This document shows positions 1 through 64,000 of a stretch of 64,000 nucleotides of DNA, one piece after another. The stretch's first letter is position 1; the number at the start of each line of letters is the position of its first letter. The notes beneath the pieces are model-generated. The model did no database searches. It worked only from the letters and a program-made list of their open reading frames with translations, and had not been told where the DNA came from. The position numbers and the translations under genes are program-made. This stretch comes from Dehalococcoidia bacterium (GTDB taxonomy: Bacteria; Chloroflexota; Dehalococcoidia; Lucifugimonadales; GCA-002694895), in contig JAPYRX010000001.1 in the NCBI GenBank assembly GCA_029936815.1, forward strand, positions 68,256 to 132,255, read 5' to 3'.

Positions 1-702
1 GTCATAAGTTTCTTTTCATTAATCCCTATGTTTTTTTTAAAAAATCTTAATTCAAATCTAAATAATAAAAACAACATAAGAGAAGAAATTAAACTTTTTA
101 TAAAAAAATTATTCAATATAACAAAACTAAAGCAAGTATGGATAGTAAGTTTAATAGAATGGTCTTTCTACGCAGTGTTTTATTCAATGAAAGTTTTTGT
201 CCCAATCTATTTAGTTAATTCAGGCTATAATACTTTGATTGCTGGTTCATTTTTAACTACTGTAGAAATAATCCATATTCTATTAAGGCCATTAGGCGGG
301 ATTTCCGGAGATAGGTTTGGTTATTACAAAAATATAATATTTGGATTATTGCTTCTTAGTATATCAATGTTTTTTGTTTCATTTACAATAAATTCTTCTA
401 CAATATTTATCCCAGCTATCTTAATTGGTATTTCAGAAGCTACTGTTTTACCTTCTGCCCTAGCACTTGTGTCAGAATATTCAAAAAATGACAATATAGG
501 AACAGTCATGGGAATTGTAGGATCAGTTAGAAATTTTGGCAAAGTAGCAGGCCCAATTTTCATGGGATTATTACTAGAAAATATATCATACGAAAATGTT
601 TTTCAAATTATAGGTGGATTCAATATAATAATAATAATAATGTTAATATTTATTTATTATTTTATTTTTCTAAATAAAATAATAAAAAGTAATACAACCT
701 AA
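1..702 (+). CDS. MFS transporter, C-terminal half (5' end outside window)
   Basis: The frame is open from base 1 (VISFFSLIPM...), so the ATG at base 28 is probably internal and the gene begins before the window. What is visible is a hydrophilic Lys/Asn-rich linker (the usual loop between helices 6 and 7) followed by about six hydrophobic helices, as in the C-terminal half of a major facilitator permease. The stretch LLRPLGGISGDRFGY resembles the conserved helix 8-9 loop (G-x-x-x-D-R-x-G). The substrate cannot be told. It ends 40 bases before an amidase gene on the same strand, so it may supply that enzyme's substrate; this is inference from position only. Confidence 0.75.
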   Translation, partial: VISFFSLIPMFFLKNLNSNLNNKNNIREEIKLFIKKLFNITKLKQVWIVSLIEWSFYAVFYSMKVFVPIYLVNSGYNTLIAGSFLTTVEIIHILLRPLGGISGDRFGYYKNIIFGLLLLSISMFFVSFTINSSTIFIPAILIGISEATVLPSALALVSEYSKNDNIGTVMGIVGSVRNFGKVAGPIFMGLLLENISYENVFQIIGGFNIIIIIMLIFIYYFIFLNKIIKSNTT

Positions 703-742
703 TATATGTTAATCTTTATTCAATAAAAAAAGAGGGCTGATC

Positions 743-2230
743 ATGAGTGATTCTGAAATTTTATATAAATCAATATCAGAAATACAAAAACTACTATTAA
801 ATAAAAAATTGTCATCAGTAGAACTTACAAAATTAGCTCTAAAAAGAATAAATGAAACAAACGATAAAACCAATGCATTTCTTTACGTTGCTGATGAATA
901 CGCTCTAAAAGCTGCAAAAAAAATTGACTCTAAAATTACTACTGGAGAAGATATAGGTCTTCTTGGAGGAATTCCAACTTCAATAAAAGATTTAGAAGCA
1001 GTTAAAGGAATGCCTCATACAAACGGGTCATTATTTTATAAAGATAATATTGCTGATTTTGACCAACTTGGAATAGAAAGAATAAAAAATGCCGGCGGAA
1101 TAATACTTGGAAAAACAAATACACCTGAATTTGGATTATGCGCTACTACTGATAACAGGCTTGGAGATGACTGCAGAAATCCATGGGATTTAAACTGCAC
1201 TTCAGGAGGATCAAGCGGAGGAGCAGGAGCTGCAGTAGCTTCAGGAGTACATTCTCTCGCGCAAGGATCTGATGGCGGAGGATCTGTAAGAATTCCTTCT
1301 GGCTTATGCGGTATTTATGGGATTAAAGGTACCCAAGGAAGGATCCCAAGATACCATGGAGGACTACAAAGCTGGAATCCTATTAATTTCTCATGCATGG
1401 GGCCTATGAGCTGGCACGTTAGAGATAGCGCCATTATGTTACAAGTTATGTCTGGACCACATCCAAAAGCTGAATCAACAGCAATTCAGGCAACCCCACC
1501 AGATTTTATAGAAGATATAGAAAATGGAATATCTGGTAAAAAAATCGGATGGTCTCCTGACCTAGGATCAATCAATGTTGATCCTGAAGTTAAAAATGCA
1601 ACCGAAGATGCAGTTAAAACATTTGAAAACCTCGGTGCAACCATTGAACCTTTTGAATTTAAATATAACATTAGAGAATTAGCTGAAACTATAGGACCTA
1701 TTTTAGGAGCGCTTGGATACAATAAAAACGGGCATTTACTTGAAGAGAGTCCTGAAAAATTAATGAATTACACTAGGAAATTACTTGAGTTAGTAAAAAA
1801 CTGGGAAGGACCAGTATATATGAACGCAATATCTGAGCTTTATAAGTTTAGATATTATATGCAATCATTATTTGAACAATATGACTTTTTAGCTACCCCA
1901 ACTATGGCTATCTCCGCACATGAATGTGGGAATCCACCTCAATCAGTTGACGGAGTAGAACAATTTGATTTTGGGTTCAGATCTATGCAACCATCTTATG
2001 GAGACGATAACACTTCTCATAAAAATGGCGCAGGTTTATTAGCTCAATTTACAGCTATATTTAACTGGTCTGGGAATCCGGCTGCAACTTTACCCTGTGG
2101 ATTTTCATCTAAGGGATTGCCAATTTCTCTACAAATAGCAGGAGCTAGCGAAAACGAAGTAGGAGTTCTACAAGCTTCCAGAGCTTTTGAAAGAATAAAG
2201 CCTTGGCATAATAAAAAACCAATTCTATAA
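743..2230 (+). CDS. Amidase, amidase-signature (AS) family
   Basis: 495-residue member of the amidase-signature family, which hydrolyses carboxamides with a Ser-cisSer-Lys triad. The triad is visible as Lys82 (SIKDLE), Ser157 (in GGSSGG) and Ser181 (in GSDGGGSVRIPS); the 24-residue gap between the two serines is the family spacing. GatA is unlikely because no gatB or gatC is adjacent. The ATG at 743 is preceded by AGAGGG six bases upstream. The gene is followed after 14 bases by an N-acyl-D-amino-acid deacylase, suggesting an operon for amide or N-acyl amino acid breakdown. The exact substrate is unknown. The enzyme has no signal peptide and is probably cytoplasmic. Confidence 0.9.
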   Translation: MSDSEILYKSISEIQKLLLNKKLSSVELTKLALKRINETNDKTNAFLYVADEYALKAAKKIDSKITTGEDIGLLGGIPTSIKDLEAVKGMPHTNGSLFYKDNIADFDQLGIERIKNAGGIILGKTNTPEFGLCATTDNRLGDDCRNPWDLNCTSGGSSGGAGAAVASGVHSLAQGSDGGGSVRIPSGLCGIYGIKGTQGRIPRYHGGLQSWNPINFSCMGPMSWHVRDSAIMLQVMSGPHPKAESTAIQATPPDFIEDIENGISGKKIGWSPDLGSINVDPEVKNATEDAVKTFENLGATIEPFEFKYNIRELAETIGPILGALGYNKNGHLLEESPEKLMNYTRKLLELVKNWEGPVYMNAISELYKFRYYMQSLFEQYDFLATPTMAISAHECGNPPQSVDGVEQFDFGFRSMQPSYGDDNTSHKNGAGLLAQFTAIFNWSGNPAATLPCGFSSKGLPISLQIAGASENEVGVLQASRAFERIKPWHNKKPIL

Positions 2231-2244
2231 AAACAGGAGATATT

Positions 2245-3846
2245 ATGAATAACCTAGAAATAAAAAACGCAACAATAGTAGATGGATTAGGTAAAGACCC
2301 TTATAAAGGAAATATATATATTAAAAATGGAAAAATAATTGCTTTAACACATAATGAATTCCTTGATGCTGAAAAATCGATTGATGCAAAAGGAAAAATA
2401 GTCACCCCAGGGTTTATTGATCTTCACACTCATAGTGATGCTTCCTTTTTAGTTGATTCAAAGGCAGACAGTAAGGTTAGGCAAGGGGTTACATTAGAAT
2501 TAATAGGTAATTGTGGTATGAGTACTTGTGCCCCTTTAATTGGAGAGGCCAAAACAATATTTAACCAACGTGTGTCTATGTTAGATGCATCTGGTGATCT
2601 ACAAGCAGATTGGACAGATTATGCTGGCTATATTAGAGCCATGAAAACAGCCGGGGCTCCACTAAATGTTGCATTTCAAGTGGGTCATGGAACTCTTAGA
2701 ACTGCTGTAATAGGATTAGATGACAGGGCTCCATCCACGGATGAATTAAATACTATGAAAAAGCTTGCTGCCGAATCATTAGATGCAGGAGCTTTAGGAT
2801 TATCTACAGGATTATTTTATGCACCAGGATACTACGCAAGAACAGACGAAGTAATTGCGATAGCAGAAGAAGTAGGAAAAAGAAATAAATTATATTCTAC
2901 TCATCAAAGAGATGAAGGAAGCAGAACAGTCGGACTATTTGTATCTCTAAATGAAGCAATTGAAATTGGAAGAAGAGCTAATTGCAAAGTTCAGATATCA
3001 CATGTTAAATGCGCTGCTCAAAAAGTATGGGGAAAATCAGAAGAGTACTTGGAATTACTAGAGAACACTTTAAAAGAAGGGATTGATATAGCAGGAGATC
3101 AATATCCGTATACAGCATCTAGTACGGCATTAACAGGAGCTTTATTTCCAAGGTGGTCTTTGGCAGGCGGAAGGGAAAAAACATTAGAATACATGTCAAA
3201 TGAAGATGATCGTGGCAGATTAGTGGATGAAATAACTGATACATTTTCTAAGGGAAGAGGCGCAGAAGGAATAATTATAGCAAGATATGTTCAAGATGAG
3301 TCATTGGAAGGAAAAACATTGATTGAAATAGCAGAATCATTAGGAACAAACCCTGCAGAAGCAGCGTTACGAATATACCAAGAAGGTGAAGCGAGTGTAG
3401 TTAGTTATGGGATGACAGACGAAGATGTAGAAACTTTTGCGTCTCATCCTTTAATTGCAGTTGCATCTGATGGATCATCATTGTCAACAACAGGTAAATT
3501 ATCGGTAGGGAAGCCTCATCCTAGGAGTTATGGAACAAATCCAAGATTTATTCAAAAATATGTAAATGAAAAAAAAGTTGTTACGATTCAAGAAGCAATT
3601 AGAAAAATGACTTCTATGCCTGCTGAAAGACTGGGTCTAACTAATAGAGGAAGATTAACGCCAGGATATTCAGCAGATGTTGTTATTATGGACCTTCCTA
3701 ACGTTAAAGAAAAAGCAACTTTTGCTGATCCTCATCAATACCCAGAGGGAATATCACATGTAATTGTAAATGGAGAAATTGTTGTTGAGAATGAAAAATA
3801 CAATGGTAGCACACCGGGTCAAATGATAACTGATTTCAATTCATAA
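2245..3846 (+). CDS. N-acyl-D-amino-acid deacylase (amidohydrolase superfamily)
   Basis: 533-residue amidohydrolase of the D-aminoacylase group, which releases D-amino acids from N-acyl derivatives with a metal centre. Visible signatures are the metal-binding HTH at His61/His63 (GFIDLHTHSD), Cys90 in GNCG (the family's bridging cysteine), His220 (STHQRDEG), His253 (ISHVKC) and Asp409 (VASDGS). The C-terminal part ending in NRGRLTPGYSADVVIMD is the usual composite beta-sandwich region. AGGAG lies about seven bases before the ATG. With the upstream amidase it looks like a two-gene unit for D-amino-acid or N-acylated amino-acid salvage, possibly from cell-wall remains. A related N-acyl amino-acid or dihydropyrimidinase-type activity cannot be excluded. 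Confidence 0.88.
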   Translation: MNNLEIKNATIVDGLGKDPYKGNIYIKNGKIIALTHNEFLDAEKSIDAKGKIVTPGFIDLHTHSDASFLVDSKADSKVRQGVTLELIGNCGMSTCAPLIGEAKTIFNQRVSMLDASGDLQADWTDYAGYIRAMKTAGAPLNVAFQVGHGTLRTAVIGLDDRAPSTDELNTMKKLAAESLDAGALGLSTGLFYAPGYYARTDEVIAIAEEVGKRNKLYSTHQRDEGSRTVGLFVSLNEAIEIGRRANCKVQISHVKCAAQKVWGKSEEYLELLENTLKEGIDIAGDQYPYTASSTALTGALFPRWSLAGGREKTLEYMSNEDDRGRLVDEITDTFSKGRGAEGIIIARYVQDESLEGKTLIEIAESLGTNPAEAALRIYQEGEASVVSYGMTDEDVETFASHPLIAVASDGSSLSTTGKLSVGKPHPRSYGTNPRFIQKYVNEKKVVTIQEAIRKMTSMPAERLGLTNRGRLTPGYSADVVIMDLPNVKEKATFADPHQYPEGISHVIVNGEIVVENEKYNGSTPGQMITDFNS

Positions 3847-3848
3847 AA

Positions 3849-4631
3849 TCATACGAAAATCATATATATAACGCCACCAAATATAAGTGCAAATCCTATG
3901 GATAATATAAATTTATAGAATACAATTATTTTTGTAAATTGAATCAATAATTTGATTGTTAAGCATCCAAATGCAAATGCAATAAATACAGGAAATAAAT
4001 TTATTAATATATTATCACCAAGGACATATACTCCTAATCCCCCGCCGATTAAAGTTACGGGAATACTTAGTATAAAACTAATATTTAATGCATCACTTTT
4101 ATCAAATTTTCTAATTAGCAAAGCTGATATTGTCATTCCTGATCTACTTATACCTGGAATAATTGAAAATGCCTGGAAAATCCCAACAATAAAAGCATTA
4201 AATAAATTAAATTTATTATCTCTATTTAAATTTTTAGATTGCGAACCAATATATTGAATAAAAGCACTAATCAAATATATAAATCCAATAACAATCATGC
4301 CTATAACCCCTACGAGTTCAATATGTTCAGACATATACGGAATTAATAAGTAGATTGGTAATGCAATTATTAAACTTATAAATGTAGAAGAAATATAAAA
4401 TAAAATTTCACTATTAGATTTACTATTACCAAAAAAATCTTTGGTTAAAGTAAATATTTTATTTCTATAAATAAATAAAGCTGAAAGTGAAGTGCCTAAA
4501 TGCAAGGATAATGAAAATGCAAATAAGTTTTCTAGAGAATTATTGTTTGTATCATAAAAACTATTGAGAAGTAAAACTAATCCCTGAGAACTAATTGGGA
4601 GCCATTCAGTAATCCCCTGAATGGCTCCCAA
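3849..4631 (-). CDS. uppP: Undecaprenyl-diphosphatase (UppP/BacA)
   Basis: Polytopic membrane phosphatase recycling undecaprenyl diphosphate for peptidoglycan synthesis. The first motif QGITEWLPISS (BacA box, catalytic Glu) and the second motif IPGISRSGMT are intact, with about eight hydrophobic segments. The only standard start in frame is the TTG at 4631, which cuts into helix 1. The family N terminus (M-D-I-L-x-x-K...) continues in frame as DILIFKIILGAIQG from an ATA codon at 4658, preceded nine bases upstream by AAGG; no ATG, GTG or TTG occurs between 4631 and the in-frame stop at 4715. Real translation may therefore begin at a rare codon near 4658, giving about 269 residues. The 3' end lies two bases from the convergent deacylase gene. 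Confidence 0.88.
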   Translation of the reverse strand: MGAIQGITEWLPISSQGLVLLLNSFYDTNNNSLENLFAFSLSLHLGTSLSALFIYRNKIFTLTKDFFGNSKSNSEILFYISSTFISLIIALPIYLLIPYMSEHIELVGVIGMIVIGFIYLISAFIQYIGSQSKNLNRDNKFNLFNAFIVGIFQAFSIIPGISRSGMTISALLIRKFDKSDALNISFILSIPVTLIGGGLGVYVLGDNILINLFPVFIAFAFGCLTIKLLIQFTKIIVFYKFILSIGFALIFGGVIYMIFV

Positions 4632-4669
4632 TATAATTTTAAAAATTAATATATCTATGTCTGATAGCC

Positions 4670-5377
4670 TTAATCTTTCTGTTGAGTGGCCATGCCTTGT
4701 TCTCTTGCTAATTCAATATCGATTTTAGCTTTAGCTTCTGCAGTCACCCATGGTGACCAAACATCCTCATTCTTTAATAAGAAATATATAGCAACTTCAT
4801 TGTATGCAATCCATCTATCGGCTTGTTCTCTAAATTTTCTCGCCATTTGTTCTAATTTGGGCAATGGAGCTTTAGAAAAATCCCAGTTATTTAAAAGGGT
4901 GATAATTTCAGGATGTGCTGACACTATATCTTCTGAAATAATTAATGATTGATCTGAAGTAGATCTAGAAGCATTACTTGGAATCGGTTTATCACTATCC
5001 CATGCGAATACTATGTGTATTCTAGAATTACTTGATCCCATTCCAGCATCACCTCTTTTCTTAGATGTATCAATGTCTTCTGCAGTTACAGTAAATCTTC
5101 TAATAATATCATCAATATCAGAAAACGTTACTCTAGAATTAACATCTTGAACAGTTTTCCCGTATCCAAATTCTCCGATGTATTCGAAAATAGATGTTTG
5201 AATCATAGAATTTTTTGATTCTAAGCTAGCAGGTCTAATAACTTCACCTCTAAACTCAGTAGATTGGTGCGATCTTGTAGCCGTATCAGTCGCACATCCT
5301 ACTACTATCAAAATAGAAGTGAATACAAATAATAAAGATTTGAAATAAGTAGTGAGTTTTATATTTGAATTTAACAT
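4670..5377 (-). CDS. Lipoprotein resembling a shortened glycine-betaine-binding protein (ProX/OpuAC-like)
   Basis: 235 residues with a lipoprotein signal peptide (hydrophobic core FVFTSILIVVG then the lipobox Cys of VVGCAT). The C-terminal 80 residues (from AHPEIITLLNNWDFSKAPL, then YFLLKNEDVWSPWV) match the end of ProX/OpuAC-type osmolyte-binding proteins, and SMIQTSIFEYIGEFGYGKTV resembles their start. Full ProX proteins are usually 300 or more residues; here the middle, which carries most ligand-binding aromatics, appears to be missing. No ProV/ProW genes are nearby. The protein could be a relic, a truncated binding protein, or a new use of the fold as a surface lipoprotein. It sits between dppC and uppP on the same strand. 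Family call by eye, so moderate certainty; the lipoprotein call is firm. Confidence 0.55.
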   Translation of the reverse strand: MLNSNIKLTTYFKSLLFVFTSILIVVGCATDTATRSHQSTEFRGEVIRPASLESKNSMIQTSIFEYIGEFGYGKTVQDVNSRVTFSDIDDIIRRFTVTAEDIDTSKKRGDAGMGSSNSRIHIVFAWDSDKPIPSNASRSTSDQSLIISEDIVSAHPEIITLLNNWDFSKAPLPKLEQMARKFREQADRWIAYNEVAIYFLLKNEDVWSPWVTAEAKAKIDIELAREQGMATQQKD

Positions 5378-5506
5378 ATATTACACCTGAATAAGTTTGT
5401 ATTTCTAAATTTTTTTAAATAAAAAGTATTATAACACACAATTATTAAGAAACTACGAATGCGGAGTAAAGGAACATAAGAGACATAAACTCTCTAGTTT
5501 ATAAAA

Positions 5507-6433
5507 TTACGTTTTGCCTCTTAATTTAGGATCCAAACTATCTCTTAAGCCATCTCCAAACATGTTAACTGCAAGGGCTAAAAAGAATAGTCCTAAAGAA
5601 GGTAGTATAACAATATTAGCGTTACCAATGAAATATATTCTTCCTTCACCAATAATATTTCCCCACGTGGGAATATCAGGTGGTACGCCTGCTCCTAAGA
5701 AACTTAAACTAGCTTCAGATAAGATAGCAGATGCAAACAAAAAGGTAGCTTGTACAATAACAGGTGCGAAGGTATTTGGAGCAATGTGTCTAAATAATAT
5801 TCTTCTTTTTGACGCCCCAAAAGCATTAGCCGCATCTACATATTGTGATTCTCTAATAGTTAAAACTACAGATCTAACAATTCTAGATGTTCTAGGTGCA
5901 TCAACAACAGTTAAAGCAATAATAACATTTTCTAATTTAGGGCCTAATATAGCCATTAACACAATGGCAAGCAAGATTCCAGGAATAGCCATAATACCAT
6001 CCATAAATCTCATTATTATGTCATCTAATTTCGAAAAGTATCCAGCTAATATTCCAATCATAGTACCTATTGATGCAGCTAATATTGCAACGGACAAGCC
6101 AACTACTAAGGAAATTCTGGAACCATATATAACCATTGAAAATATATCTCTACCTAAAGGTCCTGTTCCAAACAAGAACAAATCACCATCCGGACTTCTT
6201 CCCGGAGGGAGTAGTCTGTTTAGAGGATCAAATATATAAGGATCTCTTAGTATTCCTACTTTAATCAATAAAGGAGCTAGTAACGCTAAAATAACTACCA
6301 TTGAAATAAAAATTAACCCAATAAGCATATTTGGGTTTCTTAACACAGCATCTTTGGAAGCTATATGCCAAGGTATTTTCTCTCGTAATCCCTGGAATGC
6401 TAATTCTTGTTTTGTTTCAGTTTTACTACTCAT
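5507..6433 (-). CDS. dppC: Dipeptide/oligopeptide ABC transporter permease, DppC type (first locus)
   Basis: 308-residue inner-membrane permease with an N-terminal hydrophobic segment, the conserved periplasmic loop with PLGRDIFSMVIYGSRISL, and the cytoplasmic EAA loop around VDAANAFGASKRRILFRHIAPN. The end SEASLSFLGAGVPP...LGDGLRDSLDPKLRG is diagnostic for the DppC/OppC family. It is one base downstream of dppB and forms the membrane channel with it. No DppD or DppF ATPase gene follows; a lipoprotein gene lies 130 bases downstream. Peptides or nickel are both known substrates for the family; peptides are favoured by the peptidase-rich context. Confidence 0.92.
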   Translation of the reverse strand: MSSKTETKQELAFQGLREKIPWHIASKDAVLRNPNMLIGLIFISMVVILALLAPLLIKVGILRDPYIFDPLNRLLPPGRSPDGDLFLFGTGPLGRDIFSMVIYGSRISLVVGLSVAILAASIGTMIGILAGYFSKLDDIIMRFMDGIMAIPGILLAIVLMAILGPKLENVIIALTVVDAPRTSRIVRSVVLTIRESQYVDAANAFGASKRRILFRHIAPNTFAPVIVQATFLFASAILSEASLSFLGAGVPPDIPTWGNIIGEGRIYFIGNANIVILPSLGLFFLALAVNMFGDGLRDSLDPKLRGKT

Positions 6434-6434
6434 A

Positions 6435-7382
6435 TTAACTATCGTACCTTATTCTTGGATCTACAAAAACATATAAAATATCAATTATTAAATTAACCAT
6501 AACATAGATAAGAGCTACAACTAATATTGTGCTCTGTATAATTTGGAAATCTCTCTGTGAAATTGCTTCTGTAATTAATCTGCCCATCCCAGGGATAGCA
6601 AAAACAGTTTCAGTGATAACAACACCGCTAATAAAACCAGCAACACTAAAACCTATAACAGTAAGAACCGGATTGGCAGCATTTCTAAAAGCATGTCTTA
6701 GTAAAACAATTGTTTCACCTAATCCTTTTGATCGAGCAGTTCTAACATAGTCTTCTTTTAGAACTTCTAACATAGTCGCTCTAGTCATTCTTGTTATGAG
6801 AGCTGATCCAGCAAATCCTAGCACAAAAGAAGGTAACAACAAATGGTGTAAATATTGCCAAAAGTTATCACTCATGTACACATAGCCCCCCGCGGGAAAC
6901 CACTCTACTTTCACAGCAAATAAAAATATTACAACATAGCCAAGAGCAAAATATGGGACTGCATAACCAGTCAAAGCAAGTATCATAACAATTCGATCAA
7001 ATATAGAATTCATCTTCCAAGCAGCTAATACTCCTGCTGGAATAGATACCAAAATAGAAATAGATAAACTTAATACAGCTAAAGATAAAGTAGGTTCTGC
7101 TCTATCCATAATTAACCCAGAAACACTATGTCCTGAAAAAATAGATTCGCCTAAATCACCAGTAGCAACTCCTTTTACAAATCTCCAAAACTGAAGCGGT
7201 ATGGGATCTAATAATCCCATAGCTTCTCTCATAGCTTCAACTTGTTCATAATCAGCATCCTCGCCAGCCATTATTGCAGCAGGATCACCTGGAGCTAAAT
7301 GAATGATTGAAAATACTACAACCCCGACAATTGCCATTGTAGGTAAAGCTGCTAGTAATCTTTTTATTATATAGCGTTGCAT
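6435..7382 (-). CDS. dppB: Dipeptide/oligopeptide ABC transporter permease, DppB type (first locus)
   Basis: 315-residue permease with the DppB/OppB N terminus (MQRYIIKRLLAALPTM), the loop HLAPGDPAAIM, the EAA loop EDYVRTARSKGLGETIVLLRHAFRN, and the family C terminus DILYVFVDPRIRYDS. It is the upstream partner of dppC (one-base gap). It lies 148 bases downstream of the binding-protein gene, behind a strong hairpin terminator, so permease transcription probably depends on read-through and would be lower than that of the binding protein. Confidence 0.92.
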   Translation of the reverse strand: MQRYIIKRLLAALPTMAIVGVVVFSIIHLAPGDPAAIMAGEDADYEQVEAMREAMGLLDPIPLQFWRFVKGVATGDLGESIFSGHSVSGLIMDRAEPTLSLAVLSLSISILVSIPAGVLAAWKMNSIFDRIVMILALTGYAVPYFALGYVVIFLFAVKVEWFPAGGYVYMSDNFWQYLHHLLLPSFVLGFAGSALITRMTRATMLEVLKEDYVRTARSKGLGETIVLLRHAFRNAANPVLTVIGFSVAGFISGVVITETVFAIPGMGRLITEAISQRDFQIIQSTILVVALIYVMVNLIIDILYVFVDPRIRYDS

Positions 7383-7466
7383 AATATCTGATTCGAAAAA
7401 TATATAAATAGTATTAAATATTATCTAAGAAGATCCTTAAATAATCAACAGGTTTAATAAAAAAAA

Positions 7467-7497
7467 GCCGCTGAAAATTACATTCAGCGGCTTTTTT
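7467..7497 (-). terminator. Intrinsic terminator/attenuator between binding protein and dppB
   Basis: Perfect 9-bp stem GCCGCTGAA / TTCAGCGGC (7467-7475 with 7483-7491), 7-base loop. It is flanked by runs of A on the left (7459-7466) and T on the right (7492-7497), so it can terminate in both directions. On the minus strand it ends the binding-protein transcript before dppB. Confidence 0.85.
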
Positions 7498-7529
7498 AGT
7501 TTTAATGTCTAAAATAAATATTTATTTAT

Positions 7530-9281
7530 TTATTTATCCATCCAAGTATTAGTCAAACGAGTGGAATCAGAGTAGTCATGAGCACCATGAGTTGATGATC
7601 TCCATACGTGATAACCAGAGTTCTGACCAGGAGATATATGTGATACCTGATCATAGTATGATTGTTGTACTTGGTCAATAACTTTTGCTCGACCAGCATC
7701 AGTTAATTCTCTAGTATATTGAGCCTGTAAGTCAATAATGGTCTGGTTTGTGTGCCATCCATATGTCTTAGGACTTAAGTACCAGTTCATAACTGGGTTG
7801 TTACTAGGAATTCCGCAACAACCAGTGTGGAAGATATCCCAAGCGTCTTTGTTCTGTCTAATAGTAACAGCAGTCGCCCAGTCAGTCATGGTCATATTCA
7901 TTTTATAACCAATTTCCTTGAATCTAGCAATGTTTATTAAAGATCGGTCTCTGTGTGTCTGGTAAGAAGTGTTACTTACCATTTCAACAACATCGTTATC
8001 TAAGTCCCAACCAGATTCTGCAACGAAAGCATCTCTGTATTCTTTAGCTTTAGTTAAGTCTGCTTGGTTATACATATCCTTACCAGCTGCGCTTTCTCCA
8101 GGAGTACCGCATAAGAAAATAGCATGGCATGTTTGCCATAGCTGTGCAGGTCCGTGCACTGACATTAATTTCTCAGCATCTTGTGCAGCCTGAAGTGATT
8201 TTCTCCAATTCAAGTATTTACCAGGTGATTTTGTGTGGTTTAGAAGTAAAATCGGTGTACCAGGGGAAGATACTTTCATTCCCATGTTTGGATCATCTTT
8301 CAAGGCAAGGTACTGCTCTGCACTACCAGAAGTAGCGTAGTCAATTTTTCCTGTTTTCAAACCAGCTAATAGAGTGGTTTTATCAGGAACCTCAACAATG
8401 TTTACACCATCAACCCATACGGATTCGCCTTCAGGCACCATACCTGTCCAGCCTTGGTGTGGCTCGTACTCAAATCTGTAACCAGGTACCCATTTCTTAA
8501 GTACATATGGTCCTGAGGAAATGTATGTACTACCTTCGTATCCGTCTGTTGCAACACGAGAGTTAGCATCTGTTGCTGCTACTGAAGCTTTCATAATAAA
8601 AGGAGCCTCAGAGAATCCCATAGATAATACAGGGTATGGTTCTTTCATATTTAATGTGAAGGTAGATGCATCTACAACACTGATACTTTTATCTGAGAAG
8701 TTTCCTTCTGTTGTTCTTTTCATCATTTGGATACCAGCAGTAATTCTGTCAGCCCATCTGAATGCAGATTTCTGTATGTCAGTTGCAGTTACTTTAGAAC
8801 CGTCATGGAATTTCATATTATCTCTAAGAGTAAAAGTCCATTTCAATCCGTCAGGTTGCATTTCCCATTTCTCGAAACCATTGTTTTGGTATTGGAAGTC
8901 TACGTCAAGTCTTTGTAGGCTATCGTATACCATTTGAGAGCTTCTCCAAGTAACTGTAGCAGTTGTCCATACTGGATCAATAGCTTTTACTGGAGCTTCT
9001 AACGCCCATACTAATATACCGCCTTTCTTGATACCACCGGCAGCAGCTTTTGCTTTAACAACTGCACCGGCTGTTGGAGCCGTAGGAGCAGTAGGAGTCT
9101 GAGCAAGTGATGCAACACCACTAGGTTTCGCAGGTTGAACTTGTGCCTTAGTTGAAGCATCTGATGCTTTCGGTGCTTGTGGCGCCGATGGAGCAGCAGG
9201 CGAACTGGATGCTGAATCACTCGAGCAACCAAGAACAAATGCAAAAACTAACACAAAAGGTAAAAGTCTGAAATATTTCAT
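7530..9281 (-). CDS. Extracellular solute-binding protein, family 5 (peptide ABC transporter lipoprotein)
   Basis: 583-residue peptide-binding lipoprotein. The signal peptide ends in the lipobox VLGCSSD (lipidated Cys about position 19). A low-complexity Ala/Pro/Ser/Lys linker follows to about residue 85, then the SBP_bac_5 fold (GILVWALEAPVKAIDP..., TFTLRDNMKFHDGSKVTATDI, FEYEPHQGWTG, IVEVPDKTTLLAGLKTGKIDY). The Pro/Ala-rich linker probably holds the domain away from the membrane. A perfect AGGAGG six bases before the ATG and a leader hairpin just upstream suggest high expression. It heads the locus with dppB-dppC downstream; ligand peptides are likely but not proven. Confidence 0.92.
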   Translation of the reverse strand: MKYFRLLPFVLVFAFVLGCSSDSASSSPAAPSAPQAPKASDASTKAQVQPAKPSGVASLAQTPTAPTAPTAGAVVKAKAAAGGIKKGGILVWALEAPVKAIDPVWTTATVTWRSSQMVYDSLQRLDVDFQYQNNGFEKWEMQPDGLKWTFTLRDNMKFHDGSKVTATDIQKSAFRWADRITAGIQMMKRTTEGNFSDKSISVVDASTFTLNMKEPYPVLSMGFSEAPFIMKASVAATDANSRVATDGYEGSTYISSGPYVLKKWVPGYRFEYEPHQGWTGMVPEGESVWVDGVNIVEVPDKTTLLAGLKTGKIDYATSGSAEQYLALKDDPNMGMKVSSPGTPILLLNHTKSPGKYLNWRKSLQAAQDAEKLMSVHGPAQLWQTCHAIFLCGTPGESAAGKDMYNQADLTKAKEYRDAFVAESGWDLDNDVVEMVSNTSYQTHRDRSLINIARFKEIGYKMNMTMTDWATAVTIRQNKDAWDIFHTGCCGIPSNNPVMNWYLSPKTYGWHTNQTIIDLQAQYTRELTDAGRAKVIDQVQQSYYDQVSHISPGQNSGYHVWRSSTHGAHDYSDSTRLTNTWMDK

Positions 9282-9299
9282 TCGAACCTCCTAACTTAT

Positions 9300-9327
9300 T
9301 GGTCTCAGAATAAAAATTCTTAGACCA
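9300..9327 (-). promoter_or_regulatory. 5' leader hairpin next to the ribosome-binding site of the first binding protein
   Basis: Stem TGGTCT-C-AGAAT / ATTCT-T-AGACCA (11 pairs, one mismatch, AAAA loop). It ends six bases before the AGGAGG (9288-9293). There is no T run, so it is not a terminator; it may stabilise the mRNA or adjust initiation. The second binding-protein gene has a hairpin in the same place. Confidence 0.6.
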
Positions 9328-9405
9328 TTTTGTATTTATAAAAAATCAAATGTAAAGATAGTAGAAATAATATGAATTCCTACCATCAAAAAATTTGTAG
9401 GTACT

Positions 9406-9434
9406 AAGTTACTAGTTATTTATAATAATGTCAA
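9406..9434 (-). promoter_or_regulatory. Putative sigma-70-type promoter for the first peptide-transport locus
   Basis: On the minus strand, TTGACA (9429-9434) is a perfect -35 element, followed after exactly 17 bases by TAACTT (9406-9411), a weaker -10. It would give a leader of about 115 bases containing the hairpin at 9300-9327. Confidence 0.45.
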
Positions 9435-9507
9435 CTTAAATTTTCTTTTTTGAAGTTAGATTAAGCCATATTAGTAAAATGTAACTAGATTCATGAAATT
9501 TTGATAA

Positions 9508-10800
9508 CTAATCACATCTGCTTATGTTACTTTTGTGCATTTTGAAGATAATAACATCCCCTTCATCTTCATCAGAATGCAGGCCTATAGAGTAAAGTGA
9601 ATCCTTAAAATATATAATATCAGTAAAGATTTCATTTTTTCCATAATTTAATTTATAAATACCATTATCTGCAAATGAATTATCGAAATTTCCTTTATTA
9701 TCAATCATTATCAAGGAAGCGTCTTCATTATCATTATTCTTAATTGTTCCTGCTAGTAATATCTGATTTTCATTTATTGCTACCAAACTTGTTGATATAG
9801 AGTCAGTCGGGATATCTGAAAAAATTCTAGTCCCTCTCTTTCCAAAATCTTCATCAATGATTCCGTCAACGTCAAATTTTGTTACTAAAATATTAAAATT
9901 TACTAAGTTATCAATAAATCCGGATGCATAGATATCTTGACCAATGATATCAAGATCATAGATTAACCCTGGGGGACTAAATTTCCAAACCATCAAACCA
10001 TTTTGCCCAAAAGAATCAACTAATTTTCCTTCAGCATTAATCTTTGCAAAAGCTACTTTTGGAGTAGCTCCGGAATTACTTGATCCTCCTATAATCAATT
10101 CGCCCTTATCAGTTTTCACAGCAGAATAGGCAACATCATCACTTAGTCCAAAATCTATCGTCACCCGTCCAATTTTATTAAAACTATAATCCAAATCTCC
10201 ATTAGGTTTATATTTAGCGACTGCAAAATCATCATCTTTCCCATTGCTTGATCTACCAATAGCAAAAAAAGTTCCATCCTTATTTAATATCATCTTATTG
10301 ATGGCATCATCTCTATATCCAAAGTCAGTTATTACTTTGCCCATCTCGCCAAAAGATTTTATATTTTCGCCTTTTGAGTTAAATTTAGCTAAAGAATAAT
10401 CAAACAATACCATTCCTAAATCAACTCCATGGTTTGATCGTCCGCCTATGATAAATGATTGATCATCCAGTAATAAAATTTGATTTCCTTCATCTATTCC
10501 TGCATCAATGTCAAACATGGTTTTCCCTTCTTGAGAAAATGAATTATCTAAGTTCAAATCTTTATTCATTTTAATCAGTAAATAATCAGTGGGATCATCC
10601 TGTTTGCTTGTAGTTCCTGTTATGTAAATTTCACATTTTTTTGAAATAGCAAATGATTGAGGAACCTCATAAAATCCAAAATCAAATTTGTTATGTGAAA
10701 TATTATAAGAATCATAATTAAATACTTCTTGTTCTTTCATGAAAGAACAAGAAGTATTTAATATTAAAATTAAAACTGCAAATGAAAAGAGTCTATACAT
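9508..10800 (-). CDS. Lipoprotein with delta-60 repeats
   Basis: 430 residues. The signal peptide (MYRLFSFAVLILILNTSCS) carries a lipobox Cys at about position 18. The rest is a chain of roughly six imperfect units of 55-60 residues, each with a pattern like LDxSFGxxGxVxxDFGxxDD...xGGxSN...FAxAKxNxxGxL, which is the delta-60 repeat predicted to form beta-propeller-like blades. Such proteins are usually exported; the function is not known. Neighbours are peptide-transport genes but on separate transcripts. Codons 13 to 28 lie inside a 46-bp perfect palindrome (10717-10762), described separately. Confidence 0.75.
   Translation of the reverse strand: MYRLFSFAVLILILNTSCSFMKEQEVFNYDSYNISHNKFDFGFYEVPQSFAISKKCEIYITGTTSKQDDPTDYLLIKMNKDLNLDNSFSQEGKTMFDIDAGIDEGNQILLLDDQSFIIGGRSNHGVDLGMVLFDYSLAKFNSKGENIKSFGEMGKVITDFGYRDDAINKMILNKDGTFFAIGRSSNGKDDDFAVAKYKPNGDLDYSFNKIGRVTIDFGLSDDVAYSAVKTDKGELIIGGSSNSGATPKVAFAKINAEGKLVDSFGQNGLMVWKFSPPGLIYDLDIIGQDIYASGFIDNLVNFNILVTKFDVDGIIDEDFGKRGTRIFSDIPTDSISTSLVAINENQILLAGTIKNNDNEDASLIMIDNKGNFDNSFADNGIYKLNYGKNEIFTDIIYFKDSLYSIGLHSDEDEGDVIIFKMHKSNISRCD
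10717..10762. repeat. 46-bp perfect palindrome inside a signal-peptide coding region
   Basis: The 22-base arms (10717-10738 and 10741-10762) are exact reverse complements around a central AT, so all 46 bases read the same on both strands. It begins ATTAAATACTTC and ends GAAGTATTTAAT. It covers the lipobox and the following residues of the delta-60 lipoprotein. Mismatch resumes immediately on both sides. Confidence 0.95.
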
Positions 10801-10843
10801 ACCTTATAATAATAAATAATTTGTAAATTAAAGTAATCTAATA

Positions 10844-11287
10844 ATGAATTTTTATTTAAACATTGTAGACGTAACAAATATTGTAGCAAGAACTACTTTG
10901 TCTATTCTTCTATCATCCATGTTTGGATTTGTTATATTTCCTATCTCTTTTCTTGTATTGATAGGATTGTTTGGAATAAATACATTAAACTTTGAATATA
11001 TAACTCCGATTATAATAGCATCTTGTGCGTTTTTTGGAAATTTTTTTTCTTGGTTAAAAAATGATTATAAGAATATACATTTTAAATGGATCATAAGTAT
11101 AATTATTATCTCGATAAGTTCTGCCTACATCGGTAGCGCTAAAGGAATGGCCGCAGAAAGATCAATGATACCACTCGGGGTTCCTGAATTGAGAGATACA
11201 TTCATTTGGTGTACAACTATAACGAGCTTTTGGAGTATGATTTATTGGACAATTATGAAAATGCTTAATAAAACAAGAAAGTTATAA
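10844..11287 (+). CDS. Small integral membrane protein, family not recognised
   Basis: 147 residues with four hydrophobic segments (about residues 14-45, 51-68, 80-98 and 120-137) separated by short charged loops (KNDYKN, AKGMAAERS). No family motif is recognised. It stands alone on the plus strand between minus-strand genes; its last six bases overlap the 3' end of the convergent dppC gene. The start ATG has no clear Shine-Dalgarno sequence. The clean reading frame and typical composition support it as a real gene, but the role is unknown. Confidence 0.6.
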   Translation: MNFYLNIVDVTNIVARTTLSILLSSMFGFVIFPISFLVLIGLFGINTLNFEYITPIIIASCAFFGNFFSWLKNDYKNIHFKWIISIIIISISSAYIGSAKGMAAERSMIPLGVPELRDTFIWCTTITSFWSMIYWTIMKMLNKTRKL

Positions 11288-12163
11288 TTGCCTTAATCTT
11301 GGATCTAACTTGTCTCTTAACCAATCCCCTAAGAAATTCAAAGACATAACAACCAAAAATATAGCAAGACCAGGGAAGAATGATCCCCACCAAGAACTAC
11401 TAAGATATTCTTTTTCTTCCGAAACCATTAATCCCCAAGCAGGTGTTGGAGCAGGTATTCCAGCTCCAATAAAGCTTAATGTTGCCTCAGTTAATATTAA
11501 TTGGCCAACCCTTAACGTAGCAACAACGATAATAGTATTAACTACATTAGGAAAAATGTGCTTGACAATAATTCTTGTTGTAGATGCTCCAGCAACTTTT
11601 GCAAGATTTACATAATCTCTAGTCTTCAATGATAAAACCTCAGCCCTAACATATCTAACAAAGCTTGCCCATGTAAATAAAGCCAATAATAACATTACTG
11701 TTTGGACGCTTGGTCCAAGAACAATAGCCGCAATCAAAGCTAATAATACAAAAGGTAATGCCAGCCACACATCGACCAATCGCATAATTAATTCATCAAC
11801 TAGCCCTCCTGCATACCCTGCAACTAACCCTAAGGTTGAACCTACTAAAACTCCGCTAGCAAGAGAAATAGCTACGACAGTTAAAGAAATTCTAGCACCA
11901 TGAATAATTCGACTAAATACATCTCTGCCTACGTGATCTCCGCCTAAAAATCTACCTTCAGCTCCTCCATCCATCCACGAAGGCGGCGAGTTCCTTAATT
12001 TCAAATTTTGTGAAGTAGGGGAATTTGGAGCTAATTGATTAGAAAAAACACCCGTAAAAATTAGAACAGCTAATATAAAAACAGGTATAATAGGCCATTT
12101 TCTAAAAGCATTCCAAAATTTAAAGATATTAATAGTTTTAAATATATTCATTACTCTATCCAT
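11282..12163 (-). CDS. dppC: Dipeptide/oligopeptide ABC transporter permease, DppC type (second locus)
   Basis: 293-residue DppC/OppC-family permease: an N-terminal hydrophobic segment, then GGDHVGRDVFSRIIHGARISL, the EAA loop RDYVNLAKVAGASTTRIIVKHIFPN, and the C terminus TEATLSFIGAGIPAPTPAWG...LGDWLRDKLDPRLRQL. It follows dppB with three bases between. No ATPase gene follows; the next gene on the far side is convergent. It differs clearly in sequence from the first DppC, so the two loci are not a recent duplication. Confidence 0.92.
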   Translation of the reverse strand: MDRVMNIFKTINIFKFWNAFRKWPIIPVFILAVLIFTGVFSNQLAPNSPTSQNLKLRNSPPSWMDGGAEGRFLGGDHVGRDVFSRIIHGARISLTVVAISLASGVLVGSTLGLVAGYAGGLVDELIMRLVDVWLALPFVLLALIAAIVLGPSVQTVMLLLALFTWASFVRYVRAEVLSLKTRDYVNLAKVAGASTTRIIVKHIFPNVVNTIIVVATLRVGQLILTEATLSFIGAGIPAPTPAWGLMVSEEKEYLSSSWWGSFFPGLAIFLVVMSLNFLGDWLRDKLDPRLRQL

Positions 12164-12166
12164 ATT

Positions 12167-13117
12167 TTAATCATACCTAATTCTTGGATCTGCAAATCCA
12201 TAGCTTACATCAGCTAAAAATGTAAAAAACAAATATGCAGCAGAGAAAAACAATACTGTACCCGTCAGTAAAGCAAAATCATTGTTTGTAACTGCTTGTA
12301 TTGCTAATCTTCCAATCCCTGGCCAAGAAAAAACTAATTCAACTACGGTAGCACCAGTTATAAAGCCAGCCAAAAACAAGGCAGAATAAGTAATAGGAGG
12401 AATAAGGGCGTTCCTAAATGCATGTTTCCATATAACACTATTAGTACTAACACCTTTTGCCCTAGCTAATTTAACAAATTCTGAATCCATAATTTCTAAC
12501 ATAGCAGAGCGAGTTAACCTCGTATAAGTAGCTGACCCACCCCATCCTAAAGTTATAGTAGGCAGAATGAAATGTTTCGTTTTTTCCCAAAAAGTATCTG
12601 TTGATTCTCCCATGCCAAACGCTGGTAACCAACCGAGTTGCACTGCAAAAATTAATATAGCCACTATAGCTATCCAAAACGTTGGTAAAGCTTGTCCAAA
12701 TAATGCAAAGCCCCTTGCTAGATAATCAGTAATTCCTCCACGTTTAATTGAAGATATTATTCCCAATGGTACTCCTGTTAATATAGCAAACAACCAAGCA
12801 GTAAGCGCAAGATATGCAGTAGCAGGTAGTTTTTCCCATATCATTGTAGATACTGGAGTTCTATCTAATAAGCTTTTACCTAGGTCACCTTGTAGAGCGT
12901 TCCATATCCAAACAAAATATTGAACTATTAAAGGTTTATCTAATCCCAAATATGCTCTTAAATATTCTTTTTGTTCCGGGGGCATTCCATATCCACCGGC
13001 TTGCGCATATAAAAGAAGAGGATCTCCTATCAATCTAGACATACAAAAAACGATAATTGTAGCAGCAAACATGGAAAATATGGCGAAGTATAATCTTCTG
13101 AATAAAAATCTTGTCAT
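12167..13117 (-). CDS. dppB: Dipeptide/oligopeptide ABC transporter permease, DppB type (second locus)
   Basis: 316-residue DppB-family permease with N terminus MTRFLFRRLYFAIFSM, the GDPLLLYA loop, the EAA region SEFVKLARAKGVSTNSVIWKHAFRN and the C-terminal signature DVSYGFADPRIRYD. It sits 133 bases downstream of the second binding protein, again behind a hairpin terminator, and directly upstream of its DppC partner. Confidence 0.92.
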   Translation of the reverse strand: MTRFLFRRLYFAIFSMFAATIIVFCMSRLIGDPLLLYAQAGGYGMPPEQKEYLRAYLGLDKPLIVQYFVWIWNALQGDLGKSLLDRTPVSTMIWEKLPATAYLALTAWLFAILTGVPLGIISSIKRGGITDYLARGFALFGQALPTFWIAIVAILIFAVQLGWLPAFGMGESTDTFWEKTKHFILPTITLGWGGSATYTRLTRSAMLEIMDSEFVKLARAKGVSTNSVIWKHAFRNALIPPITYSALFLAGFITGATVVELVFSWPGIGRLAIQAVTNNDFALLTGTVLFFSAAYLFFTFLADVSYGFADPRIRYD

Positions 13118-13196
13118 TTCACGCCTAGAATAAGTTGTTGTTTAACTTCATAGTCTATAGAAAATAATTTGATAGTCAAGTTTATTATACAAAAAA

Positions 13197-13229
13197 GAAA
13201 GGGAATCAATTAAGATTCCCTTTCTTTTT
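13197..13229 (-). terminator. Intrinsic terminator/attenuator between second binding protein and dppB
   Basis: Stem GAAAGGGAATC / GATTCCCTTTC (13197-13207 with 13214-13224), 6-base loop AATTAA, A run on the left and T run on the right, so functional in both directions. It occupies the same place as the terminator of the first locus. Confidence 0.82.
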
Positions 13230-13250
13230 AATCATTAAGGTTTAGATTTT

Positions 13251-15083
13251 TTACTTTAATTTTATATTTGCAAATGTTGAAGTTCCAAATGGCGTAGGTT
13301 GCATAACCCAGTCGCTTATAACATTAGGGTTATAAGTTGTTAACTGAGGAAGAGCAACAACACCTGGCTGTAGAGCCCAGTAATGAACGTGATCAATAAA
13401 TTGATCTGCGTAATCTAGTCTCTTAGCCAAACTTGGTTCCTTAGCAGCTTTTTTATACAATTCAGCAATTGTTGGTGTCTCAAAACACACACAATAACCA
13501 CCTCTTGTTAAACTACTGTTAACCAAACCTTTTGGTTTATCATGAGGATATACGGACTGACCGTCATCATCAGAATACAGGATAGGAATAGTACTTGTTC
13601 TTCCAACAAGTCCTGGTCTGTGAACAGCATAAGGATATTTCAATACTGGAGTTTTAAGTCCAATCGCTTCCATGTATCCACCTACTGCGTCAGCAATTTC
13701 CTCTCCTAATCCACCATTACTTCCACTAGGAACGAAAATAGGTAATTCAAAGAAGTAATCTCCTTTTTTGCTATACCCAGCTTTTTCCAAGCTTGCTACT
13801 GATCCTCCTGGATCATAAGCAATTTTCCATTCTTCTTTGTGGTACTCATTTTTAGGATCTATAAATGCAACATAATTTGGAGTCCCAAGACCGCCTAATA
13901 ATTCAGAATTTATAGTATCTCGATCTAGAGACGAAGCAACTGCCCATCTTACTAATCGAGCTTGTTCCATGTCATCCATTCCATCAGGGTTATTACTATC
14001 CTTAGGGCTAAACGGGTTACCAATCCAAGGAATTTCTCTAGCATAAACACCGCTACCAGCGATATCTAATTTAGCTCCAGTTCCAGCATGTACTGATTCC
14101 CACATATTTCCTGAGAAATAAAAACTAAATTGGTTAGCATTACCAGCAGTTGTTGTGGCAAAACCGGCAGCTACCATTTCAGGAACACTCTTAAGTGCTA
14201 ATTCAGTAGCATCAATTTCTCCTGTTTGCATACCAGCAATTCTAACTTCGTTTTGAGGAACAGCTTTTACAATAATTTTTCTTGCTTGAGGATTTGGGAA
14301 TTCCCAATGTCCATCCCAAGCATTAAAAACAGCTGTGTCATCTCTGATCCAACTTTCAACTTCGTAAGGCCCCGTAGCAACAACGTTCTCTTTTGCCCAG
14401 TCCTCATCATTTTCATCAAAAGCTTTTTTGGAATGTATTACAACTCCAACGAAACCACCTGTATTCATTAAGTTATTCACCCATGCAACGTCAAAGTTTT
14501 CAAAAGAAAAGTTTACATTTTGACCATCTGCCACTGCAGGATTTTTACCAAATAATGAAGCAAAGTTTGCCGCGCTTGGTGCAATACTATGCGGAGTAAT
14601 CATCGGGTTTGTTTTGTTATAACTATGAACAACGTCATCAGCAGTCATTTCACCATAACCTTTATGGAATTTTACTCCACTTCTGATTTTTACGCTCAAA
14701 GAAGAAAGATCATCTGACAAAGTATAACTTTCAGCTATTTGTCCAGCTTCATAGTTAATACCTCCGTTTGGAGCTTTGCCTGCATCTGTCCATCTCCATG
14801 TAAATAAATCTTCTCCTATACCCCAAGCAACAGAATCATAAGCACCGCAATAAACAGTGTTAACTCCATGTGGGCATTGAAGAGTAGATTGAGCGAAAAC
14901 AATTGTTCCTTTTTCTTGTTTACTTGCTCCCGGCCCTTTTGTAGACTCAACTACAGGTACCGCAGTAGATGTTGCAGCAGCATCACTTGTGCTAACTGCT
15001 TCTTCGTCTGAAGAACATGCAAATGCAAACATCAAAGCAACAGAAACAAGAAACATAGGCGTCAAACGCCATAATTTTTTCAT
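13251..15083 (-). CDS. Extracellular solute-binding protein, family 5 (second locus)
   Basis: 610-residue lipoprotein with signal peptide and lipobox FAFACSSDE, a short Ser/Thr/Ala-rich linker, then an SBP_bac_5 fold (SYTLSDDLSSLSVKIRSGVKFHKGYGEMTADDVVHS..., GPYEVESWIRDDTAVF, MQTGEIDATEL). It binds the substrate delivered to the dppB-dppC pair downstream. An AGGAGG lies six bases before the ATG, with a promoter and a leader hairpin upstream. Sequence similarity to the first binding protein is confined to the family motifs, so a different ligand range is likely. Contacts with peptide ligands cannot be assigned by eye. Confidence 0.92.
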   Translation of the reverse strand: MKKLWRLTPMFLVSVALMFAFACSSDEEAVSTSDAAATSTAVPVVESTKGPGASKQEKGTIVFAQSTLQCPHGVNTVYCGAYDSVAWGIGEDLFTWRWTDAGKAPNGGINYEAGQIAESYTLSDDLSSLSVKIRSGVKFHKGYGEMTADDVVHSYNKTNPMITPHSIAPSAANFASLFGKNPAVADGQNVNFSFENFDVAWVNNLMNTGGFVGVVIHSKKAFDENDEDWAKENVVATGPYEVESWIRDDTAVFNAWDGHWEFPNPQARKIIVKAVPQNEVRIAGMQTGEIDATELALKSVPEMVAAGFATTTAGNANQFSFYFSGNMWESVHAGTGAKLDIAGSGVYAREIPWIGNPFSPKDSNNPDGMDDMEQARLVRWAVASSLDRDTINSELLGGLGTPNYVAFIDPKNEYHKEEWKIAYDPGGSVASLEKAGYSKKGDYFFELPIFVPSGSNGGLGEEIADAVGGYMEAIGLKTPVLKYPYAVHRPGLVGRTSTIPILYSDDDGQSVYPHDKPKGLVNSSLTRGGYCVCFETPTIAELYKKAAKEPSLAKRLDYADQFIDHVHYWALQPGVVALPQLTTYNPNVISDWVMQPTPFGTSTFANIKLK

Positions 15084-15102
15084 ATTTTGCCTCCTTTAGG
15101 CA

Positions 15103-15122
15103 TACTAAACCTTAATTTAGTA
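15103..15122 (-). promoter_or_regulatory. 5' leader hairpin next to the ribosome-binding site of the second binding protein
   Basis: Perfect 7-bp stem TACTAAA / TTTAGTA (15103-15109 with 15116-15122) with a 6-base loop. It ends seven bases from the AGGAGG (complement of 15090-15095), the same layout as at 9300-9327. Confidence 0.55.
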
Positions 15123-15139
15123 TAAATACCATTTGCCCC

Positions 15140-15168
15140 ATAATAGTGTTATTAAACATTAATTACAA
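15140..15168 (-). promoter_or_regulatory. Putative sigma-70-type promoter for the second peptide-transport locus
   Basis: On the minus strand TTGTAA (15163-15168), 17 bases, TATTAT (15140-15145). Predicted leader of about 50 bases. Confidence 0.5.
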
Positions 15169-15255
15169 CTGTATATAAAGGATTTAATAAATATTAAAAG
15201 CATAAAAGAACTTGCGAGACGTTAATTGAGTTAAATATTTTAATTGCGATTTCTT

Positions 15256-16491
15256 TTACTTGTTTTTACTTATAGGCTTATTTAAAAACAAGCTAAATAC
15301 AAACATTACAATAGAGATAATAAAATAAATCCAAAACGCTATGTTGTAAGAGTCATAAATATCAAAAATTATTCCCGAAACCATTACTCCTATAGCTGCA
15401 CCTGCGGTACTAAATGGATGTGTAATGCCTCTTATCTTTCCAAGTGAATTTACACCAAAAAAATTAGCATATGCAACTGAAGGAACTGTAAGCATCCCTC
15501 CCATAGCAAATCCGAAAAATACAGACGCTAAAATTGCCAAAAATATATTATAAGTAAAAATCAAAGCAATTATAGCTAGCATAGAACAAATAAATACAGA
15601 AGAAAATGCGTATTTTATATTTACCCTATCACAAATCAACCCCCACACTATACTCCCAATCCCTGTAGAAATAGCGTTCACAGATATCACTAACGAGGAT
15701 AATCCCAGGCTAATACCTCGATCCTGTAAAAATGCTGCTTGATGAGTATTTATACCTGAATGAAAAAAATATAGTATTCCTGTTCCAATCGAAATAATCC
15801 ATAATGACTTTGTTTTTAGAGCATCTTGAACAGAAAAATTGTTATTTTCCTCATCATCTTTAGGTTTTGACGAAAATTTAATTCCTAAAGATTCAGGCTC
15901 TTCGTATATAAATAAAATTGCAGGAACCAAAGCTACCAACACAACAATTATTCCTAAATACTCCCAAGCTTGTCTCCATCCGAAATTAATGATAAATATG
16001 CTAGCTAATATAGGGAATATTATCATCCCGACAGAATGAAATGCGTACAAAATACCATTTGCCTTCCCTCTTTCAACAACAAACCATTTTGCTGTGATAA
16101 CAGCCCCTCCAATCATCATAGGTGTGGAAAACAACATTCTAGTTATAGCCACTAATATATATAAGGATATCCATCCATTAACATAAGACATTGCATAAGT
16201 AGCAATTCCCATTAAAATTATACTAAATATTAAGACATATCTTGTTTTTTTTAAGTCAAATAAAAATCCAATTGGTATGGCGATAATAGCTGCGAGTATA
16301 CTCCCACTAGAAATAGCTCCTGAAAACAGTGTCATCGAAAAATTAAGTTCGTTTTTCATTGGAACAATAAACATTGACAAACCCAAGCTACCCGACGCAT
16401 TAGAAACTAACTGCACCAATCCGGCGCCAACTAATACGTACCAGCCAAAATATATACTTGATTTTTGCCTTATTTTATTAGAAATAAACAT
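15256..16491 (-). CDS. MFS transporter (monocarboxylate/oxalate-formate-antiporter-like)
   Basis: 411-residue permease with about 12 hydrophobic helices, a hydrophilic central loop (FSSKPKDDEENNN, about residues 202-215) and the helix 2-3 motif IGFLFDLKKTRYV. The overall pattern (YFGWYVLVGAGLVQLVS at the start; GLSMFIVPMKNELNFS) is like that of MFS carboxylate carriers. It is the third gene of a probable operon with an S9 peptidase and a GNAT acetyltransferase (gap of six bases to the latter). Substrate unknown. Confidence 0.8.
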   Translation of the reverse strand: MFISNKIRQKSSIYFGWYVLVGAGLVQLVSNASGSLGLSMFIVPMKNELNFSMTLFSGAISSGSILAAIIAIPIGFLFDLKKTRYVLIFSIILMGIATYAMSYVNGWISLYILVAITRMLFSTPMMIGGAVITAKWFVVERGKANGILYAFHSVGMIIFPILASIFIINFGWRQAWEYLGIIVVLVALVPAILFIYEEPESLGIKFSSKPKDDEENNNFSVQDALKTKSLWIISIGTGILYFFHSGINTHQAAFLQDRGISLGLSSLVISVNAISTGIGSIVWGLICDRVNIKYAFSSVFICSMLAIIALIFTYNIFLAILASVFFGFAMGGMLTVPSVAYANFFGVNSLGKIRGITHPFSTAGAAIGVMVSGIIFDIYDSYNIAFWIYFIISIVMFVFSLFLNKPISKNK

Positions 16492-16497
16492 TTCAAA

Positions 16498-16947
16498 TTA
16501 AATTTTTGAAGTTAATTTCATAAGAATAGCATCTTCATTAGGGTGAGAATAGTAATTTTTTCTATTATTATATTTTACAAATCCTTTATCTAAATAAAGA
16601 TTAAGTGCTTTTAAATTACTTTCTCTAAGTTCAACAAATACAGTTTTTACGTTTGAGTTGTAATTAATATAAAAATCCAACAATCGATCTCCATATCCTT
16701 TATTTCGATATTCATTCAATATTAGTAGATTGTATATATGCAATTCTGAACTAATTTTTTCACCAGCAATATATCCTATATTGCTGTTTTTATAACATGC
16801 TAAAAAAATTATGTAATTATTTTCGGGATACATTTTCATGATTTTTTCATACCTTACGTATTCAGAGTTTGAAGAATTGAAAAAATTAGATTCTGTTTTA
16901 TCCAACCACAAAAAATCTTGTATATCTGCTTCTTTTATTCGAAACAA
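16498..16947 (-). CDS. GNAT-family N-acetyltransferase
   Basis: 149 residues with the GNAT core: motif A seen as LLILNEYRNKGYGDRLLDFY (acetyl-CoA pyrophosphate loop R-N-K-G-Y-G) and motif B as VELRESNLKALNLYLDKGFVKYNNRKNYY, close to the RimI type that acetylates protein N termini or amino acids. The start is a TTG (complement of 16945-16947), eight bases after the peptidase gene. The acceptor substrate is not known. It is probably translated with the peptidase upstream and the MFS gene downstream. Confidence 0.78.
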   Translation of the reverse strand: MFRIKEADIQDFLWLDKTESNFFNSSNSEYVRYEKIMKMYPENNYIIFLACYKNSNIGYIAGEKISSELHIYNLLILNEYRNKGYGDRLLDFYINYNSNVKTVFVELRESNLKALNLYLDKGFVKYNNRKNYYSHPNEDAILMKLTSKI

Positions 16948-16955
16948 TTGTTGAA

Positions 16956-18773
16956 TTATCCTAATAAATATTTCGTCAAAAACTCAGCTATCGCTGTATC
17001 AGCTGTTATTCGGTTTTCTTCTTTTACAAACCCATGGCCTTCATCTGAAAATCGAACAAAATCTACAGGTTTCCCTGCTTCTTTTAATTCACTTACTAAC
17101 TGTTCAGTTTCATACATTGGTACTCTAGGATCTTCATCTCCATGAAGAACTAAAAGTGGCGTGGTAATATTATCTATTTTATGAATTGCAGATATATCTT
17201 CTAATAATTTTCGATCTTTAATTGGATCTCCGTATTCATATGCTCTATGTTGAGCTCTATAAGAAGCCGTTCTCTCAAAAAAAGTAACCATATTTACCAT
17301 TCCATACAATTCTACTGCTGCAGCCCATAAATCAGGATATTCTGTTATACATGCAAGAGTCATAAATCCTCCATAACTACCTCCCATGACAGCAATTTTA
17401 TCTTTTGATGCCCATCCTGAATCTACTACCCATTTCCATAAATATTCAATATCTTTTACAGAATCCATACGTTTGTAAATATCATCTAAATGGCCATAAG
17501 CTTCACCATAACCTCCGCTACCTCTAACATTTGGTAGTAAAATTCCTATTCCTCTACTAGCCAAATATTGTAATTGCGGTTTAAATGTTGGTCTCTCTTG
17601 TCCTTCGGGACCTCCATGAATTAAAATTAAAACAGGATTGTCTTCCCCTTTTTTAAAATCCTTTGGCTTTAAGAAAAAGAAAGGAATGTCTCTATTGTCA
17701 AATGTATTAAAAGTATGCAAAGAAGGACTAGGTAAATCATTTAATTTGATATTTCCTTCGTATGATTTTTTAAAAAACTCATACTTTTGGCTATTTAAAT
17801 CAAATTTGATTATTTCAGGATTTTGATTAGTAGCATTAATTGTAAATAATATATTTGATTTATCCAGAATACATAAGCCCCAAGCCCATCCTGGTTCCAT
17901 AAACGTCACTTCTTTTGGGTTGTCATATAAATTAAAATCATGATTTGATAAATCTAATAAACCTAATTTTGAGTATCCTTGTTCATTAATATAGAAAAAA
18001 ATTCGATTATTAAATTTATCTCTTTTTATAAATTCAACTTCATGTTCTGCATGATAAATATAATTTAATTTGTTGTCTGACAAGTCTATTGTTGCTATTC
18101 CTGAAAAATCTTTACCTTCATTGGTTATTATTGTAATCTCGTTATCTTCATCATTAAAAAAAGCATCTTTAAAGCCTCCCATCAAATCATTGTTGGAGAT
18201 TTGATTTATCTCACCAGTTTCAATATCTAAAAGTTTCAAGTATTGATATCGATTTGTTCTTTCTTCAGTAAATAGTATGAATTTTTGATTATTTGAAAAT
18301 GCTTTAAAAGAAACATTATGAATATTATCGCCTGTTTGATGAATTAATTTTGAACTTCCATTAATCGAATGAGTATAAAGGTCAAAATATCCTAGGTCTC
18401 TTTTATTAGATGAATAGACAACTGTATTGCCATCATTACTCCATCCTCCGAAATCGTTTCTTATATTCGTGTCGTCTGTTAAAGAAATAATTCTAGAATG
18501 GTCAGATGCATCAATAAGTTTAATTTGAAAATTTTCATCCCCGCCTTTGTCAATTGCAAACAATATCCATTCTCCATTAGGAGACCATGATACTAAAGCT
18601 ACTCTTTCTAAATAATTAGTAATTTGCCTGTGAGTGCCGTTTTTATCTGAAATCCAAATTTGAGGAGTCCCTGAAATATTGTTTAAATATGCTACGTTTT
18701 TTCCATCCGGAGAAGAAGTAGGGGAACAAGAATAAGGTATTTTTATTAATTCTTTTATATCAAGATTAGCCAC
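16956..18773 (-). CDS. S9-family serine peptidase (acylaminoacyl/prolyl oligopeptidase type)
   Basis: 605-residue cytoplasmic peptidase: an N-terminal beta-propeller with TolB/WD40-like blades (SPDGKNVAYL, SWSPNGEWILFA, GWSNDGNTVVYSS) to about residue 350, then an alpha/beta-hydrolase domain. The catalytic triad is readable as Ser466 (GGSYGGFM), Asp548 (HGDEDPRVP) and His580 (DEGHGF). The oxyanion-region motif LIHGGPEGQERP is typical of S9C acylaminoacyl peptidases. The start is GTG at 18773 with GAGG six bases upstream. It probably cleaves short peptides imported by the Dpp systems and leads a three-gene operon with the GNAT and MFS genes. Confidence 0.9.
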   Translation of the reverse strand: MANLDIKELIKIPYSCSPTSSPDGKNVAYLNNISGTPQIWISDKNGTHRQITNYLERVALVSWSPNGEWILFAIDKGGDENFQIKLIDASDHSRIISLTDDTNIRNDFGGWSNDGNTVVYSSNKRDLGYFDLYTHSINGSSKLIHQTGDNIHNVSFKAFSNNQKFILFTEERTNRYQYLKLLDIETGEINQISNNDLMGGFKDAFFNDEDNEITIITNEGKDFSGIATIDLSDNKLNYIYHAEHEVEFIKRDKFNNRIFFYINEQGYSKLGLLDLSNHDFNLYDNPKEVTFMEPGWAWGLCILDKSNILFTINATNQNPEIIKFDLNSQKYEFFKKSYEGNIKLNDLPSPSLHTFNTFDNRDIPFFFLKPKDFKKGEDNPVLILIHGGPEGQERPTFKPQLQYLASRGIGILLPNVRGSGGYGEAYGHLDDIYKRMDSVKDIEYLWKWVVDSGWASKDKIAVMGGSYGGFMTLACITEYPDLWAAAVELYGMVNMVTFFERTASYRAQHRAYEYGDPIKDRKLLEDISAIHKIDNITTPLLVLHGDEDPRVPMYETEQLVSELKEAGKPVDFVRFSDEGHGFVKEENRITADTAIAEFLTKYLLG

Positions 18774-18880
18774 AATTTACCTCTTAATTTTATGATTTGA
18801 ATGTTTTAATATACATTTGTGTATTGAAAAAAAAAATTTTAAGAATAAGATAAAAAATTAGAAAAATTAACTAATTCAAC

Positions 18881-20626
18881 ATGAATGTTTTAATAAGGAT
18901 AGCTTCTTACACTTTAAAATTCAAACCATATTTATTGCTAGGATATGTGTGTACTATTGGTGCTGTGGTCAGTTACCTTATGATACCTGAATTACTAGGC
19001 GGAATTGTAGACAAAATAGACCCTAGTTCAGACTCTGAATCATTCTACTCTTCAATTAACTTATACTTTTTGCTATTCTTTCTTTTTGTACTTGGATGTA
19101 CCAGGGGCTTATTTTCTTATGGACAAAACTATTTTGGCGAAGCTCTTTCATTCAAAATATCTAAAATATTACGAGACCAATTATATGACCAAACTCAAAA
19201 ATTAGACTTTTATTTTCATAATAAATCACATACTGGCGAAATGATGTCTAGAGTTATTGTTGATATAGAAGGAATGCGAATGTTCATACCAATGGGGATA
19301 ATCAGATCCCCTTATGTGTTTTTGATGTTTGTGGGATGTATTGTTTTACTACTTCTTAAGGATACTGAGCTCGCTTTATATGCTTGTTCATTTCTTGTAA
19401 TTGCAGGCTTGATTTCTGCAAGAATGCGAGTGAAATTAAGAGGAATATGGTTAAAAGTACAAGAAAAAAATGCTGAATTAAATGCTATTCTTCAAGAGAA
19501 CCTCAATGGAATAAAAGTAGTAAAAGCATTTTATGCAGAAGATCACCAAATAAACAAATTCAAGAATACCAATGAAGAATTTAAAGACGTAAATATAAAA
19601 GTAGAAAACTACAGAGCTGTAACCATGACTACAGTATTATTTGCATATTGGATGGTGTTAGGACTAGTATTGGCTGTAGGTGGCATTAAAGTCATTAATG
19701 GTGAAATGAATATAGGGGACCTGACAAGTTTTATGTTTTATTTACAATTACTTGCTATGCCTGTGAGAATGATTGGTTGGTTACTTAATGCATCCACTCG
19801 TGGATCTACTTGTGGTAAAAGAATTTTTGATATTTTAGATACTGAGTCAGAAATTAAAAACAACAAAAATACTAATACAAACTTTTTTAGAATGAAGGGC
19901 GAAATAGAATTTCAAAATATTTCTCATCAATTCCCAGATTCGATAACTGAAAGTTTGAAAAATATTAATTTATCAATTTCAAAAAATCAAAAAATATCTA
20001 TTACTGGTGAAGCTGGTAGTGGGAAAAGTACTTTAGTCCAATTGCTACTCAGATTTTATGATCCAAAAAACGGGATTGTTCTAATAGACGGGGTTGATAT
20101 AAGAAATATTAATTTAGGTACTCTAAGAAGAAATATTGGTTATGTCCACCAAGATGTTTTTATTTTTAACGAAACATTTGGAAATAATATAAAATATGGA
20201 AACCCGGACGCTTCAATGGAAGAAATAATAAAAGTCAGTAAAATTTCGCAAATTCATGATTATATAAATTCCTTGCCCGAGAAATACGATTCTCTTATTT
20301 CTGAAAATGGAGCAAATTTATCAGGAGGACAAAAACAAAGAATAAGTATCGCAAGAACTTTATTGCTAAATCCTCCTATATTAATTTTAGATGACTCAAC
20401 ATCAAGTGTAGACGCAACTACAGAAAATGAAATTCAAAATTCATTGGATGAGCTTGTGGAAGGAAGAACAGTAATAAATATTGCTCACAAATTAAATAAT
20501 TTCAAAAAATCTGGAAATATTATTGTTATGCATAACGGCGTTATAATTGAAACCGGCACACATGATAATTTACTAGGCACTAATGGAGTATATAAAAAAA
20601 TATATGATTTGCAAACTTCCAACTAA
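18881..20626 (+). CDS. ABC exporter half-transporter with degenerate ATPase site (heterodimer subunit 1)
   Basis: 581-residue type IV ABC exporter half: six membrane helices (about residues 1-310), then a nucleotide-binding domain with Walker A GEAGSGKST, intact signature LSGGQ (480-484), Walker B LILDD and H-loop His536. The catalytic glutamate position is Asp505 (LDDSTSSVD), which makes this subunit's own ATP site weak. That is the known arrangement of heterodimeric exporters such as TM287/288 and BmrCD, and the next gene supplies the matching half. Substrate (drug, lipid or peptide) unknown. Confidence 0.88.
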   Translation: MNVLIRIASYTLKFKPYLLLGYVCTIGAVVSYLMIPELLGGIVDKIDPSSDSESFYSSINLYFLLFFLFVLGCTRGLFSYGQNYFGEALSFKISKILRDQLYDQTQKLDFYFHNKSHTGEMMSRVIVDIEGMRMFIPMGIIRSPYVFLMFVGCIVLLLLKDTELALYACSFLVIAGLISARMRVKLRGIWLKVQEKNAELNAILQENLNGIKVVKAFYAEDHQINKFKNTNEEFKDVNIKVENYRAVTMTTVLFAYWMVLGLVLAVGGIKVINGEMNIGDLTSFMFYLQLLAMPVRMIGWLLNASTRGSTCGKRIFDILDTESEIKNNKNTNTNFFRMKGEIEFQNISHQFPDSITESLKNINLSISKNQKISITGEAGSGKSTLVQLLLRFYDPKNGIVLIDGVDIRNINLGTLRRNIGYVHQDVFIFNETFGNNIKYGNPDASMEEIIKVSKISQIHDYINSLPEKYDSLISENGANLSGGQKQRISIARTLLLNPPILILDDSTSSVDATTENEIQNSLDELVEGRTVINIAHKLNNFKKSGNIIVMHNGVIIETGTHDNLLGTNGVYKKIYDLQTSN

Positions 20627-20644
20627 AAATAGCGTAATGATATT

Positions 20645-22456
20645 ATGATAGGACATACTTTTGGCCCCATGTCTAGAGGGAATAGTGACGATGAAATGTT
20701 CGGCAAATTATATGATTACAATGTAATCAAAAGATTATTACCATATATTTGGAGATACAAAATATATTCACTGATCGGATCGGTATGCACTCTTGTTTCA
20801 GCTGGATTAGCAGTCTTAATCCCGTACTTCATCAAGATAGGAATTGATGATTACATAATTAACGACCAAATTTCATCATCTGAACAACAATCCGGTTTAC
20901 TTTTTGTTTCGTTTTTATTTATTTTAACTATGTTTGTTGCTTGGGTTACAAATTTAATAGGGCAAATATTTCTAGCAAGAGTTGGCCAATATGTCTTAAG
21001 GGACATTAGAATTGATATGTTTTCCCACTTACAAAAATTAAATCTAAATTATTTTCAAGAAACAAAATCAGGAAGTATTATGTCTAGATTAATGGGCGAT
21101 ACTAATCAGATGCAAGAATCCTTTTCAATTGTAGTCATGACATTAGCCGATATCTTAAGTTTAGTAGGTATTTGCACGACACTATTATTAATGAATCTCA
21201 AGATAGGAGCTTTTTCTCTTTCAGTGGTACCTCTACTATTATTAGCTGTATTAGTATGGCAACCAAGAGCAAAATCAGCGTTTATAAATGTACGAATAGC
21301 TATATCACAAGTTTACTCCTCATTTAGTGAAAACTTAAATGGAATGAAGGAAGTTCAAAATTTTAACAGAGAAAAAAGTAACTATAATACTTTTAAAATA
21401 GAAACTGATAAGCATTTAAATTCAGCTTTAAAAGCTCAAAAACTATCTTCAGCATTACTCCCTCCAGTTGATATTTTAACTAGCGCTGCAATAATTATTG
21501 CAGCATTCGTGGCTAGTAACATGATAAAAGATAATACTACAGAAATTGGAGTTATAATTGCATCGGTATTATATATTCAAAGGCTGTTTGATCCTATTAG
21601 AAATTTGATGATGCAATACACTTCAATACAAAGATCAATGGCATCAGGCTCAAGATTATTTGAGTTTCTTGATATTAGCCCTCAGCTTAAGTCAACTAGC
21701 ATTAATAATGTAAAAAACATCATCAAAGGAAAAATTGAATTTAAAAATTTCCATTTCTCTTATAGCAACAATATTGAAGTTTTAAATAATATAAACATGA
21801 CAATAAAAGAAGGATCTACAGTAGCATTTATAGGGGATACTGGAGCAGGTAAATCTACACTCGCTTCTCTTATTACTGGATTATACCCCCCCAAAGATAA
21901 AGGAGAATTATTAATTGATGATCAATCAATAAATAATTATTCAAGATCAGATATTGGTTCTCAAATCTCCATGGTATTGCAAGACCCATTTTTATTTCAG
22001 GGAACAATAAAAGAAAACTTGAAATTTAATCAAAGTAACGCTACTGATGATCTAATTATTGAAGCTTGTAAATCAATTGGCATCCATGAATACATTTTAT
22101 CTCTCGAAAATGGTTATAACACTAGCGTTTCTGAGCGAGGTGTAAATATGAGTCAAGGCCAAAGACAATTAATGGGATTCGCTCGAGCTTTAATCAAAAA
22201 TCCTAAAGTCTTAATATTAGATGAAGCAACCTCAAATATAGATAGTATCAGCGAACAAAAAATTCAAGACGCTCTCAAAATATTGTTTAAAAACAGAACT
22301 TCCATTGTTATTGCACACAGATTATCTACAATTAAAATGTCTGATAATATTTTTGTCATTAAGGGCGGGAAAATAACAGAAAATGGATCTCACAAAAAAC
22401 TCATGGAATTAAAATCGGATTATTACGAATTTACTGTTTCATCCACAAATGATTAA
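20645..22456 (+). CDS. ABC exporter half-transporter with catalytic site (heterodimer subunit 2)
   Basis: 603-residue partner of the preceding gene (18-base gap). It has six membrane helices, Walker A GDTGAGKST, Walker B with catalytic Glu527 (LDEATSN) and H-loop His558, but a degenerate signature MSQGQ at 502-506 in place of LSGGQ. Pairing this NBD's Walker motifs with the LSGGQ of subunit 1 gives one working ATP site; the other is degenerate. The N-terminal extension before helix 1 (about 40 residues) is usual for this subunit. The gene ends directly against the convergent ruvB with no spacer. Confidence 0.88.
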   Translation: MIGHTFGPMSRGNSDDEMFGKLYDYNVIKRLLPYIWRYKIYSLIGSVCTLVSAGLAVLIPYFIKIGIDDYIINDQISSSEQQSGLLFVSFLFILTMFVAWVTNLIGQIFLARVGQYVLRDIRIDMFSHLQKLNLNYFQETKSGSIMSRLMGDTNQMQESFSIVVMTLADILSLVGICTTLLLMNLKIGAFSLSVVPLLLLAVLVWQPRAKSAFINVRIAISQVYSSFSENLNGMKEVQNFNREKSNYNTFKIETDKHLNSALKAQKLSSALLPPVDILTSAAIIIAAFVASNMIKDNTTEIGVIIASVLYIQRLFDPIRNLMMQYTSIQRSMASGSRLFEFLDISPQLKSTSINNVKNIIKGKIEFKNFHFSYSNNIEVLNNINMTIKEGSTVAFIGDTGAGKSTLASLITGLYPPKDKGELLIDDQSINNYSRSDIGSQISMVLQDPFLFQGTIKENLKFNQSNATDDLIIEACKSIGIHEYILSLENGYNTSVSERGVNMSQGQRQLMGFARALIKNPKVLILDEATSNIDSISEQKIQDALKILFKNRTSIVIAHRLSTIKMSDNIFVIKGGKITENGSHKKLMELKSDYYEFTVSSTND

Positions 22457-23476
22457 TTAAATCAAATTACCTTGCTTAGGATCTATTTCTATACCTAAAT
22501 GCTCGTACGCCAAATTCGTTGCAATTCTTCCGCGATTAGTTCTTGATATAAATCCTAGGTTTAGTAAAAAAGGTTCTATTACATCCTCAACTGTTCCAGT
22601 GTCTTCATTTATAGAAGCTGACAAAGTATCAAGTCCAACAGGCCCTCCTCCAAATTTTACAATCAAAGAATTCAAGAAATCTATATCTATTTTATCTAGC
22701 CCTATACTATCAACTTCTAATTGATCCAAAGCATTTATCACTACATCTAAATTTATTATTCCATTTGACTCAATTTCAGAAAAATCTCTTACTCTTCTTA
22801 ACAACCTGTTGCCTATTCTTGGTGTTTTCCTTGATCTTTTAGCAATTTGCTCTAATCCCTCCTGCTCTGTTTTTACTTTAAATATATTTGAAGATCTTTT
22901 CAATATTGTAGTCATTTCGGGGTCTGTATAAAAATTCAATCTAAATATAGATCCAAACCTATCTCTTAATGGGGGGCTGAGTTTTCCATATTTTGTTGTA
23001 GCTCCAATCAGTGTAAAAGGTTGGATTCCCAAATTAACACTCCTTGCTTTTAATCCTTGTTCAATTACCCATGAAACTCGATATTCTTCCATAGCAGAAT
23101 ATAAAACTTCTTCTGAAACTTTATTTAGTCTGTGTATTTCATCAATAAATAAAATATCTCCCTTCTGAAGTCTGGTAAGGATTGCAACTAAATCTCCAGC
23201 TTTTTCAATTGCAGGGCCAGAAGTAACTTTTATATCAGTCTTCATCTCATGTGAGATAACATTTGCTAAAGTAGTTTTTCCTAATCCCGGAGGCCCGTAA
23301 AGCAAAACATGATCCAAAGATTCTACTCTTTTTTGAGCAGCTCTAATGGCAATAGATAGTGTCTGTTTAATTCTTTCTTGCCCTACATATTCAGAAAAAT
23401 TTCTAGGTCTTAATGAAATTTCCGTTTGAAAATCTTCAGAAATTTCGTCAGAGTCAATTAATCTATCATTTTCCAA
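22457..23476 (-). CDS. ruvB: Holliday junction branch-migration helicase RuvB
   Basis: 339-residue AAA+ motor that drives branch migration with RuvA. Visible: RPRNFSEYVGQ at the start, Walker A GPPGLGKTT (61-69), Walker B LFIDEIHRL, sensor 1 LIGATT, arginine-finger region PPLRDRFG, and the C-terminal winged helix (TVEDVIEPFLLNLGFISRTNRGR). The start is TTG at 23476 (AGG nine bases upstream). ruvA and ruvC are not adjacent. Length is normal for the family. Confidence 0.96.
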   Translation of the reverse strand: MENDRLIDSDEISEDFQTEISLRPRNFSEYVGQERIKQTLSIAIRAAQKRVESLDHVLLYGPPGLGKTTLANVISHEMKTDIKVTSGPAIEKAGDLVAILTRLQKGDILFIDEIHRLNKVSEEVLYSAMEEYRVSWVIEQGLKARSVNLGIQPFTLIGATTKYGKLSPPLRDRFGSIFRLNFYTDPEMTTILKRSSNIFKVKTEQEGLEQIAKRSRKTPRIGNRLLRRVRDFSEIESNGIINLDVVINALDQLEVDSIGLDKIDIDFLNSLIVKFGGGPVGLDTLSASINEDTGTVEDVIEPFLLNLGFISRTNRGRIATNLAYEHLGIEIDPKQGNLI

Positions 23477-23494
23477 TCTTGATTACCTAATTGT

Positions 23495-23532
23495 GATATA
23501 TATATATCTTAACAAAATTATATATATATATC
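23495..23532. repeat. AT dinucleotide tracts between ruvB and gyrB
   Basis: Two (AT)n runs, one forming the 14-base palindrome GATATATATATATC (23495-23508) and the other at about 23518-23532, lie in the 156-base divergent ruvB/gyrB gap. They are low-complexity DNA and could overlap the ruvB promoter. Confidence 0.6.
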
Positions 23533-23581
23533 TGATTTAAAAAATTATCGCCAATAGAATTATTGTTAAAATAAAATAATT

Positions 23582-23610
23582 TTGTTAAAATTTATATTCA
23601 TACGTATATA
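23582..23610 (+). promoter_or_regulatory. Putative gyrB promoter
   Basis: TTGTTA (23582-23587), 17 bases, TATATA (23605-23610). The leader to the likely TTG start at 23684 would be about 67 bases. Confidence 0.4.
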
Positions 23611-23611
23611 A

Positions 23612-25750
<2,139 letters not shown>

Positions 25751-25780
25751 TAATCTAAAAAATCTAAACATCTATTTTAA

Positions 25781-25810
25781 TTGACCTTTAGTTTTTTTTT
25801 CCTTTATAAT
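25781..25810 (+). promoter_or_regulatory. Putative promoter of the pheS-pheT-moeA operon
   Basis: TTGACC (25781-25786), 18 bases, perfect -10 TATAAT (25805-25810), about 39 bases before the pheS start. No T-box motif is seen here, unlike ileS. Confidence 0.6.
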
Positions 25811-25848
25811 TCTAAGTCTATTAATATTTTTTAGGATCTGACTTAACT

Positions 25849-26853
25849 TTGAATACAAATAAAACGTACTTAGAGAAATTAAAACTTGAAGCTGCTAATA
25901 CCATTGAAAATTTACTTTCTGCAGAAGATATAGAAACTTGGCGAATAAACTACCTTGGAAGAAAAGGGAAAATTTCAGAATTTTTCCAATCCTTCAAAGA
26001 TATGAAATCTGAAGAAAGAAATGAACTTGGATCATTAGCTAATAATGTTAAAAAATTTTTAGAAGAACTCTATGATAGTAAAACTAAATCACTAAATAAA
26101 AGCGACATACAAGAAAGTGATTTTTTTGATTACAGTTTACCTGGAACACCAAATTCAGCAGGTAGCATACATCCTACAAATCAAATGATGCAAGAAATTT
26201 GTATCGCATTTAATAAACTTGGGTTCAATATTTATGAAGGTCCTGAAATTGAATCAGAAAAATATGCCTTCGACAAACTAAATATACCAACAAATCACCC
26301 TGCTAGAGATATATGGGATACTATATGGGTAAAAGATGTAGGAGACATAAAATCGCTTGTTTTACGACCTCACACATCTCCAATGCAAATAAGAATAATG
26401 GAAAACAATGAACCTCCAATAAGAGTAGTTATTCCTGGTAAATGCTATCGATATGAAGCTACGGATAACACCCATGAGTGGCATTTTCATCAAATAGAAG
26501 GATTAGTGATTGATAAAAACATTAATTTTTCTAATATGAAATCAACATTATTTGAATTTGCAAGGATAATATTTGGTGAAGAAACTAAAGCTAGATTCAG
26601 GTGTGATTTTTTTCCATTTGTTGAACCCGGTGCTGAAATGTCTATAAATTTCAAAGAAAATACTTGGCTAGAATTAATGGGCGCTGGAATGGTTCATCCA
26701 AAAGTACTTAACAATGTAGGGCTAGATCCAAATATATATTCTGGTTTTGCATTTGGATTAGGCATAGAAAGAGCTGCCATGATTAAGTATGGAATTAATA
26801 ACATTAGAGATTTTTACGCAAACGATTATCAGTTTTTAAAACAATTCAAATAA
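25849..26853 (+). CDS. pheS: Phenylalanine--tRNA ligase alpha subunit
   Basis: 334 residues; catalytic class II subunit of the PheS2-PheT2 tetramer. Seen: an N-terminal coiled-coil arm for tRNA binding, motif 1 region HPTNQMMQEICIAFNKLGF, motif 2 GKCYRYEATDNTHEWHFHQIEGL, and motif 3 GFAFGLGIERAAMIKYGI. The start is TTG at 25849 with AGGA about 12 bases upstream. It is followed after nine bases by pheT. Confidence 0.96.
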   Translation: MNTNKTYLEKLKLEAANTIENLLSAEDIETWRINYLGRKGKISEFFQSFKDMKSEERNELGSLANNVKKFLEELYDSKTKSLNKSDIQESDFFDYSLPGTPNSAGSIHPTNQMMQEICIAFNKLGFNIYEGPEIESEKYAFDKLNIPTNHPARDIWDTIWVKDVGDIKSLVLRPHTSPMQIRIMENNEPPIRVVIPGKCYRYEATDNTHEWHFHQIEGLVIDKNINFSNMKSTLFEFARIIFGEETKARFRCDFFPFVEPGAEMSINFKENTWLELMGAGMVHPKVLNNVGLDPNIYSGFAFGLGIERAAMIKYGINNIRDFYANDYQFLKQFK

Positions 26854-26862
26854 AAGGTAATT

Positions 26863-29316
26863 ATGAAAATTCCAATTTCTTGGATAAAAAACTATATCGA
26901 TTTCAACATTAGCAATGAAGATGTCTCTGAGTTACTTACGATGTCAGGAACAGAAGTTTCTGACATAATTAAGATCGGTAATGATTGGGATTCTAATTTA
27001 ATTGTAGGCGAAATAAAAAACATAAAAAAACATCCTAATGCAGACCGGTTATCTTTGGTTAGCATTGATACCGCAACTGATTTGATAGAAGTTGTTTGTG
27101 GTGCACCAAACATTACTTCTGGACAAAAAATAGCTTTTGCACGCCCCGGAGCAAATATTTATAATCCACGTGATAAAAAAATGTCTATTCTTAAAAAAAG
27201 TTCAATCAGAGGCGTAGAATCAGAAGGCATGATTTGTTCACCTCTAGAATTAAAATATTCAGAAGAACATGAGGGAATTTTAGTATTACCAAAAGAAGCA
27301 AAAAACGGACAACTATTAAATTCTTTACTTTCTGATGACATATTTGACTTAGACATAACTCCTAACAGAGCTGATTGTATGTCAGTGATGGGAATTGTCA
27401 GAGAACTTATAACAATATTTTCTGCACAAAAAATTGATCATCAAATTCTAAATCACTTTGAGTTAGAAAAAGAAATAATAGATATTAAAAACCAAATTGA
27501 ATTTAAAATTAGGATTAATAGCAGTGATTGCTACAGATATTCTGGGATTTCAATAGATTCAATTAAAATAAATGACTCTCCTTTTTGGATAAAAGATAAG
27601 CTGATAAAATCAGGATTACGTCCTATAAATAACATAGTAGACATAACAAATTTTGTTATGCTCGAATATGGCCAACCATTACATGCATTCGATCTGTCAA
27701 AAATAAAAACCAAATTTATTGAGATCAAAAAAAATAATTTGGAAAAAGAATTCATTGCATTAGACAATGTAAAAAGAGAATTAAATGAAAAAATGTTAAG
27801 AATTACTGATGGCAACAAAACAATAGCACTTGCTGGAGTAATAGGAGGAAACAACTCAGAAATAGATACAACCACATCAAATATATTTTTAGAAGCAGCT
27901 TGTTTTGATATGTCTAATATAAGACAAACATCCAAAGTACTTAATTTATCAACTGATGCTTCGTACCGATTTGAAAGAGGTGTCCCTTACGATTTCACAA
28001 TCCCTTCCTTATTAAGAGCAATAACATTAATTAAAGAAACTAATCAAACTCCTGTAGAAATAACAGGATTGTGGGACGAACAATCTAAAGTAGTAAATGA
28101 AACAAAAAAACCTGTTCAATTCACGAGTGAAAGATACAAAAAAATTATAGGTGAAAATATATCTCTTAAAAAAGCAAAAAACATATTGAAGAACCTTGGC
28201 TTAAAAAACTTACAAGAACAAAGTATCGATGATGAATTTTATTTAAAACTTAATATTCCTCCTTGGAGACAAGATCTCGATTTAGAAGATGACTTGATAG
28301 AAGAGATTGCAAGAATAATAGGATACGATAATCTTAGCTCCTCTCCTATGCAATACGCTGAAAAGAATATACCTGTAGAAAAGAATGTAGAATATAGAAA
28401 TCAAACTCGTTTAGAAATGAAAGCTATGGGTTATATTGAAGTTATCAATTATCCTGTATTAAATGAATCACAATACATTAATACTAAAATTACAAATTCT
28501 TCACAAAATCCAATTGAATTAATAAATCCTATTAATCAAGATAATAAATTTATGCGATCTAATTTAAGATCTGGGTTAATAGATAACTTGTCAAAAAATT
28601 CAAAAAAGTATCCGGATATCGAATCGTGGAAATTTTACGAATTAGGAAAAACATACAACTCAATAATAAATCCTGATTTTAAACTTCCAACACAAAACTA
28701 TACACTTGGGATGATAGCAAACGGCCTTATAAATAAACAAAATTGGGCTCACTATCCAAACAAAGTTAATTTTTATACATTCAAGGGAGAAATCGAGAGA
28801 TTATTAACAAATTTAAAAATCAATTATAATTTTATTAAAAATAATGATTCCAAATATTACTCTAACGAGTCTGCTACAATAATATCCAATCAAACTACAG
28901 TTGGTTCTTTTGGTTTTATAAGACAAGAAACTTTGTTAAATTTAAATGCAAAAATCAAAAATGTATTATATGCAGAATTTAATATAGAAAAATTATTTGA
29001 AAATATAACATCAACTAATAAATTTCAAAAAATAAGCCCATATCCTCAAGCAACAAGAGATTTATCATTTGTCGTAGACAAAAATATAATAGCTGATGAT
29101 ATCATTAAAATAATAAATGAAAATCCTCTTATATCAGAATTAAATGTAATCGATGTGTACGAAAATCTAGAAAATGATAAAAAAGCATTAACTTTTAGAT
29201 TAAGTTATCAAAGTTTTAATAAAACTTTGAGTAACAAACAAATTGAAGAATCTCAAAATAAAACCCTTCTACTTCTTAAGAAAAATTTAAATATTGAACT
29301 GAGAAAACAAATATGA
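26863..29316 (+). CDS. pheT: Phenylalanine--tRNA ligase beta subunit
   Basis: 817 residues, full length. In order: the EMAP-II-like tRNA-binding domain (VGEIKNIKKHPNADRLSLVSIDT), the B3/B4 editing domain (DITPNRADCMSVMGIVREL, YGQPLHAFDLSKI), the B5 domain (GENISLKKAKNILKNLGL), a catalytic-like core, and the C-terminal ferredoxin-like anticodon-binding domain (KISPYPQATRDLSFVVD...LTFRLSYQS). Its stop overlaps the moeA start (ATGA). By hand sampling the coding strand has C at or above G, as expected of a gene on the lagging strand. Confidence 0.96.
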   Translation: MKIPISWIKNYIDFNISNEDVSELLTMSGTEVSDIIKIGNDWDSNLIVGEIKNIKKHPNADRLSLVSIDTATDLIEVVCGAPNITSGQKIAFARPGANIYNPRDKKMSILKKSSIRGVESEGMICSPLELKYSEEHEGILVLPKEAKNGQLLNSLLSDDIFDLDITPNRADCMSVMGIVRELITIFSAQKIDHQILNHFELEKEIIDIKNQIEFKIRINSSDCYRYSGISIDSIKINDSPFWIKDKLIKSGLRPINNIVDITNFVMLEYGQPLHAFDLSKIKTKFIEIKKNNLEKEFIALDNVKRELNEKMLRITDGNKTIALAGVIGGNNSEIDTTTSNIFLEAACFDMSNIRQTSKVLNLSTDASYRFERGVPYDFTIPSLLRAITLIKETNQTPVEITGLWDEQSKVVNETKKPVQFTSERYKKIIGENISLKKAKNILKNLGLKNLQEQSIDDEFYLKLNIPPWRQDLDLEDDLIEEIARIIGYDNLSSSPMQYAEKNIPVEKNVEYRNQTRLEMKAMGYIEVINYPVLNESQYINTKITNSSQNPIELINPINQDNKFMRSNLRSGLIDNLSKNSKKYPDIESWKFYELGKTYNSIINPDFKLPTQNYTLGMIANGLINKQNWAHYPNKVNFYTFKGEIERLLTNLKINYNFIKNNDSKYYSNESATIISNQTTVGSFGFIRQETLLNLNAKIKNVLYAEFNIEKLFENITSTNKFQKISPYPQATRDLSFVVDKNIIADDIIKIINENPLISELNVIDVYENLENDKKALTFRLSYQSFNKTLSNKQIEESQNKTLLLLKKNLNIELRKQI

Positions 29317-30554
29317 TTTCAGCAAACGAAGCAAAAAATATAATAATAGACTCAACAATTCTTTTAGATCCTGAAAAAGTGAGCTTAGTTGATTCTACAA
29401 ATAGATTTTCTAGCGAAGATATTAAAACTAAAATAAATTTACCTCTATGGGATAATTCTTCAATGGATGGTTTTGCATTTAAGTTGAAAGAGAACTTCGA
29501 ACTAAAGAACGAATCCGTTAATCAATTTAAAATTATCGGATCATTATTCCCAGGCGACCCTTACTTGCCTAAAATTAAAGATGGAGAGGCTATGAAAATC
29601 ATGACTGGCGCTCCAGTTCCACATGGAGCAAATTGTGTTATCCCTATAGAAAATGCCAAAACATTTGAAATAGAAGATTCTTCTTACGTGATTTTTACAA
29701 CGGAACCAAAACTTGGAAATAATATAAGAAGAAAAGGGAGTGATTTTATAATTGGAGAAAATATTATATCTGTTGGGCAAAAAATCCGTCCATATGATAT
29801 AGCTAAAATTGCAGCAAATGGAATAGATGTCATTAAAGTTTACTCTAGGCCAAAAATTAGTATTTTAGCTACAGGAAATGAATTAGTAAAACCTGGAGTG
29901 AAATTAAACAAACATACAATTTATGATTCGAATTCTCTTTCTATAGCTTCAATGGTAAGGGAAGCAGGAGGAATTCCTAACATTGTTGGAATAGCAAAAG
30001 ATGAAATATCATCCATTGAATCTAATTTAAGAAATGCTTTAGATAGTGACGCAATTATATGTTCTGCAGGAGTTTCTGTAGGAGACAAAGATTACATAAA
30101 AGATGTTGTTAAAAATCAAGGCAAAATAAATTTTTGGTCTGTTAATATCCAGCCAGGGAAACCTTTTTTATATTCCCATATACAAGGACGAGGAAAAAGT
30201 ATTCCTTTTTTTGGACTGCCTGGTAATCCAGTAAGTGTAATGGTATTAATGATAAAATACGTAATTCCATCAATTAAAAAAATGCAGGGAGATAATAATA
30301 TAAATCCAAAAACTATAATTGCAAAACTTGATGAACAAATTGTAAACAACTCAAAAAGAAACATGTTTGCAAGAGTAAAAGTGAAAAATATTGATGGCAA
30401 ACTTATTGCCTCTCCATACCAAAATCACAGTTCGCATATAATTTCCTCTTTTAGCGAATCGAATGGATTGGCTAATGTGCCAGAAAATTGTAAAATCCTT
30501 AAAGCAGGTGCGGAAGTAGAAGTAGAAGTATTTGATAATTCAAATATATTATAA
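29313..30554 (+). CDS. moeA: Molybdopterin molybdotransferase MoeA
   Basis: 413 residues; inserts molybdate into adenylylated molybdopterin. Signatures: PLWDNSSMDGFAF (domain III start), IMTGAPVPHGANCVIPIE, ILATGNELVKPG and TIYDSNSLSIASM, GVSVGDKDYIKDV, and FFGLPGNPVSVMV. It is translationally coupled to pheT by a 4-base overlap. No molybdoenzyme or other moa/mob gene is in the window. The presence of MoeA implies Mo-cofactor enzymes elsewhere. Confidence 0.94.
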   Translation: MISANEAKNIIIDSTILLDPEKVSLVDSTNRFSSEDIKTKINLPLWDNSSMDGFAFKLKENFELKNESVNQFKIIGSLFPGDPYLPKIKDGEAMKIMTGAPVPHGANCVIPIENAKTFEIEDSSYVIFTTEPKLGNNIRRKGSDFIIGENIISVGQKIRPYDIAKIAANGIDVIKVYSRPKISILATGNELVKPGVKLNKHTIYDSNSLSIASMVREAGGIPNIVGIAKDEISSIESNLRNALDSDAIICSAGVSVGDKDYIKDVVKNQGKINFWSVNIQPGKPFLYSHIQGRGKSIPFFGLPGNPVSVMVLMIKYVIPSIKKMQGDNNINPKTIIAKLDEQIVNNSKRNMFARVKVKNIDGKLIASPYQNHSSHIISSFSESNGLANVPENCKILKAGAEVEVEVFDNSNIL

Positions 30555-30578
30555 ATCAAACTAAATATTGGAATTAAA

Positions 30579-31010
30579 ATGACTACACAAGGTAAAATAA
30601 AATATTCAATCAAATTAAACAATCTTAATGATAATGAGAAAAAATCATTAGCATTGATTTTACATACACGAATCCAAGAAATGAAAAAGGGGGAAATTGA
30701 TTTTAACATCAATAAAATTGAAGACCCTCAAAAATATTTAGAAGTTCTAGGGAGTTTGTACAAAGAATCCTCTTCATTCTTAGCACCTAAAACTCCTGTT
30801 AAAGAAGCTTTATTTAGATTGTTTGTTTTTAATGGCAATAAACCCCTAACTATAAAACAAATAAACAAACACTTGTCAGAATTGTGGGAGATGTCACAAT
30901 TTCCTAGAGATATAAGTATTGAAAAACTTACTTCCTTAATTAGTAATACTTCTGATTACTACATCCATCCCTATGGTAGAAAATTTAATAAAAGTTCTTT
31001 ACCATTCTAA
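30579..31010 (+). CDS. Hypothetical protein with possible winged-helix region
   Basis: 143 residues, not recognised as a named family. The first half is charged and helical (LNDNEKKSLALILHTRIQEMKKGEID). The second half (KEALFRLFVFNGNKPLTIKQINKHLSELWEMS...IEKLTSLISNTSDYYIHPYGR) has the spacing of a helix-turn-helix with a wing, so DNA or RNA binding is possible. It lies between moeA (24 bases) and a PAC2-family gene (six bases) in the same operon, just ahead of tRNA-Pro. Confidence 0.6.
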   Translation: MTTQGKIKYSIKLNNLNDNEKKSLALILHTRIQEMKKGEIDFNINKIEDPQKYLEVLGSLYKESSSFLAPKTPVKEALFRLFVFNGNKPLTIKQINKHLSELWEMSQFPRDISIEKLTSLISNTSDYYIHPYGRKFNKSSLPF

Positions 31011-31016
31011 TTAATT

Positions 31017-31898
31017 ATGAAAAATATATTTAATATATCTGAAAAACTAAAATTACCTGACAATGAAATCGTTGCCATTTCTAACCTTAGACCGTGGATA
31101 AATGCTGGCAGAGTCGGTACTATATCTTTGAACAAATTAAAGAACTTAACAAACGCAAAAGAAATAGGATCGCTTGATGATCCGGGAACTTTTTTTGATT
31201 TCACTAGGTATAGACCTAGATTCAAATATGAAAATGAAACAAGAAAATTAATTATTCCCAACATAAAAATTCACTTAGGACATCATAAAAATAAAAATAT
31301 TTCCTTTTTATTTATTGATTTAAGAGAACCTCACTATAATTCACAGCTTCTGATTGATTCGATATATCAATTTTTATCACAAAGTAAGATTCAAGAATAT
31401 TGCAGAATAGGCAGCATGTATGATTCTGTGCCGCATACAAGACCAATGATTGTAAGTGGGGCAAACACAAGTAATACCAAATTAATTAACACATCAAATA
31501 ACAAGTACCAAGGACCTACAAGTATTTTAAATCTTTTATCTGAAAAACTAACTGCAAATGGCGTTAAATCATCCACTCTAATGGCTCATATTCCGCAATA
31601 TATACAATTAGATAACGATTATTTCGCATCTGCAAAAGTACTAGAATGTTTGGCTGAAATGTATGACTTAGACAAATCAATTGCAGATAAATCGTTTGGA
31701 GAAACACAATATAACGATTTTACAGAATCTCTAAAATTTAATAGCGAATTAAACAAACTAGTAAGTGCTTTAGAAAAATACTATGATTCAAATTATTCTG
31801 AAAAGAAATCTGATGTGAGCAATGCAGACACGCCGATGTCAAACGAATTAGAAAATTTCCTGGATAATATATCATCAAAATTTGAAGATAATAACTAA
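31017..31898 (+). CDS. PAC2-family protein (proteasome-assembly-chaperone-2-like)
   Basis: 293 residues. The pattern ISNLRPWINAGRVGTISLNKL...AKEIGSLDDPGTFFDFTRYRP at the start and STLMAHIPQYIQLDNDYFASAKVLECLAEMYDL near residue 200 fit the PAC2 fold (COG2047), an ATP-grasp-associated or proteasome-chaperone-like domain found in archaea, actinobacteria and Chloroflexi. The acidic C-terminal tail may bind partners. Whether this organism has a proteasome cannot be seen here; no proteasome genes are in the window. It is the last protein gene of the pheS operon; tRNA-Pro begins four bases later. Confidence 0.65.
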   Translation: MKNIFNISEKLKLPDNEIVAISNLRPWINAGRVGTISLNKLKNLTNAKEIGSLDDPGTFFDFTRYRPRFKYENETRKLIIPNIKIHLGHHKNKNISFLFIDLREPHYNSQLLIDSIYQFLSQSKIQEYCRIGSMYDSVPHTRPMIVSGANTSNTKLINTSNNKYQGPTSILNLLSEKLTANGVKSSTLMAHIPQYIQLDNDYFASAKVLECLAEMYDLDKSIADKSFGETQYNDFTESLKFNSELNKLVSALEKYYDSNYSEKKSDVSNADTPMSNELENFLDNISSKFEDNN

Positions 31899-31902
31899 AT
31901 TA

Positions 31903-31974
31903 CGGGGTGTGGCGCAGTGGTAGCGCGCCTGTTTTGGGAACAGGAGGTCGTCGGTTCGACCCCGACCACCCCGA
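31903..31974 (+). tRNA. tRNA-Pro (anticodon TGG)
   Basis: The acceptor stem CGGGGTG (31903-31909) pairs with CACCCCG (31967-31973); discriminator A at 31974; no encoded CCA. Anticodon stem CCTGT/ACAGG encloses loop TTTGGGA with anticodon TGG at 31935-31937. The T arm contains GGTTCGACC. It starts four bases after the PAC2-family gene, so it is probably processed from the operon transcript. A decayed copy of its 3' half lies at 33716-33748. Confidence 0.97.
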
Positions 31975-32000
31975 TAAGCAATAATTTAAGGGATAAAATT

Positions 32001-32585
32001 TCAACTTATATTTAATGTTCTCCTTAAATCATTAATAGTTTCCAATCTTGTGCGTGCTTTACGCTTTTCTCTTAAGCCCATAGGTAAGTTTTCGATCTCT
32101 GGCTTCGTTTTTACAGCAACAAAAACAGGGCCTTCTGAATCCATAATCTCTTCTAAATGAATTGATAATTCTTCTAAATCTGTAAAATTATATGTAGTCG
32201 GATATCCTGCTCCTTTTGCCATCATAGCATAATCAATCTCTTCATGATTTGGAACTGGTTGTCCTCCAGTTGTAGCATAACATTCATTATCAAGTAAAAA
32301 ATGAATAAAATTCTTTGGTTTCTTATTTGCTATAGAAGCTAAAACGCCTAAATTCATTAGCAATGCTCCTTCAGTATCAAAATGAACAACTTTTTCGTTT
32401 TCTAAGCCTAAAGCCAATCCAAAAACGGCAGATGTACTTTGACCCATCGCACTACCAAGAGTAATATCTTTATTAGGGTTTGTGCTAATTTCCTTCCAAT
32501 GATGTCCAGATGTGCCCTGAACATGCACTATAGAATCTCCACGATGCTTTTGAAATTCTTCAAATACTTTCTTTGCTTCTATCAT
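32001..32585 (-). CDS. comE: Sulfopyruvate/phosphonopyruvate decarboxylase-type TPP enzyme, beta (cofactor-binding) subunit
   Basis: 194 residues matching the C-terminal, pyrophosphate-binding half of ThDP decarboxylases: LGSAMGQSTSAVFGLALGL, then the ThDP/Mg motif FDTEGALLMNLG (Asp70, Glu72-Gly73) ending 28 residues later at DNECYATTGGQ (Asn100). The split into two small subunits with the next gene is the layout of ComDE sulfopyruvate decarboxylase and of some phosphonopyruvate decarboxylases. The product would be sulfoacetaldehyde or phosphonoacetaldehyde; substrate choice cannot be made from the sequence. It lies 24 bases after the alpha gene, inside the scarred segment next to tRNA-Pro. 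Confidence 0.8.
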   Translation of the reverse strand: MIEAKKVFEEFQKHRGDSIVHVQGTSGHHWKEISTNPNKDITLGSAMGQSTSAVFGLALGLENEKVVHFDTEGALLMNLGVLASIANKKPKNFIHFLLDNECYATTGGQPVPNHEEIDYAMMAKGAGYPTTYNFTDLEELSIHLEEIMDSEGPVFVAVKTKPEIENLPMGLREKRKARTRLETINDLRRTLNIS

Positions 32586-32609
32586 TTAATCATCCTCTTT
32601 TTTATAAAT

Positions 32610-33125
32610 TTATCTATTGAAGCCATGGTATTCATCACCTATCAAAACTACTACAGGCTGTTTTGTAGCAACAGATTCTTCATATGCTTCTGAAATTCTT
32701 GCCCCATCTTCATTTTGTTCAACCAAATAATAATTTATTCTAAATGCATTCAAAAATGGCTCAGTATATATTGCAGCTGAATCAGGTGTTTTTCCTTTTC
32801 TTGTCCATCCTCTATATCCAACAATCATAAGCAAGGGAAATCCAATGTCTAAAGCCATCCCTCTGATGGAATCTCCAGATTCTAACATCCCAGTATTTTG
32901 AATTAAAACTACAGGTGTTTTGCCTGCTACATTTAAACCTAAAGCAGTAGCCATGGATTCTCCTTCTCTTGAAACTGGAATAACATCAAGCCAGTCTTGT
33001 TGTTCCATGAGTTCATAAAGATAGTTAGTTTCACTATCAGGAATAGTTATTATGTGAGTTACTCCAATTTTTTTAAATTCATCTAATAGTGTTTCTGGTC
33101 TCAAAATTGCTGATTGATCACTCAT
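32610..33125 (-). CDS. comD: Sulfopyruvate/phosphonopyruvate decarboxylase-type TPP enzyme, alpha subunit
   Basis: 171 residues matching the N-terminal (pyrimidine-binding) half of ThDP decarboxylases. The catalytic-type glutamate lies in VSREGESMATALGL (Glu54/Glu56), followed by TPVVLIQNTGMLESGDSIRGM, characteristic of sulfopyruvate decarboxylase alpha. GGTGG precedes the ATG by four bases. A promoter is predicted at 33170-33197. Upstream lies a 5'-truncated dppC fragment on the same strand, suggesting the pair once followed a peptide-type transporter operon. Confidence 0.8.
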   Translation of the reverse strand: MSDQSAILRPETLLDEFKKIGVTHIITIPDSETNYLYELMEQQDWLDVIPVSREGESMATALGLNVAGKTPVVLIQNTGMLESGDSIRGMALDIGFPLLMIVGYRGWTRKGKTPDSAAIYTEPFLNAFRINYYLVEQNEDGARISEAYEESVATKQPVVVLIGDEYHGFNR

Positions 33126-33169
33126 TACGCCACCATAATTAATATCTAAAAACTATAATAATATAATTT

Positions 33170-33197
33170 AGTATAACTAATTTATATTATTAAACAA
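33170..33197 (-). promoter_or_regulatory. Putative promoter for the decarboxylase genes
   Basis: On the minus strand TTGTTT (33192-33197), 16 bases, TATACT (33170-33175), in the gap between the dppC fragment and comD. Surrounding DNA is very AT-rich, so chance matches are likely. Confidence 0.35.
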
Positions 33198-33206
33198 ATA
33201 ATAATC

Positions 33207-33431
33207 TCAATTTTTCTGATCCATGGAATGCTTTAGCTTTGGATCAAGAAAATCTCTTAATGTATCTCCTAAAATATTAAATGCTATAACTACGACAAAT
33301 ATTGCAAAGGGGAAATATAGGAATCCACCAAGCGGCCTGACATATTGTCTTCCAGTTACTACCAAAGCTCCCCATTCAGGCACTGGAGATTGTGCCCCAG
33401 CTCCCATAAAGCTTAATCCTGAAGCAAATTT
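33207..33431 (-). pseudogene. dppC-type permease, C-terminal fragment
   Basis: About 70 codons encode only the end of a DppC-family permease (GLSFMGAGAQSPVPEWGALV ... FNILGDTLRDFLDPKLKHSM). An ATG at 33467 keeps the frame open, but residues upstream of about 33431 do not look like DppC and overlap a different gene fragment on the other strand. The first two thirds of the permease are gone, so it cannot work. The sequence is distinct from both intact dppC genes in the window, so it comes from a third locus. Confidence 0.8.
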
Positions 33432-33590
33432 CATGGTGAGTTTTGGAAAGCTTCTAAATATTGGCATAACGGTGCGATTGTAAAAGCATCTTTTGAATAT
33501 GTAGGACTTTATGGTGGCCCTGTAATACCTCCTTTCAGAGAATTAAACAAAAGTGAAAAAATGAATTGTTTGCTATCATGGATAATATGA
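33432..33590 (+). pseudogene. Dihydrodipicolinate-synthase/aldolase-family (DapA-like) C-terminal fragment
   Basis: The plus frame opens after a stop at 33420 and ends at a TGA at 33588-33590. From about 33432 it reads EFWKASKYWHNGAIVKASFE followed by YVGLYGGPVIPPFRELNKSE. This matches the end of DapA/N-acetylneuraminate-lyase-family proteins (VKAxLExxGLxGGPVRPPL). About 50 residues of the usual 290-300 remain and there is no start. It meets the truncated dppC fragment head to head at about 33431. The family call rests on one conserved region. Confidence 0.6.
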
Positions 33591-33715
33591 ATGTTAAAAA
33601 ACAATAATTCATATCAACTGATTTATTACTAAAATAAAAAATTTTGATGTTAGTTAAGGATCTGAAATTAGAAGAAGAGGATATGCAAGTATATTAGAAA
33701 TCTTACTTCACATTA

Positions 33716-33748
33716 TTTGAGAACAAGAGGGCGACGGGTCGACCTTGA
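33716..33748 (+). pseudogene. Decayed copy of the 3' half of tRNA-Pro
   Basis: These 33 bases align without gaps to tRNA-Pro 31933-31965 (anticodon loop through T loop) with 26 identities; the T-arm core CGGGTCGACC and the GAACAAGAGG segment are recognisable. The 5' half and the acceptor strand are absent, so no tRNA can form. It marks the right edge of a segment of about 1.8 kb beginning at the intact tRNA. The 125 bases before it (33591-33715) hold no gene, only an 18-codon GNAT-like scrap (EIRRRGYASILE at 33664-33699), too short to call. Confidence 0.65.
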
Positions 33749-33750
33749 TA

Positions 33751-34629
33751 CTAGTTCGATAAAAAATCTTCTAAGATTTTAAAATAACTTTTAGGTTCTT
33801 CATAAAAAGGCATATGCGAGCTATTTTGAAATATCTTTAATTTAGCATTAGGCAAGGAATTATTCATTCTCATCGCACAGGATGGAGTCAATTCGTCATG
33901 CATTCCTACAGTAATTAAAGATGGAACATTAATATCTTTCATTTCTTCAATTCTATTCCAATTTTTTAAATTACCTGTATACAAAAATTCGTTTGGCCCT
34001 TGCATTGTTCCATAAACATTCATATTCCAATCATCTAACGAATCATAAATTGATTTAGGCCAAATATTTAATCTACAAAGATGACGATAATTTAAAATAG
34101 TAATTGCAGCTTGATATTCTTCATGATCTAAAGTGCCTTCAGCTTCATGTTTCATCATCATCTTAACAGTTTCACTTCCCAGGCCATTACGCAATCTGTT
34201 AAGCTCGTCTATAAGATGCGGCATATCTCCACAAGTATTTTCTAATATTAATTTTTTGATATTATTTTGGTATTTAATAGCATATTCTATCCCAAGCCAT
34301 CCTCCCCATGAATGACCTAATAAAATAATCTCTCCCAAATCTAATTTATTTCTTACATACTCAACTTCTTCAACGTATCTTTGTATATTCCACAATGATT
34401 TATCTTTTGGTTTACTAGATTTTCCGCACCCTAACTGATCATAAGTAACGACTCTATATCCTTTATTTACTAATTGCAAATGAGGATCTCTCAAATAATT
34501 ACATGGAAGTCCAGGGCCTCCATTTAATAAAAATATTGTTTCAACATTTTTACTTTGCCCTGTATCATAGCAAACAAGATCAAATTCATTATACTTTAAG
34601 TATATTTCTTTATATTTATAATCGCTCAA
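33751..34629 (-). CDS. pip: Proline iminopeptidase-family alpha/beta hydrolase
   Basis: 292-residue cytosolic hydrolase. The prolyl iminopeptidase signature [11 protein letters not shown] (HGGPG-like oxyanion loop), the nucleophile Ser107 in GHSWGG, Asp245 (GMHDELTP) and His272 ([10 protein letters not shown]) are all present. It likely removes N-terminal proline from di- and tripeptides, though GHSWGG enzymes also include amidases and lactonases. The start is TTG at 34629, overlapping the gyrA stop codon by four bases (TTGA), so it is translationally coupled to gyrA, an odd partner. Confidence 0.85.
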
Positions 34630-37124
34630 ATTTCTATTTCTTTATTATCTGAATCCTGTTGACCTAATGATTTAACACATACAAAACACGAAACAGAATC
34701 TCCAGAAGATACATTCATAATTTTATTCCCACCGGTATTTCTGCCAAGAGTTTCTTTCATTTCAGACATAGGATTAACCATAATTAATCCATTATCAGAT
34801 ATTATATATATATAATCAGTATCATCAGGGATAATTTCAGCATGAGATACTTTGTCAGATTTCTTTAATTTAAAAGTTTTAACGCCACTGCCAGCTCTTT
34901 TCTGAATCCTATAAATCTCATCACTTCCATCAGCTTTATTAAGCCTAGTCATCTTTCCTTTCCCTTCACGGCTAATAACGAATAATTTGTCCTCCGGCAA
35001 TCCCACATCCATGGCTACAACAGTATCATTATTTTTCAATCTAATACCTCTTACGCCAGCGGCATTTCTTCCAAGCTCTCTTAAATCAGAATTAGGAAAC
35101 CTTATAGACATTCCATTTGTAGTAATAATCATCACGTCTTCTTTTGGTTCTAAAATTCGAACATTAACTAATTCGTCATCCTCAGACATATTTATGACTT
35201 TCAATCCTGATTTTCTTATATTTGATAGATGTTTAATGCTTAGCTTCTTTACTGTCCCTTTCTTGGTAGCAAATATTAAGAATGATTCTATATAATCTTT
35301 CAAATTCCCAGCAGAAATCATAGATGTTATTTTTTCATTTACTCCATCAATCTGAATTAAATTTAATATCGGAACTCCTCTTGTATTTCGATTTATATCT
35401 GCTCTAAGTTCGTATGTATTTAAAGAAAACACTCTACCTTTGTTAGTAAAAAACAATAAAATATCATGAGTATCTACTACTAATAATTGCTTCATTGGAT
35501 CATCTTCTTTTAAGGACTGAGCACTTTTCCCTCTACCAGCAGTATGTTGAGCTTGATAAGTTTTTGTTGGAATTCTTTTAATATATTGACCTGTACTTAA
35601 AGTTACTACAACACTTTCGTGTGGCTCTAAAGAAGCTCTGTCAAAAGTTCCTTCTTCTTTAATAATTTTAGTTAATCTTTTTTTGGGAAACCTTGAAGAA
35701 ACTTCTATTGTTTCTTGTTTAACAATGTCTAATCTCATAGCTTTATCATTAATTATAACGTCCAATTCTTTAATTCTATTTTCTAATTCCTTATGCTCTG
35801 CCTTTATCTTGTCTGTCTCTAAGGCAGCAAGTCTTCTTAATTGCATATCTAAAATAGCTTTCGCTTGTATATCTGTTAAACTAAATTCTCTAATCAAATT
35901 ATTAGCCGCATCCTCAGTATCTTTGGAGTTTCTAATAGTAGCAATAACTTTATCAATATCTCCTAAAGCTATAAGTAATCCATCAAGTATATGAATTCTA
36001 TTTTTCGCGTTTTTTAATTCGAATTCCGATCTTCTATTTACGACTTCTTCTCTAAATTCAATAAATCCCTTTAAAGCATGTCTTAATGTTAAAGTTTTAG
36101 GAGTACCTTTATCTAATGCAACCATGTTAACTGCAAAGCTAGTTTGCATTGGAGTGAGTTTGTATAAATTATTCAAAACCACCATTGGTTGAGTAGCTCT
36201 TCTTAATTCTATAACTACCCTGATTCCGTTCCTATCTGACTCATCTCTTATTTCTGAAATCCCTTCAATTTTTTTATCTCTTGATAAATCAGCAATTTTT
36301 TCAACTAATGCAGCTTTATTCACTTGATATGGAAGCTCATTAATAACTATTCGAAATCTATCACTTTTTGACTCTTCTATTTCAGCAACTGCTCTCATCA
36401 TAACGCTTCCTCGACCAGTAAGATAAGCCGATTGAATTCCCTCCTTGCCTAAAATTAATGCGCCTGTAGGAAAATCAGGGCCTTTTACAATTTTAAGTAA
36501 TTCAGAGTCCTCGCATAAAGGATTGTCTATCAAAAAATTTACTGCTTCACAAATCTCTACTGGGTTATGCGTAGGTATATTTGTAGCCATTCCAACCGCA
36601 ATTCCTGAACCTCCGTTTATTAACAAATTAGGCAATCTAGCTGGAAGAACAACAGGTTCCTTTAAAGATCCGTCAAAATTTTCTTCGAAATCTACAGTCT
36701 CTTCATGTAAATTAGCTAACATTTCTTCAGCGATCGGGCTTAATCTTGCTTCTGTATATCTCATCGCTGCAGGCGGGTCATTGTCGACACTACCATAATT
36801 TCCTTGCCCATCAATTAATATTGATCTCAACGAAAAATCCTGAGCCATTCTAACCAAAGAATCATAAACTGCAGTGTCACTATGTGGATGATATTTCCCC
36901 AAAACTTCACCGACAATTCGCGCGCTTTTATAATAAGAAGCAGTTGGTCTTGCCCCAATATCCTGCATTGCGTATAAAATACGCCTATGAACTGGCTTCA
37001 ATCCATCTCTCAGGTCAGGCAATGCCCTAGATACAATTACGCTCATTGCATAATCTAAATAAGATTTCTCCATTTCACTTTTAATTTCAGTATTAACTAT
37101 CCCTAATTTTGACTTTTCCTCCAA
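34626..37124 (-). CDS. gyrA: DNA gyrase subunit A
   Basis: 832 residues; DNA cleavage and reunion subunit. Seen: [20 protein letters not shown], the winged-helix region with catalytic Tyr123 (AMRYTEARL), tower and coiled-coil domains, and a six-bladed C-terminal pinwheel (repeats such as [22 protein letters not shown]). The quinolone-site segment reads [10 protein letters not shown], with Ser and Thr where E. coli has Gly81 and Ser83. The GyrA box, normally QRRGGKG, is QHTAGRG (526-532). TTG start at 37124 with GGAG six bases upstream; it follows pyrG by nine bases. ParC remains possible, but similarity around the box is GyrA-like. Confidence 0.94.
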
Positions 37125-37133
37125 CTCAAACTC

Positions 37134-38780
37134 CTACTCTAATATATTACTTTTATTGATAAATTTACCATTTGCTTTAATATTAATTTCTTCTAATCCA
37201 GATTTAACAAATTGAACAAATAAAGGATGTGGATTTAACGGCGTAGATAAAAATTCCGGATGAAACTGAACTCCAATCATAAATGAATGATTAATATATT
37301 CCATTATTTCCACTAATTCACTTTCAGGGTTAATTCCTGAAGTTAACAATCCCACTTTTTCTAATTCTCCGACAAATTTATTGTTTACTTCATATCTATG
37401 CCTATGACGCTCGCTAATAATATCTGATTGATAAATTGCTTTTGATTTTGTATCATCAACAAGTTTGCAATCATACAATCCCAATCGCATAGATGCGCCT
37501 TTATGTAAACTTTTTAATTGCTCAGGCATTAAATCTATAACAGGATAACGAGTAGATTCATCAAATTCTGACGAATTAGCATCCTGATATCCCAACAAAT
37601 TTCTTGAAGCCTCAATAACCATAATTTGCATTCCAAGACATAATCCTAAATATGGAATATTATTCTCCCTTGCAAATTTACAAGTTTCTATCATCCCTTG
37701 GGTACCTCTTTTATCAAATCCACCAGGTACTACAATTCCTTTGATACCTTCAAATATTTGAGCTACATTTGTAGATTTTATTTCTTCGGAATTTATCCAC
37801 TCAATTTGAATTTCAGATTGGTTAGAGATTCCCGCGTGGACAAGTGATTCCTTAACTGATAAATAGGAATCTTGTAACTCTACATATTTTCCAACTATAG
37901 CAACCTTTAGTGATTTTTTAGAATTGTTAACTTTTGAAATAATTTCTGTCCAATTACTTGATTTTCCGGTTTTAGCATTTAAACTAAGATTGTCAGATAT
38001 CAATTTCCACAAATTTTCCTTCTCTAATATAATTGGAACTTCGTAAACTGAGTCTAATGTTGGCAAAGATGTTACAGCATCTAATGGAACATCACAAAAC
38101 ATTGATATTTTTTCTTTAATTTTTTCTGAAACCTCAAATTCACTTCGGCAAATTATTGAATCAGGCTGGATACCTATACTTCTTAGTTCTCTTACACTAT
38201 GCTGCGTAGGTTTGGTTTTAAGCTCGCCTGTGGTATTTATAAAAGGCAAGTATGTCACATGTATAAAAAAACAATTATCTTTTCCTACAAGATAAGGTAT
38301 TTGCCTGATTGCTTCTAAAAAAGGAAGTCCTTCAATATCTCCTACGGTTCCCCCAACTTCTACTACAACAATGTCAGATTTAGATTCATTTGCAACTTGA
38401 ATGACTCTTTCTTTAATTTCATTGGTAACATGTGGAACTACCTGTATGGTTCTTCCTAAATAATCTCCATTCCTCTCCTTATCAATTACTTTTTTATAGA
38501 TTTGCCCGGCTGTCAAACTTGATAGTCCGGTTAATCTTGTTTCTGTAAATCTTTCGTAATGCCCTAAATCTAAATCTGTTTCAGCTCCATCGTCTGTTAC
38601 ATATACTTCGCCATGTTGGTATGGCGACATAGTTCCAGGGTCTACATTTAGATAAGGATCAAGTTTCATCAACGAAACACTAAATCCTCTGTTTTTAAGC
38701 ATTCTTCCTACGGAAGCAACACATATGCCTTTACCTACAGAGCTAACTACTCCACCTGTAACAAAAATAAATTTTTGCAT
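37134..38780 (-). CDS. pyrG: CTP synthase
   Basis: About 548 residues; makes CTP from UTP, ATP and glutamine. The amidoligase domain opens with KFIFVTGGVVSSVGKGI (P-loop) and contains LDPYLNVDPGTMSPYQHGEVYVTDDG. The class I glutaminase domain has Cys in YLGLCLGMQ and the His-Glu pair in GVQFHPEF. The frame extends to GTG at 38789, but ATG at 38780 with AGGTG six bases upstream is the better start. It is the first gene of a pyrG-gyrA-pip run on the minus strand. Confidence 0.96.
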   Translation of the reverse strand: MQKFIFVTGGVVSSVGKGICVASVGRMLKNRGFSVSLMKLDPYLNVDPGTMSPYQHGEVYVTDDGAETDLDLGHYERFTETRLTGLSSLTAGQIYKKVIDKERNGDYLGRTIQVVPHVTNEIKERVIQVANESKSDIVVVEVGGTVGDIEGLPFLEAIRQIPYLVGKDNCFFIHVTYLPFINTTGELKTKPTQHSVRELRSIGIQPDSIICRSEFEVSEKIKEKISMFCDVPLDAVTSLPTLDSVYEVPIILEKENLWKLISDNLSLNAKTGKSSNWTEIISKVNNSKKSLKVAIVGKYVELQDSYLSVKESLVHAGISNQSEIQIEWINSEEIKSTNVAQIFEGIKGIVVPGGFDKRGTQGMIETCKFARENNIPYLGLCLGMQIMVIEASRNLLGYQDANSSEFDESTRYPVIDLMPEQLKSLHKGASMRLGLYDCKLVDDTKSKAIYQSDIISERHRHRYEVNNKFVGELEKVGLLTSGINPESELVEIMEYINHSFMIGVQFHPEFLSTPLNPHPLFVQFVKSGLEEINIKANGKFINKSNILE

Positions 38781-38852
38781 CAAAAACACCTACTTAACAG
38801 AGTTGATTCGTGTGGAAAATAAGAAATTAATCCGCCTCGGTAAAAACCAAGT

Positions 38853-38874
38853 TTAAAAATGAAATCATTTTTAA
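38853..38874. repeat. Inverted repeat in the pyrG/FAH divergent gap
   Basis: Perfect 10-bp arms TTAAAAATGA / TCATTTTTAA with only AA between them. It lies in the divergent gap between pyrG and the FAH-family gene; possibly an operator-like site, but its AT content makes chance more likely than for GC-rich repeats. Confidence 0.4.
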
Positions 38875-38957
38875 TTTGGAAAAGGGAAAACATATAAATA
38901 AAGTATAATGATCTTATAAGATTATTTCAACTTATACCTTATGTTAAAAAACAGATA

Positions 38958-39842
38958 ATGAAATATTTTAGAATAGAAAAAAATAACAAAGTTAATTTGA
39001 TTGTTAATTATAAAGATGATTTAGCATTTAATATGACAAATTTTTCGTCCAATATTGACAATATCGAAATTCTCTACGCAGAAGCTAAATCAACAAATTT
39101 AAATAGAATCAAATTTGTTGAGAAATTCATGAATGATTACTTAATTGAAAAAGAATATTTGACTAATTTATTAACTGGAAGCAATCTTTTATCTCCTTTT
39201 ATGCCGGAAGAAGTGTGGGCAGCAGGGGTAACGTATAAAAATTCTGAATTTGAAAGGAAAAGAGAAAGTATTACTCCGGATATATACTCAAAAGTATACA
39301 ATGCAAAAAGACCTGAAATATTTTTCAAATCAACTGGAAATAGACTGGTATCTCCAAATCAAAATATAGGGATAAGATCTGACTCAAACTGGAATGTTCC
39401 CGAATCAGAGCTTGCCGTAGTCTTAATAAGTGGAGAAATCATAGGTTTTTCTATAGGAAATGATATGACTAGCCGTGAAATTGAAGGGGAAAACCCATTG
39501 TACTTAACTCAAGCAAAAATATACAATAAAAGCTGCTCAATTGGCCCATGCGTAATTGATTCAGAAGCTATAAAAAACATAAATAATCTTGAAATATATT
39601 GTAAAATAACAAGAAATAACAAAATAGTTTTCTCAGGGTCTTCCAAAATAAGTGATATGAATAAAACAATACCTTACTTATTGGAATGGCTTCAAAAATC
39701 TAATTCCTTACCTTTGAAATCAGTATTATTAACTGGCACAGGAATAGTCCCGCCTCCTGAATTTACGTTGATCCCATGTGATACAGTGAATATTTCAATC
39801 ACTGAAATAGGGACATTAACTAACACGATAATAAAAGTATAA
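38958..39842 (+). CDS. Fumarylacetoacetate-hydrolase-family protein
   Basis: 294 residues with an FAH C-terminal domain: VWAAGVTYKNSEFERK, the metal ligands in VPESELAVVL (E-x-E), GFSIGNDMTSREIEGENPLYLTQAKIYNKSCSIGP, and LLTGTGIVPP near the end. Family members are metal-dependent hydrolases or dehydratases; the closest pattern is the 2-keto-3-deoxy-sugar-acid dehydratase or acylpyruvase kind, but the substrate is not decidable. It is followed by a class I glutamine amidotransferase-like hydrolase three bases later, so the two are probably co-expressed. Confidence 0.82.
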   Translation: MKYFRIEKNNKVNLIVNYKDDLAFNMTNFSSNIDNIEILYAEAKSTNLNRIKFVEKFMNDYLIEKEYLTNLLTGSNLLSPFMPEEVWAAGVTYKNSEFERKRESITPDIYSKVYNAKRPEIFFKSTGNRLVSPNQNIGIRSDSNWNVPESELAVVLISGEIIGFSIGNDMTSREIEGENPLYLTQAKIYNKSCSIGPCVIDSEAIKNINNLEIYCKITRNNKIVFSGSSKISDMNKTIPYLLEWLQKSNSLPLKSVLLTGTGIVPPPEFTLIPCDTVNISITEIGTLTNTIIKV

Positions 39843-39844
39843 AC

Positions 39845-40588
39845 ATGAATAAACCAAAAATTATAATAAGTTCCGGAGTCAATCAAGACGTAGACAATTA
39901 TGTAAACGCTATAGAGGCATATGACGCAGAAACTATTATAATATCCCCTGACAATTTAAAACAATTAGGCCACAGTGAATATGATGGATTAGTATTAACC
40001 GGGGGAGGAGATATTTCTCCTGAACTATACTCGGATAAAATGAAAGCCTCTAACAATGAAATGTGTTTTGGCACATCGATATCCCGTGACAAAACCGAAT
40101 ACCAACTCGTAAAAACAGCTATTGATTCGGGTAAGCCTATATTGGGTATATGCAGAGGAATGCAGTTGCTTAATGTGTATTTTGGCGGAATATTAATTCA
40201 AAATGTAAATTTAATACATTTTGAAAACATGTATAAATTTAGAAATGACAAAAAAGGGCAAGGAAATTTTGATGCTCAAAAATATAAAGAAATAGAATCT
40301 GATTTTCATCATATATTTATTACACTAGGCAGTAAATTTGCTGCGATATTAGGATCAGGAGGAATGCTTAAAGTAAATAGCAGGCACCATCAAGGTATAG
40401 GACACAAAGAATTATCTGAAACTTTTACAGCATCTGCTTATTGCATCCAAGATGGAATAATTGAGGCATACGAAAATATAAACTCATCTATTATAGGAGT
40501 GCAATTCCATCCGGAAAGAACACAAGAGCACCCAAAACAAGTAAAACGTATATTTGAAAATTTTGTTTACAAATGTAGAAGCATGTAG
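39845..40588 (+). CDS. Gamma-glutamyl-gamma-aminobutyrate hydrolase-like (peptidase C26)
   Basis: 247 residues with the class I glutaminase triad: Cys103 (GICRGMQ), His222 and Glu224 (GVQFHPERT), and the early motif DGLVLTGGGDISPELY typical of PuuD/peptidase C26. The family cleaves gamma-glutamyl amide bonds, for example in putrescine catabolism; other pathway genes are absent here. It starts three bases after the FAH-family gene, suggesting a shared, as yet unassigned, catabolic route. No partner synthase domain is fused or adjacent. Confidence 0.85.
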   Translation: MNKPKIIISSGVNQDVDNYVNAIEAYDAETIIISPDNLKQLGHSEYDGLVLTGGGDISPELYSDKMKASNNEMCFGTSISRDKTEYQLVKTAIDSGKPILGICRGMQLLNVYFGGILIQNVNLIHFENMYKFRNDKKGQGNFDAQKYKEIESDFHHIFITLGSKFAAILGSGGMLKVNSRHHQGIGHKELSETFTASAYCIQDGIIEAYENINSSIIGVQFHPERTQEHPKQVKRIFENFVYKCRSM

Positions 40589-40635
40589 ACTAATTCACGA
40601 ATTTATGTTATTGTTTAATCATAATTAATATTACA

Positions 40636-40668
40636 TTCCCGATTTTCTTTGGGAAACCTTTTTTTTAC
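40636..40668 (+). terminator. Possible terminator or attenuator before rho
   Basis: A 5-bp stem TTCCC/GGGAA (40636-40640 with 40651-40655) is followed after three bases by a run of about eight T (40659-40666). It either ends the upstream C26 gene transcript or attenuates rho; the stem is weak. Confidence 0.4.
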
Positions 40669-40686
40669 CCTTAAAACTTTAATCTC

Positions 40687-41985
40687 ATGGAATATTCTGA
40701 AATTCAATCCAAAACTAAAGAAGAATTAATTAAAATTGCTGAAGAATTAAATTTAATCAAAAACGGTGATTCTCCTAAAAAATCCGACTTGATTAAAACA
40801 ATAAATTCCGAATATGCAAAAAAAACTGATGCTGACAAAACATCAGGAATGTTATCTATTTTGAATGATGGATACGGATTTATAAGGCAAAACGGATTAC
40901 ATCCTTCTTCCACTGATGTTTATGTTTCTCAATCTCAAATACGCAAATTCCAATTAAAAACAGGAGATATTGTTACAGGAAAAACAAGACCTCCAAAAGA
41001 TGGAGAGAGATATTGGGGATTAATTAAAGTTGAATCTGTAAATAATCTTGATCCAGAAAAATCAAAATCTAGAATTAGATTTGAAACACTAACAGCTGTT
41101 TTCCCAACAGAACAACTAAAATTAGAAACTGATCCAAAAGATCTCTCTAATCGAGTTATAGATCTGATAGCCCCTATCGGAAAAGGGCAAAGAGGATTAA
41201 TTGTTGCTCCGCCAAAAGCGGGGAAAACCACAGTCTTGCAAAATATTGCCGCAGGAATTTCTAAAAACTCTCCTGAAATTTTAATTTTAGTAGCTCTAAT
41301 TGGAGAACGTCCAGAAGAAGTAACTGAAATGAAAAAAGCAGTAAAAGGCGAAGTTTTTAGCTCAACCTTTGACGAGCCCGTTGAAGATCATTGTAAGGTT
41401 GCTGAACTATGTTTAGAAAGAGCAAAAAGATTAGTAGAACAAGGGCAGGATGTCGTAATTCTACTTGATAGTTTAACTAGGTTAACAAGAGCATATAATC
41501 TAAATGTTCCTAGTACCGGACGTACGCTTTCAGGAGGAATTGACCCTAATGCTTTGTATCCACCAAAAAAATTCTTTGGAGCAGCAAGAAACACTGAAGA
41601 AGGTGGTAGTTTAACTATTCTTGCAGCTTGCCTTGTTGATACTGGAAGCAGAATGGATGAAGTAATTTTCGAAGAATTCAAAGGAACAGGGAACATGGAG
41701 CTAAACTTAGATAGAAGATTATCTGAAAGAAGAGTTTTTCCTGCTGTCGATATACTTAAAAGCGGAACAAGAAGAGAAGAATTACTTCTTAATTCTAATT
41801 CTTTAGAAAAAGTTCATATGTTAAGAAGATTAATAAGCATGCAAACTACTGACCCTTCTGGGAAAGATAGAGACACTTCTGATGCTACCGCAAATGTTAT
41901 ACGAAGAATCGCCCAAAGTAATAGTAACGATGATTTCATAAATAATTTTGAAAAATATGCTCAATTAAACGTTTCTAAAAAATAA
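40687..41985 (+). CDS. rho: Transcription termination factor Rho
   Basis: 432-residue hexameric RNA-dependent ATPase. Seen: an N-terminal helical region, the cold-shock-like RNA-binding domain (GMLSILNDGYGFIRQNGLHPSSTDVYVSQSQIRKFQL, residues about 54-90), Walker A APPKAGKTT (174-182), Walker B VVILLDSLTRLTRAYN and the Q/R-loop region GGIDPNALYPPKKFFGAARN. No long insertion domain is present. No Shine-Dalgarno sequence is evident before the ATG. Its stop overlaps the next gene's ATG (TAATG). Rho fits a genome in which convergent genes have no room for intrinsic terminators. Confidence 0.96.
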   Translation: MEYSEIQSKTKEELIKIAEELNLIKNGDSPKKSDLIKTINSEYAKKTDADKTSGMLSILNDGYGFIRQNGLHPSSTDVYVSQSQIRKFQLKTGDIVTGKTRPPKDGERYWGLIKVESVNNLDPEKSKSRIRFETLTAVFPTEQLKLETDPKDLSNRVIDLIAPIGKGQRGLIVAPPKAGKTTVLQNIAAGISKNSPEILILVALIGERPEEVTEMKKAVKGEVFSSTFDEPVEDHCKVAELCLERAKRLVEQGQDVVILLDSLTRLTRAYNLNVPSTGRTLSGGIDPNALYPPKKFFGAARNTEEGGSLTILAACLVDTGSRMDEVIFEEFKGTGNMELNLDRRLSERRVFPAVDILKSGTRREELLLNSNSLEKVHMLRRLISMQTTDPSGKDRDTSDATANVIRRIAQSNSNDDFINNFEKYAQLNVSKK

Positions 41986-42881
41986 TGTCTTATCTATATA
42001 TTTTAGGTGCGGGGACACCAACTCCAACTTCAGAAAGATTTGGAAGCTCCTATGTAATTGAATTAGACAACAACAATTCTAAAATAATGTTTGATTGCGG
42101 CCCTGCTGCCACAGACAAATTAGTTAAAGCAGGCCTTTGGCCAACAGATATAGATTATTTATTTTTTACTCATCATCATTTTGATCACGACATAGATTAT
42201 CCTTGTTTTCTATTATGTAGATGGGACCAAAGCATTGGTGAAGAAAATATACTTAAAGTTTTTGGCCCTCCTCCTACAGAAAAACTAACCAATGACTTAA
42301 TAGGTGAAAACGGCGCCTTTGCTCATGATTGGAGGGCAAGGATAAACGCAAAGCCTAGTCAATACGTATATGTCAATAGAGGTGGTACTTTACCAAGGAT
42401 GCCCCCTACTATTGGAGATGATGAAATGTTAAATTCTTGGATTATTCCAAAAGATATTAAGTCTGGTGATTTGATCAAGGAAGCTGATTGGGTTGTTGAA
42501 ACAGCTCACGCAGAACATGTTCAACCATATCTTGATAGTATTGCTTATAAAATTACAATAAATAATTTTTCGATAGTATTTACGGGAGACACTCAACCCT
42601 GTCAAAGCATTGTTACACTTGCAAAAGATGCAGATATAATGGTTTGCATGTGCTGGGACGACCAAGAATCAATGAATAAAATGAATGAATCTACAGGTCA
42701 ATGTAGCGCTGAAGGAGCTGCGAAAATGGCTGAAGAAGCAAATGTTAAAAAACTAGTTCTGTCGCATATGGGAAAGCGTATATCTACACATGGTATTTTA
42801 GAAAACGCCTTAGGCAATGCAGCGAAAATATATTCTGGAGAAATGATTATTGCAGAAGAATTGATGAAAATATCTTTTTAA
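41985..42881 (+). CDS. MBL-fold metallo-hydrolase (RNase Z/arylsulfatase-like)
   Basis: 298 residues with a metallo-beta-lactamase fold: GAGTPTPTSERFGSSYVIE at the start (as in RNase Z-like hydrolases), zinc motif THHHFDHD (His63, His65, Asp67, His68), later His in ETAHAEHVQP, Asp in FTGDTQPC and His in LVLSHMG. The insert between residues 80 and 150 is longer than in classical RNase Z and there is no exosite arm, so it is more like the broad phosphodiesterase/arylsulfatase group. It overlaps rho by one base and is probably co-transcribed. Confidence 0.82.
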   Translation: MSYLYILGAGTPTPTSERFGSSYVIELDNNNSKIMFDCGPAATDKLVKAGLWPTDIDYLFFTHHHFDHDIDYPCFLLCRWDQSIGEENILKVFGPPPTEKLTNDLIGENGAFAHDWRARINAKPSQYVYVNRGGTLPRMPPTIGDDEMLNSWIIPKDIKSGDLIKEADWVVETAHAEHVQPYLDSIAYKITINNFSIVFTGDTQPCQSIVTLAKDADIMVCMCWDDQESMNKMNESTGQCSAEGAAKMAEEANVKKLVLSHMGKRISTHGILENALGNAAKIYSGEMIIAEELMKISF

Positions 42882-42918
42882 GAACCTAGAATTAATTAAC
42901 AATTCGATTGCAATATAC

Positions 42919-42924
42919 TATAAT
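42919..42924 (+). promoter_or_regulatory. -10 element for the ileS T-box transcript
   Basis: Perfect TATAAT, about 30 bases before the base of T-box stem I, which fits transcription starting near 42931. No good -35 element is seen at the right distance. Confidence 0.45.
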
Positions 42925-42951
42925 TTTGTTAAAGATAATATAAAACACTTT

Positions 42952-43186
42952 GAAGAGAATAAATTTTTTTAAGATACATTTATAAGCGAACCTGTATGGT
43001 GTAAGAAGGTAATGAGAATAAAAAAATATCATCTCTGAGTGGTTAAGCTGAAATAACAGTAAGCCTAAACGAATTAGCTCGTAAAAGCTTTAATTAAGTT
43101 GCTTGAAATTTATTCAAGAAATAGGGTGGTACCGCGTGAGAATGTTTTCTCCCGTCCCTTTTTTAAATAAAAGGGACTTTTTTTTG
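42952..43186 (+). ncRNA. T-box leader (isoleucine-tRNA-sensing) of ileS
   Basis: A riboswitch that reads uncharged tRNA-Ile. The conserved T-box sequence AGGGTGGTACCGCG is at 43123-43136 (antiterminator; its TGGT bulge pairs with the tRNA NCCA end). The stem I base AAGAGA (42953-42958) pairs with TCTCT at 43032-43036. The distal stem I signature GCGAACC ... GGTGTAAGAAGG is at about 42985-43009. The isoleucine codon ATC at 43028-43030, just before the closing strand of stem I, fits the specifier. An intrinsic terminator (43154-43185) follows. Only the identity of stem II/III is unclear. Confidence 0.93.
43154..43185 (+). terminator. T-box-controlled terminator before ileS
   Basis: Stem GTCCCTTTT / AAAAGGGAC (43154-43162 with 43169-43177) followed by eight T (43178-43185), 24 bases before the ileS start. 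It is the OFF structure of the T-box; the antiterminator replaces it when uncharged tRNA is bound. Confidence 0.9.
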
Positions 43187-43209
43187 TCTAAAATTAAATA
43201 AAGGTAATT

Positions 43210-46200
43210 ATGTTTAAAAAGGTTGATTCAAATCCTAATTTTCCTAAATTGGAAAATAATCTATTAGCTAAGTGGAAAAAAAATAATACCATAAAAAAAT
43301 ATACTAAGAAAAATTCTAAGTCGAAGGAAACTTTTTCATTCATTGATGGTCCTATAACTGCTAATAACCCAATGGGCGTCCATCACGCTTGGGGAAGGAC
43401 TTATAAAGATTTATTTCAAAGATTTTATACAATGCTTGGCCGAGAGCAAAGATACCAGAATGGATTTGACTGCCAGGGTCTTTGGGTTGAAGTTGAAGTT
43501 GAAAAATCACTAGGATTTAAATCTAAAAAAGATATTCAAGAATTCGGTGTCGAAAAATTTGTAAATCTATGCAAAGAAAGGGTAAATAAATATTCAGCAA
43601 TTCAACGAGATCAGTCTATTAGGCTTGGTTATTGGATGAATTGGGATGATTCATATTACACAATGTCAGATGAAAATAATTATTCTATATGGGGATTTCT
43701 CAAGAAAATGAATGAAAATGGGAAAATATACAGAGGAACAGACGTTGTCCCATGGTCAGGGAGATCAGGAACCTCATATTCTCAGATGGAAATAATTGAA
43801 GGAAGGAAACTAGTTGCCCACAGATCCGTATTTATTAAATTTAAATTAAAAAACAAAATAAATGAATATGTACTTGTTTGGACAACCACTCCATGGACGC
43901 TTACATCAAATGTATCACTTTTAGTAAATAAAAATCTAAATTACGCAAAATGCAAATTAAAAAATGGAGACGTATTTTATGTCGCCGAACCAAATCTAAA
44001 GCACCAAAGACTTGAAAAAGAATTTAAAGAAAAAAAAGAATGGATAGAGGGAGTGCCTAAACTAAAATCATTAGATCAATTATTTAACGAACGTGGCGGA
44101 TACTCAGTAGAAAAAATAATTAAAGGAACTGAAATGATCGGATGGGAATATAGTGGGCCATTCGACGAATTAGATGCGGCAAAAATTGCAGGAGGATACC
44201 CATTTACTAATAATGATTTAGAAGACCAAAAAATTAATGCTATAAAGTGCCATCGAATACTTGATGGAGGGAAAGATCAAGAAGGAAATGATATTGTTAA
44301 CTCAGGAGAAGGTACGGGAATAGTTCACACTGCTCCTGGTTGCGGAGATATAGATTTTAAAATTGGCAAACAAAATAATCTTGTAGCTTTAGCTCCCTTA
44401 GATGAAGAAGCAAATTTTATAGAAAATTTTAACTGGCTAAAAGGCAAAAATGCTACGGATTCAAAAACTATTGATTTAATCCTAGAAGACCTTAAAGACA
44501 AAGAATTACTTTTCTATACCGAAATGTACCCCCATATTTATCCACATTGTTGGAGATCAGGAGATGAATTAGTTTTTAGGCTTGTCGATGAATGGTATAT
44601 AAATATGGACTGGAGAGAAGACATTAAAAAATCTGTAGATCAAACAAATTGGATCCCTGCATGGGGAAAGCAGAGAGAGCATCAATGGCTTAATAATATG
44701 GGAGATTGGATGATATCCAAGAAAAGATTTTGGGGACTTGCTTTGCCCATATGGGAATTTGAAGACGGCTCGTTTTATATTGTAGGGTCAAAAGAAGAAT
44801 TAAAACAACTTGCTTGTGAAGGATGGGAAGAATTTGATGGCAATAGCCCTCATAGACCATGGGTCGATAAAGTGAAAATTAAACATCCAAAGTCAGGATT
44901 AATTGGACAAAGAGTTTTAGATGTTGGGAATCCTTGGTTAGACGCCGGAATAGTTGGGTTTTCAACGCTAAATTATAACAATGATAAAGATTACTGGAAG
45001 AAGTGGTTTCCAGCAGATTTGATATCAGAAAGTTTCCCGGGGCAATTTAGAAATTGGTTTTATTCGTACTTAACTATGGGAACAGCATTAGCTCAAGAAA
45101 CTCCAACTAAAAATATATTTTCATATGCTTTAGTAAGAGATGAGTCGGGCGAAGAAATGCATAAAAGTCAGGGGAATGCTATTTGGTTTGATGACGCAGC
45201 TGAAGACATAGGAGTGGACGTTATAAGATGGTTGTACGCAAGGCAAAATCCAGAAAATAATTTACGATTTGGCCCCGAAATAACTAATGAAATTAGAAGA
45301 CAAGTAATAATTCCCCTTTGGAATATATATAGTTTTTTTACCAATTATGCAATATTGGACAAATTTACTCCTCCAAAAAATTTTAGCGAACCAAAATCAA
45401 AAAACCTTATGGATCAGTGGATTTTGACAGAAGTAAAAGAAACTACAGATGATGTTAAAAACCATCTGACATTATATCAACCTGACAAAGCAACGTTGGC
45501 AATAGAAAACTTTATTAATTTACTTTCTAATTGGTATATAAGAAGAAATAGAAGAAGGTTTTGGAAGTCAGGAGACTTTGAAAGCAATCAAATTGATGAT
45601 GACAAATTTTCCGCATATGAAACATTGTATTTTGTATTGGTAACTCTATCAAAAATCATGTCGCCCATGATCCCTTTTATTACTGAAGAAATATATACTA
45701 ATTTAACAAAAGATACCAAATGGGGAAAAGAGAGTGTTCACTTAGAAGATTTTCCGTTTTTTAAAACTAAATCCCTAGATGAGAGTGAGTTACAAATTGC
45801 AACTAGAGCTGCAATGAAAATTTCAAGTTTGGGCAGATCTGCTAGAAGTAAAACCAAGATTAAAGTTAGACAACCTATTAACAATTTGCATTTTAAAACA
45901 AAAGAAACAATAACTTCTAAATATATTGAAATGATATTAACCCAGGTTAGCGATGAAGTGAATGTGAAAAAAGTGAAACATGTTAATAAAAGCTATCAAT
46001 TAAGCAATATTATAATAAAGCCGAACAATTCAATTCTTGGACCAAGAATTGGAAGTAAAATTGGAAAATTAAACAATGAAATCCAATCATTAAACCATAA
46101 CGAACTATACAAAGAATTACTAATACATAACAAGATAATTATTTCAGATATCGAACTTACATTAGAAGACGTGCATATAGAACATACAAGTTTAGACAAC

Positions 46201-46521
46201 TCAGAATTTATTGAAGATAATAATTTTAAAGTTTCAATCGAAACAAAACTTGACAATAATTTGATAGAAGAAGGCATATCTAGAGAAATAATTCATAATA
46301 TCCAAAATCTAAGAAAAAATTCAGGATTCAATATTTCTGACAAAATATCTATGTTTTATTATGGTGATGAAAAAATTGAAAAAGTTATTAAAAAATATCA
46401 AACTCACATATCAGAAGAAATTTTGGCTACCAAAATTATGAAATGTGAAAGCAATCGTGGAAGCAATATCAAATTTAAAATTAACAATTCGACTATTTCT
46501 ATAAATATCGATTTATCATAA
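43210..46521 (+). CDS. ileS: Isoleucine--tRNA ligase
   Basis: 1103-residue class I synthetase. Seen in order: FSFIDGPITANNPMGVHHAW (the HIGH region, here in an HHAWGR form as in one bacterial IleRS branch), QNGFDCQGLWVEVEVEK, the CP1 editing domain with WTTTPWTLTSNVSL, the KMSKS equivalent MHKSQGN, and the anticodon-binding domain (NLRFGPEITNEI ... NWYIRRNRRRFW). The last 150 residues are an eukaryote/archaeal-like (type 2) extension and are less conserved. It is T-box regulated. AAGG lies before the ATG. The last six bases overlap the convergent lysS end. Confidence 0.94.
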   Translation: MFKKVDSNPNFPKLENNLLAKWKKNNTIKKYTKKNSKSKETFSFIDGPITANNPMGVHHAWGRTYKDLFQRFYTMLGREQRYQNGFDCQGLWVEVEVEKSLGFKSKKDIQEFGVEKFVNLCKERVNKYSAIQRDQSIRLGYWMNWDDSYYTMSDENNYSIWGFLKKMNENGKIYRGTDVVPWSGRSGTSYSQMEIIEGRKLVAHRSVFIKFKLKNKINEYVLVWTTTPWTLTSNVSLLVNKNLNYAKCKLKNGDVFYVAEPNLKHQRLEKEFKEKKEWIEGVPKLKSLDQLFNERGGYSVEKIIKGTEMIGWEYSGPFDELDAAKIAGGYPFTNNDLEDQKINAIKCHRILDGGKDQEGNDIVNSGEGTGIVHTAPGCGDIDFKIGKQNNLVALAPLDEEANFIENFNWLKGKNATDSKTIDLILEDLKDKELLFYTEMYPHIYPHCWRSGDELVFRLVDEWYINMDWREDIKKSVDQTNWIPAWGKQREHQWLNNMGDWMISKKRFWGLALPIWEFEDGSFYIVGSKEELKQLACEGWEEFDGNSPHRPWVDKVKIKHPKSGLIGQRVLDVGNPWLDAGIVGFSTLNYNNDKDYWKKWFPADLISESFPGQFRNWFYSYLTMGTALAQETPTKNIFSYALVRDESGEEMHKSQGNAIWFDDAAEDIGVDVIRWLYARQNPENNLRFGPEITNEIRRQVIIPLWNIYSFFTNYAILDKFTPPKNFSEPKSKNLMDQWILTEVKETTDDVKNHLTLYQPDKATLAIENFINLLSNWYIRRNRRRFWKSGDFESNQIDDDKFSAYETLYFVLVTLSKIMSPMIPFITEEIYTNLTKDTKWGKESVHLEDFPFFKTKSLDESELQIATRAAMKISSLGRSARSKTKIKVRQPINNLHFKTKETITSKYIEMILTQVSDEVNVKKVKHVNKSYQLSNIIIKPNNSILGPRIGSKIGKLNNEIQSLNHNELYKELLIHNKIIISDIELTLEDVHIEHTSLDNSEFIEDNNFKVSIETKLDNNLIEEGISREIIHNIQNLRKNSGFNISDKISMFYYGDEKIEKVIKKYQTHISEEILATKIMKCESNRGSNIKFKINNSTISINIDLS

Positions 46522-47997
46522 AGATCTTAGCTGAGGAAAAGTTATTACTTCTCTAATAGATGGTTGATTTAAAATTAACATAACCATACGATCTATTCCA
46601 ATTCCAACACCGCCTGTTGGTGGCATTCCATGTTCTAAAGCAATCAAAAAATCCTCATCCAATCTATCTCCTTCTTCTTCAGGAAACTCTTCTCTCATTT
46701 TTTCTTGATTCTCAAAACGAGCCCTCTGATCAATCGGATCGTTTAATTCAGTAAATGCATTGCAAACTTCCATTCCTGCAATAAATCCTTCAAATCTTTC
46801 AACAATATTCGGGTTTTCTTTTGAAGGCTTAGCAAGGGGAGACATCTCACGGGGATAATCTGTCAAAAAAGTAGGCTGAATCAAATCGGGTTCTATTTTT
46901 TCTGAAATTAATTTGTCCATCAACCCGCTCCATGTCAGTTGATTTCTCACTTCAATTCCCATTTTACTCATCTTATCTTTTAGCTCGTCCACATCTCCGC
47001 AAAGATTAAAATCTATACCTGATTTATCTTTCAAAGTTTCTCTTAAATTTAGCCTAGTCCATGGTGGTTTGAAATTTAATTTATTATCACCATATTGAAT
47101 TTCATGCGTCCCTTTTACATTAAGAATTATTTGCTCAAACAAGTTTTCAACCATTTCCATGACATCGTTATAATCAGCATACGCTTCATAAGATTCCATA
47201 GTAGTGAATTCGGGGTTATGATTGCTGTCTATTCCTTCGTTTCTAAACAATCTACCTATTTCAAATACTCTCTCTATCCCTCCAACAACCATTCTTTTCA
47301 AATATAATTCTGTTGCAATCCTTAAAAATAATTCACGATCTAATGCGTTATGATATGTTTTGAATGGGTTCGCCATTGCGCCCGCAGGGATCGGAACTAA
47401 TATCGGGGTCTCAACTTCTGTAAACCCTTTTTCTTTCATAAATTTTCTAAGTTCGAAAATAATGTTATCTCTTTGTTTTACAATTTCTCGAATTTCAGTA
47501 TTAGCAATTAAATCTAAATATCTTTGCCTATATCTTGTCTCAACATTTTTTAATCCATGCCATTTTTCTGGCAAGGGTTTTAAAGATTTTGATAATAGCT
47601 TAATGGAATTGACCTGAATTGTTGGCTCATTTCTTCTAGTTCTAAACACTGGCCCTATCACCCCAGCCCAATCACCAATATCTAATAATTCAATCAATTC
47701 ATTTGTTTCTTCGTCTATAGTGTTATTCCTGGCTAAAAGTTGAATCTTTCCTACTTCGTCAAGTATATCTATAAAAATTGCTTTACCCATTTTTCTGATT
47801 GCAGTAATTCTACCAGCAGAATAAATGACTTCGCTTTTCTCCAATCCTTTTTTCTCAATATCGCATAATAATTCTAAGCATGCTTTTGTATTATGAGTAG
47901 GTTTAAAATCTGTAGGATAAGGGTCAATTCCTTTTTCATACAGAATTTCTAGTTTTTTCAATCGCGATTTAATAATAGCGTTTATCTCTGGTTCCAA
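46516..47997 (-). CDS. lysS: Lysine--tRNA ligase, class II
   Basis: 493 residues with an OB-fold anticodon-binding domain (GRITAIRKMGKAIFIDILDEVGKIQLLAR) and class II motifs: motif 1 FMKEKGFTEVETPIL, motif 2 FEIGRLFRNEGIDSNHNPEFTTMESYEAY, motif 3 GVGIGIDRMVMLIL. TTG start at 47997, one base after the histidine phosphatase stop, so it is the last gene of the dnaA operon. Length is normal. Confidence 0.96.
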   Translation of the reverse strand: MEPEINAIIKSRLKKLEILYEKGIDPYPTDFKPTHNTKACLELLCDIEKKGLEKSEVIYSAGRITAIRKMGKAIFIDILDEVGKIQLLARNNTIDEETNELIELLDIGDWAGVIGPVFRTRRNEPTIQVNSIKLLSKSLKPLPEKWHGLKNVETRYRQRYLDLIANTEIREIVKQRDNIIFELRKFMKEKGFTEVETPILVPIPAGAMANPFKTYHNALDRELFLRIATELYLKRMVVGGIERVFEIGRLFRNEGIDSNHNPEFTTMESYEAYADYNDVMEMVENLFEQIILNVKGTHEIQYGDNKLNFKPPWTRLNLRETLKDKSGIDFNLCGDVDELKDKMSKMGIEVRNQLTWSGLMDKLISEKIEPDLIQPTFLTDYPREMSPLAKPSKENPNIVERFEGFIAGMEVCNAFTELNDPIDQRARFENQEKMREEFPEEEGDRLDEDFLIALEHGMPPTGGVGIGIDRMVMLILNQPSIREVITFPQLRSL

Positions 47998-47998
47998 A

Positions 47999-48688
47999 TT
48001 ACAAGTCTCTTTCTAAATGAGTTGTGTCATTAAATCTTATTATACTCCATTGTTTTGGGTTCAAAACTATATAATCATCATTTTTATGAATCCATTCCCC
48101 TTCGTTAGTAAGTTGAATATCATTTTCATTAATAGTAAATTCATATATACCAGTGTTTGAAGCTTTAAAACCCCAAACTCTTTTGCTTCCTAGCAATACG
48201 CTGATTAACGATTGCATGAATCCCCCATGACTAACAATTAAAACACAAGATTGTTCATCAGTTTGGTCAAATATTGTTTGGAAGGATTTTATTGCTCTCT
48301 GATATCTCGAATGAAATTTTTCAGCATTTGGAACTAAGTCCCAATTATTATGAATCATAAAATCATCATAAGTATCTTTATCATTACTTCCTACTATATC
48401 ATCAATATTATTACCAGCAAATATTCCAACGCTATACTCTTTTAGCGAATCCAATTCTATAGTATCTAAATTAAATTTGTTTGCCACAGCGGTAGCAGTG
48501 CTCTTTGTTCTTTTTAATGGACTTGTATATATTGTGCTAATCAAAGGAACTTCTTCAAACAAATATTGTGAAAGCAGATTAGCTTGTTTCTTTCCTTGCT
48601 CGCTTAATTCAGTATCAATGATTCCTTGGAATCTATTAGCTTTGTTCCAATCGGTTTCTGCATGCCTTACAAATAATAATCTTCTCAT
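47999..48688 (-). CDS. Histidine phosphatase family protein (phosphoglycerate-mutase-like)
   Basis: 229 residues. The phosphohistidine motif RHAETDWN (8-15) at the N terminus, the partner Arg and Glu in YTSPLKRTKSTATAV and LKEYSVGIFAGN, and the second catalytic His in LIVSHGGFMQSL are intact. The family covers phosphoglycerate mutases, phosphatases such as CobC and GpmB, and others; the substrate is unknown. Its GAGG ribosome-binding site lies within the last codons of dnaA, indicating tight coupling. Confidence 0.85.
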   Translation of the reverse strand: MRRLLFVRHAETDWNKANRFQGIIDTELSEQGKKQANLLSQYLFEEVPLISTIYTSPLKRTKSTATAVANKFNLDTIELDSLKEYSVGIFAGNNIDDIVGSNDKDTYDDFMIHNNWDLVPNAEKFHSRYQRAIKSFQTIFDQTDEQSCVLIVSHGGFMQSLISVLLGSKRVWGFKASNTGIYEFTINENDIQLTNEGEWIHKNDDYIVLNPKQWSIIRFNDTTHLERDL

Positions 48689-48692
48689 AGTA

Positions 48693-50030
48693 TTAACCTC
48701 TATTTATAATGGAGGATCTTAAAGATAATAAATCTCTTCTTAAATTAGGGTTGGTAGCAGCGTCAGTTTGAACTCTTCTAATTGCATGAAGAACTGTACT
48801 ATGATCTCTGCCTCCAAATAATTTCCCAATTGAATTTAAGTTTATTTTACTATCTTCTCTTAAAATAAACATTGCTATTTGCCTTGGAGTAGTATATTTT
48901 TGCTCTCTAGATTTACCTCTTAAATCTTCAATATCTACTTGAAAATATTTTGAAACCTGGGCAATAATTTCATCAGGATCAGAAAAAACTTCTAACTCGT
49001 CAGGCGCTCCCAACAATTCTTCTGCAGCTTGAATATCAGGCTTGATCCCTGTTAGCTCAGTAATAGCCAAAACCTTATTCAATGCTCCTTCCATTTCTCT
49101 TATGTTATGATAGACCCTATTAGCAATAAACCCTATTATTTCATCATCTACAACTACATTTTTAATAAGTGCCTTTTGCTTCAAAATATCTAATCTTGTT
49201 TCAAGGTCAGGAAACTGAATATCAACAACAAGCCCTCCTGATAATCTCGAAGTAATTCTGTCTTCTAATAATTTTAATCCAGAAATAGGCCTGTCACTAG
49301 TAATAACAATTTGTTTTTTATTCAAATGAAGAGCGTTAAACGTATGAAAAAATCCTTCTTGAGTTTGCTCTTTCCCCATTAAAAACTGTATATCATCTAA
49401 TAATAAAGCATCAATACTTCTATACTTGTTTCTGAATTTCTCCGTTGAATTAGTCCTAATCGACTTTATATATTCATTTGTAAAATCTTCACAAGTTAAA
49501 TAATAAAAATTAAAATTTTGTTCATGCAACTTATTAGCTATAGCATGTAATAAATGAGTTTTCCCTAATCCTACTTCAGAATATATCATTAATGGATTAA
49601 AGGACTTCCCAGGATTTTCTGATACAGAGAGACTAGCTGCGTGAACTAATTCGTTAGACGGCCCTAAAACAAAGTTGTCAAATGTATATTGATCATTAAT
49701 TTGTACCCCTAAATTTTCAATTTTTTTAATTACTTTTACATTACTATTTTCATCCAATGTGAAAGCTACGCCAAAAACATTAAACTTAATTTCAACTTCC
49801 TTCTTTATCAATTTTTGTAATGTTTCAGATATAACAGAGTACATTCTTGTTTCTAAGTATTCTGATATAAATGCATCCTGAGCTTCAATTATAAAAACAG
49901 TTTCTGAAAAAAACTTTCCCCTAGTTTTAGGGAATTTAAGCCAAGTTTCAAATATAGGTTTTGGAACTTTAGTCTCCATTTCACCTAAAGCAGTCATCCA
50001 CAAATCATTATCATTATCAACAGAAGTCAT
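48693..50030 (-). CDS. dnaA: Chromosomal replication initiator DnaA
   Basis: 445 residues. Domain I (WMTALGEMETKVPKPIFETWLKF), a short variable linker, the AAA+ domain III (YTFDNFVLGPSNELVHAA, Walker A SEVGLGKTH at 151-159 with Ser replacing the usual first Gly, Walker B ALLLDDIQFL) and the DNA-binding domain IV (YTTPRQIAMFILRE, signature FGGRDHSTVLHAIRR). It lies inside a minus-strand series with MDR dehydrogenase upstream (six bases) and histidine phosphatase downstream (four bases). There is no dnaN, recF or gyrB neighbour and no room for an origin next to it. Confidence 0.97.
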   Translation of the reverse strand: MTSVDNDNDLWMTALGEMETKVPKPIFETWLKFPKTRGKFFSETVFIIEAQDAFISEYLETRMYSVISETLQKLIKKEVEIKFNVFGVAFTLDENSNVKVIKKIENLGVQINDQYTFDNFVLGPSNELVHAASLSVSENPGKSFNPLMIYSEVGLGKTHLLHAIANKLHEQNFNFYYLTCEDFTNEYIKSIRTNSTEKFRNKYRSIDALLLDDIQFLMGKEQTQEGFFHTFNALHLNKKQIVITSDRPISGLKLLEDRITSRLSGGLVVDIQFPDLETRLDILKQKALIKNVVVDDEIIGFIANRVYHNIREMEGALNKVLAITELTGIKPDIQAAEELLGAPDELEVFSDPDEIIAQVSKYFQVDIEDLRGKSREQKYTTPRQIAMFILREDSKINLNSIGKLFGGRDHSTVLHAIRRVQTDAATNPNLRRDLLSLRSSIINRG

Positions 50031-50036
50031 ATAATA

Positions 50037-51053
50037 TCAATCCTGATTTAATACAACTTTTATAATGTTGTCATCTTGATTCTCGTACATATCATAAGCT
50101 TTTTGAATATCTGAAAAATTCATATTATGAGTAATCATTGTGGAAGGATCCCACCATCCGCGTTTTTTTAATTCTACCATTCTCTTAATATGCGATGTCG
50201 GATCTCCGCTATTCACTGCGGAAGAGTTTATTATAGTAGCTCCATGGTGAAGTAAATGCTCTGTTTCAATCGTGGCAAGGGTTCCCTGTTCGTCTTTTAA
50301 TAATTTTCCAAAGATTAGTATTTGACCTAAGGGTTTAACAATTTTCAAAGCCGTGTTAAATGCCTCTGCATGCCCAGCAGCTTCTATGGTGACATCTGGG
50401 TATTCACCGTTATTAATTTCTTTTATAGATTGCTCTAAATCTTGGTTTTGATAATTTATAACATGCGTAGCACCTAATTCTTTGGCTTTATCCAATCTGT
50501 AATCTAATCTGTCTACAGCTATTACTTTTCGTGCCCCAGCTCTAGATAATATTGCAGTAAATGAAAGTCCGATCGCTCCTTGGCCAAGGACCATTATGTT
50601 TTTCCCTAAAATAGTTCCTAATAACTGGCAAGCATATAGAACTGTGCCCGAAGGTTGGCACATTACCCATTCCATGGGGTCTCCATTACTAGGAATTTTA
50701 ATCATTCTTGAATGATTACCAATTACGTACTCAGCTAACAATCCTGCACCACGACCCGGGTCACTGCTTTCTCCTGGGATGGCCGGAGATGGCAATACAA
50801 TAACTCTTTGTCCTTCTAGAAAATCTGAAGATCCGCTCTTAGTTATGGTTCCTACCGCTTCGTGACAATGCGCTCCCCATTGCATTGGATATTTTTCTTC
50901 AGAAAACAAAGGACCATATGAGTCTCTTATGTCACTGCCACAAATTGACCAACTTTGAAGATTAACCAAACTCTCGCCATCGTTTAAGATTTGCGGAACT
51001 GGCACTTCGCTCAACTCAAGTTTTTTTGGAGCTAAAATTCGACCTGCTTTCAT
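50037..51053 (-). CDS. Zinc-dependent medium-chain alcohol dehydrogenase
   Basis: 338 residues, MDR superfamily. The GroES-like domain has Cys38 and His64-Glu65 (ICGSD, AHCHEAVG) for the catalytic zinc; the Rossmann fold has VLGQGAIGLSFTAILSRAGARKVIAVD (Asp favouring NAD). The four-cysteine structural zinc loop is not seen, as in some sorbitol/threonine-type members. It is six bases upstream of dnaA, so it is probably in the same transcript; a functional link to replication is not implied. Substrate unknown. GAGG precedes the ATG. Confidence 0.86.
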   Translation of the reverse strand: MKAGRILAPKKLELSEVPVPQILNDGESLVNLQSWSICGSDIRDSYGPLFSEEKYPMQWGAHCHEAVGTITKSGSSDFLEGQRVIVLPSPAIPGESSDPGRGAGLLAEYVIGNHSRMIKIPSNGDPMEWVMCQPSGTVLYACQLLGTILGKNIMVLGQGAIGLSFTAILSRAGARKVIAVDRLDYRLDKAKELGATHVINYQNQDLEQSIKEINNGEYPDVTIEAAGHAEAFNTALKIVKPLGQILIFGKLLKDEQGTLATIETEHLLHHGATIINSSAVNSGDPTSHIKRMVELKKRGWWDPSTMITHNMNFSDIQKAYDMYENQDDNIIKVVLNQD

Positions 51054-51066
51054 ATTTAACCTCTTA

Positions 51067-52386
51067 TTATGTTTGTAGATTCACTTTTCCAATGCCATTT
51101 TCAGTAAAATCGATTTGTGTACCAAAAGGGGCACTGAGTTGTGCAATTTTATTAATTATCCTTTCTTTATTTTCTTGCCTTGCTATCACTGGTCTCCCTC
51201 TTTGAGATCTAGGCATTTTATAGCCTAATTCAATGGGAAAAAGATTAATTTCTTTTACTCCTTCTTTAGTAAGCTTGCACTCTGCGACGATACTTTCCCA
51301 ATAATCCTGTAACGCTGGAAATCCTTTTGTATCGAAGTCGTATCTACGATCATAAAATTCTGAAGGAGTGGCATAATGATCTAATCCTACTGATTCGTAA
51401 ACAGGATGTGGATGCCATTTTACAGTGTCATTTTGAAAAATAAAATTACCCAAGCTGTAAAATATAGGTTTTTTATTATATATTTCCATCCCCCGCATAA
51501 CATGAGGTCCATGGCCTGCTACAACGTCAGCTCCTGCGTCTATAACTTCCTTACTAAAATCCATTAAAAATTCAGGTGTGTTTTCACCATTAAAACTATA
51601 TCCTCCAGGCGGATCTTCGTGACAATGGATGCTTACCACGACCCAATCTGCCGCTTTTTTTGCATCTTTAATCCATTTAATAATCTCATCTTTGTCGTTG
51701 TTATCTATATTTATATCAATATTATAATCGTTAGATTCTTCAAAAATTTTTGTTATAAAATCAAATTGGTTATCTTTAAGGTTTTTTTTGGAAAATTTTT
51801 GTTTATACCCAATTTTTTCAGCAATGTTTTTTAATTTGTCAATTTGATCTTTTGGCAACCTGTGTATTTGTTCATATCCCAACGGATTGACCCCAGGCCT
51901 CCCTACTGAATCAGGTCTTTGATGAACAGCTCTTCCTGCCTCCGGAAAAGTGGTTGTTAAAGAAATTAAAGCCACTCGTCCTCCTTTGGTTTCCAAATAT
52001 CCGGGAGCTCTAGCTTCACTTAAATTTTTTCCAATTCCTGAATGAATTAAATTTGTTTTATTTAAATTAGACAAATGATTCAATATTCCATTTTCGGAGT
52101 AATCCCAGGAATGATTATTTGCGGTGGCAACCATATTAATCCCAAACCATTCTAATTCTTTCAAATTTTTAGGATCTGAAGCTGCGAAAATACCGCCTGG
52201 GATACCAGGTGAAATACCATAATCATGCATCAACATCTCCAAATTAGTAAATCCAACATCAGATTTTTTAAATAAATAAGATAATGCCAAAAAGTGTGGT
52301 TCGTCGAACACGGATAAAGGACGAGTTATCATCGCGTCACCGCTTAAAACCATACTTATTTCATTTTTCTCCGATGAATACAACAT
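51067..52386 (-). CDS. CapA-family (PGA_cap) metallophosphatase-like protein
   Basis: 439 residues. LSGDAMITRPLS, VGFTNLEMLMHDYG, MVATANNHSWDYSENG, VVVSIHCHEDPPGGYS and DVVAGHGPHVMRGMEIYNKKPIFYSLGNFIFQ are the ordered motifs of the CapA/PgsA domain, a calcineurin-like metal site fold first known from poly-gamma-glutamate capsule synthesis. There is no signal peptide or membrane anchor, so capsule assembly is doubtful; many such proteins occur in catabolic settings. It heads the run leading into the dehydrogenase and dnaA (13-base gap). Confidence 0.85.
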   Translation of the reverse strand: MLYSSEKNEISMVLSGDAMITRPLSVFDEPHFLALSYLFKKSDVGFTNLEMLMHDYGISPGIPGGIFAASDPKNLKELEWFGINMVATANNHSWDYSENGILNHLSNLNKTNLIHSGIGKNLSEARAPGYLETKGGRVALISLTTTFPEAGRAVHQRPDSVGRPGVNPLGYEQIHRLPKDQIDKLKNIAEKIGYKQKFSKKNLKDNQFDFITKIFEESNDYNIDINIDNNDKDEIIKWIKDAKKAADWVVVSIHCHEDPPGGYSFNGENTPEFLMDFSKEVIDAGADVVAGHGPHVMRGMEIYNKKPIFYSLGNFIFQNDTVKWHPHPVYESVGLDHYATPSEFYDRRYDFDTKGFPALQDYWESIVAECKLTKEGVKEINLFPIELGYKMPRSQRGRPVIARQENKERIINKIAQLSAPFGTQIDFTENGIGKVNLQT

Positions 52387-52466
52387 TATTAACTCTCTTA
52401 GTTTTTATTTAGGTCGTAAAAATATAATATTAATGTGCATAATAATCAACTCTATTAATCACATTA

Positions 52467-53897
52467 TCACCAATTCTTTGCTCTCGGATCTTTGTCTAGT
52501 GATGCCAATCGATCTATTGTTAAAGTGTTATCTGAAATAGACAATAGTGTGGGATTAAGATTACCATCATCAACAATAAAAATATTCTCTCCCAAGTTTG
52601 ATTTATATACAGGATGCGGGGTTCTCCATCCACCTCTTCGAGATTGAATAAATACTCTATCATCTTTATTTATGATTTGTATCCTTCCATAAGATCTTAT
52701 TGGCCTACTTCTCGCCACAAATCCTGGCCTATGTCTGTAGACACCTAATATTTTAGATTGTTCTTCTTTACTAATCGAAATCTTCTTGTTTTCAATATCC
52801 GGCTGTCCTAATAAAATATATACAATTTCTTCTGTAATAGTTTCAAGTAAGCCCGAAGTCAAATTCAAATGAATCATTACCCCCAAATCACTCTCTGGCA
52901 ACAAAAGCATAACTGTATTCCATCCTCCGCTTACCCCTCCATTGTGACCAAAAGAATGTTCATTAAATATTCTTTTTACCTGAAAGCCTAATCCCATTCT
53001 AATGCTTAAACCAGGGTCAGGAGCGTATTGTATCTCTAGCATGGAATCAAAGGTTTTTTCAGAAATTATTCCCTCTGTTTTATTTAATAAACTTTTAGTA
53101 TATTTGCACATATCTTCAAGAGATGAAAGTACAGATCCTGCAGCAGCAGTTCCAACATAATCATACTTGATTCCTCTAATATTAATATCATCTACAAGAT
53201 CACCATAAACTAATGATTCGCCAATTAATTCATCTCTGTCTAAAGAGTCTTGATCAAGGTCTCTGTGATATCCTACAGACATTCCATCCACAGGGTCATC
53301 GCTTGAATATGAGTCTTTCATATCTAATTTGTTAAAAATTTCTTTTTCTACAACGTTTTGCCAAGTGTCATTTTCTATTTTGGCTACGATGGCCCCTAAA
53401 ATTCCCCAAGCATGATTTGCATAATGCCAATCTGTTCCGGGCTCAAAGTCTACATCAATTCCGTTTGGATAATGGTTAGGAATATCAAACTCTCCACTAT
53501 CTCCCCACAATTTCATATCTGCAGTAGCATAATCTTTTTTTTCTGGCATTTCGCCAATTCCAGAAGTATGGGTGAATAAATGTTTAACTCTTATCGGCCC
53601 AAATGTTGTGTTGAATTTGATAGTAGGAATAAGTTCAGTAACTATTGCCTCCATATCTAATTTACCTTGCTCTACTAACCTAAGAGCAACAATAGCTGTC
53701 ATAGTTTTAGTTATTGAGCCAATTCTTTGAATAGTTTTATCAGTATGCTTTGTTTTAGTTTCTATTTCAGAATATCCAAACCCTTCACTAAATAAGATCT
53801 CTTTAGAAGATACAACGCCCAAGCCCATTCCTGGTAATTTATACTTTTCAACTAATTCTTCTGCTTTTTGTTTTAATAAATTTATATCTATGCTCAC
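52467..53897 (-). CDS. Serine hydrolase, beta-lactamase class C/esterase family
   Basis: About 476 residues. The active-site motif S-x-x-K is Ser61-Ile-Thr-Lys64 (RIGSITKTM), the second motif is Tyr-Ala-Asn (DWHYANHAWG), and the third is HNGGVSGG. A C-terminal beta-rich domain of about 110 residues follows (KILGVYRHRPGF...). Members include D-aminopeptidases, esterases and D,D-peptidases. The open frame reaches TTG at 53912, but the GTG at 53897 has AAGGGAG just upstream and is preferred. No signal peptide, so cytoplasmic. An amide or D-peptide substrate would suit the other genes here, by inference. Confidence 0.86.
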   Translation of the reverse strand: MSIDINLLKQKAEELVEKYKLPGMGLGVVSSKEILFSEGFGYSEIETKTKHTDKTIQRIGSITKTMTAIVALRLVEQGKLDMEAIVTELIPTIKFNTTFGPIRVKHLFTHTSGIGEMPEKKDYATADMKLWGDSGEFDIPNHYPNGIDVDFEPGTDWHYANHAWGILGAIVAKIENDTWQNVVEKEIFNKLDMKDSYSSDDPVDGMSVGYHRDLDQDSLDRDELIGESLVYGDLVDDINIRGIKYDYVGTAAAGSVLSSLEDMCKYTKSLLNKTEGIISEKTFDSMLEIQYAPDPGLSIRMGLGFQVKRIFNEHSFGHNGGVSGGWNTVMLLLPESDLGVMIHLNLTSGLLETITEEIVYILLGQPDIENKKISISKEEQSKILGVYRHRPGFVARSRPIRSYGRIQIINKDDRVFIQSRRGGWRTPHPVYKSNLGENIFIVDDGNLNPTLLSISDNTLTIDRLASLDKDPRAKNW

Positions 53898-54039
53898 AAT
53901 TTCTCCCTTCAACAGTTTTGTTTATATAATGTATATAATAACATTTAAACCTCTTTCTTATGTTTGACATTATATATAAAAGACCATTAGAATTTTGATT
54001 ATCAATCTGAATATTATTATACACATTGTTGAGGTTAGT

Positions 54040-55233
54040 ATGCGATTTGCTTTTACTGAAGAAGAAGATAATTTTAGAGACGAGGTTAGAAAATTTCTTA
54101 AATCCGAGCTTCCAAATAATTGGGACGGAGTTGCTGGTAATAACCTGGAAGAAGGGGCCAGTGATAAAGAATGGGATTTTGCCTTAGAAATGAGAAAAAA
54201 ATTAGCCGACAAAGGGTGGCTCACAATGGCTTGGCCAAATGAATATGGTGGCCAAAACGCATCTATGATGAAACAAGTTATTTTTGCTGAAGAAATGACG
54301 CTTGCAAGAGCTCCCGGAAGAGATGGGTTTGGAATTAGAATGCTTGCGCCAACCTTAATGATACACGGAACTGAAGCTCAAAAAACTCAATACCTGCCTG
54401 ACATCGCCAAAGGAAACGTCCAATGGTGTCAGGGATACTCAGAACCTGAATCTGGCTCCGACCTTGCCTCTCTACAAACAAGAGCCGTTGAAGATGGAGA
54501 TGATTTTGTTATTAACGGAACTAAAGTATGGACATCATCTGCTCATAGGGCGGACAAAATGTTTATTCTGGTTAGAACAAACCCGGAGGCTCCCAAACAT
54601 AGAGGAATTAGTTTTTTATTAATTGACGATATGAAATCAGAAGGAATTAAAGTTAATCCCATCATCGATATGGCAGGAAGGCATAATTTTAACATGGTAA
54701 CATTTGATAACGTACGAGTACCTCAAAAAAATCTTGTTGGTGAATTAAACAGAGGATGGTATGTTGGTGCTACACTGCTTGATTTTGAAAGATCTGGGGT
54801 AGAATATTCGTCAAGATGCATGGCTCTTTTAACAGAGTTAATAGAATTTGCAAAAACAAACAAAAGAGGAGGAAAATATATTTCTGAAGACCCGAATATT
54901 ACAAAAGAAATAACAGAAATTTATACTGAAATCAACGTGTCGAGGGGAATGTCATACAAAATTGCTGATATGCAAAGTAACGGTGAAGTTCCTAACAAAG
55001 AATCTTCAATGTCTAAATTGTTTGGAACAGTTTTGGAACAAAAAGTAGCTGATCTAGGCATGCAAATACTAGGTATGTATGGTCAGCTAGGGCCCGAATC
55101 AAAACATAACAAACTTAAAGGAAAAATTGAACAAGAATTTCTGTCTTCAGTTTCTGCAACAATCGCAGCGGGAACATCTGAAATACAAAGAGGAATTATC
55201 GCAACCAGAGGTTTAGGATTGCCAAAACCATAG
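54040..55233 (+). CDS. Acyl-CoA dehydrogenase (subunit 1 of a probable pair)
   Basis: 397 residues. The FAD and acyl-CoA binding segments are clear: WCQGYSEPESGSDLASLQTRA, FVINGTKVWTSSAHRADKMFILVRT, and the C-terminal AGTSEIQRGIIATRGLGLPKP. The position of the classic catalytic glutamate before GTSEIQ is Ala, so the base is elsewhere (perhaps Glu in FERSGVEY) or in the partner. The frame begins at 53995, but ATG at 54040 with GAGG five bases upstream is the start. The next gene, also an acyl-CoA dehydrogenase, follows after nine bases: the layout of heteromeric enzymes for steroid or long-chain side-chain degradation. Confidence 0.9.
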   Translation: MRFAFTEEEDNFRDEVRKFLKSELPNNWDGVAGNNLEEGASDKEWDFALEMRKKLADKGWLTMAWPNEYGGQNASMMKQVIFAEEMTLARAPGRDGFGIRMLAPTLMIHGTEAQKTQYLPDIAKGNVQWCQGYSEPESGSDLASLQTRAVEDGDDFVINGTKVWTSSAHRADKMFILVRTNPEAPKHRGISFLLIDDMKSEGIKVNPIIDMAGRHNFNMVTFDNVRVPQKNLVGELNRGWYVGATLLDFERSGVEYSSRCMALLTELIEFAKTNKRGGKYISEDPNITKEITEIYTEINVSRGMSYKIADMQSNGEVPNKESSMSKLFGTVLEQKVADLGMQILGMYGQLGPESKHNKLKGKIEQEFLSSVSATIAAGTSEIQRGIIATRGLGLPKP

Positions 55234-55242
55234 GAGAAACAA

Positions 55243-56367
55243 ATGGATTTAAGCTTAGATGAAACACAACAAATGTTAAAAAACACTGCAAAAGATTTCT
55301 TTGCTACAGAGTGCCCTGAAACTCACGTAAGAGAAATGGAAAATGATAAAGATGGATACAACAAGCAGTTGTGGGAAAAAATTGTAAATCAAGGCTGGCT
55401 AGGAGTTCCTTTTGCTGAAAAATACGGAGGATTTGGATTAACTTTTTTAGAATTCTGTATTCTTCTTGAAGAAGCAGGGAGAGTTTTGCTGCCAGAGCCA
55501 TTATTTCATGCTGTACTACTCGGAGGTATGCCAATAAACATTTTTGGAAACGAAAAGCAAAAAGACGAATTGCTTCCAAAAATAATATCTGGCGAAAGTA
55601 TAGCAACACTTGCTTTTCACGAAGAAGATGACTCTATACTCCCTTCCTCCATTCAATGCCAAGCCTCTATGTCAACAAACGGATATACAATATCCGGAAC
55701 AAAAATGTTTGTTCCCTTTGCAAATATATCAGACATGATAATCACTATTGCCAGAACAGGAGATAAAGATACTGATTTGTCAGCCTTTATTATTCCTTCA
55801 ACAGCAGAAGGTATTTCAATATCTGAACTATCCACAATTTCATCAGATAAACAATCTGTAATAAACTTAGACAATGTTCAAATCCCTGCTACTAACATAC
55901 TAGGACAAAAAAACAAAGGATGGGAACTTGTTGAACAAATCTTTTCTTTTGGTGCCATTGGTAAAAGTTGCGAAATGCTTGGAGCAAGCGAAAAAGTTTT
56001 AGAAGGCACAGTTGAATACGCTAAGACTAGAACTCAGTTTGGGCGACCAATAGGAACCTTTGGAGAAATTCAAAGACATTGCTCAGAAATGGCAACAATA
56101 GTAGAAGGAACTCGATTTGTAATCTACGAAGCTGCTTGGAAATTAGCTCAAAATAAAAATGCTAAAAAAGAAGTGTCTATGGCAAAATCATGGACAAGCG
56201 ATTCCCATAAAAAAGTTTGCGCAATATCACACCAAGTACACGGAGGAATAGGTTTTACAAAAGAACATTGGGTTCAGCTATACTCAAGAAGAGCAAAAGC
56301 TGCAGAAATAGCTTTTGGAGATGGAAATTATCATAGAGAAAAATTATCAAAATTATTAGGATTTTAA
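55243..56367 (+). CDS. Acyl-CoA dehydrogenase (subunit 2 of a probable pair)
   Basis: 374 residues, shorter and more diverged: MDLSLDETQQMLKNTAKDFFATECPE, LGVPFAEKYGGFGLTFLEFCILLEEAGR, YTISGTKMFVPFANISDMIITIART, KTRTQFGRPIGTFGEIQRHCSEMA, and the end HQVHGGIGFTKEHWVQLYSRRAKAAEIAFGD. The GTxxIQ motif is absent, as in the small partner of alpha2beta2 FadE-type dehydrogenases. AGGAG lies before the ATG. Its 3' end overlaps the convergent MFS gene by 12 bases. Confidence 0.9.
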   Translation: MDLSLDETQQMLKNTAKDFFATECPETHVREMENDKDGYNKQLWEKIVNQGWLGVPFAEKYGGFGLTFLEFCILLEEAGRVLLPEPLFHAVLLGGMPINIFGNEKQKDELLPKIISGESIATLAFHEEDDSILPSSIQCQASMSTNGYTISGTKMFVPFANISDMIITIARTGDKDTDLSAFIIPSTAEGISISELSTISSDKQSVINLDNVQIPATNILGQKNKGWELVEQIFSFGAIGKSCEMLGASEKVLEGTVEYAKTRTQFGRPIGTFGEIQRHCSEMATIVEGTRFVIYEAAWKLAQNKNAKKEVSMAKSWTSDSHKKVCAISHQVHGGIGFTKEHWVQLYSRRAKAAEIAFGDGNYHREKLSKLLGF

Positions 56368-57597
56368 ACTTAAATCATACTGATAATTTCTTATTGATTT
56401 ATAAATAAACCAAAAAAGAATAGTTACAATAAAAGATATTGCTCCGCCTAAAAGCATCGTACTTCCTGCCCCAATAATAGCGGACATTACTCCAACTTCA
56501 AAATGCCCTATATGATTGGCTCCCATTGCAGAAAAACTGTGAGCACTACTAGCCCTCCCCAACATTTTATCAGGGGTAGTTAGCTGAACAATAGCTTGCC
56601 TCATAACCATTGAAACTCCATCTGTTAGTCCCAAGCACATAACTATAACTAACCCAAGCCACAAGTTATTGCTTAACCCAAAAAACATTAAAAACAACGA
56701 ATAAAATAACGTAGCAATTAATACTATTTTTCCTTTATGTTTAATTTTAGAAGTAAACATTACAATGCTTGCGCCTACAATCGTTCCTATAGAGTTTGAA
56801 GCATTCAACAATCCTGTACCATCTACTCCTCTTGAATATAATTCTTTTGAAAAAACAGGAAACAAATTTCGATAAAAACTAAAGATAGTTACAAACACAT
56901 CTAGCAAATATAGCCCCGGGAGAATTGGGTGAGTCAGAACAAATCTATAACCATCTTTTATTGAAGCCCATGGGCTTATTTTTTCCTGTTTTGATTTACC
57001 GCTTACTTTAATCATTAAAGGAGACACCACACTTATAAATCCAAAAAAAGAAGCCACATAAAAGGCTCCCGCAGGGCCTAGGTATTCAAATGATTTCCAA
57101 AAAATTAAAGGTGATAAAATAGAAAAAACCTGAAAAGAAGCAGAGCTTAAACTAATAGCTTCTGTAATATATGCTTTCGGAATAACTCGGGGTAACATTG
57201 CTGGTCTGCTTGAGTTGCCAAGCATTGTAGTAACACCGGTAACCGTTATAACAAAAAAAACATGCCAAGGAGTTAGTTTTCCTGATTGGGCAACAACCGC
57301 CAACATAAATAACATAACAAAAGAAACCAATTGTGTGTATATCATTAATTTCTTTCTATCAGAAGAATCTGCCAAAACTCCTCCAAATAAAACTACAGGC
57401 ATTTGAATTAATTGAGCAAGCCCCAGCAACCCGACCAAAACCGAAGAATTTGTTTGGTTATACAGCCACTGCGTAGAAATCAGTATTTTCATAGACATAG
57501 TAATTCCAGAGGTAATTCCACTCAACCACAAAAAGGTAAAATCTTTATACTGAAAAGGGATTAACACTTTTGATAAAGAAGACGAGTTATTGCTCAT
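56356..57597 (-). CDS. MFS transporter (EntS/MFS_3-like)
   Basis: 413 residues with 11-12 hydrophobic helices. FQYKDFTFLWLSGITSGITMSMKILISTQWLYN at the start and GVLADSSDRKKLMIYTQLVSF (helix 2-3 loop motif G-x-x-A-D-x-x-D-R-K) are characteristic of the MFS_3/enterobactin-exporter-like branch; also RQAIVQLTTPDKMLGRASSAHSF. These are usually exporters of siderophores, drugs or macrolides; the substrate is not known. It overlaps the end of mscS by four bases (ATGA), so the two are coupled. Confidence 0.82.
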   Translation of the reverse strand: MSNNSSSLSKVLIPFQYKDFTFLWLSGITSGITMSMKILISTQWLYNQTNSSVLVGLLGLAQLIQMPVVLFGGVLADSSDRKKLMIYTQLVSFVMLFMLAVVAQSGKLTPWHVFFVITVTGVTTMLGNSSRPAMLPRVIPKAYITEAISLSSASFQVFSILSPLIFWKSFEYLGPAGAFYVASFFGFISVVSPLMIKVSGKSKQEKISPWASIKDGYRFVLTHPILPGLYLLDVFVTIFSFYRNLFPVFSKELYSRGVDGTGLLNASNSIGTIVGASIVMFTSKIKHKGKIVLIATLFYSLFLMFFGLSNNLWLGLVIVMCLGLTDGVSMVMRQAIVQLTTPDKMLGRASSAHSFSAMGANHIGHFEVGVMSAIIGAGSTMLLGGAISFIVTILFWFIYKSIRNYQYDLSLKS

Positions 57598-58670
57598 TTG
57601 TCATTAATAATTCTTCTTGTCGGGTAATTAATAGTTATTTTTTTGATGTTAAAATTTTTGTGAATTACTTTTATGATCTCGCTTTTTAATTGAAACGAAG
57701 CAGGCCAATCTTTAGCTTGCATAAAAACCCAAAAATTAATATTTGAATCTCCAAACTCAGAAAAGCCAAATCGTGGCTCTGTATTTTCAGCAACGTATTT
57801 TGAGGTTTTTAAAAGTTGGTTTAAAGATTCAAAAACAATCTTTTCAACATTTTCTAAGTCTTCTTCGTAGGCAACACCAGAGGTAATTAAAATGTTTATG
57901 GCAGTTTCGGGGCTATAATAATTTGTTACAACACTCTCAGCCATTTTAGAATTGGGAATAATAACCAAGTTGTTAAACCTGTCTCTTATTTTTGTGCTCC
58001 GCCACCCTACGCTAGAAACGTATCCGGCTATTCCTCCCTCTATTTCTATAAAGTCATCCTCTTTTAGCGCCCCCTCTGTTAAAACAGAAGTTCCTGCGAA
58101 AAAATTACCCAAGGGTCTTTGTATAGCTAACGCAACCGCGATTCCTCCTATACCTAATCCAGCCAAAATAGGGCTAATAGAAAACCCAAAATAATCTAAA
58201 AGCCTAATTGCTCCAACGGAATAAATAAAAAGGGGTAAAACTCTTTTTAAGGGAGGTATTATTTTGTCGTCAAAATCAGTTTTTGTTCTTCTTGCAAACT
58301 TTTTTAAATACCAGTCAAGAAGAACATTTAAGACCCTTGCGGCACAGATTACAACAAGCAATATTCCCATAACTTCCCATGTAGCAACCAAAACATCTCT
58401 CAGCCACGTTCTGTCAGACATTGTAAGAAACGAATCTCCTGCAAAAAGATCTAAAAGAGATATTGACCAAATAACGGCAGACAAAACAAAATAAACAACA
58501 AGGGGGCCACTAGCAATGTTCCCAACTCTTTTATATAGAATGTTGTTTTTGTTTTTCTCTGATTTAAATACTGTTTTGCCTAAAACCTCCAACACAATCG
58601 CGGCAACCAAGGATGAGGCAATATAAATTAGAGAAATTAATACGCTAGCATTTAAAGATAAATCCATCAT
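57594..58670 (-). CDS. Mechanosensitive ion channel, MscS family
   Basis: 358 residues. Several N-terminal membrane helices, then the pore-lining and beta-domain region LLDYFGFSISPILAGLGIGGIAVALAIQRPLGNFFAGTSVLTEGAL, the hallmark of MscS, and VGWRSTKIRDRFNNLVIIPNSKMAESVVTNYY. It relieves hypo-osmotic pressure. It starts at 58670 on the left side of a divergent gap that may be the replication origin. By hand count the plus strand over this gene has about 158 G and 215 C. Confidence 0.9.
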   Translation of the reverse strand: MMDLSLNASVLISLIYIASSLVAAIVLEVLGKTVFKSEKNKNNILYKRVGNIASGPLVVYFVLSAVIWSISLLDLFAGDSFLTMSDRTWLRDVLVATWEVMGILLVVICAARVLNVLLDWYLKKFARRTKTDFDDKIIPPLKRVLPLFIYSVGAIRLLDYFGFSISPILAGLGIGGIAVALAIQRPLGNFFAGTSVLTEGALKEDDFIEIEGGIAGYVSSVGWRSTKIRDRFNNLVIIPNSKMAESVVTNYYSPETAINILITSGVAYEEDLENVEKIVFESLNQLLKTSKYVAENTEPRFGFSEFGDSNINFWVFMQAKDWPASFQLKSEIIKVIHKNFNIKKITINYPTRRIINDK

Positions 58671-58859
58671 ATTTTAAATTATTGTTGATAAAATTGTTGA
58701 CAACTCGTGTTTGTTTTAGTTTAGTTTATTTTTAATACAAATAATAACAACAAGAGGGTTGGTTATCCACAAGGAATGAACTTAAAAAATAAACCCATTC
58801 CCTGTTATTATATATAATTACTAACATATAAACATGATTATTATTATTATTAAAAAATT
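58671..58859. other. Candidate replication origin region (mscS/obg divergent gap)
   Basis: A 189-base divergent intergenic region. It contains a perfect DnaA box TTATCCACA (58763-58771), TGTTGATAA (58683-58691, one mismatch from the box on the other strand), TGTTGACAA (58695-58703, two mismatches) and an AT-rich tract of about 60 bases (58801-58860). Genes point away on both sides and the G/C strand bias changes here. A single perfect box is weak evidence: one also occurs by chance in ileS at 44538. Confidence 0.4.
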
Positions 58860-60026
58860 ATGATTGATAAAGCAAAACTATTAATAATATCTGGGGCTGG
58901 TGGAGACGGGTCTATTAGCGGCATTCGTAAAAAATTTGTACCTAGAGGAGGCCCTGACGGAGGAGACGGTGGAGCAGGAGGTAGGATTATTATAAAAGGA
59001 GATAAGAACTTAAGCTCACTAAAAGAAGTTTCTTTTATAAATAAAATTAAAGCTGAAAACGGGTTCCCAGGAAGCGCCAATAACAAAAGAGGAAAAAAAG
59101 GAAAAGATAAAATAATAAGACTTCCTTTAGGTACGCTTATTTACGACGCAAAGGATTCAAGTAAAAAAATACTAAGAGAAGTAACAACAGAACAAAAAAC
59201 AGTGATATTAGAAGGAGGTAAGGGAGGCAGGGGTAACTCTAAAATGGCAAATTCTGTTGTTCAATATCCACTTCTGGCAGAGAAAGGAGAAACAAACAAT
59301 AAAATTTTAATAGAATTAGATTATAGAATGAATTGTGACGTCGCAATAATAGGAAAACCAAATTGTGGAAAGTCTTTTTTTTTATCGAAGATAACAAACG
59401 CAAAACCGCTAATAGACCAGTATCCCTACACAACAACAAGAGTTGAAAAAGGAGTTATTGAAACAATAAAAAAACAGTACACAATTATTGAGGTACCAGG
59501 GATTGAAGATTCAAAAAACAATTTGGGAATAAAAAATTTAAAACACATAAAAAGGGCGAAGGTGTTAATTTTTATCAAAAGCGAGGACGATGACAAGACC
59601 ATTCGTGTGATAAACAACGTAGACAAAGATTTGTTAAAAGAAAAAGAAATGATAATAATCAACTCGTTTCATTATAAAGAACCAGGGGGTAATAATTTCA
59701 AAGGAACAGAAATAGAAGAAATAAAAAAAGAAATAGAAAGGAAAGTCAACGTTGTGCCCGAAAAGACTGAAGAAATCGAAGGACCCCCCGAGAAGATCGT
59801 TTTTGATTTTGAAAAAGAATATGTTGAGAAAAATGGAGACGTTTTTGAAATAAAGCATCAGCAAGTAATAAGAATTGCTGAGAGAGTAAACCTAGATCAC
59901 TGGGATGTGATGGCACAGTTTATGAAAACACTTCATAATAAGGGCATATCCAAGAGGCTTTTTGAGCTGGGGATCAAGGAAGGGGACACTATAAAAATAG
60001 GAAGTGTAGAGCTTGAGTGGAGTTAA
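58860..60026 (+). CDS. obg: Obg/CgtA-family GTPase with divergent G motifs
   Basis: 388 residues. The glycine-rich Obg domain (GGDGSISGIRKKFVPRGGPD and on to residue 41, then GGKGGRGNSKMAN) and the C-terminal OCT domain (HQQVIRIAERVNL...RLFELGIKEGDTIKIGSVELEW) are clear, so this is a ribosome-associated Obg. The G domain keeps P-loop GKPNCGKS (165-172) and the Thr switch (190-193). However G3 reads EVPG instead of DxPG (211-214), the NKxD of G4 is INSFHYK (267-273), and no SA motif for G5 is seen. No Shine-Dalgarno sequence precedes the ATG. nadD overlaps the 3' end by 14 bases. Confidence 0.88.
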   Translation: MIDKAKLLIISGAGGDGSISGIRKKFVPRGGPDGGDGGAGGRIIIKGDKNLSSLKEVSFINKIKAENGFPGSANNKRGKKGKDKIIRLPLGTLIYDAKDSSKKILREVTTEQKTVILEGGKGGRGNSKMANSVVQYPLLAEKGETNNKILIELDYRMNCDVAIIGKPNCGKSFFLSKITNAKPLIDQYPYTTTRVEKGVIETIKKQYTIIEVPGIEDSKNNLGIKNLKHIKRAKVLIFIKSEDDDKTIRVINNVDKDLLKEKEMIIINSFHYKEPGGNNFKGTEIEEIKKEIERKVNVVPEKTEEIEGPPEKIVFDFEKEYVEKNGDVFEIKHQQVIRIAERVNLDHWDVMAQFMKTLHNKGISKRLFELGIKEGDTIKIGSVELEWS

Positions 60027-60597
60027 AAAAATAGGATTGTTTGGAGGAACATTTGACCCCGTTCACAAAGGGCATGAAAAAATTATTAAAAGAGCGTTTG
60101 AACAATTTTGTTTGGACAAAATATATTTAGTTGTAGCGGGCAACCCGTGGATGAAAAAAAACAAGGTTAAAGCTCTTTATAAGCACAGGAACAACATGCT
60201 GCAACTTGCATTTAAAGAAGAGAAAAGAGTTGAAATTATAATGCTAGAGCCAGAAGGAAAACCATCTTACACTTATGAAACAATTATAAAAATAGAGAGC
60301 AGGCACCCCAAAGAGCGATTGTTTCTTCTTGCCGGGGCGGATGCTTTAAAAAGTTTCGGTAAATGGAAGGAAGCGAGGAAAATATTAAAAAAAGTTGTGA
60401 TTGTGTGCGCCGATAGAGGCGGAATTGAAAGGAAAGATATAATTAAAACATTAAAAAAAATATACACAGGAACAAAAGTGGAATTTTTATCAAACATAAA
60501 AATTGACACCACTTCATCATCTTTAAGAAATAACATTAGCAGAGCTTTTTTGAGTGAAATCGTATTAAAATATATAAAAGAAAACGAGGTTTATTAA
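60013..60597 (+). CDS. nadD: Nicotinate-nucleotide adenylyltransferase
   Basis: 194 residues; transfers AMP to nicotinate mononucleotide in NAD synthesis. The nucleotidyltransferase motif GLFGGTFDPVHKGH is at the N terminus and TTSSSLR, the equivalent of ISSTxIR, near residue 170. FLLAGADALKSFGKWKEARKIL matches NadD (GxDxLxxLxxWxxxxxL). The TTG start lies inside the end of obg (14-base overlap), as in many bacteria where obg and nadD are neighbours. Length is normal. Confidence 0.93.
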   Translation: MSGVKKIGLFGGTFDPVHKGHEKIIKRAFEQFCLDKIYLVVAGNPWMKKNKVKALYKHRNNMLQLAFKEEKRVEIIMLEPEGKPSYTYETIIKIESRHPKERLFLLAGADALKSFGKWKEARKILKKVVIVCADRGGIERKDIIKTLKKIYTGTKVEFLSNIKIDTTSSSLRNNISRAFLSEIVLKYIKENEVY

Positions 60598-60599
60598 TT

Positions 60600-61151
60600 A
60601 TGGGTAGCAAATTAAAAAAACTGATAAAAATTACTGAAGAAGCAGGTGCTTTTAAAACCGGGGATTTTTTACTTTCATCAGGTAAAAAAAGTAATATATA
60701 TTTTGACGGCAGAATTATAACCTTACTTCCGGAGAGTTTAAGAATTATTAGCGAATTGATGTTTGAGATTGTTGTAGAAAATAAAATAAATATAATTGCG
60801 GGGCCTACGTTGGGGGCGGACGCAATAATTGCTGGAACTTTAATGGTTGCTGCAGAAAAAAAATACAACTTAAGAGGAGCTATAGTTAGAAAGGAAACCA
60901 AAGCACACGGAACGGAAAACCAGGTAGAAGGAAATTTTACAGAGAACGACAGGGTGTTGGTTGTTGATGATACCTGTACAACAGGAGGAAGTGTTTTGTT
61001 TGCTTCTGAAGTGCTCGAAACTCACAAGTGTAATGTTATTAAAATTATGTGTGTTGTTGACCGAGTCGAGGGTGGGAGAGAAAAAATCGAAAAAAGTGGA
61101 TATAGCTTTGATTCTTTATTGATGGTAAAAAATAAAAAGTTAGTTTTTTAG
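60600..61151 (+). CDS. pyrE: Orotate phosphoribosyltransferase
   Basis: 183 residues; makes OMP from orotate and PRPP. TGDFLLSSGKKSNIYFDGRII at the start, the catalytic loop GAIVRKETKAHGTENQVEG and the PRPP-binding motif VLVVDDTCTTGGSVL are present. It starts two bases after nadD with GAGG eight bases upstream, the third gene of the obg-nadD-pyrE unit. Its last 12 bases overlap the convergent fabF. Confidence 0.94.
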   Translation: MGSKLKKLIKITEEAGAFKTGDFLLSSGKKSNIYFDGRIITLLPESLRIISELMFEIVVENKINIIAGPTLGADAIIAGTLMVAAEKKYNLRGAIVRKETKAHGTENQVEGNFTENDRVLVVDDTCTTGGSVLFASEVLETHKCNVIKIMCVVDRVEGGREKIEKSGYSFDSLLMVKNKKLVF

Positions 61152-62387
61152 TTTTTTAAATATAATACTCGCGTTTTGCCCGCCAAACCCAAAGCTGTTA
61201 GATATTGCATAATTTATAGAAAGGTCTATAAATTTGTTTGGAATATAATCCAAATCACATTCGGGGTCAGGTGTGTCTTGGTTTATAGTGGGATGAGCTT
61301 TCTGATTGATAATTGACAATATTGTAGCAATTGCCTCAAGAGCCCCTGCACCTCCCAAAGCATGCCCAGTCATTGATTTAGTTGAGCTGATAGGGATGTT
61401 GTATGCATTTTTTTTAAAGGTTTTTTTTATAGCGTTTGTTTCGCACGCATCATTTAGAAGCGTAGACGTTCCATGGGCGTTTATATAATTTATCTCTTCA
61501 TAACTTATTCCTGCATTATTTAGAGCTCTTTCCATTGCCAATATTGCTCCCTTGTTTTCCGGATCTGGTTGAACAGGATGGTATGCGTCTGACGAAACAC
61601 CCATACCAGCAATTTCACAAAGAATATTAGCATTTCTTTTGGTTGCGTGTTTTTCAGATTCTACAACAATCATTCCTGCGCCTTCGCCCGGAACAAATCC
61701 GTCTCTTTTAGCATCAAAAGGGCGGCTTGCTTTTTTTGGGTTCTCATTGTTTGTGCTAAGAGCACGTAGCGAGCTAAATCCGCCTAATCCTAATTTACTA
61801 ATTCCAGCTTCACACCCTCCAGCTAAAACTACGTCACATAATCCGTTGTTAATCAAAAAAGCGGCGTCTCCAATAGATTGGGTGCTAGCAGTGCAAGCAG
61901 TTACCACAGTAGAGCTAAATCCTTTAAATCCATAAATCCTAGAAATATTAGCAGCAGCCATATTTGGCAATATCATTGGAATAAAGTATGGACTAACTTT
62001 CGTTTCTCCCTTTAAAACCTGTGCTCTTGCGTTTTTCTCTAATTCGGGGAACCCGCCGTTTCCGTTTCCAATAATTACAGCAGTTGAGTTTTGTTCTTCT
62101 TTGGTAAAAGAGATTTTTGCATTTTCTATTGCCAGTCCAGCTGCAGCAACAGCCATTTGTGAAAATCTTGCCATTCTCTTTAATTCTTTTACATTTATAT
62201 AAGTGGATGGATCAAAAGTGTTGACTTCCGCAGCGATCCTGGAAGGAAAGTCTGTTGGGTCGCAAAGCGTAATTGTGGCAACACCAGAAATACCACTTGT
62301 TAGATTACTCCAATAGTCTTTTAAATTTTCCCCTAAGGGAGAAATTATTCCCATACCAGTTACGACAGCTTTTTGTTTTATGTTCAT
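61140..62387 (-). CDS. fabF: Beta-ketoacyl-ACP synthase II
   Basis: 415 residues; elongating condensing enzyme of fatty acid synthesis. The Cys-His-His triad is Cys165 (VVTACTAS), His305 (NAHGTST) and His342 (TGHALGGAGA). VVTGMGIISPLGENLKDYW at the start and FGFGGQNASIIFK at the end are canonical. Neighbours are folC upstream and convergent pyrE; no other fab genes are visible, so it stands apart from a fab cluster. FabB or a secondary KAS is less likely. Confidence 0.94.
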   Translation of the reverse strand: MNIKQKAVVTGMGIISPLGENLKDYWSNLTSGISGVATITLCDPTDFPSRIAAEVNTFDPSTYINVKELKRMARFSQMAVAAAGLAIENAKISFTKEEQNSTAVIIGNGNGGFPELEKNARAQVLKGETKVSPYFIPMILPNMAAANISRIYGFKGFSSTVVTACTASTQSIGDAAFLINNGLCDVVLAGGCEAGISKLGLGGFSSLRALSTNNENPKKASRPFDAKRDGFVPGEGAGMIVVESEKHATKRNANILCEIAGMGVSSDAYHPVQPDPENKGAILAMERALNNAGISYEEINYINAHGTSTLLNDACETNAIKKTFKKNAYNIPISSTKSMTGHALGGAGALEAIATILSIINQKAHPTINQDTPDPECDLDYIPNKFIDLSINYAISNSFGFGGQNASIIFKKLKN

Positions 62388-62407
62388 ATATTAATTATAT
62401 TAATTAT

Positions 62408-63739
62408 TTAAATGTATGGATAGAGTTCAGGGGTTATGTTATTTAAATATTCTAAAGCTTCGCTTACCACACTTAAAGACCCAGTAATTAAAACTATTTT
62501 ATTATTTTGGGTTTGTGTTAATTTTATTGCATTTTCGATATTTCCTGTTTCGTAATACTCTACATTTTTTAAATTTTTGTTTTTTGTAAGAATTGATGTA
62601 GGAACAGATTTTGGGTGTCGTGATTTAACAAAGTAAATCTTGTCGGAAATTTCTGAAATTTTATTGATCATCATATTATAAGAGTGTCCATAGGTCACCC
62701 CAAAAATAATTTCATATTTATTTTGCGAGCTTAATTCTTTTAATGATTTAATTAATTGGTTTATAGAATGCGTGTTGTGTGCTCCGTCTATAAAATAAGT
62801 GTTAGATTGTTTTTTTATTATTTCTAGCCTGCCAGCCCATTTCGTTTTTTTTATACCACTTTCAATTTGATTTTTAGAAATCTCGAATCCTTGTTTAGCA
62901 AGTTCTTCTATTGCCAAAATAGAAATGCCTATGTTTTCTGTTTGGTATTTTCCTAGCATAGATGTATTTATATTATAGAAGTTTTCTTTTGTTTCAAGTT
63001 TAAAAGATTGTGTGTGCAAATCTGTTTTTCTTTCAATAATTTTAATATTTGTATCTGTTGTTAAAAGTCGAGCTCTTTTTTTGTTTGAGATTGAAGAAAT
63101 TATATTTTCTACACTTTTTGTTTGAGGAGCAGAAATAACAAGTGAGTTTTCTGATATTGCGCCAGCTTTATCTTTGGCAATTTCGTTTATAGTGCTACCT
63201 AAAATATTTTGATGATCTAAGCTAATGTTGGTAATTAGTGTGGCTATTTTATTTTTAACAAAGTTTGTTGAGTCATGAGTTCCTCCAATGCCAGCCTCAA
63301 GAATTTGAAGTGATAGATTGTTTTTTTTAAAATGTAACAAAGCCATAGTCATTAGAGTTTCAAAAAAAGAGTATCCCCCAAAGGAGTTTATTATTGAAGA
63401 ATTTGTGTGGGCGTGCAAAAAATCAAAAGATTTTATAAATTCGTCTTTTGAAATTTCTTTTAGATTAGTTTTTATTCTTTCTGTTATTCTATGTAAATGA
63501 GGTGAGGTGAACATTCCAGAAGAGTACTTTGATTCATTTAATATATTTGAAAGAAAAGAAGCAGTGCTTCCTTTGCCTTTTGTCCCCACAACATGAATTA
63601 ATGGAATCTCGCAAGACAACATCCCGGTTGATCCAAGTAAATAATTTAATCTTTCATATCTACTGATAAAGAATAATTCTCGATCGTGAGGTTTTTGTAA
63701 AATTATTTTTTTTACAATAGATTCGTATTTTGCATTCAT
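62408..63739 (-). CDS. folC: Bifunctional folylpolyglutamate/dihydrofolate synthase
   Basis: 443 residues, Mur ligase superfamily. The ATP loop HVVGTKGKGSTASFL, FTSPHLHRITERIK, LEAGIGGTHDSTNF (family: GGRLDATN) and TNISLDHQNILGSTINEIAKDKAGAI, then WAGRLEIIKKQSNTYFIDGAHN, are all in the family order. It adds glutamates to folates and may also make dihydrofolate. It begins nine bases downstream of an ABC ATPase gene end. By hand count 62401-63240 of the plus strand has about 135 G and 100 C, the reverse of mscS, also a minus-strand gene. Confidence 0.93.
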   Translation of the reverse strand: MNAKYESIVKKIILQKPHDRELFFISRYERLNYLLGSTGMLSCEIPLIHVVGTKGKGSTASFLSNILNESKYSSGMFTSPHLHRITERIKTNLKEISKDEFIKSFDFLHAHTNSSIINSFGGYSFFETLMTMALLHFKKNNLSLQILEAGIGGTHDSTNFVKNKIATLITNISLDHQNILGSTINEIAKDKAGAISENSLVISAPQTKSVENIISSISNKKRARLLTTDTNIKIIERKTDLHTQSFKLETKENFYNINTSMLGKYQTENIGISILAIEELAKQGFEISKNQIESGIKKTKWAGRLEIIKKQSNTYFIDGAHNTHSINQLIKSLKELSSQNKYEIIFGVTYGHSYNMMINKISEISDKIYFVKSRHPKSVPTSILTKNKNLKNVEYYETGNIENAIKLTQTQNNKIVLITGSLSVVSEALEYLNNITPELYPYI

Positions 63740-63748
63740 AAATATTAA

Positions 63749-64000
63749 TTAATTATATAAAACAACATTTTTATTGTTTTTTAATTTTAACACCTCAATA
63801 TTTTTTTCAAATAAATTAGTAAGGTTTTCAGTTGTAATAATTGCATTAGGGCTTCCTTGTTTGAAAATTGTTCCATGTTTTATCATTATTATTCTATTAA
63901 ATTTCCACGAAATATTTAAATCATGAGTTGATATTATTTTAGTGTCTTTGCTAGTTTGATTTTCTAATAAGAGTTTCATGATTTCTGTTTGATTATACGG
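63749..64000 (-). CDS. ABC transporter ATP-binding protein, C-terminal end (5' end outside window)
   Basis: The frame is open to the window edge (PYNQTEIMKLLLENQ...), so the ATG at 63979 is probably internal. The segment contains the H-loop STHDLNISW followed by RIIMIKHGTIFKQGSPNAIITTENLTNLFEKNIEVL. This is typical of the ends of FecE/BtuD/CbiO-type ATPases for iron-siderophore, cobalamin or cobalt import. Walker A, the signature and most of Walker B lie beyond the window. It is upstream of folC on the same strand. Confidence 0.7.
   Translation of the reverse strand, partial: PYNQTEIMKLLLENQTSKDTKIISTHDLNISWKFNRIIMIKHGTIFKQGSPNAIITTENLTNLFEKNIEVLKLKNNKNVVLYN

Follow-up and report, generated by a model that had tools for sequence, protein, structure and literature searches.

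The Opp system of Borrelia burgdorferi is reported to combine two permeases, OppB1C1 and OppB2C2, with a single OppDF as their common energy source (PMC5736914). Among the sugar importers of Firmicutes, one ATPase (MsmX or MsmK) energises many permeases, as reported from experiments (PMC7658222), and DppBCDF of Pseudomonas aeruginosa is described as working with DppA1-A5 (PMC4206461). Many peptide transporters have been described in Devosia (PMC6981132), and SAR202 cultures are on record (PMC10444878). A full-text literature search, covering few subscription journals, found no report of DppDF sharing for Chloroflexota. The importer genes analyzed here resemble Borrelia Opp, as published, in that peptide-family permeases outnumber one heterodimeric DF pair; they differ in scale, with up to 21 unlinked units per stand-alone pair instead of two permeases, and in having two apparent hubs with separate client clades. 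With the reported MsmX/MsmK systems they share an orphan NBD gene and incomplete importer loci; however, those are sugar-importer NBDs, whereas DF1 and DF2, the DppD/DppF pairs considered here and known from sequence alone, fall outside that family, carrying oligo_HPY above cut-off and being encoded in pairs. As in the described P. aeruginosa Dpp, peptide importer parts are common to several partner proteins, but there several binding proteins use one permease, while here it is one ATPase pair that several permeases seem to draw on.

The analyzed window is a stretch of 64,000 nucleotides (C24:68256-132255) that includes two loci, b and c, in which a substrate-binding protein (SBP) gene, a hairpin, dppB and dppC follow each other without dppD or dppF (Table 1). 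This organization agrees with the original prediction, as does the lack of a peptide-type ATPase in the window: the seven oligo_HPY matches of the genome, on C11, C29, C30 and at C24:57.9-59.1 kb, all lie outside it. Both SBPs match PF00496 above cut-off (170 bits in b, 137 bits in c), and both loci encode a BPD_transp_1 permease pair with the PF19300 N-terminal domain on DppB. Locus b and locus c are each probably the full SBP and permease part of a peptide-type (Opp/Dpp) ABC importer. Against the curated NCBIfam models, all six proteins (two SBPs and four permeases) score below cut-off, and 'Dpp' is used for these loci as a family name, not a substrate assignment. The two loci are diverged, with 37% identity between the DppB and 34% between the DppC proteins, but they are not unrelated, as had been proposed, since their permeases are paralogues.

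Table 1. Features of locus b (5507-9281) and locus c (11282-15083), both on the minus strand; positions are those of the window.
Feature	Position	Strand	Evidence
SBP_bac_5 lipoprotein of locus c, 610 aa	13251-15083	-	PF00496 match C24:81884-82996; lipobox seen by eye in translation
Hairpin in SBP_c/dppB_c gap	13192-13229		A/T tracts on both sides; z -5.7; also in G004
dppB of locus c	12167-13117	-	PF00528 and PF19300; c-type clade; coupling helix MLEIMDSEFVKLARAKGV
dppC of locus c	11282-12163	-	PF00528
SBP_bac_5 lipoprotein of locus b, 583 aa	7530-9281	-	PF00496 match C24:76025-77131; lipobox seen by eye
Hairpin in SBP_b/dppB_b gap	7461-7497		A/T tracts on both sides; terminator-like; z -4.8
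dppB of locus b	6435-7382	-	PF00528 and PF19300; a/b-type clade; coupling helix MLEVLKEDYVRTARSKGL
dppC of locus b	5507-6433	-	PF00528

The genome-wide count that had been suggested as a check gave six DppBC pairs and four DppDF pairs, mostly unlinked, and five of the six BC pairs have no DF in their own operon. Just beyond the window, at a distance of 0.7 kb, is the end of locus a, the third SBP-BC locus. The DF2 pair is located 9-11 kb left of the window and 20 kb from locus c, and DF1 adjoins a ribosomal-protein gene cluster on contig C11; the proteins of both pairs contain ABC_tran besides oligo_HPY. We propose that the ATPase heterodimers for b and c are encoded by these two unlinked DppDF modules. 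DF1 would be a conserved hub energising locus b and the neighbouring locus a, and probably the C13 locus as well; DF2 would energise locus c, and the DF2 of relatives is itself probably common to several c-type permeases. We consider this assignment, b to the shared DF1 and c to DF2, a likely one for ATPases encoded off-locus. From the observed anatomy, counts, matching trees, co-occurrence, co-absence in one genus-mate and coupling-helix differences, we infer the physical assembly, energising and regulation of b and c with these pairs.

Peptide-type ATPases in 11 genomes were separated by a clean gap (at least 273.8 bits) from other ABC ATPases (at most 195.8 bits). Relatives of DF1 form one clade, without adjoining permeases, in 10 of the 11 genomes; in G004 the pair is on a 4 kb contig with the F end cut and one side unseen, and DF1 was not found in G001 (the genomes of the genus are 65-90% complete). 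In the ATPase tree, the DF2 clade has UFBoot 100, the DF1 clade together with the linked pair of G009_L151 has support of 88, and the DF1 clade is sister to the DF2 clade (UFBoot 100). Slower evolution of hub ATPases was not supported: DF1 is 59-74% identical to its best match in six other families, but linked control pairs (only those with D at least 55% are compared) reach 56-72%, thus DF1 is not singled out as slow-evolving.

The permease tree with UFBoot values, which holds 52 of the 110 units, places locus c with L130, L131, L152 and L122 (UFBoot 100), all of them linked to, or beside, DF2-type pairs, and loci a and b with G009_L151 (UFBoot 100). Across 15 linked units, permeases and ATPases are correlated (Mantel r 0.79, reached in 0 of 5000 permutations). 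The anchor from b to DF1 is a single linked unit, G009_L151; in a FastTree built from all 110 units the matching clade has a support of 0.8, and judged by path length a and b are closest, among linked units, to C29 (2.29 and 2.20) rather than to L151 (2.44 and 2.35). Six of the 11 genomes have c-type permeases, and these are also the ones with DF2-type pairs; since the genomes are related, the match does not amount to 11 independent events; units inside one clade are likewise non-independent. In the genus-mate G002 (79% complete), TktC is directly followed by SDR, i.e. DF2 is missing at the syntenic site, and MFS2 is directly followed by SBP_b, i.e. locus c is missing too; this genome keeps loci a and b, with proteins 80-91% identical to those studied here, and DF1 is the only DF pair found in it. 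Completeness limits the comparison within the genus: the genome of G003 lacks the DF2 region, LigA not being found there. Taken together, the matched trees, shared distribution and joint absence from G002 suggest that c and DF2 are inherited as a module of their own. It is doubtful that the ATPase-less design was kept, as originally suggested, because each permease family still has relatives in BC-DF operons, namely L130 and L152 in the case of c and L151 in that of b; the split may therefore have arisen separately in each.

Positions that separate c-type from a/b-type DppB are enriched in the coupling loop (7/36 columns vs 8/268, Fisher p 0.0006); for the same comparison in DppC the enrichment is not significant (4/40 vs 11/231, p 0.25). 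The DppB helix motif [ED][YF]xK[LMF]A is present in all 16 c-type and none of 94 other units. Its counterpart D[YF]xRTA occurs in 37/38 a/b-type, 11/11 C13-type and 0/16 c-type units, but also in 19/45 units of other clades, and it is common in the family; therefore it is only a weak marker of DF1 clients. The strict form [ED]DYxRTA performs poorly as a marker (26/37 unlinked a/b-type units, 1/11 C13-type). A within-genome test for common coupling loops failed for DppB, with the observed value equalled or exceeded in 1313 of 2000 permutations, and gave a modest result for DppC (27 of 2000). On the ATPase side, residues separating DF1 from DF2 show no enrichment between Q-loop and signature (p 0.40 and 0.58). 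Clients would probably choose their hub via the DppB coupling helix, which differs at fixed positions between the families.

Sharing is also indicated by gene counts across the order. The ratio of BC units lacking any ATPase gene within 4 kb to DF pairs lacking any permease gene within that distance (both termed unlinked) is 5:3 in G000, 4:1 in G001, 3:1 in G002, 1:1 in G003, 5:2 in G004, 3:1 in G007, 18:2 in G009, 11:1 in G014, 13:1 in G025, 7:1 in G036 and 21:1 in G043. The last genome is 95% complete in two contigs, and its one stand-alone DF pair is DF1; further ATPase genes in it are L119, a lone D-type, and L120, a D-F fusion beside a DppB. G009 has eight unlinked c-type units, with one unlinked and one linked DF2-type pair. 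The median number of ATPase genes per DppB is 1.0 in the order (77/79 genomes) vs 2.0 in the rest of the phylum (115/119). Thus, as in shared (multitask) NBD systems, the NBD genes are unlinked to, and fewer than, the permeases. In G014, a 27:6 ratio was dropped as evidence because 16 of its 27 DppB matches have neither DppC nor SBP beside them, including two tandem DppB-DppB pairs; of the three DF pairs in this genome, L116 and L117 have linked permease genes too divergent for a PF19300 match. Since DF pairs are fewer than BC units and mostly unlinked, at least one pair has to energise several permeases, provided that all of them work, and ATPase sharing is likely in genomes such as G043. More tentatively, and with slightly less than even confidence, the order could run large importer families from two clade-specific hubs, each with its own DppB docking code, permeases being added by duplication without new ATPases.

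A single common pair, DF1 or DF2, might instead serve all unlinked permeases including b and c, the pairs being redundant. The shortage of DF pairs fits this, as do DF1 being the sole stand-alone pair found in G002 and G043, the sister relationship of the two clades, which makes cross-docking possible, and the lack of an ATPase-side signature of separate docking among the residues compared. We regard it as unlikely, however, given the coincidence of c-type permeases with DF2 in six genomes and their loss at two G002 sites, the agreement of ATPase and permease trees, and the fixed coupling-helix differences. The original prediction of a common ATPase pair is thus upheld in that, with all permeases working, one pair or another has to serve several of them, here and in G043, but the same distribution and trees speak against b and c using one pair. 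Merely scattered pairs, one per permease, are very improbable: C29 is a complete operon, c pairs with DF2, and C7 (BC) and C30 (DF), both on short contigs, could be halves of one importer, but six BC pairs face four DF pairs here, and the counts in G043, G036 and G009 contradict this reading, incompleteness being no explanation for G043. Support for a C7-C30 importer is itself weak: C7 groups with C29 in the 52-unit tree (86) and C30 lies next to C29 in the ATPase tree, but the 52-unit tree left out G004_L150 and G001_L144, which C7 joins (0.991) once all 110 units are included. Contamination by C7, C29 and C30 is not supported, their GC and tetranucleotide profiles being within the range of pieces of the genome's other contigs, although close orthologues of C7 and C29 are missing from the four genus-mates (DppB at most 44%).

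Least probable of all is that the ATPase-less loci are decaying remnants, or SBP-permease receptors without transport. The lone DppB genes of G014 indicate that stray permease genes exist in the order and give no direct support; against decay, the frames are intact, the DppB and DppC proteins from loci a, b, c and C13 share 80-91% identity with their genus orthologues, and the gap hairpins are kept across the genus while both arms change in sequence. These hairpins, 13-19 pairs long at a and b, are present in all four genus genomes having these loci (three of four for each in a stricter scan) and in both genomes having locus c; for b and c, none of 200 shuffled sequences folds equally well, at either locus. 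Under the two-hub assignment, a hairpin after each SBP gene would probably lower read-through, giving much SBP and less permease, and the ATPase level would be set separately from both.

If b and c indeed depend on two hubs, the importer repertoire of these bacteria would be limited by permeases and binding proteins, not by motors, and a bacterium losing a single ATPase pair would lose the function of many importers together. Counts of complete operons would then underestimate uptake systems, and two hubs with separable clients would provide a natural system for ABC ATPase-permease choice.

The draft genome (1.46 Mb, 35 contigs, 89.7% complete) belongs to a group that we take to be marine and SAR202-like, and the window covers positions 68256-132255 of its contig C24. 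The order of a substrate-binding protein (SBP), dppB and dppC originally described for loci b and c was borne out, with strong hairpins in the SBP-dppB gap at both loci; a third locus of identical design, locus a, lies just outside the window. All four genus genomes having loci a and b (this genome, G001, G002 and G004) carry the hairpins of these loci, and that of locus c is present in 2 of 2 genomes. No oligo_HPY ATPase was found within the window, in agreement with the original reading that it lacks peptide-type ATPases.

Genome-wide, seven oligo_HPY matches and one partner lacking this domain make up four DppD-DppF pairs (Table), which compare with six DppB-DppC pairs (loci a, b and c, and those of contigs C13, C7 and C29); this is the count that the first reading had called for. 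A peptide-type profile built from these eight ATPases and applied to 11 genomes separates peptide-type proteins (at least 273.8 bits) from other ABC ATPases (at most 195.8 bits), and because of this clear gap it is unlikely that pairs were missed through an absent HPY domain.

Table. Importer loci, ATPase pairs and neighboring features
Feature	Location	Remark
Locus a	C24	lies left of the window, ending 0.7 kb from it
Locus b	window 5507-9281
Locus c	window 11282-15083
ATPase pair DF1	C11
ATPase pair DF2	C24:57.1-59.2 kb
C29 ATPase pair	C29	operon with its own SBP and permeases
C30 ATPase pair	C30	3 kb contig; surroundings lie beyond contig ends
Amidase and amidohydrolase-superfamily genes	window 743-3846; L027:11085-12314; L030:6569-8167; L033:5386-7008	near several Dpp loci
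S9-like peptidase	window 16956-18773	below NCBIfam cut-off
Two adjoining ABC-exporter-like half transporters	window 18881-22456	581 and 603 aa; names assigned by eye from the listed ORFs
Single D-type ATPase, own clade	L119; L128; L132; L133:12404-13540	4 of 11 genomes; no F partner or permease on the locus

The shared-ATPase idea stands, but the proposal that loci b and c rely on one common pair does not look right. On sequence grounds we consider it fairly probable that locus b uses the shared pair DF1 and locus c uses DF2, both encoded away from the loci. Across the 15 units whose locus includes ATPases, permease and ATPase distances agree (Mantel r 0.79, 0 of 5000 permutations), so the branching position of a permease carries information on its ATPase. 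DF1 and its relatives make up a single clade, with no permease next to the pair in 10 of 11 genomes; the genes flanking DF1, named by eye as ribosomal-protein genes and rpoA, are the same ones in this genome, G002 and G003. DF2, whose DppD has Chloroflexi/Chloroflexota MAGs as its best two named matches (87% and 86%), falls into a distinct clade (UFBoot 100) that includes pairs within permease operons or adjoining permeases (L130, L131, L152, L122). The permeases of these same four loci group with locus c (UFBoot 100 for 52 of 110 units; 0.984 in FastTree for all 110), and DF2 would most likely serve locus c. Loci a and b group with L151 of G009 (100 and 0.8 in the same two analyses). The ATPases linked to L151 are the sister group of DF1 (88), and the most likely partner of a and b would be DF1. 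The latter is the weaker step, since by path length the closest linked unit is C29 and not L151, and our confidence in the overall assignment is slightly lower for this reason. The C13 importer is probably also a DF1 client; each of the 11 genomes has one C13-type permease, which is unlinked. The C29 ATPases most likely serve their own permeases, and C7 might conceivably use those of C30.

The distribution of locus c is consistent with its assignment to DF2. Six of the 11 genomes carry both c-type permeases and DF2-type pairs (G000, which is this genome, G001, G004, G007, G009 and G025), and in the other five (G002, G003, G014, G036 and G043) neither was seen. In G001, locus c is represented by a DppC at the beginning of a contig. 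The LigA region was not found in G003, and the DF2 site there carries no information on DF2 presence. In G002 (79% complete), where DF1 is the sole pair found, one contig lacks both DF2 and locus c at the syntenic positions: transketolase is directly followed by SDR at the site holding DF2 in G000, G001 and G004, and MFS by SBP_b at that holding locus c in G000 and G004. DF2 and locus c are separated here by 20 kb containing a, b and other genes, and G002 retains the genes between both sites, a and b included, so a single deletion does not account for the joint absence.

A comparison of 16 c-type units with 38 a/b-type units shows fixed DppB differences concentrated in the coupling loop (MLEVLKEDYVRTARSKGL in b, MLEIMDSEFVKLARAKGV in c), 7 in 36 columns vs 8 in 268 elsewhere, although p = 0.0006 overstates the evidence as units within each clade are kin. 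The motif [ED][YF]xK[LMF]A occurs in 16/16 c-type and 0/94 other units, and D[YF]xRTA in 37/38 a/b-type, 11/11 C13-type, 19/45 other and 0/16 c-type units. Enrichment in the DppC loop was not significant (4/40 vs 11/231, p = 0.25). Two results weigh against a docking role of the loop: comparing the loops of clients within genomes gave a null result in DppB and showed little in DppC, and DF1/DF2 differences were not concentrated in the Q-loop-to-signature region.

Besides the Dpp loci themselves, an amidase, an amidohydrolase and an Xaa-Pro dipeptidase-like protein (all below NCBIfam cut-offs) are encoded near a and b, and Amidohydro_3 at C29 and C13; such neighbors, the peptidase included, hint at the importer substrates. 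Diverged importer genes lie on the short contigs C29 (L030), C30 (L031) and C7 (L032). The four genus-mates have no close orthologue of the C29 or C7 permeases, and the importer genes of the three contigs are possibly recent gains, though their composition is ordinary.

All PF19300 places were examined in the 11 genomes, with units lacking a partner within 4 kb classified as unlinked. Unlinked permease units outnumber unlinked ATPase pairs in 10 genomes (21:1 in G043, 18:2 in G009, 13:1 in G025, 11:1 in G014, 7:1 in G036), the ratio in G003 being 1:1. G043 additionally encodes a solitary D-type ATPase (L119) and, adjoining a DppB, a D-F fusion (L120). The near-complete G014 (3.1 Mb) carries 16 DppB-type genes without adjoining DppC or SBP, including two tandem DppB-DppB pairs (L157-L161, L164, L168, L170-L176); ten neighboring proteins checked are unrelated (alcohol dehydrogenase, DNA methylase, MFS, Fic, triosephosphate isomerase and others).

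By raw counts that include lone DppB genes, from two differently filtered samples, members of the order have a median of 1.0 ATPase genes for every DppB (77 of 79 genomes with DppB, no completeness filter) and the remaining members of the phylum a median of 2.0 (115 of 119 genomes, completeness of 90% or more). The latter value is what would be expected if each permease had one D and one F. However, a DppB surplus over oligo_HPY ATPases also exists in the phylum sample outside the order (11 vs 2 in G145, 23 vs 4 in G135, 25 vs 6 in G119), thus the ATPase-poor habit is not unique to the order, and ATPase sharing may have more than one origin in Chloroflexota.

Follow-up and report, generated by a model that had tools for sequence, protein, structure and literature searches.

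Behind the tRNA-Pro(TGG) gene of a small ocean genome lies an island that we read, with a probability of roughly two in three, as the shrunken and old scar left by DNA that integrated into the anticodon loop of this tRNA gene. This reading is supported by a displaced tRNA half that is beyond chance and specific to tRNA-Pro, by empty sites in relatives, and by halves of tRNA-Leu and tRNA-Gly that open at the same crossover base. Its weak points are the lack of an integrase, the loss of the last 9 tRNA bases and of the adjoining spacer, the lack of conspicuous arm repeats beside the half, and the lack of any other tRNA-Pro half in the eight genomes searched.

The island is part of the 64,000-nucleotide stretch that was analyzed (the window; GC content 32.8%), which belongs to a draft genome (G000) of 1.46 Mb that is 89.7% complete. 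Genome-streamlined SAR202 bacteria have been described (PMC11994032); the small size and low GC of the present genome fit this group, and we infer that the host belongs to it.

A displaced half of tRNA-Pro

The intact tRNA-Pro(TGG), which would have been the integration target, occupies 31903..31974 on the plus strand (ARAGORN; Rfam RF00005, 69.6 bits). On the same strand, at 33716..33748, lies a decayed and displaced copy of its 3' half, which is att-like. The first-pass annotation had reported a gapless match of 33716-33748 to tRNA-Pro positions 31933-31965 with 26 of 33 identities, starting at the anticodon loop, and we reproduced this alignment exactly: the similarity opens at tRNA index 31, where the loop TTTGGGA has its first base (stem CCTGT). 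It stops at index 63 of the 72-base tRNA, and the final 9 bases are missing or rewritten before the stop codon of the pip gene at 33751. Only 2 bp separate the half from this stop codon, and the spacer of 40-70 bp found in relatives is gone, so that a further small deletion is required at this end. Rfam and ARAGORN detect the intact tRNA-Pro alone at the locus and leave the decayed half unscored.

The imperfect match (26/33) and the lack of an Rfam score could mean that the 33-base stretch resembles tRNA-Pro by chance. In local matching scored +1/-1, the top match of tRNA-Pro to the 1776-bp stretch behind it is this half, with a score of 19 (tRNA index 31-59), whereas none of 1000 dinucleotide-preserving shuffles of the stretch reaches that score (maximum 14) and random-order shuffles of the flanks of 39 tRNA neighbourhoods peak at 13. 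Chance is thus excluded in practice. The half is not derived from another tRNA either, since among 38 distinct tRNA sequences collected from the genome tRNA-Pro(tgg) scores 19 and the runner-up 9. Chance and a closer, unrelated tRNA were among the findings that the first-pass annotation had named as able to refute it, and the match withstood both. Integrase arm-type repeats do not stand out beside the half, and no other tRNA-Pro half, besides the tRNA genes themselves, was found in the eight genomes searched.

Empty sites, cargo and debris

The order moeA, small orf, PAC2 gene, tRNA-Pro, variable segment, pip and gyrA is conserved in the congeners in which the locus is assembled; it is complete in three genomes (G001, G002, and G004) and present from the tRNA rightwards in L152 (MED1261), the contig of which ends inside the tRNA. 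In the window, the left flank is a PAC2-family gene (31017..31898, plus strand; PF09754, E 6.5e-24), found at the same place before tRNA-Pro in G001, G002, and G004, and the right flank is a pip-type alpha/beta hydrolase gene of the proline iminopeptidase family (33751..34629, minus strand; TIGR01250, 283.7 bits, above the cut-off). The distance from tRNA-Pro to pip is 1776 bp in the window genome (about 1.74 kb from tRNA to half), but about 42 bp in G004, about 70 bp in G002, and about 65-70 bp in L152. A comparison with relatives had been proposed at first pass as a check, and these three, which join tRNA-Pro to pip within about 40-70 bp, confirm an insertion behind tRNA-Pro.

At the same site, G001 carries an unrelated insert of 578 bp that is mostly non-coding (L023 2385-2962, G001:C7) and in which no tRNA half is detectable. 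A possible integrase remnant in this insert was rejected, its translated ORF having no Pfam match. The insert also holds a copy of an interspersed repeat described below and a direct repeat with a 12-bp period (TGTACCCATAAATGTACCC). The PAC2 gene of the window is 82.6% identical to that of G004 and 71% to those of G001/G002, and L152 shares 89% DNA identity with G004 over 3.6 kb; this pattern suggests that G004 with L152 and G001 with G002 form separate lineages. Because empty sites occur in both, the inserts here and in G001 are most simply explained as separate gains. The L152 record, NZJM01000071.1, is titled 'Legionellales bacterium MED1261', a label that looks wrong for a contig 89% identical to a Chloroflexota congener.

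Two intact genes, both antisense to tRNA-Pro, make up the cargo. The ComE-like gene (32001..32585, minus strand) is sulfopyruvate decarboxylase beta-like and encodes a TPP enzyme C domain (PF02775, E 1.1e-14); the ComD-like gene (32610..33125, minus strand) is sulfopyruvate decarboxylase alpha-like and encodes a TPP enzyme N domain (PF02776, E 1.9e-9). Their NCBIfam scores lie under the equivalog cut-offs (TIGR03846, 105 bits against 221.5, and TIGR03845, 79 bits against 148, respectively). The pair is under purifying selection: compared with the copies in G002, dN/dS is about 0.10 for the ComE-like gene and 0.047 for the ComD-like gene (92% amino acid identity), with a range of 0.05-0.12 for the pair, and the core gene pip gives similar values (0.09-0.13). 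In G002 the pair has another genomic context. TPP enzymes usually carry a GDG motif; at this site the ComE-like protein (32001-32585) has FDTEGALLMN and the G056 relative has FDAEGSLLMN.

To the right of the pair lie parts of three genes, which give an identity to the gene fragments mentioned at first pass. The first is the 3' end of a dppC-type ABC-transporter permease gene (33203..33428, minus strand; about 226 bases, with indels), 75-77% identical in DNA to the intact dppC of G001 and G002. The second is the 3' end of a DapA-family gene (33426..33606, plus strand; 181 bases), 78-79% identical to the G001 and G002 genes. Intact orthologues of both are present in these two congeners, but none was found in this draft genome, where the nearest dppC paralogue shares 44% and the nearest dapA relative 27% amino acid identity. 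The cut ends of the two relics are fused at a shared 5-bp microhomology, GCAAA; one deletion within an insert that was formerly larger, and that held divergent dppC and dapA, could have produced this fusion. The third relic (33625..33685, plus strand) consists of the first 61 bases, at the 5' end, of a homocysteine S-methyltransferase gene (family from Pfam PF02574); it is about 77% identical over these 61 bases to the G001 gene, a score reached by 0 of 300 shuffles, and its ATG start codon reads ATT. An intact copy of this gene is found elsewhere in the genome (G000:C11:44071-44961). The decay postulated at first pass therefore holds for the right-hand 0.6 kb of debris, but not for the decarboxylase pair, which selection maintains.

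Under the integration reading, a circular DNA bearing a copy of the tRNA 3' part would have crossed over with the chromosome where the anticodon loop begins, in a reaction driven by a tyrosine integrase that is now gone. The anticodon loop is one of the recognized crossover sites of tRNA-targeting integrases (PMC4383910). The incoming copy would have restored tRNA-Pro, and the original 3' part would have been displaced to the far side, by pip, where it decayed. The comDE-like pair would have been carried or retained as cargo and kept by selection, while the remaining insert shrank by deletions, at least one of them via the 5-bp microhomology, to the ends of dppC, dapA, and the homocysteine S-methyltransferase gene.

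Both cargo and relics are as diverged from their congeners as core genes are, which indicates the gene pool of the genus, unlike recent foreign DNA, and means that cargo and half may have arrived separately. It is conceivable, if rather unlikely, that the half stems from an older integration and that comDE and the gene pieces entered a variable site behind the tRNA later, by illegitimate or homologous recombination. The core-like divergence of the cargo agrees with such a history, as do the dppC/dapA junction at a microhomology, which is a rearrangement product, the other context of comDE in G002, and the unrelated G001 insert at the same place with no detectable tRNA half. However, a single integration would put the half at the outer edge of the insert, exactly where it lies, and in this genome single genes flanked by tRNA halves are normal cargo, as the tRNA-Leu array described below shows.

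We found neither an integrase gene nor a piece of one in the island, as had been claimed for the segment between the two tRNA copies; the empty sites support the earlier proposal of an old integrated element that has lost its integrase. The genome encodes only two PF00589 proteins, both XerC/XerD-type with orthologues across the genus. A recombinase HMM based on sequences from the genus and from one relative found no match in 38 tRNA-Pro neighbourhoods (mostly about 1.5 kb on each side), although a Xer-based HMM of this kind would miss a divergent integrase. In G002, a partial tyrosine integrase runs off a contig end (G002:C20:8-184, L091; ...LNTGCRKSEALGLRWKDVDF...); it is unlike the Xer pair, bears a phage-type resemblance, and is a candidate for the integrase that this genus would have used. 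A search of 2.9 million viral contigs for the exact tRNA halves gave no match.

Halves of tRNA-Leu and tRNA-Gly

We surveyed 39 tRNA neighbourhoods of this genome, up to 12 kb downstream of each, and obtained two clear cases, tRNA-Pro and tRNA-Leu(taa). A scan for the 3' halves of 37 tRNAs covered part of the genome, mainly tRNA neighbourhoods (about 0.49 Mb including overlaps). Matches to tRNA-Gln and tRNA-Ser halves (scores 15 and 14) were poor alignments, the former inside an apparent ilvD gene, and were judged to be chance.

Three tandem single-gene cassettes follow tRNA-Leu(taa) (G000:C33:1-4874, minus strand, within L244 = G000:C33:1-5000); their genes encode a TM2-domain protein, a GNAT acetyltransferase, and a DUF2779 nuclease-like protein. 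Each cassette is closed by a tRNA-Leu 3' half (93-94%, 87-90%, and 100% identical to the tRNA), and the starts of the three halves coincide with the first base of the loop CTTAAAA or lie no more than 3-4 bases from it. All three genes are antisense to tRNA-Leu, as comDE is to tRNA-Pro, and no integrase was found in the three cassettes. Contig C24, which holds the window, ends in the exact 55 bases that open C33 (L293 11726-11780 = L244 1-55), and a lipoprotein gene (545 aa) spans the junction; judging from this overlap, the two contigs are probably adjacent. Next on C24 are a fourth, decayed tRNA-Leu half (L293 10714-10779) and a half of tRNA-Gly(gcc).

Some further repeats were seen in the course of these searches. 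Decayed 3' halves of tRNA-Leu(taa), starting from the anticodon loop, lie in intergenic DNA away from tRNA-Leu in G002:C25 (L292 1102-1155) and in G001:C4 (L291 2379-2424); the former is 20 bp from the stop codon of a GNAT gene with 85% DNA identity to the GNAT gene of the array. Short direct repeats with a 10-12-bp period, which resemble putative arm-type sites, accompany several tRNA-Leu halves (AAATGGCACCGCAAATGGCACC, CTTGACCATATCTTGACCAT) and also occur behind the G001 tRNA-Pro; they are missing beside the tRNA-Pro half and were therefore not used as evidence. An interspersed repeat about 65 bp long (approximate consensus TTGTTAGTTGATAGGGGGTATGGCTTAGGTGTTGTGGTTGTAGGTTGTACATACCTGTGACAATTTTTTT) is present in at least 10 copies in G000 (L092-L097) and G001 (L098, L099, L023), several of them within about 0.5 kb of tRNA-Trp, Gln, Ala, Gly, and (in G001) Pro. 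It has no Rfam match, and its 27-base core is absent from the window.

The tRNA-Gly(gcc) halves of G000 (47/51 identities) and G001 (96%) both begin at the first loop base. In each genome, the half forms a 1084-bp block with a gene of the FAA-hydrolase family (L293 7529-8611 in G000:C24; L306 5043-6126 in G001:C37). Overall identity of the block between the two genomes, which represent two species, is 94%; most of the gene body and the half reach 95-98% (up to 97.6% in the gene body), compared with about 81% for the core pip-gyrA DNA, and the flanks of the block differ. Such a pattern is what the transfer of one gene would leave; uneven conservation of a single gene might produce it but is unlikely at the DNA level.

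These halves also bear on the idea that tRNA-Pro was duplicated in tandem, after which the 5' half of the second copy disappeared and genes inserted later separated this copy from the first, with no site-specific recombinase involved. A single decayed copy and no integrase are what this history would leave. Nevertheless, random truncation would not give a start at exactly loop base 1, as in the Leu and Gly halves, and relatives have a single tRNA-Pro at the locus. The finding of second sites with the same crossover base disfavours tandem duplication, which we consider improbable.

A bolder proposal, which we offer tentatively and regard as doubtful, is that the genus moves single genes as integrase-less cassettes of about 0.5-1.8 kb tagged with tRNA halves, which would stack behind tRNAs in an integron-like manner and spread between species by means of a recombinase acting in trans (a host Xer-type enzyme or one from a helper element). 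The tRNA-Pro scar would then be a worn member of this set. More generally, the present results indicate that even an ocean genome as strongly reduced as this one (about 1.5 Mb) retains a route by which genes are added at tRNA sites, and that within the island the part kept by selection, the decarboxylase pair, can be separated from the decaying part. The tRNA-Leu array and the tRNA-Gly unit shared across species make this route testable in SAR202, the question being which recombinase mobilizes units of one gene that do not themselves encode such an enzyme.

Comparison with known systems

Tycheposons, as summarized in PMC10872708, carry a XerD-like tyrosine recombinase in a tRNA-bounded element with 4-200 kb of cargo, unlike the 1.8-kb island described here, which has no recombinase. 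The island also differs from an integron cassette array (IntI plus attC) in that the PF00589 proteins are just the two of Xer type and the repeats are tRNA halves. The islands recognized by Islander (PMC4383910), for which the crossover subsites are the anticodon loop, the T loop, or the T/acceptor junction, are closer: as in these, an intact tRNA is followed downstream on the same strand (both plus) by a 3' fragment, here of the anticodon-loop crossover class. In contrast to Islander islands, our locus has no integrase, is shorter than 2 kb (1.74 kb), and has a fragment that stops at index 63/72, and for this reason we term it a scar and not a complete island. The fresh Leu and Gly halves do reach the 3' end of the tRNA.

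The additive island fGI-2 of the Methylophilaceae, at tRNA-Lys (PMC10872708), likewise varies in size, from 330 bp to 42 kb, and is marked by recurring partial tRNA copies. The repeats there correspond to the final 20 bases of the tRNA, whereas here they start at the anticodon loop and the fresh ones pass the 3' end.

Additive flexible genomic islands with tRNA direct repeats have also been described in 'Ca. Actinomarinales' (PMC7771536). These belong to another phylum, and their main case is a cell-envelope island of 43-79 kb with five tRNAs, whereas we found one small comDE island at tRNA-Pro and single-gene cassettes at tRNA-Leu. Common to both are streamlined marine bacteria and small gene cassettes inserted at tRNAs, for which intergenus transfer was reported in that group. 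The traits of an additive island are seen here as well: between the same flanks, the tRNA-Pro locus is empty in G002, G004, and L152 and holds 578 bp in G001 and 1776 bp in the window genome, and a partial tRNA repeat, decayed at tRNA-Pro and 87-100% identical at tRNA-Leu, closes the cassette. By this analogy, the kind is already known as additive flexible islands at the tRNAs of streamlined marine bacteria, of which the tRNA-Pro scar appears to be a further case.
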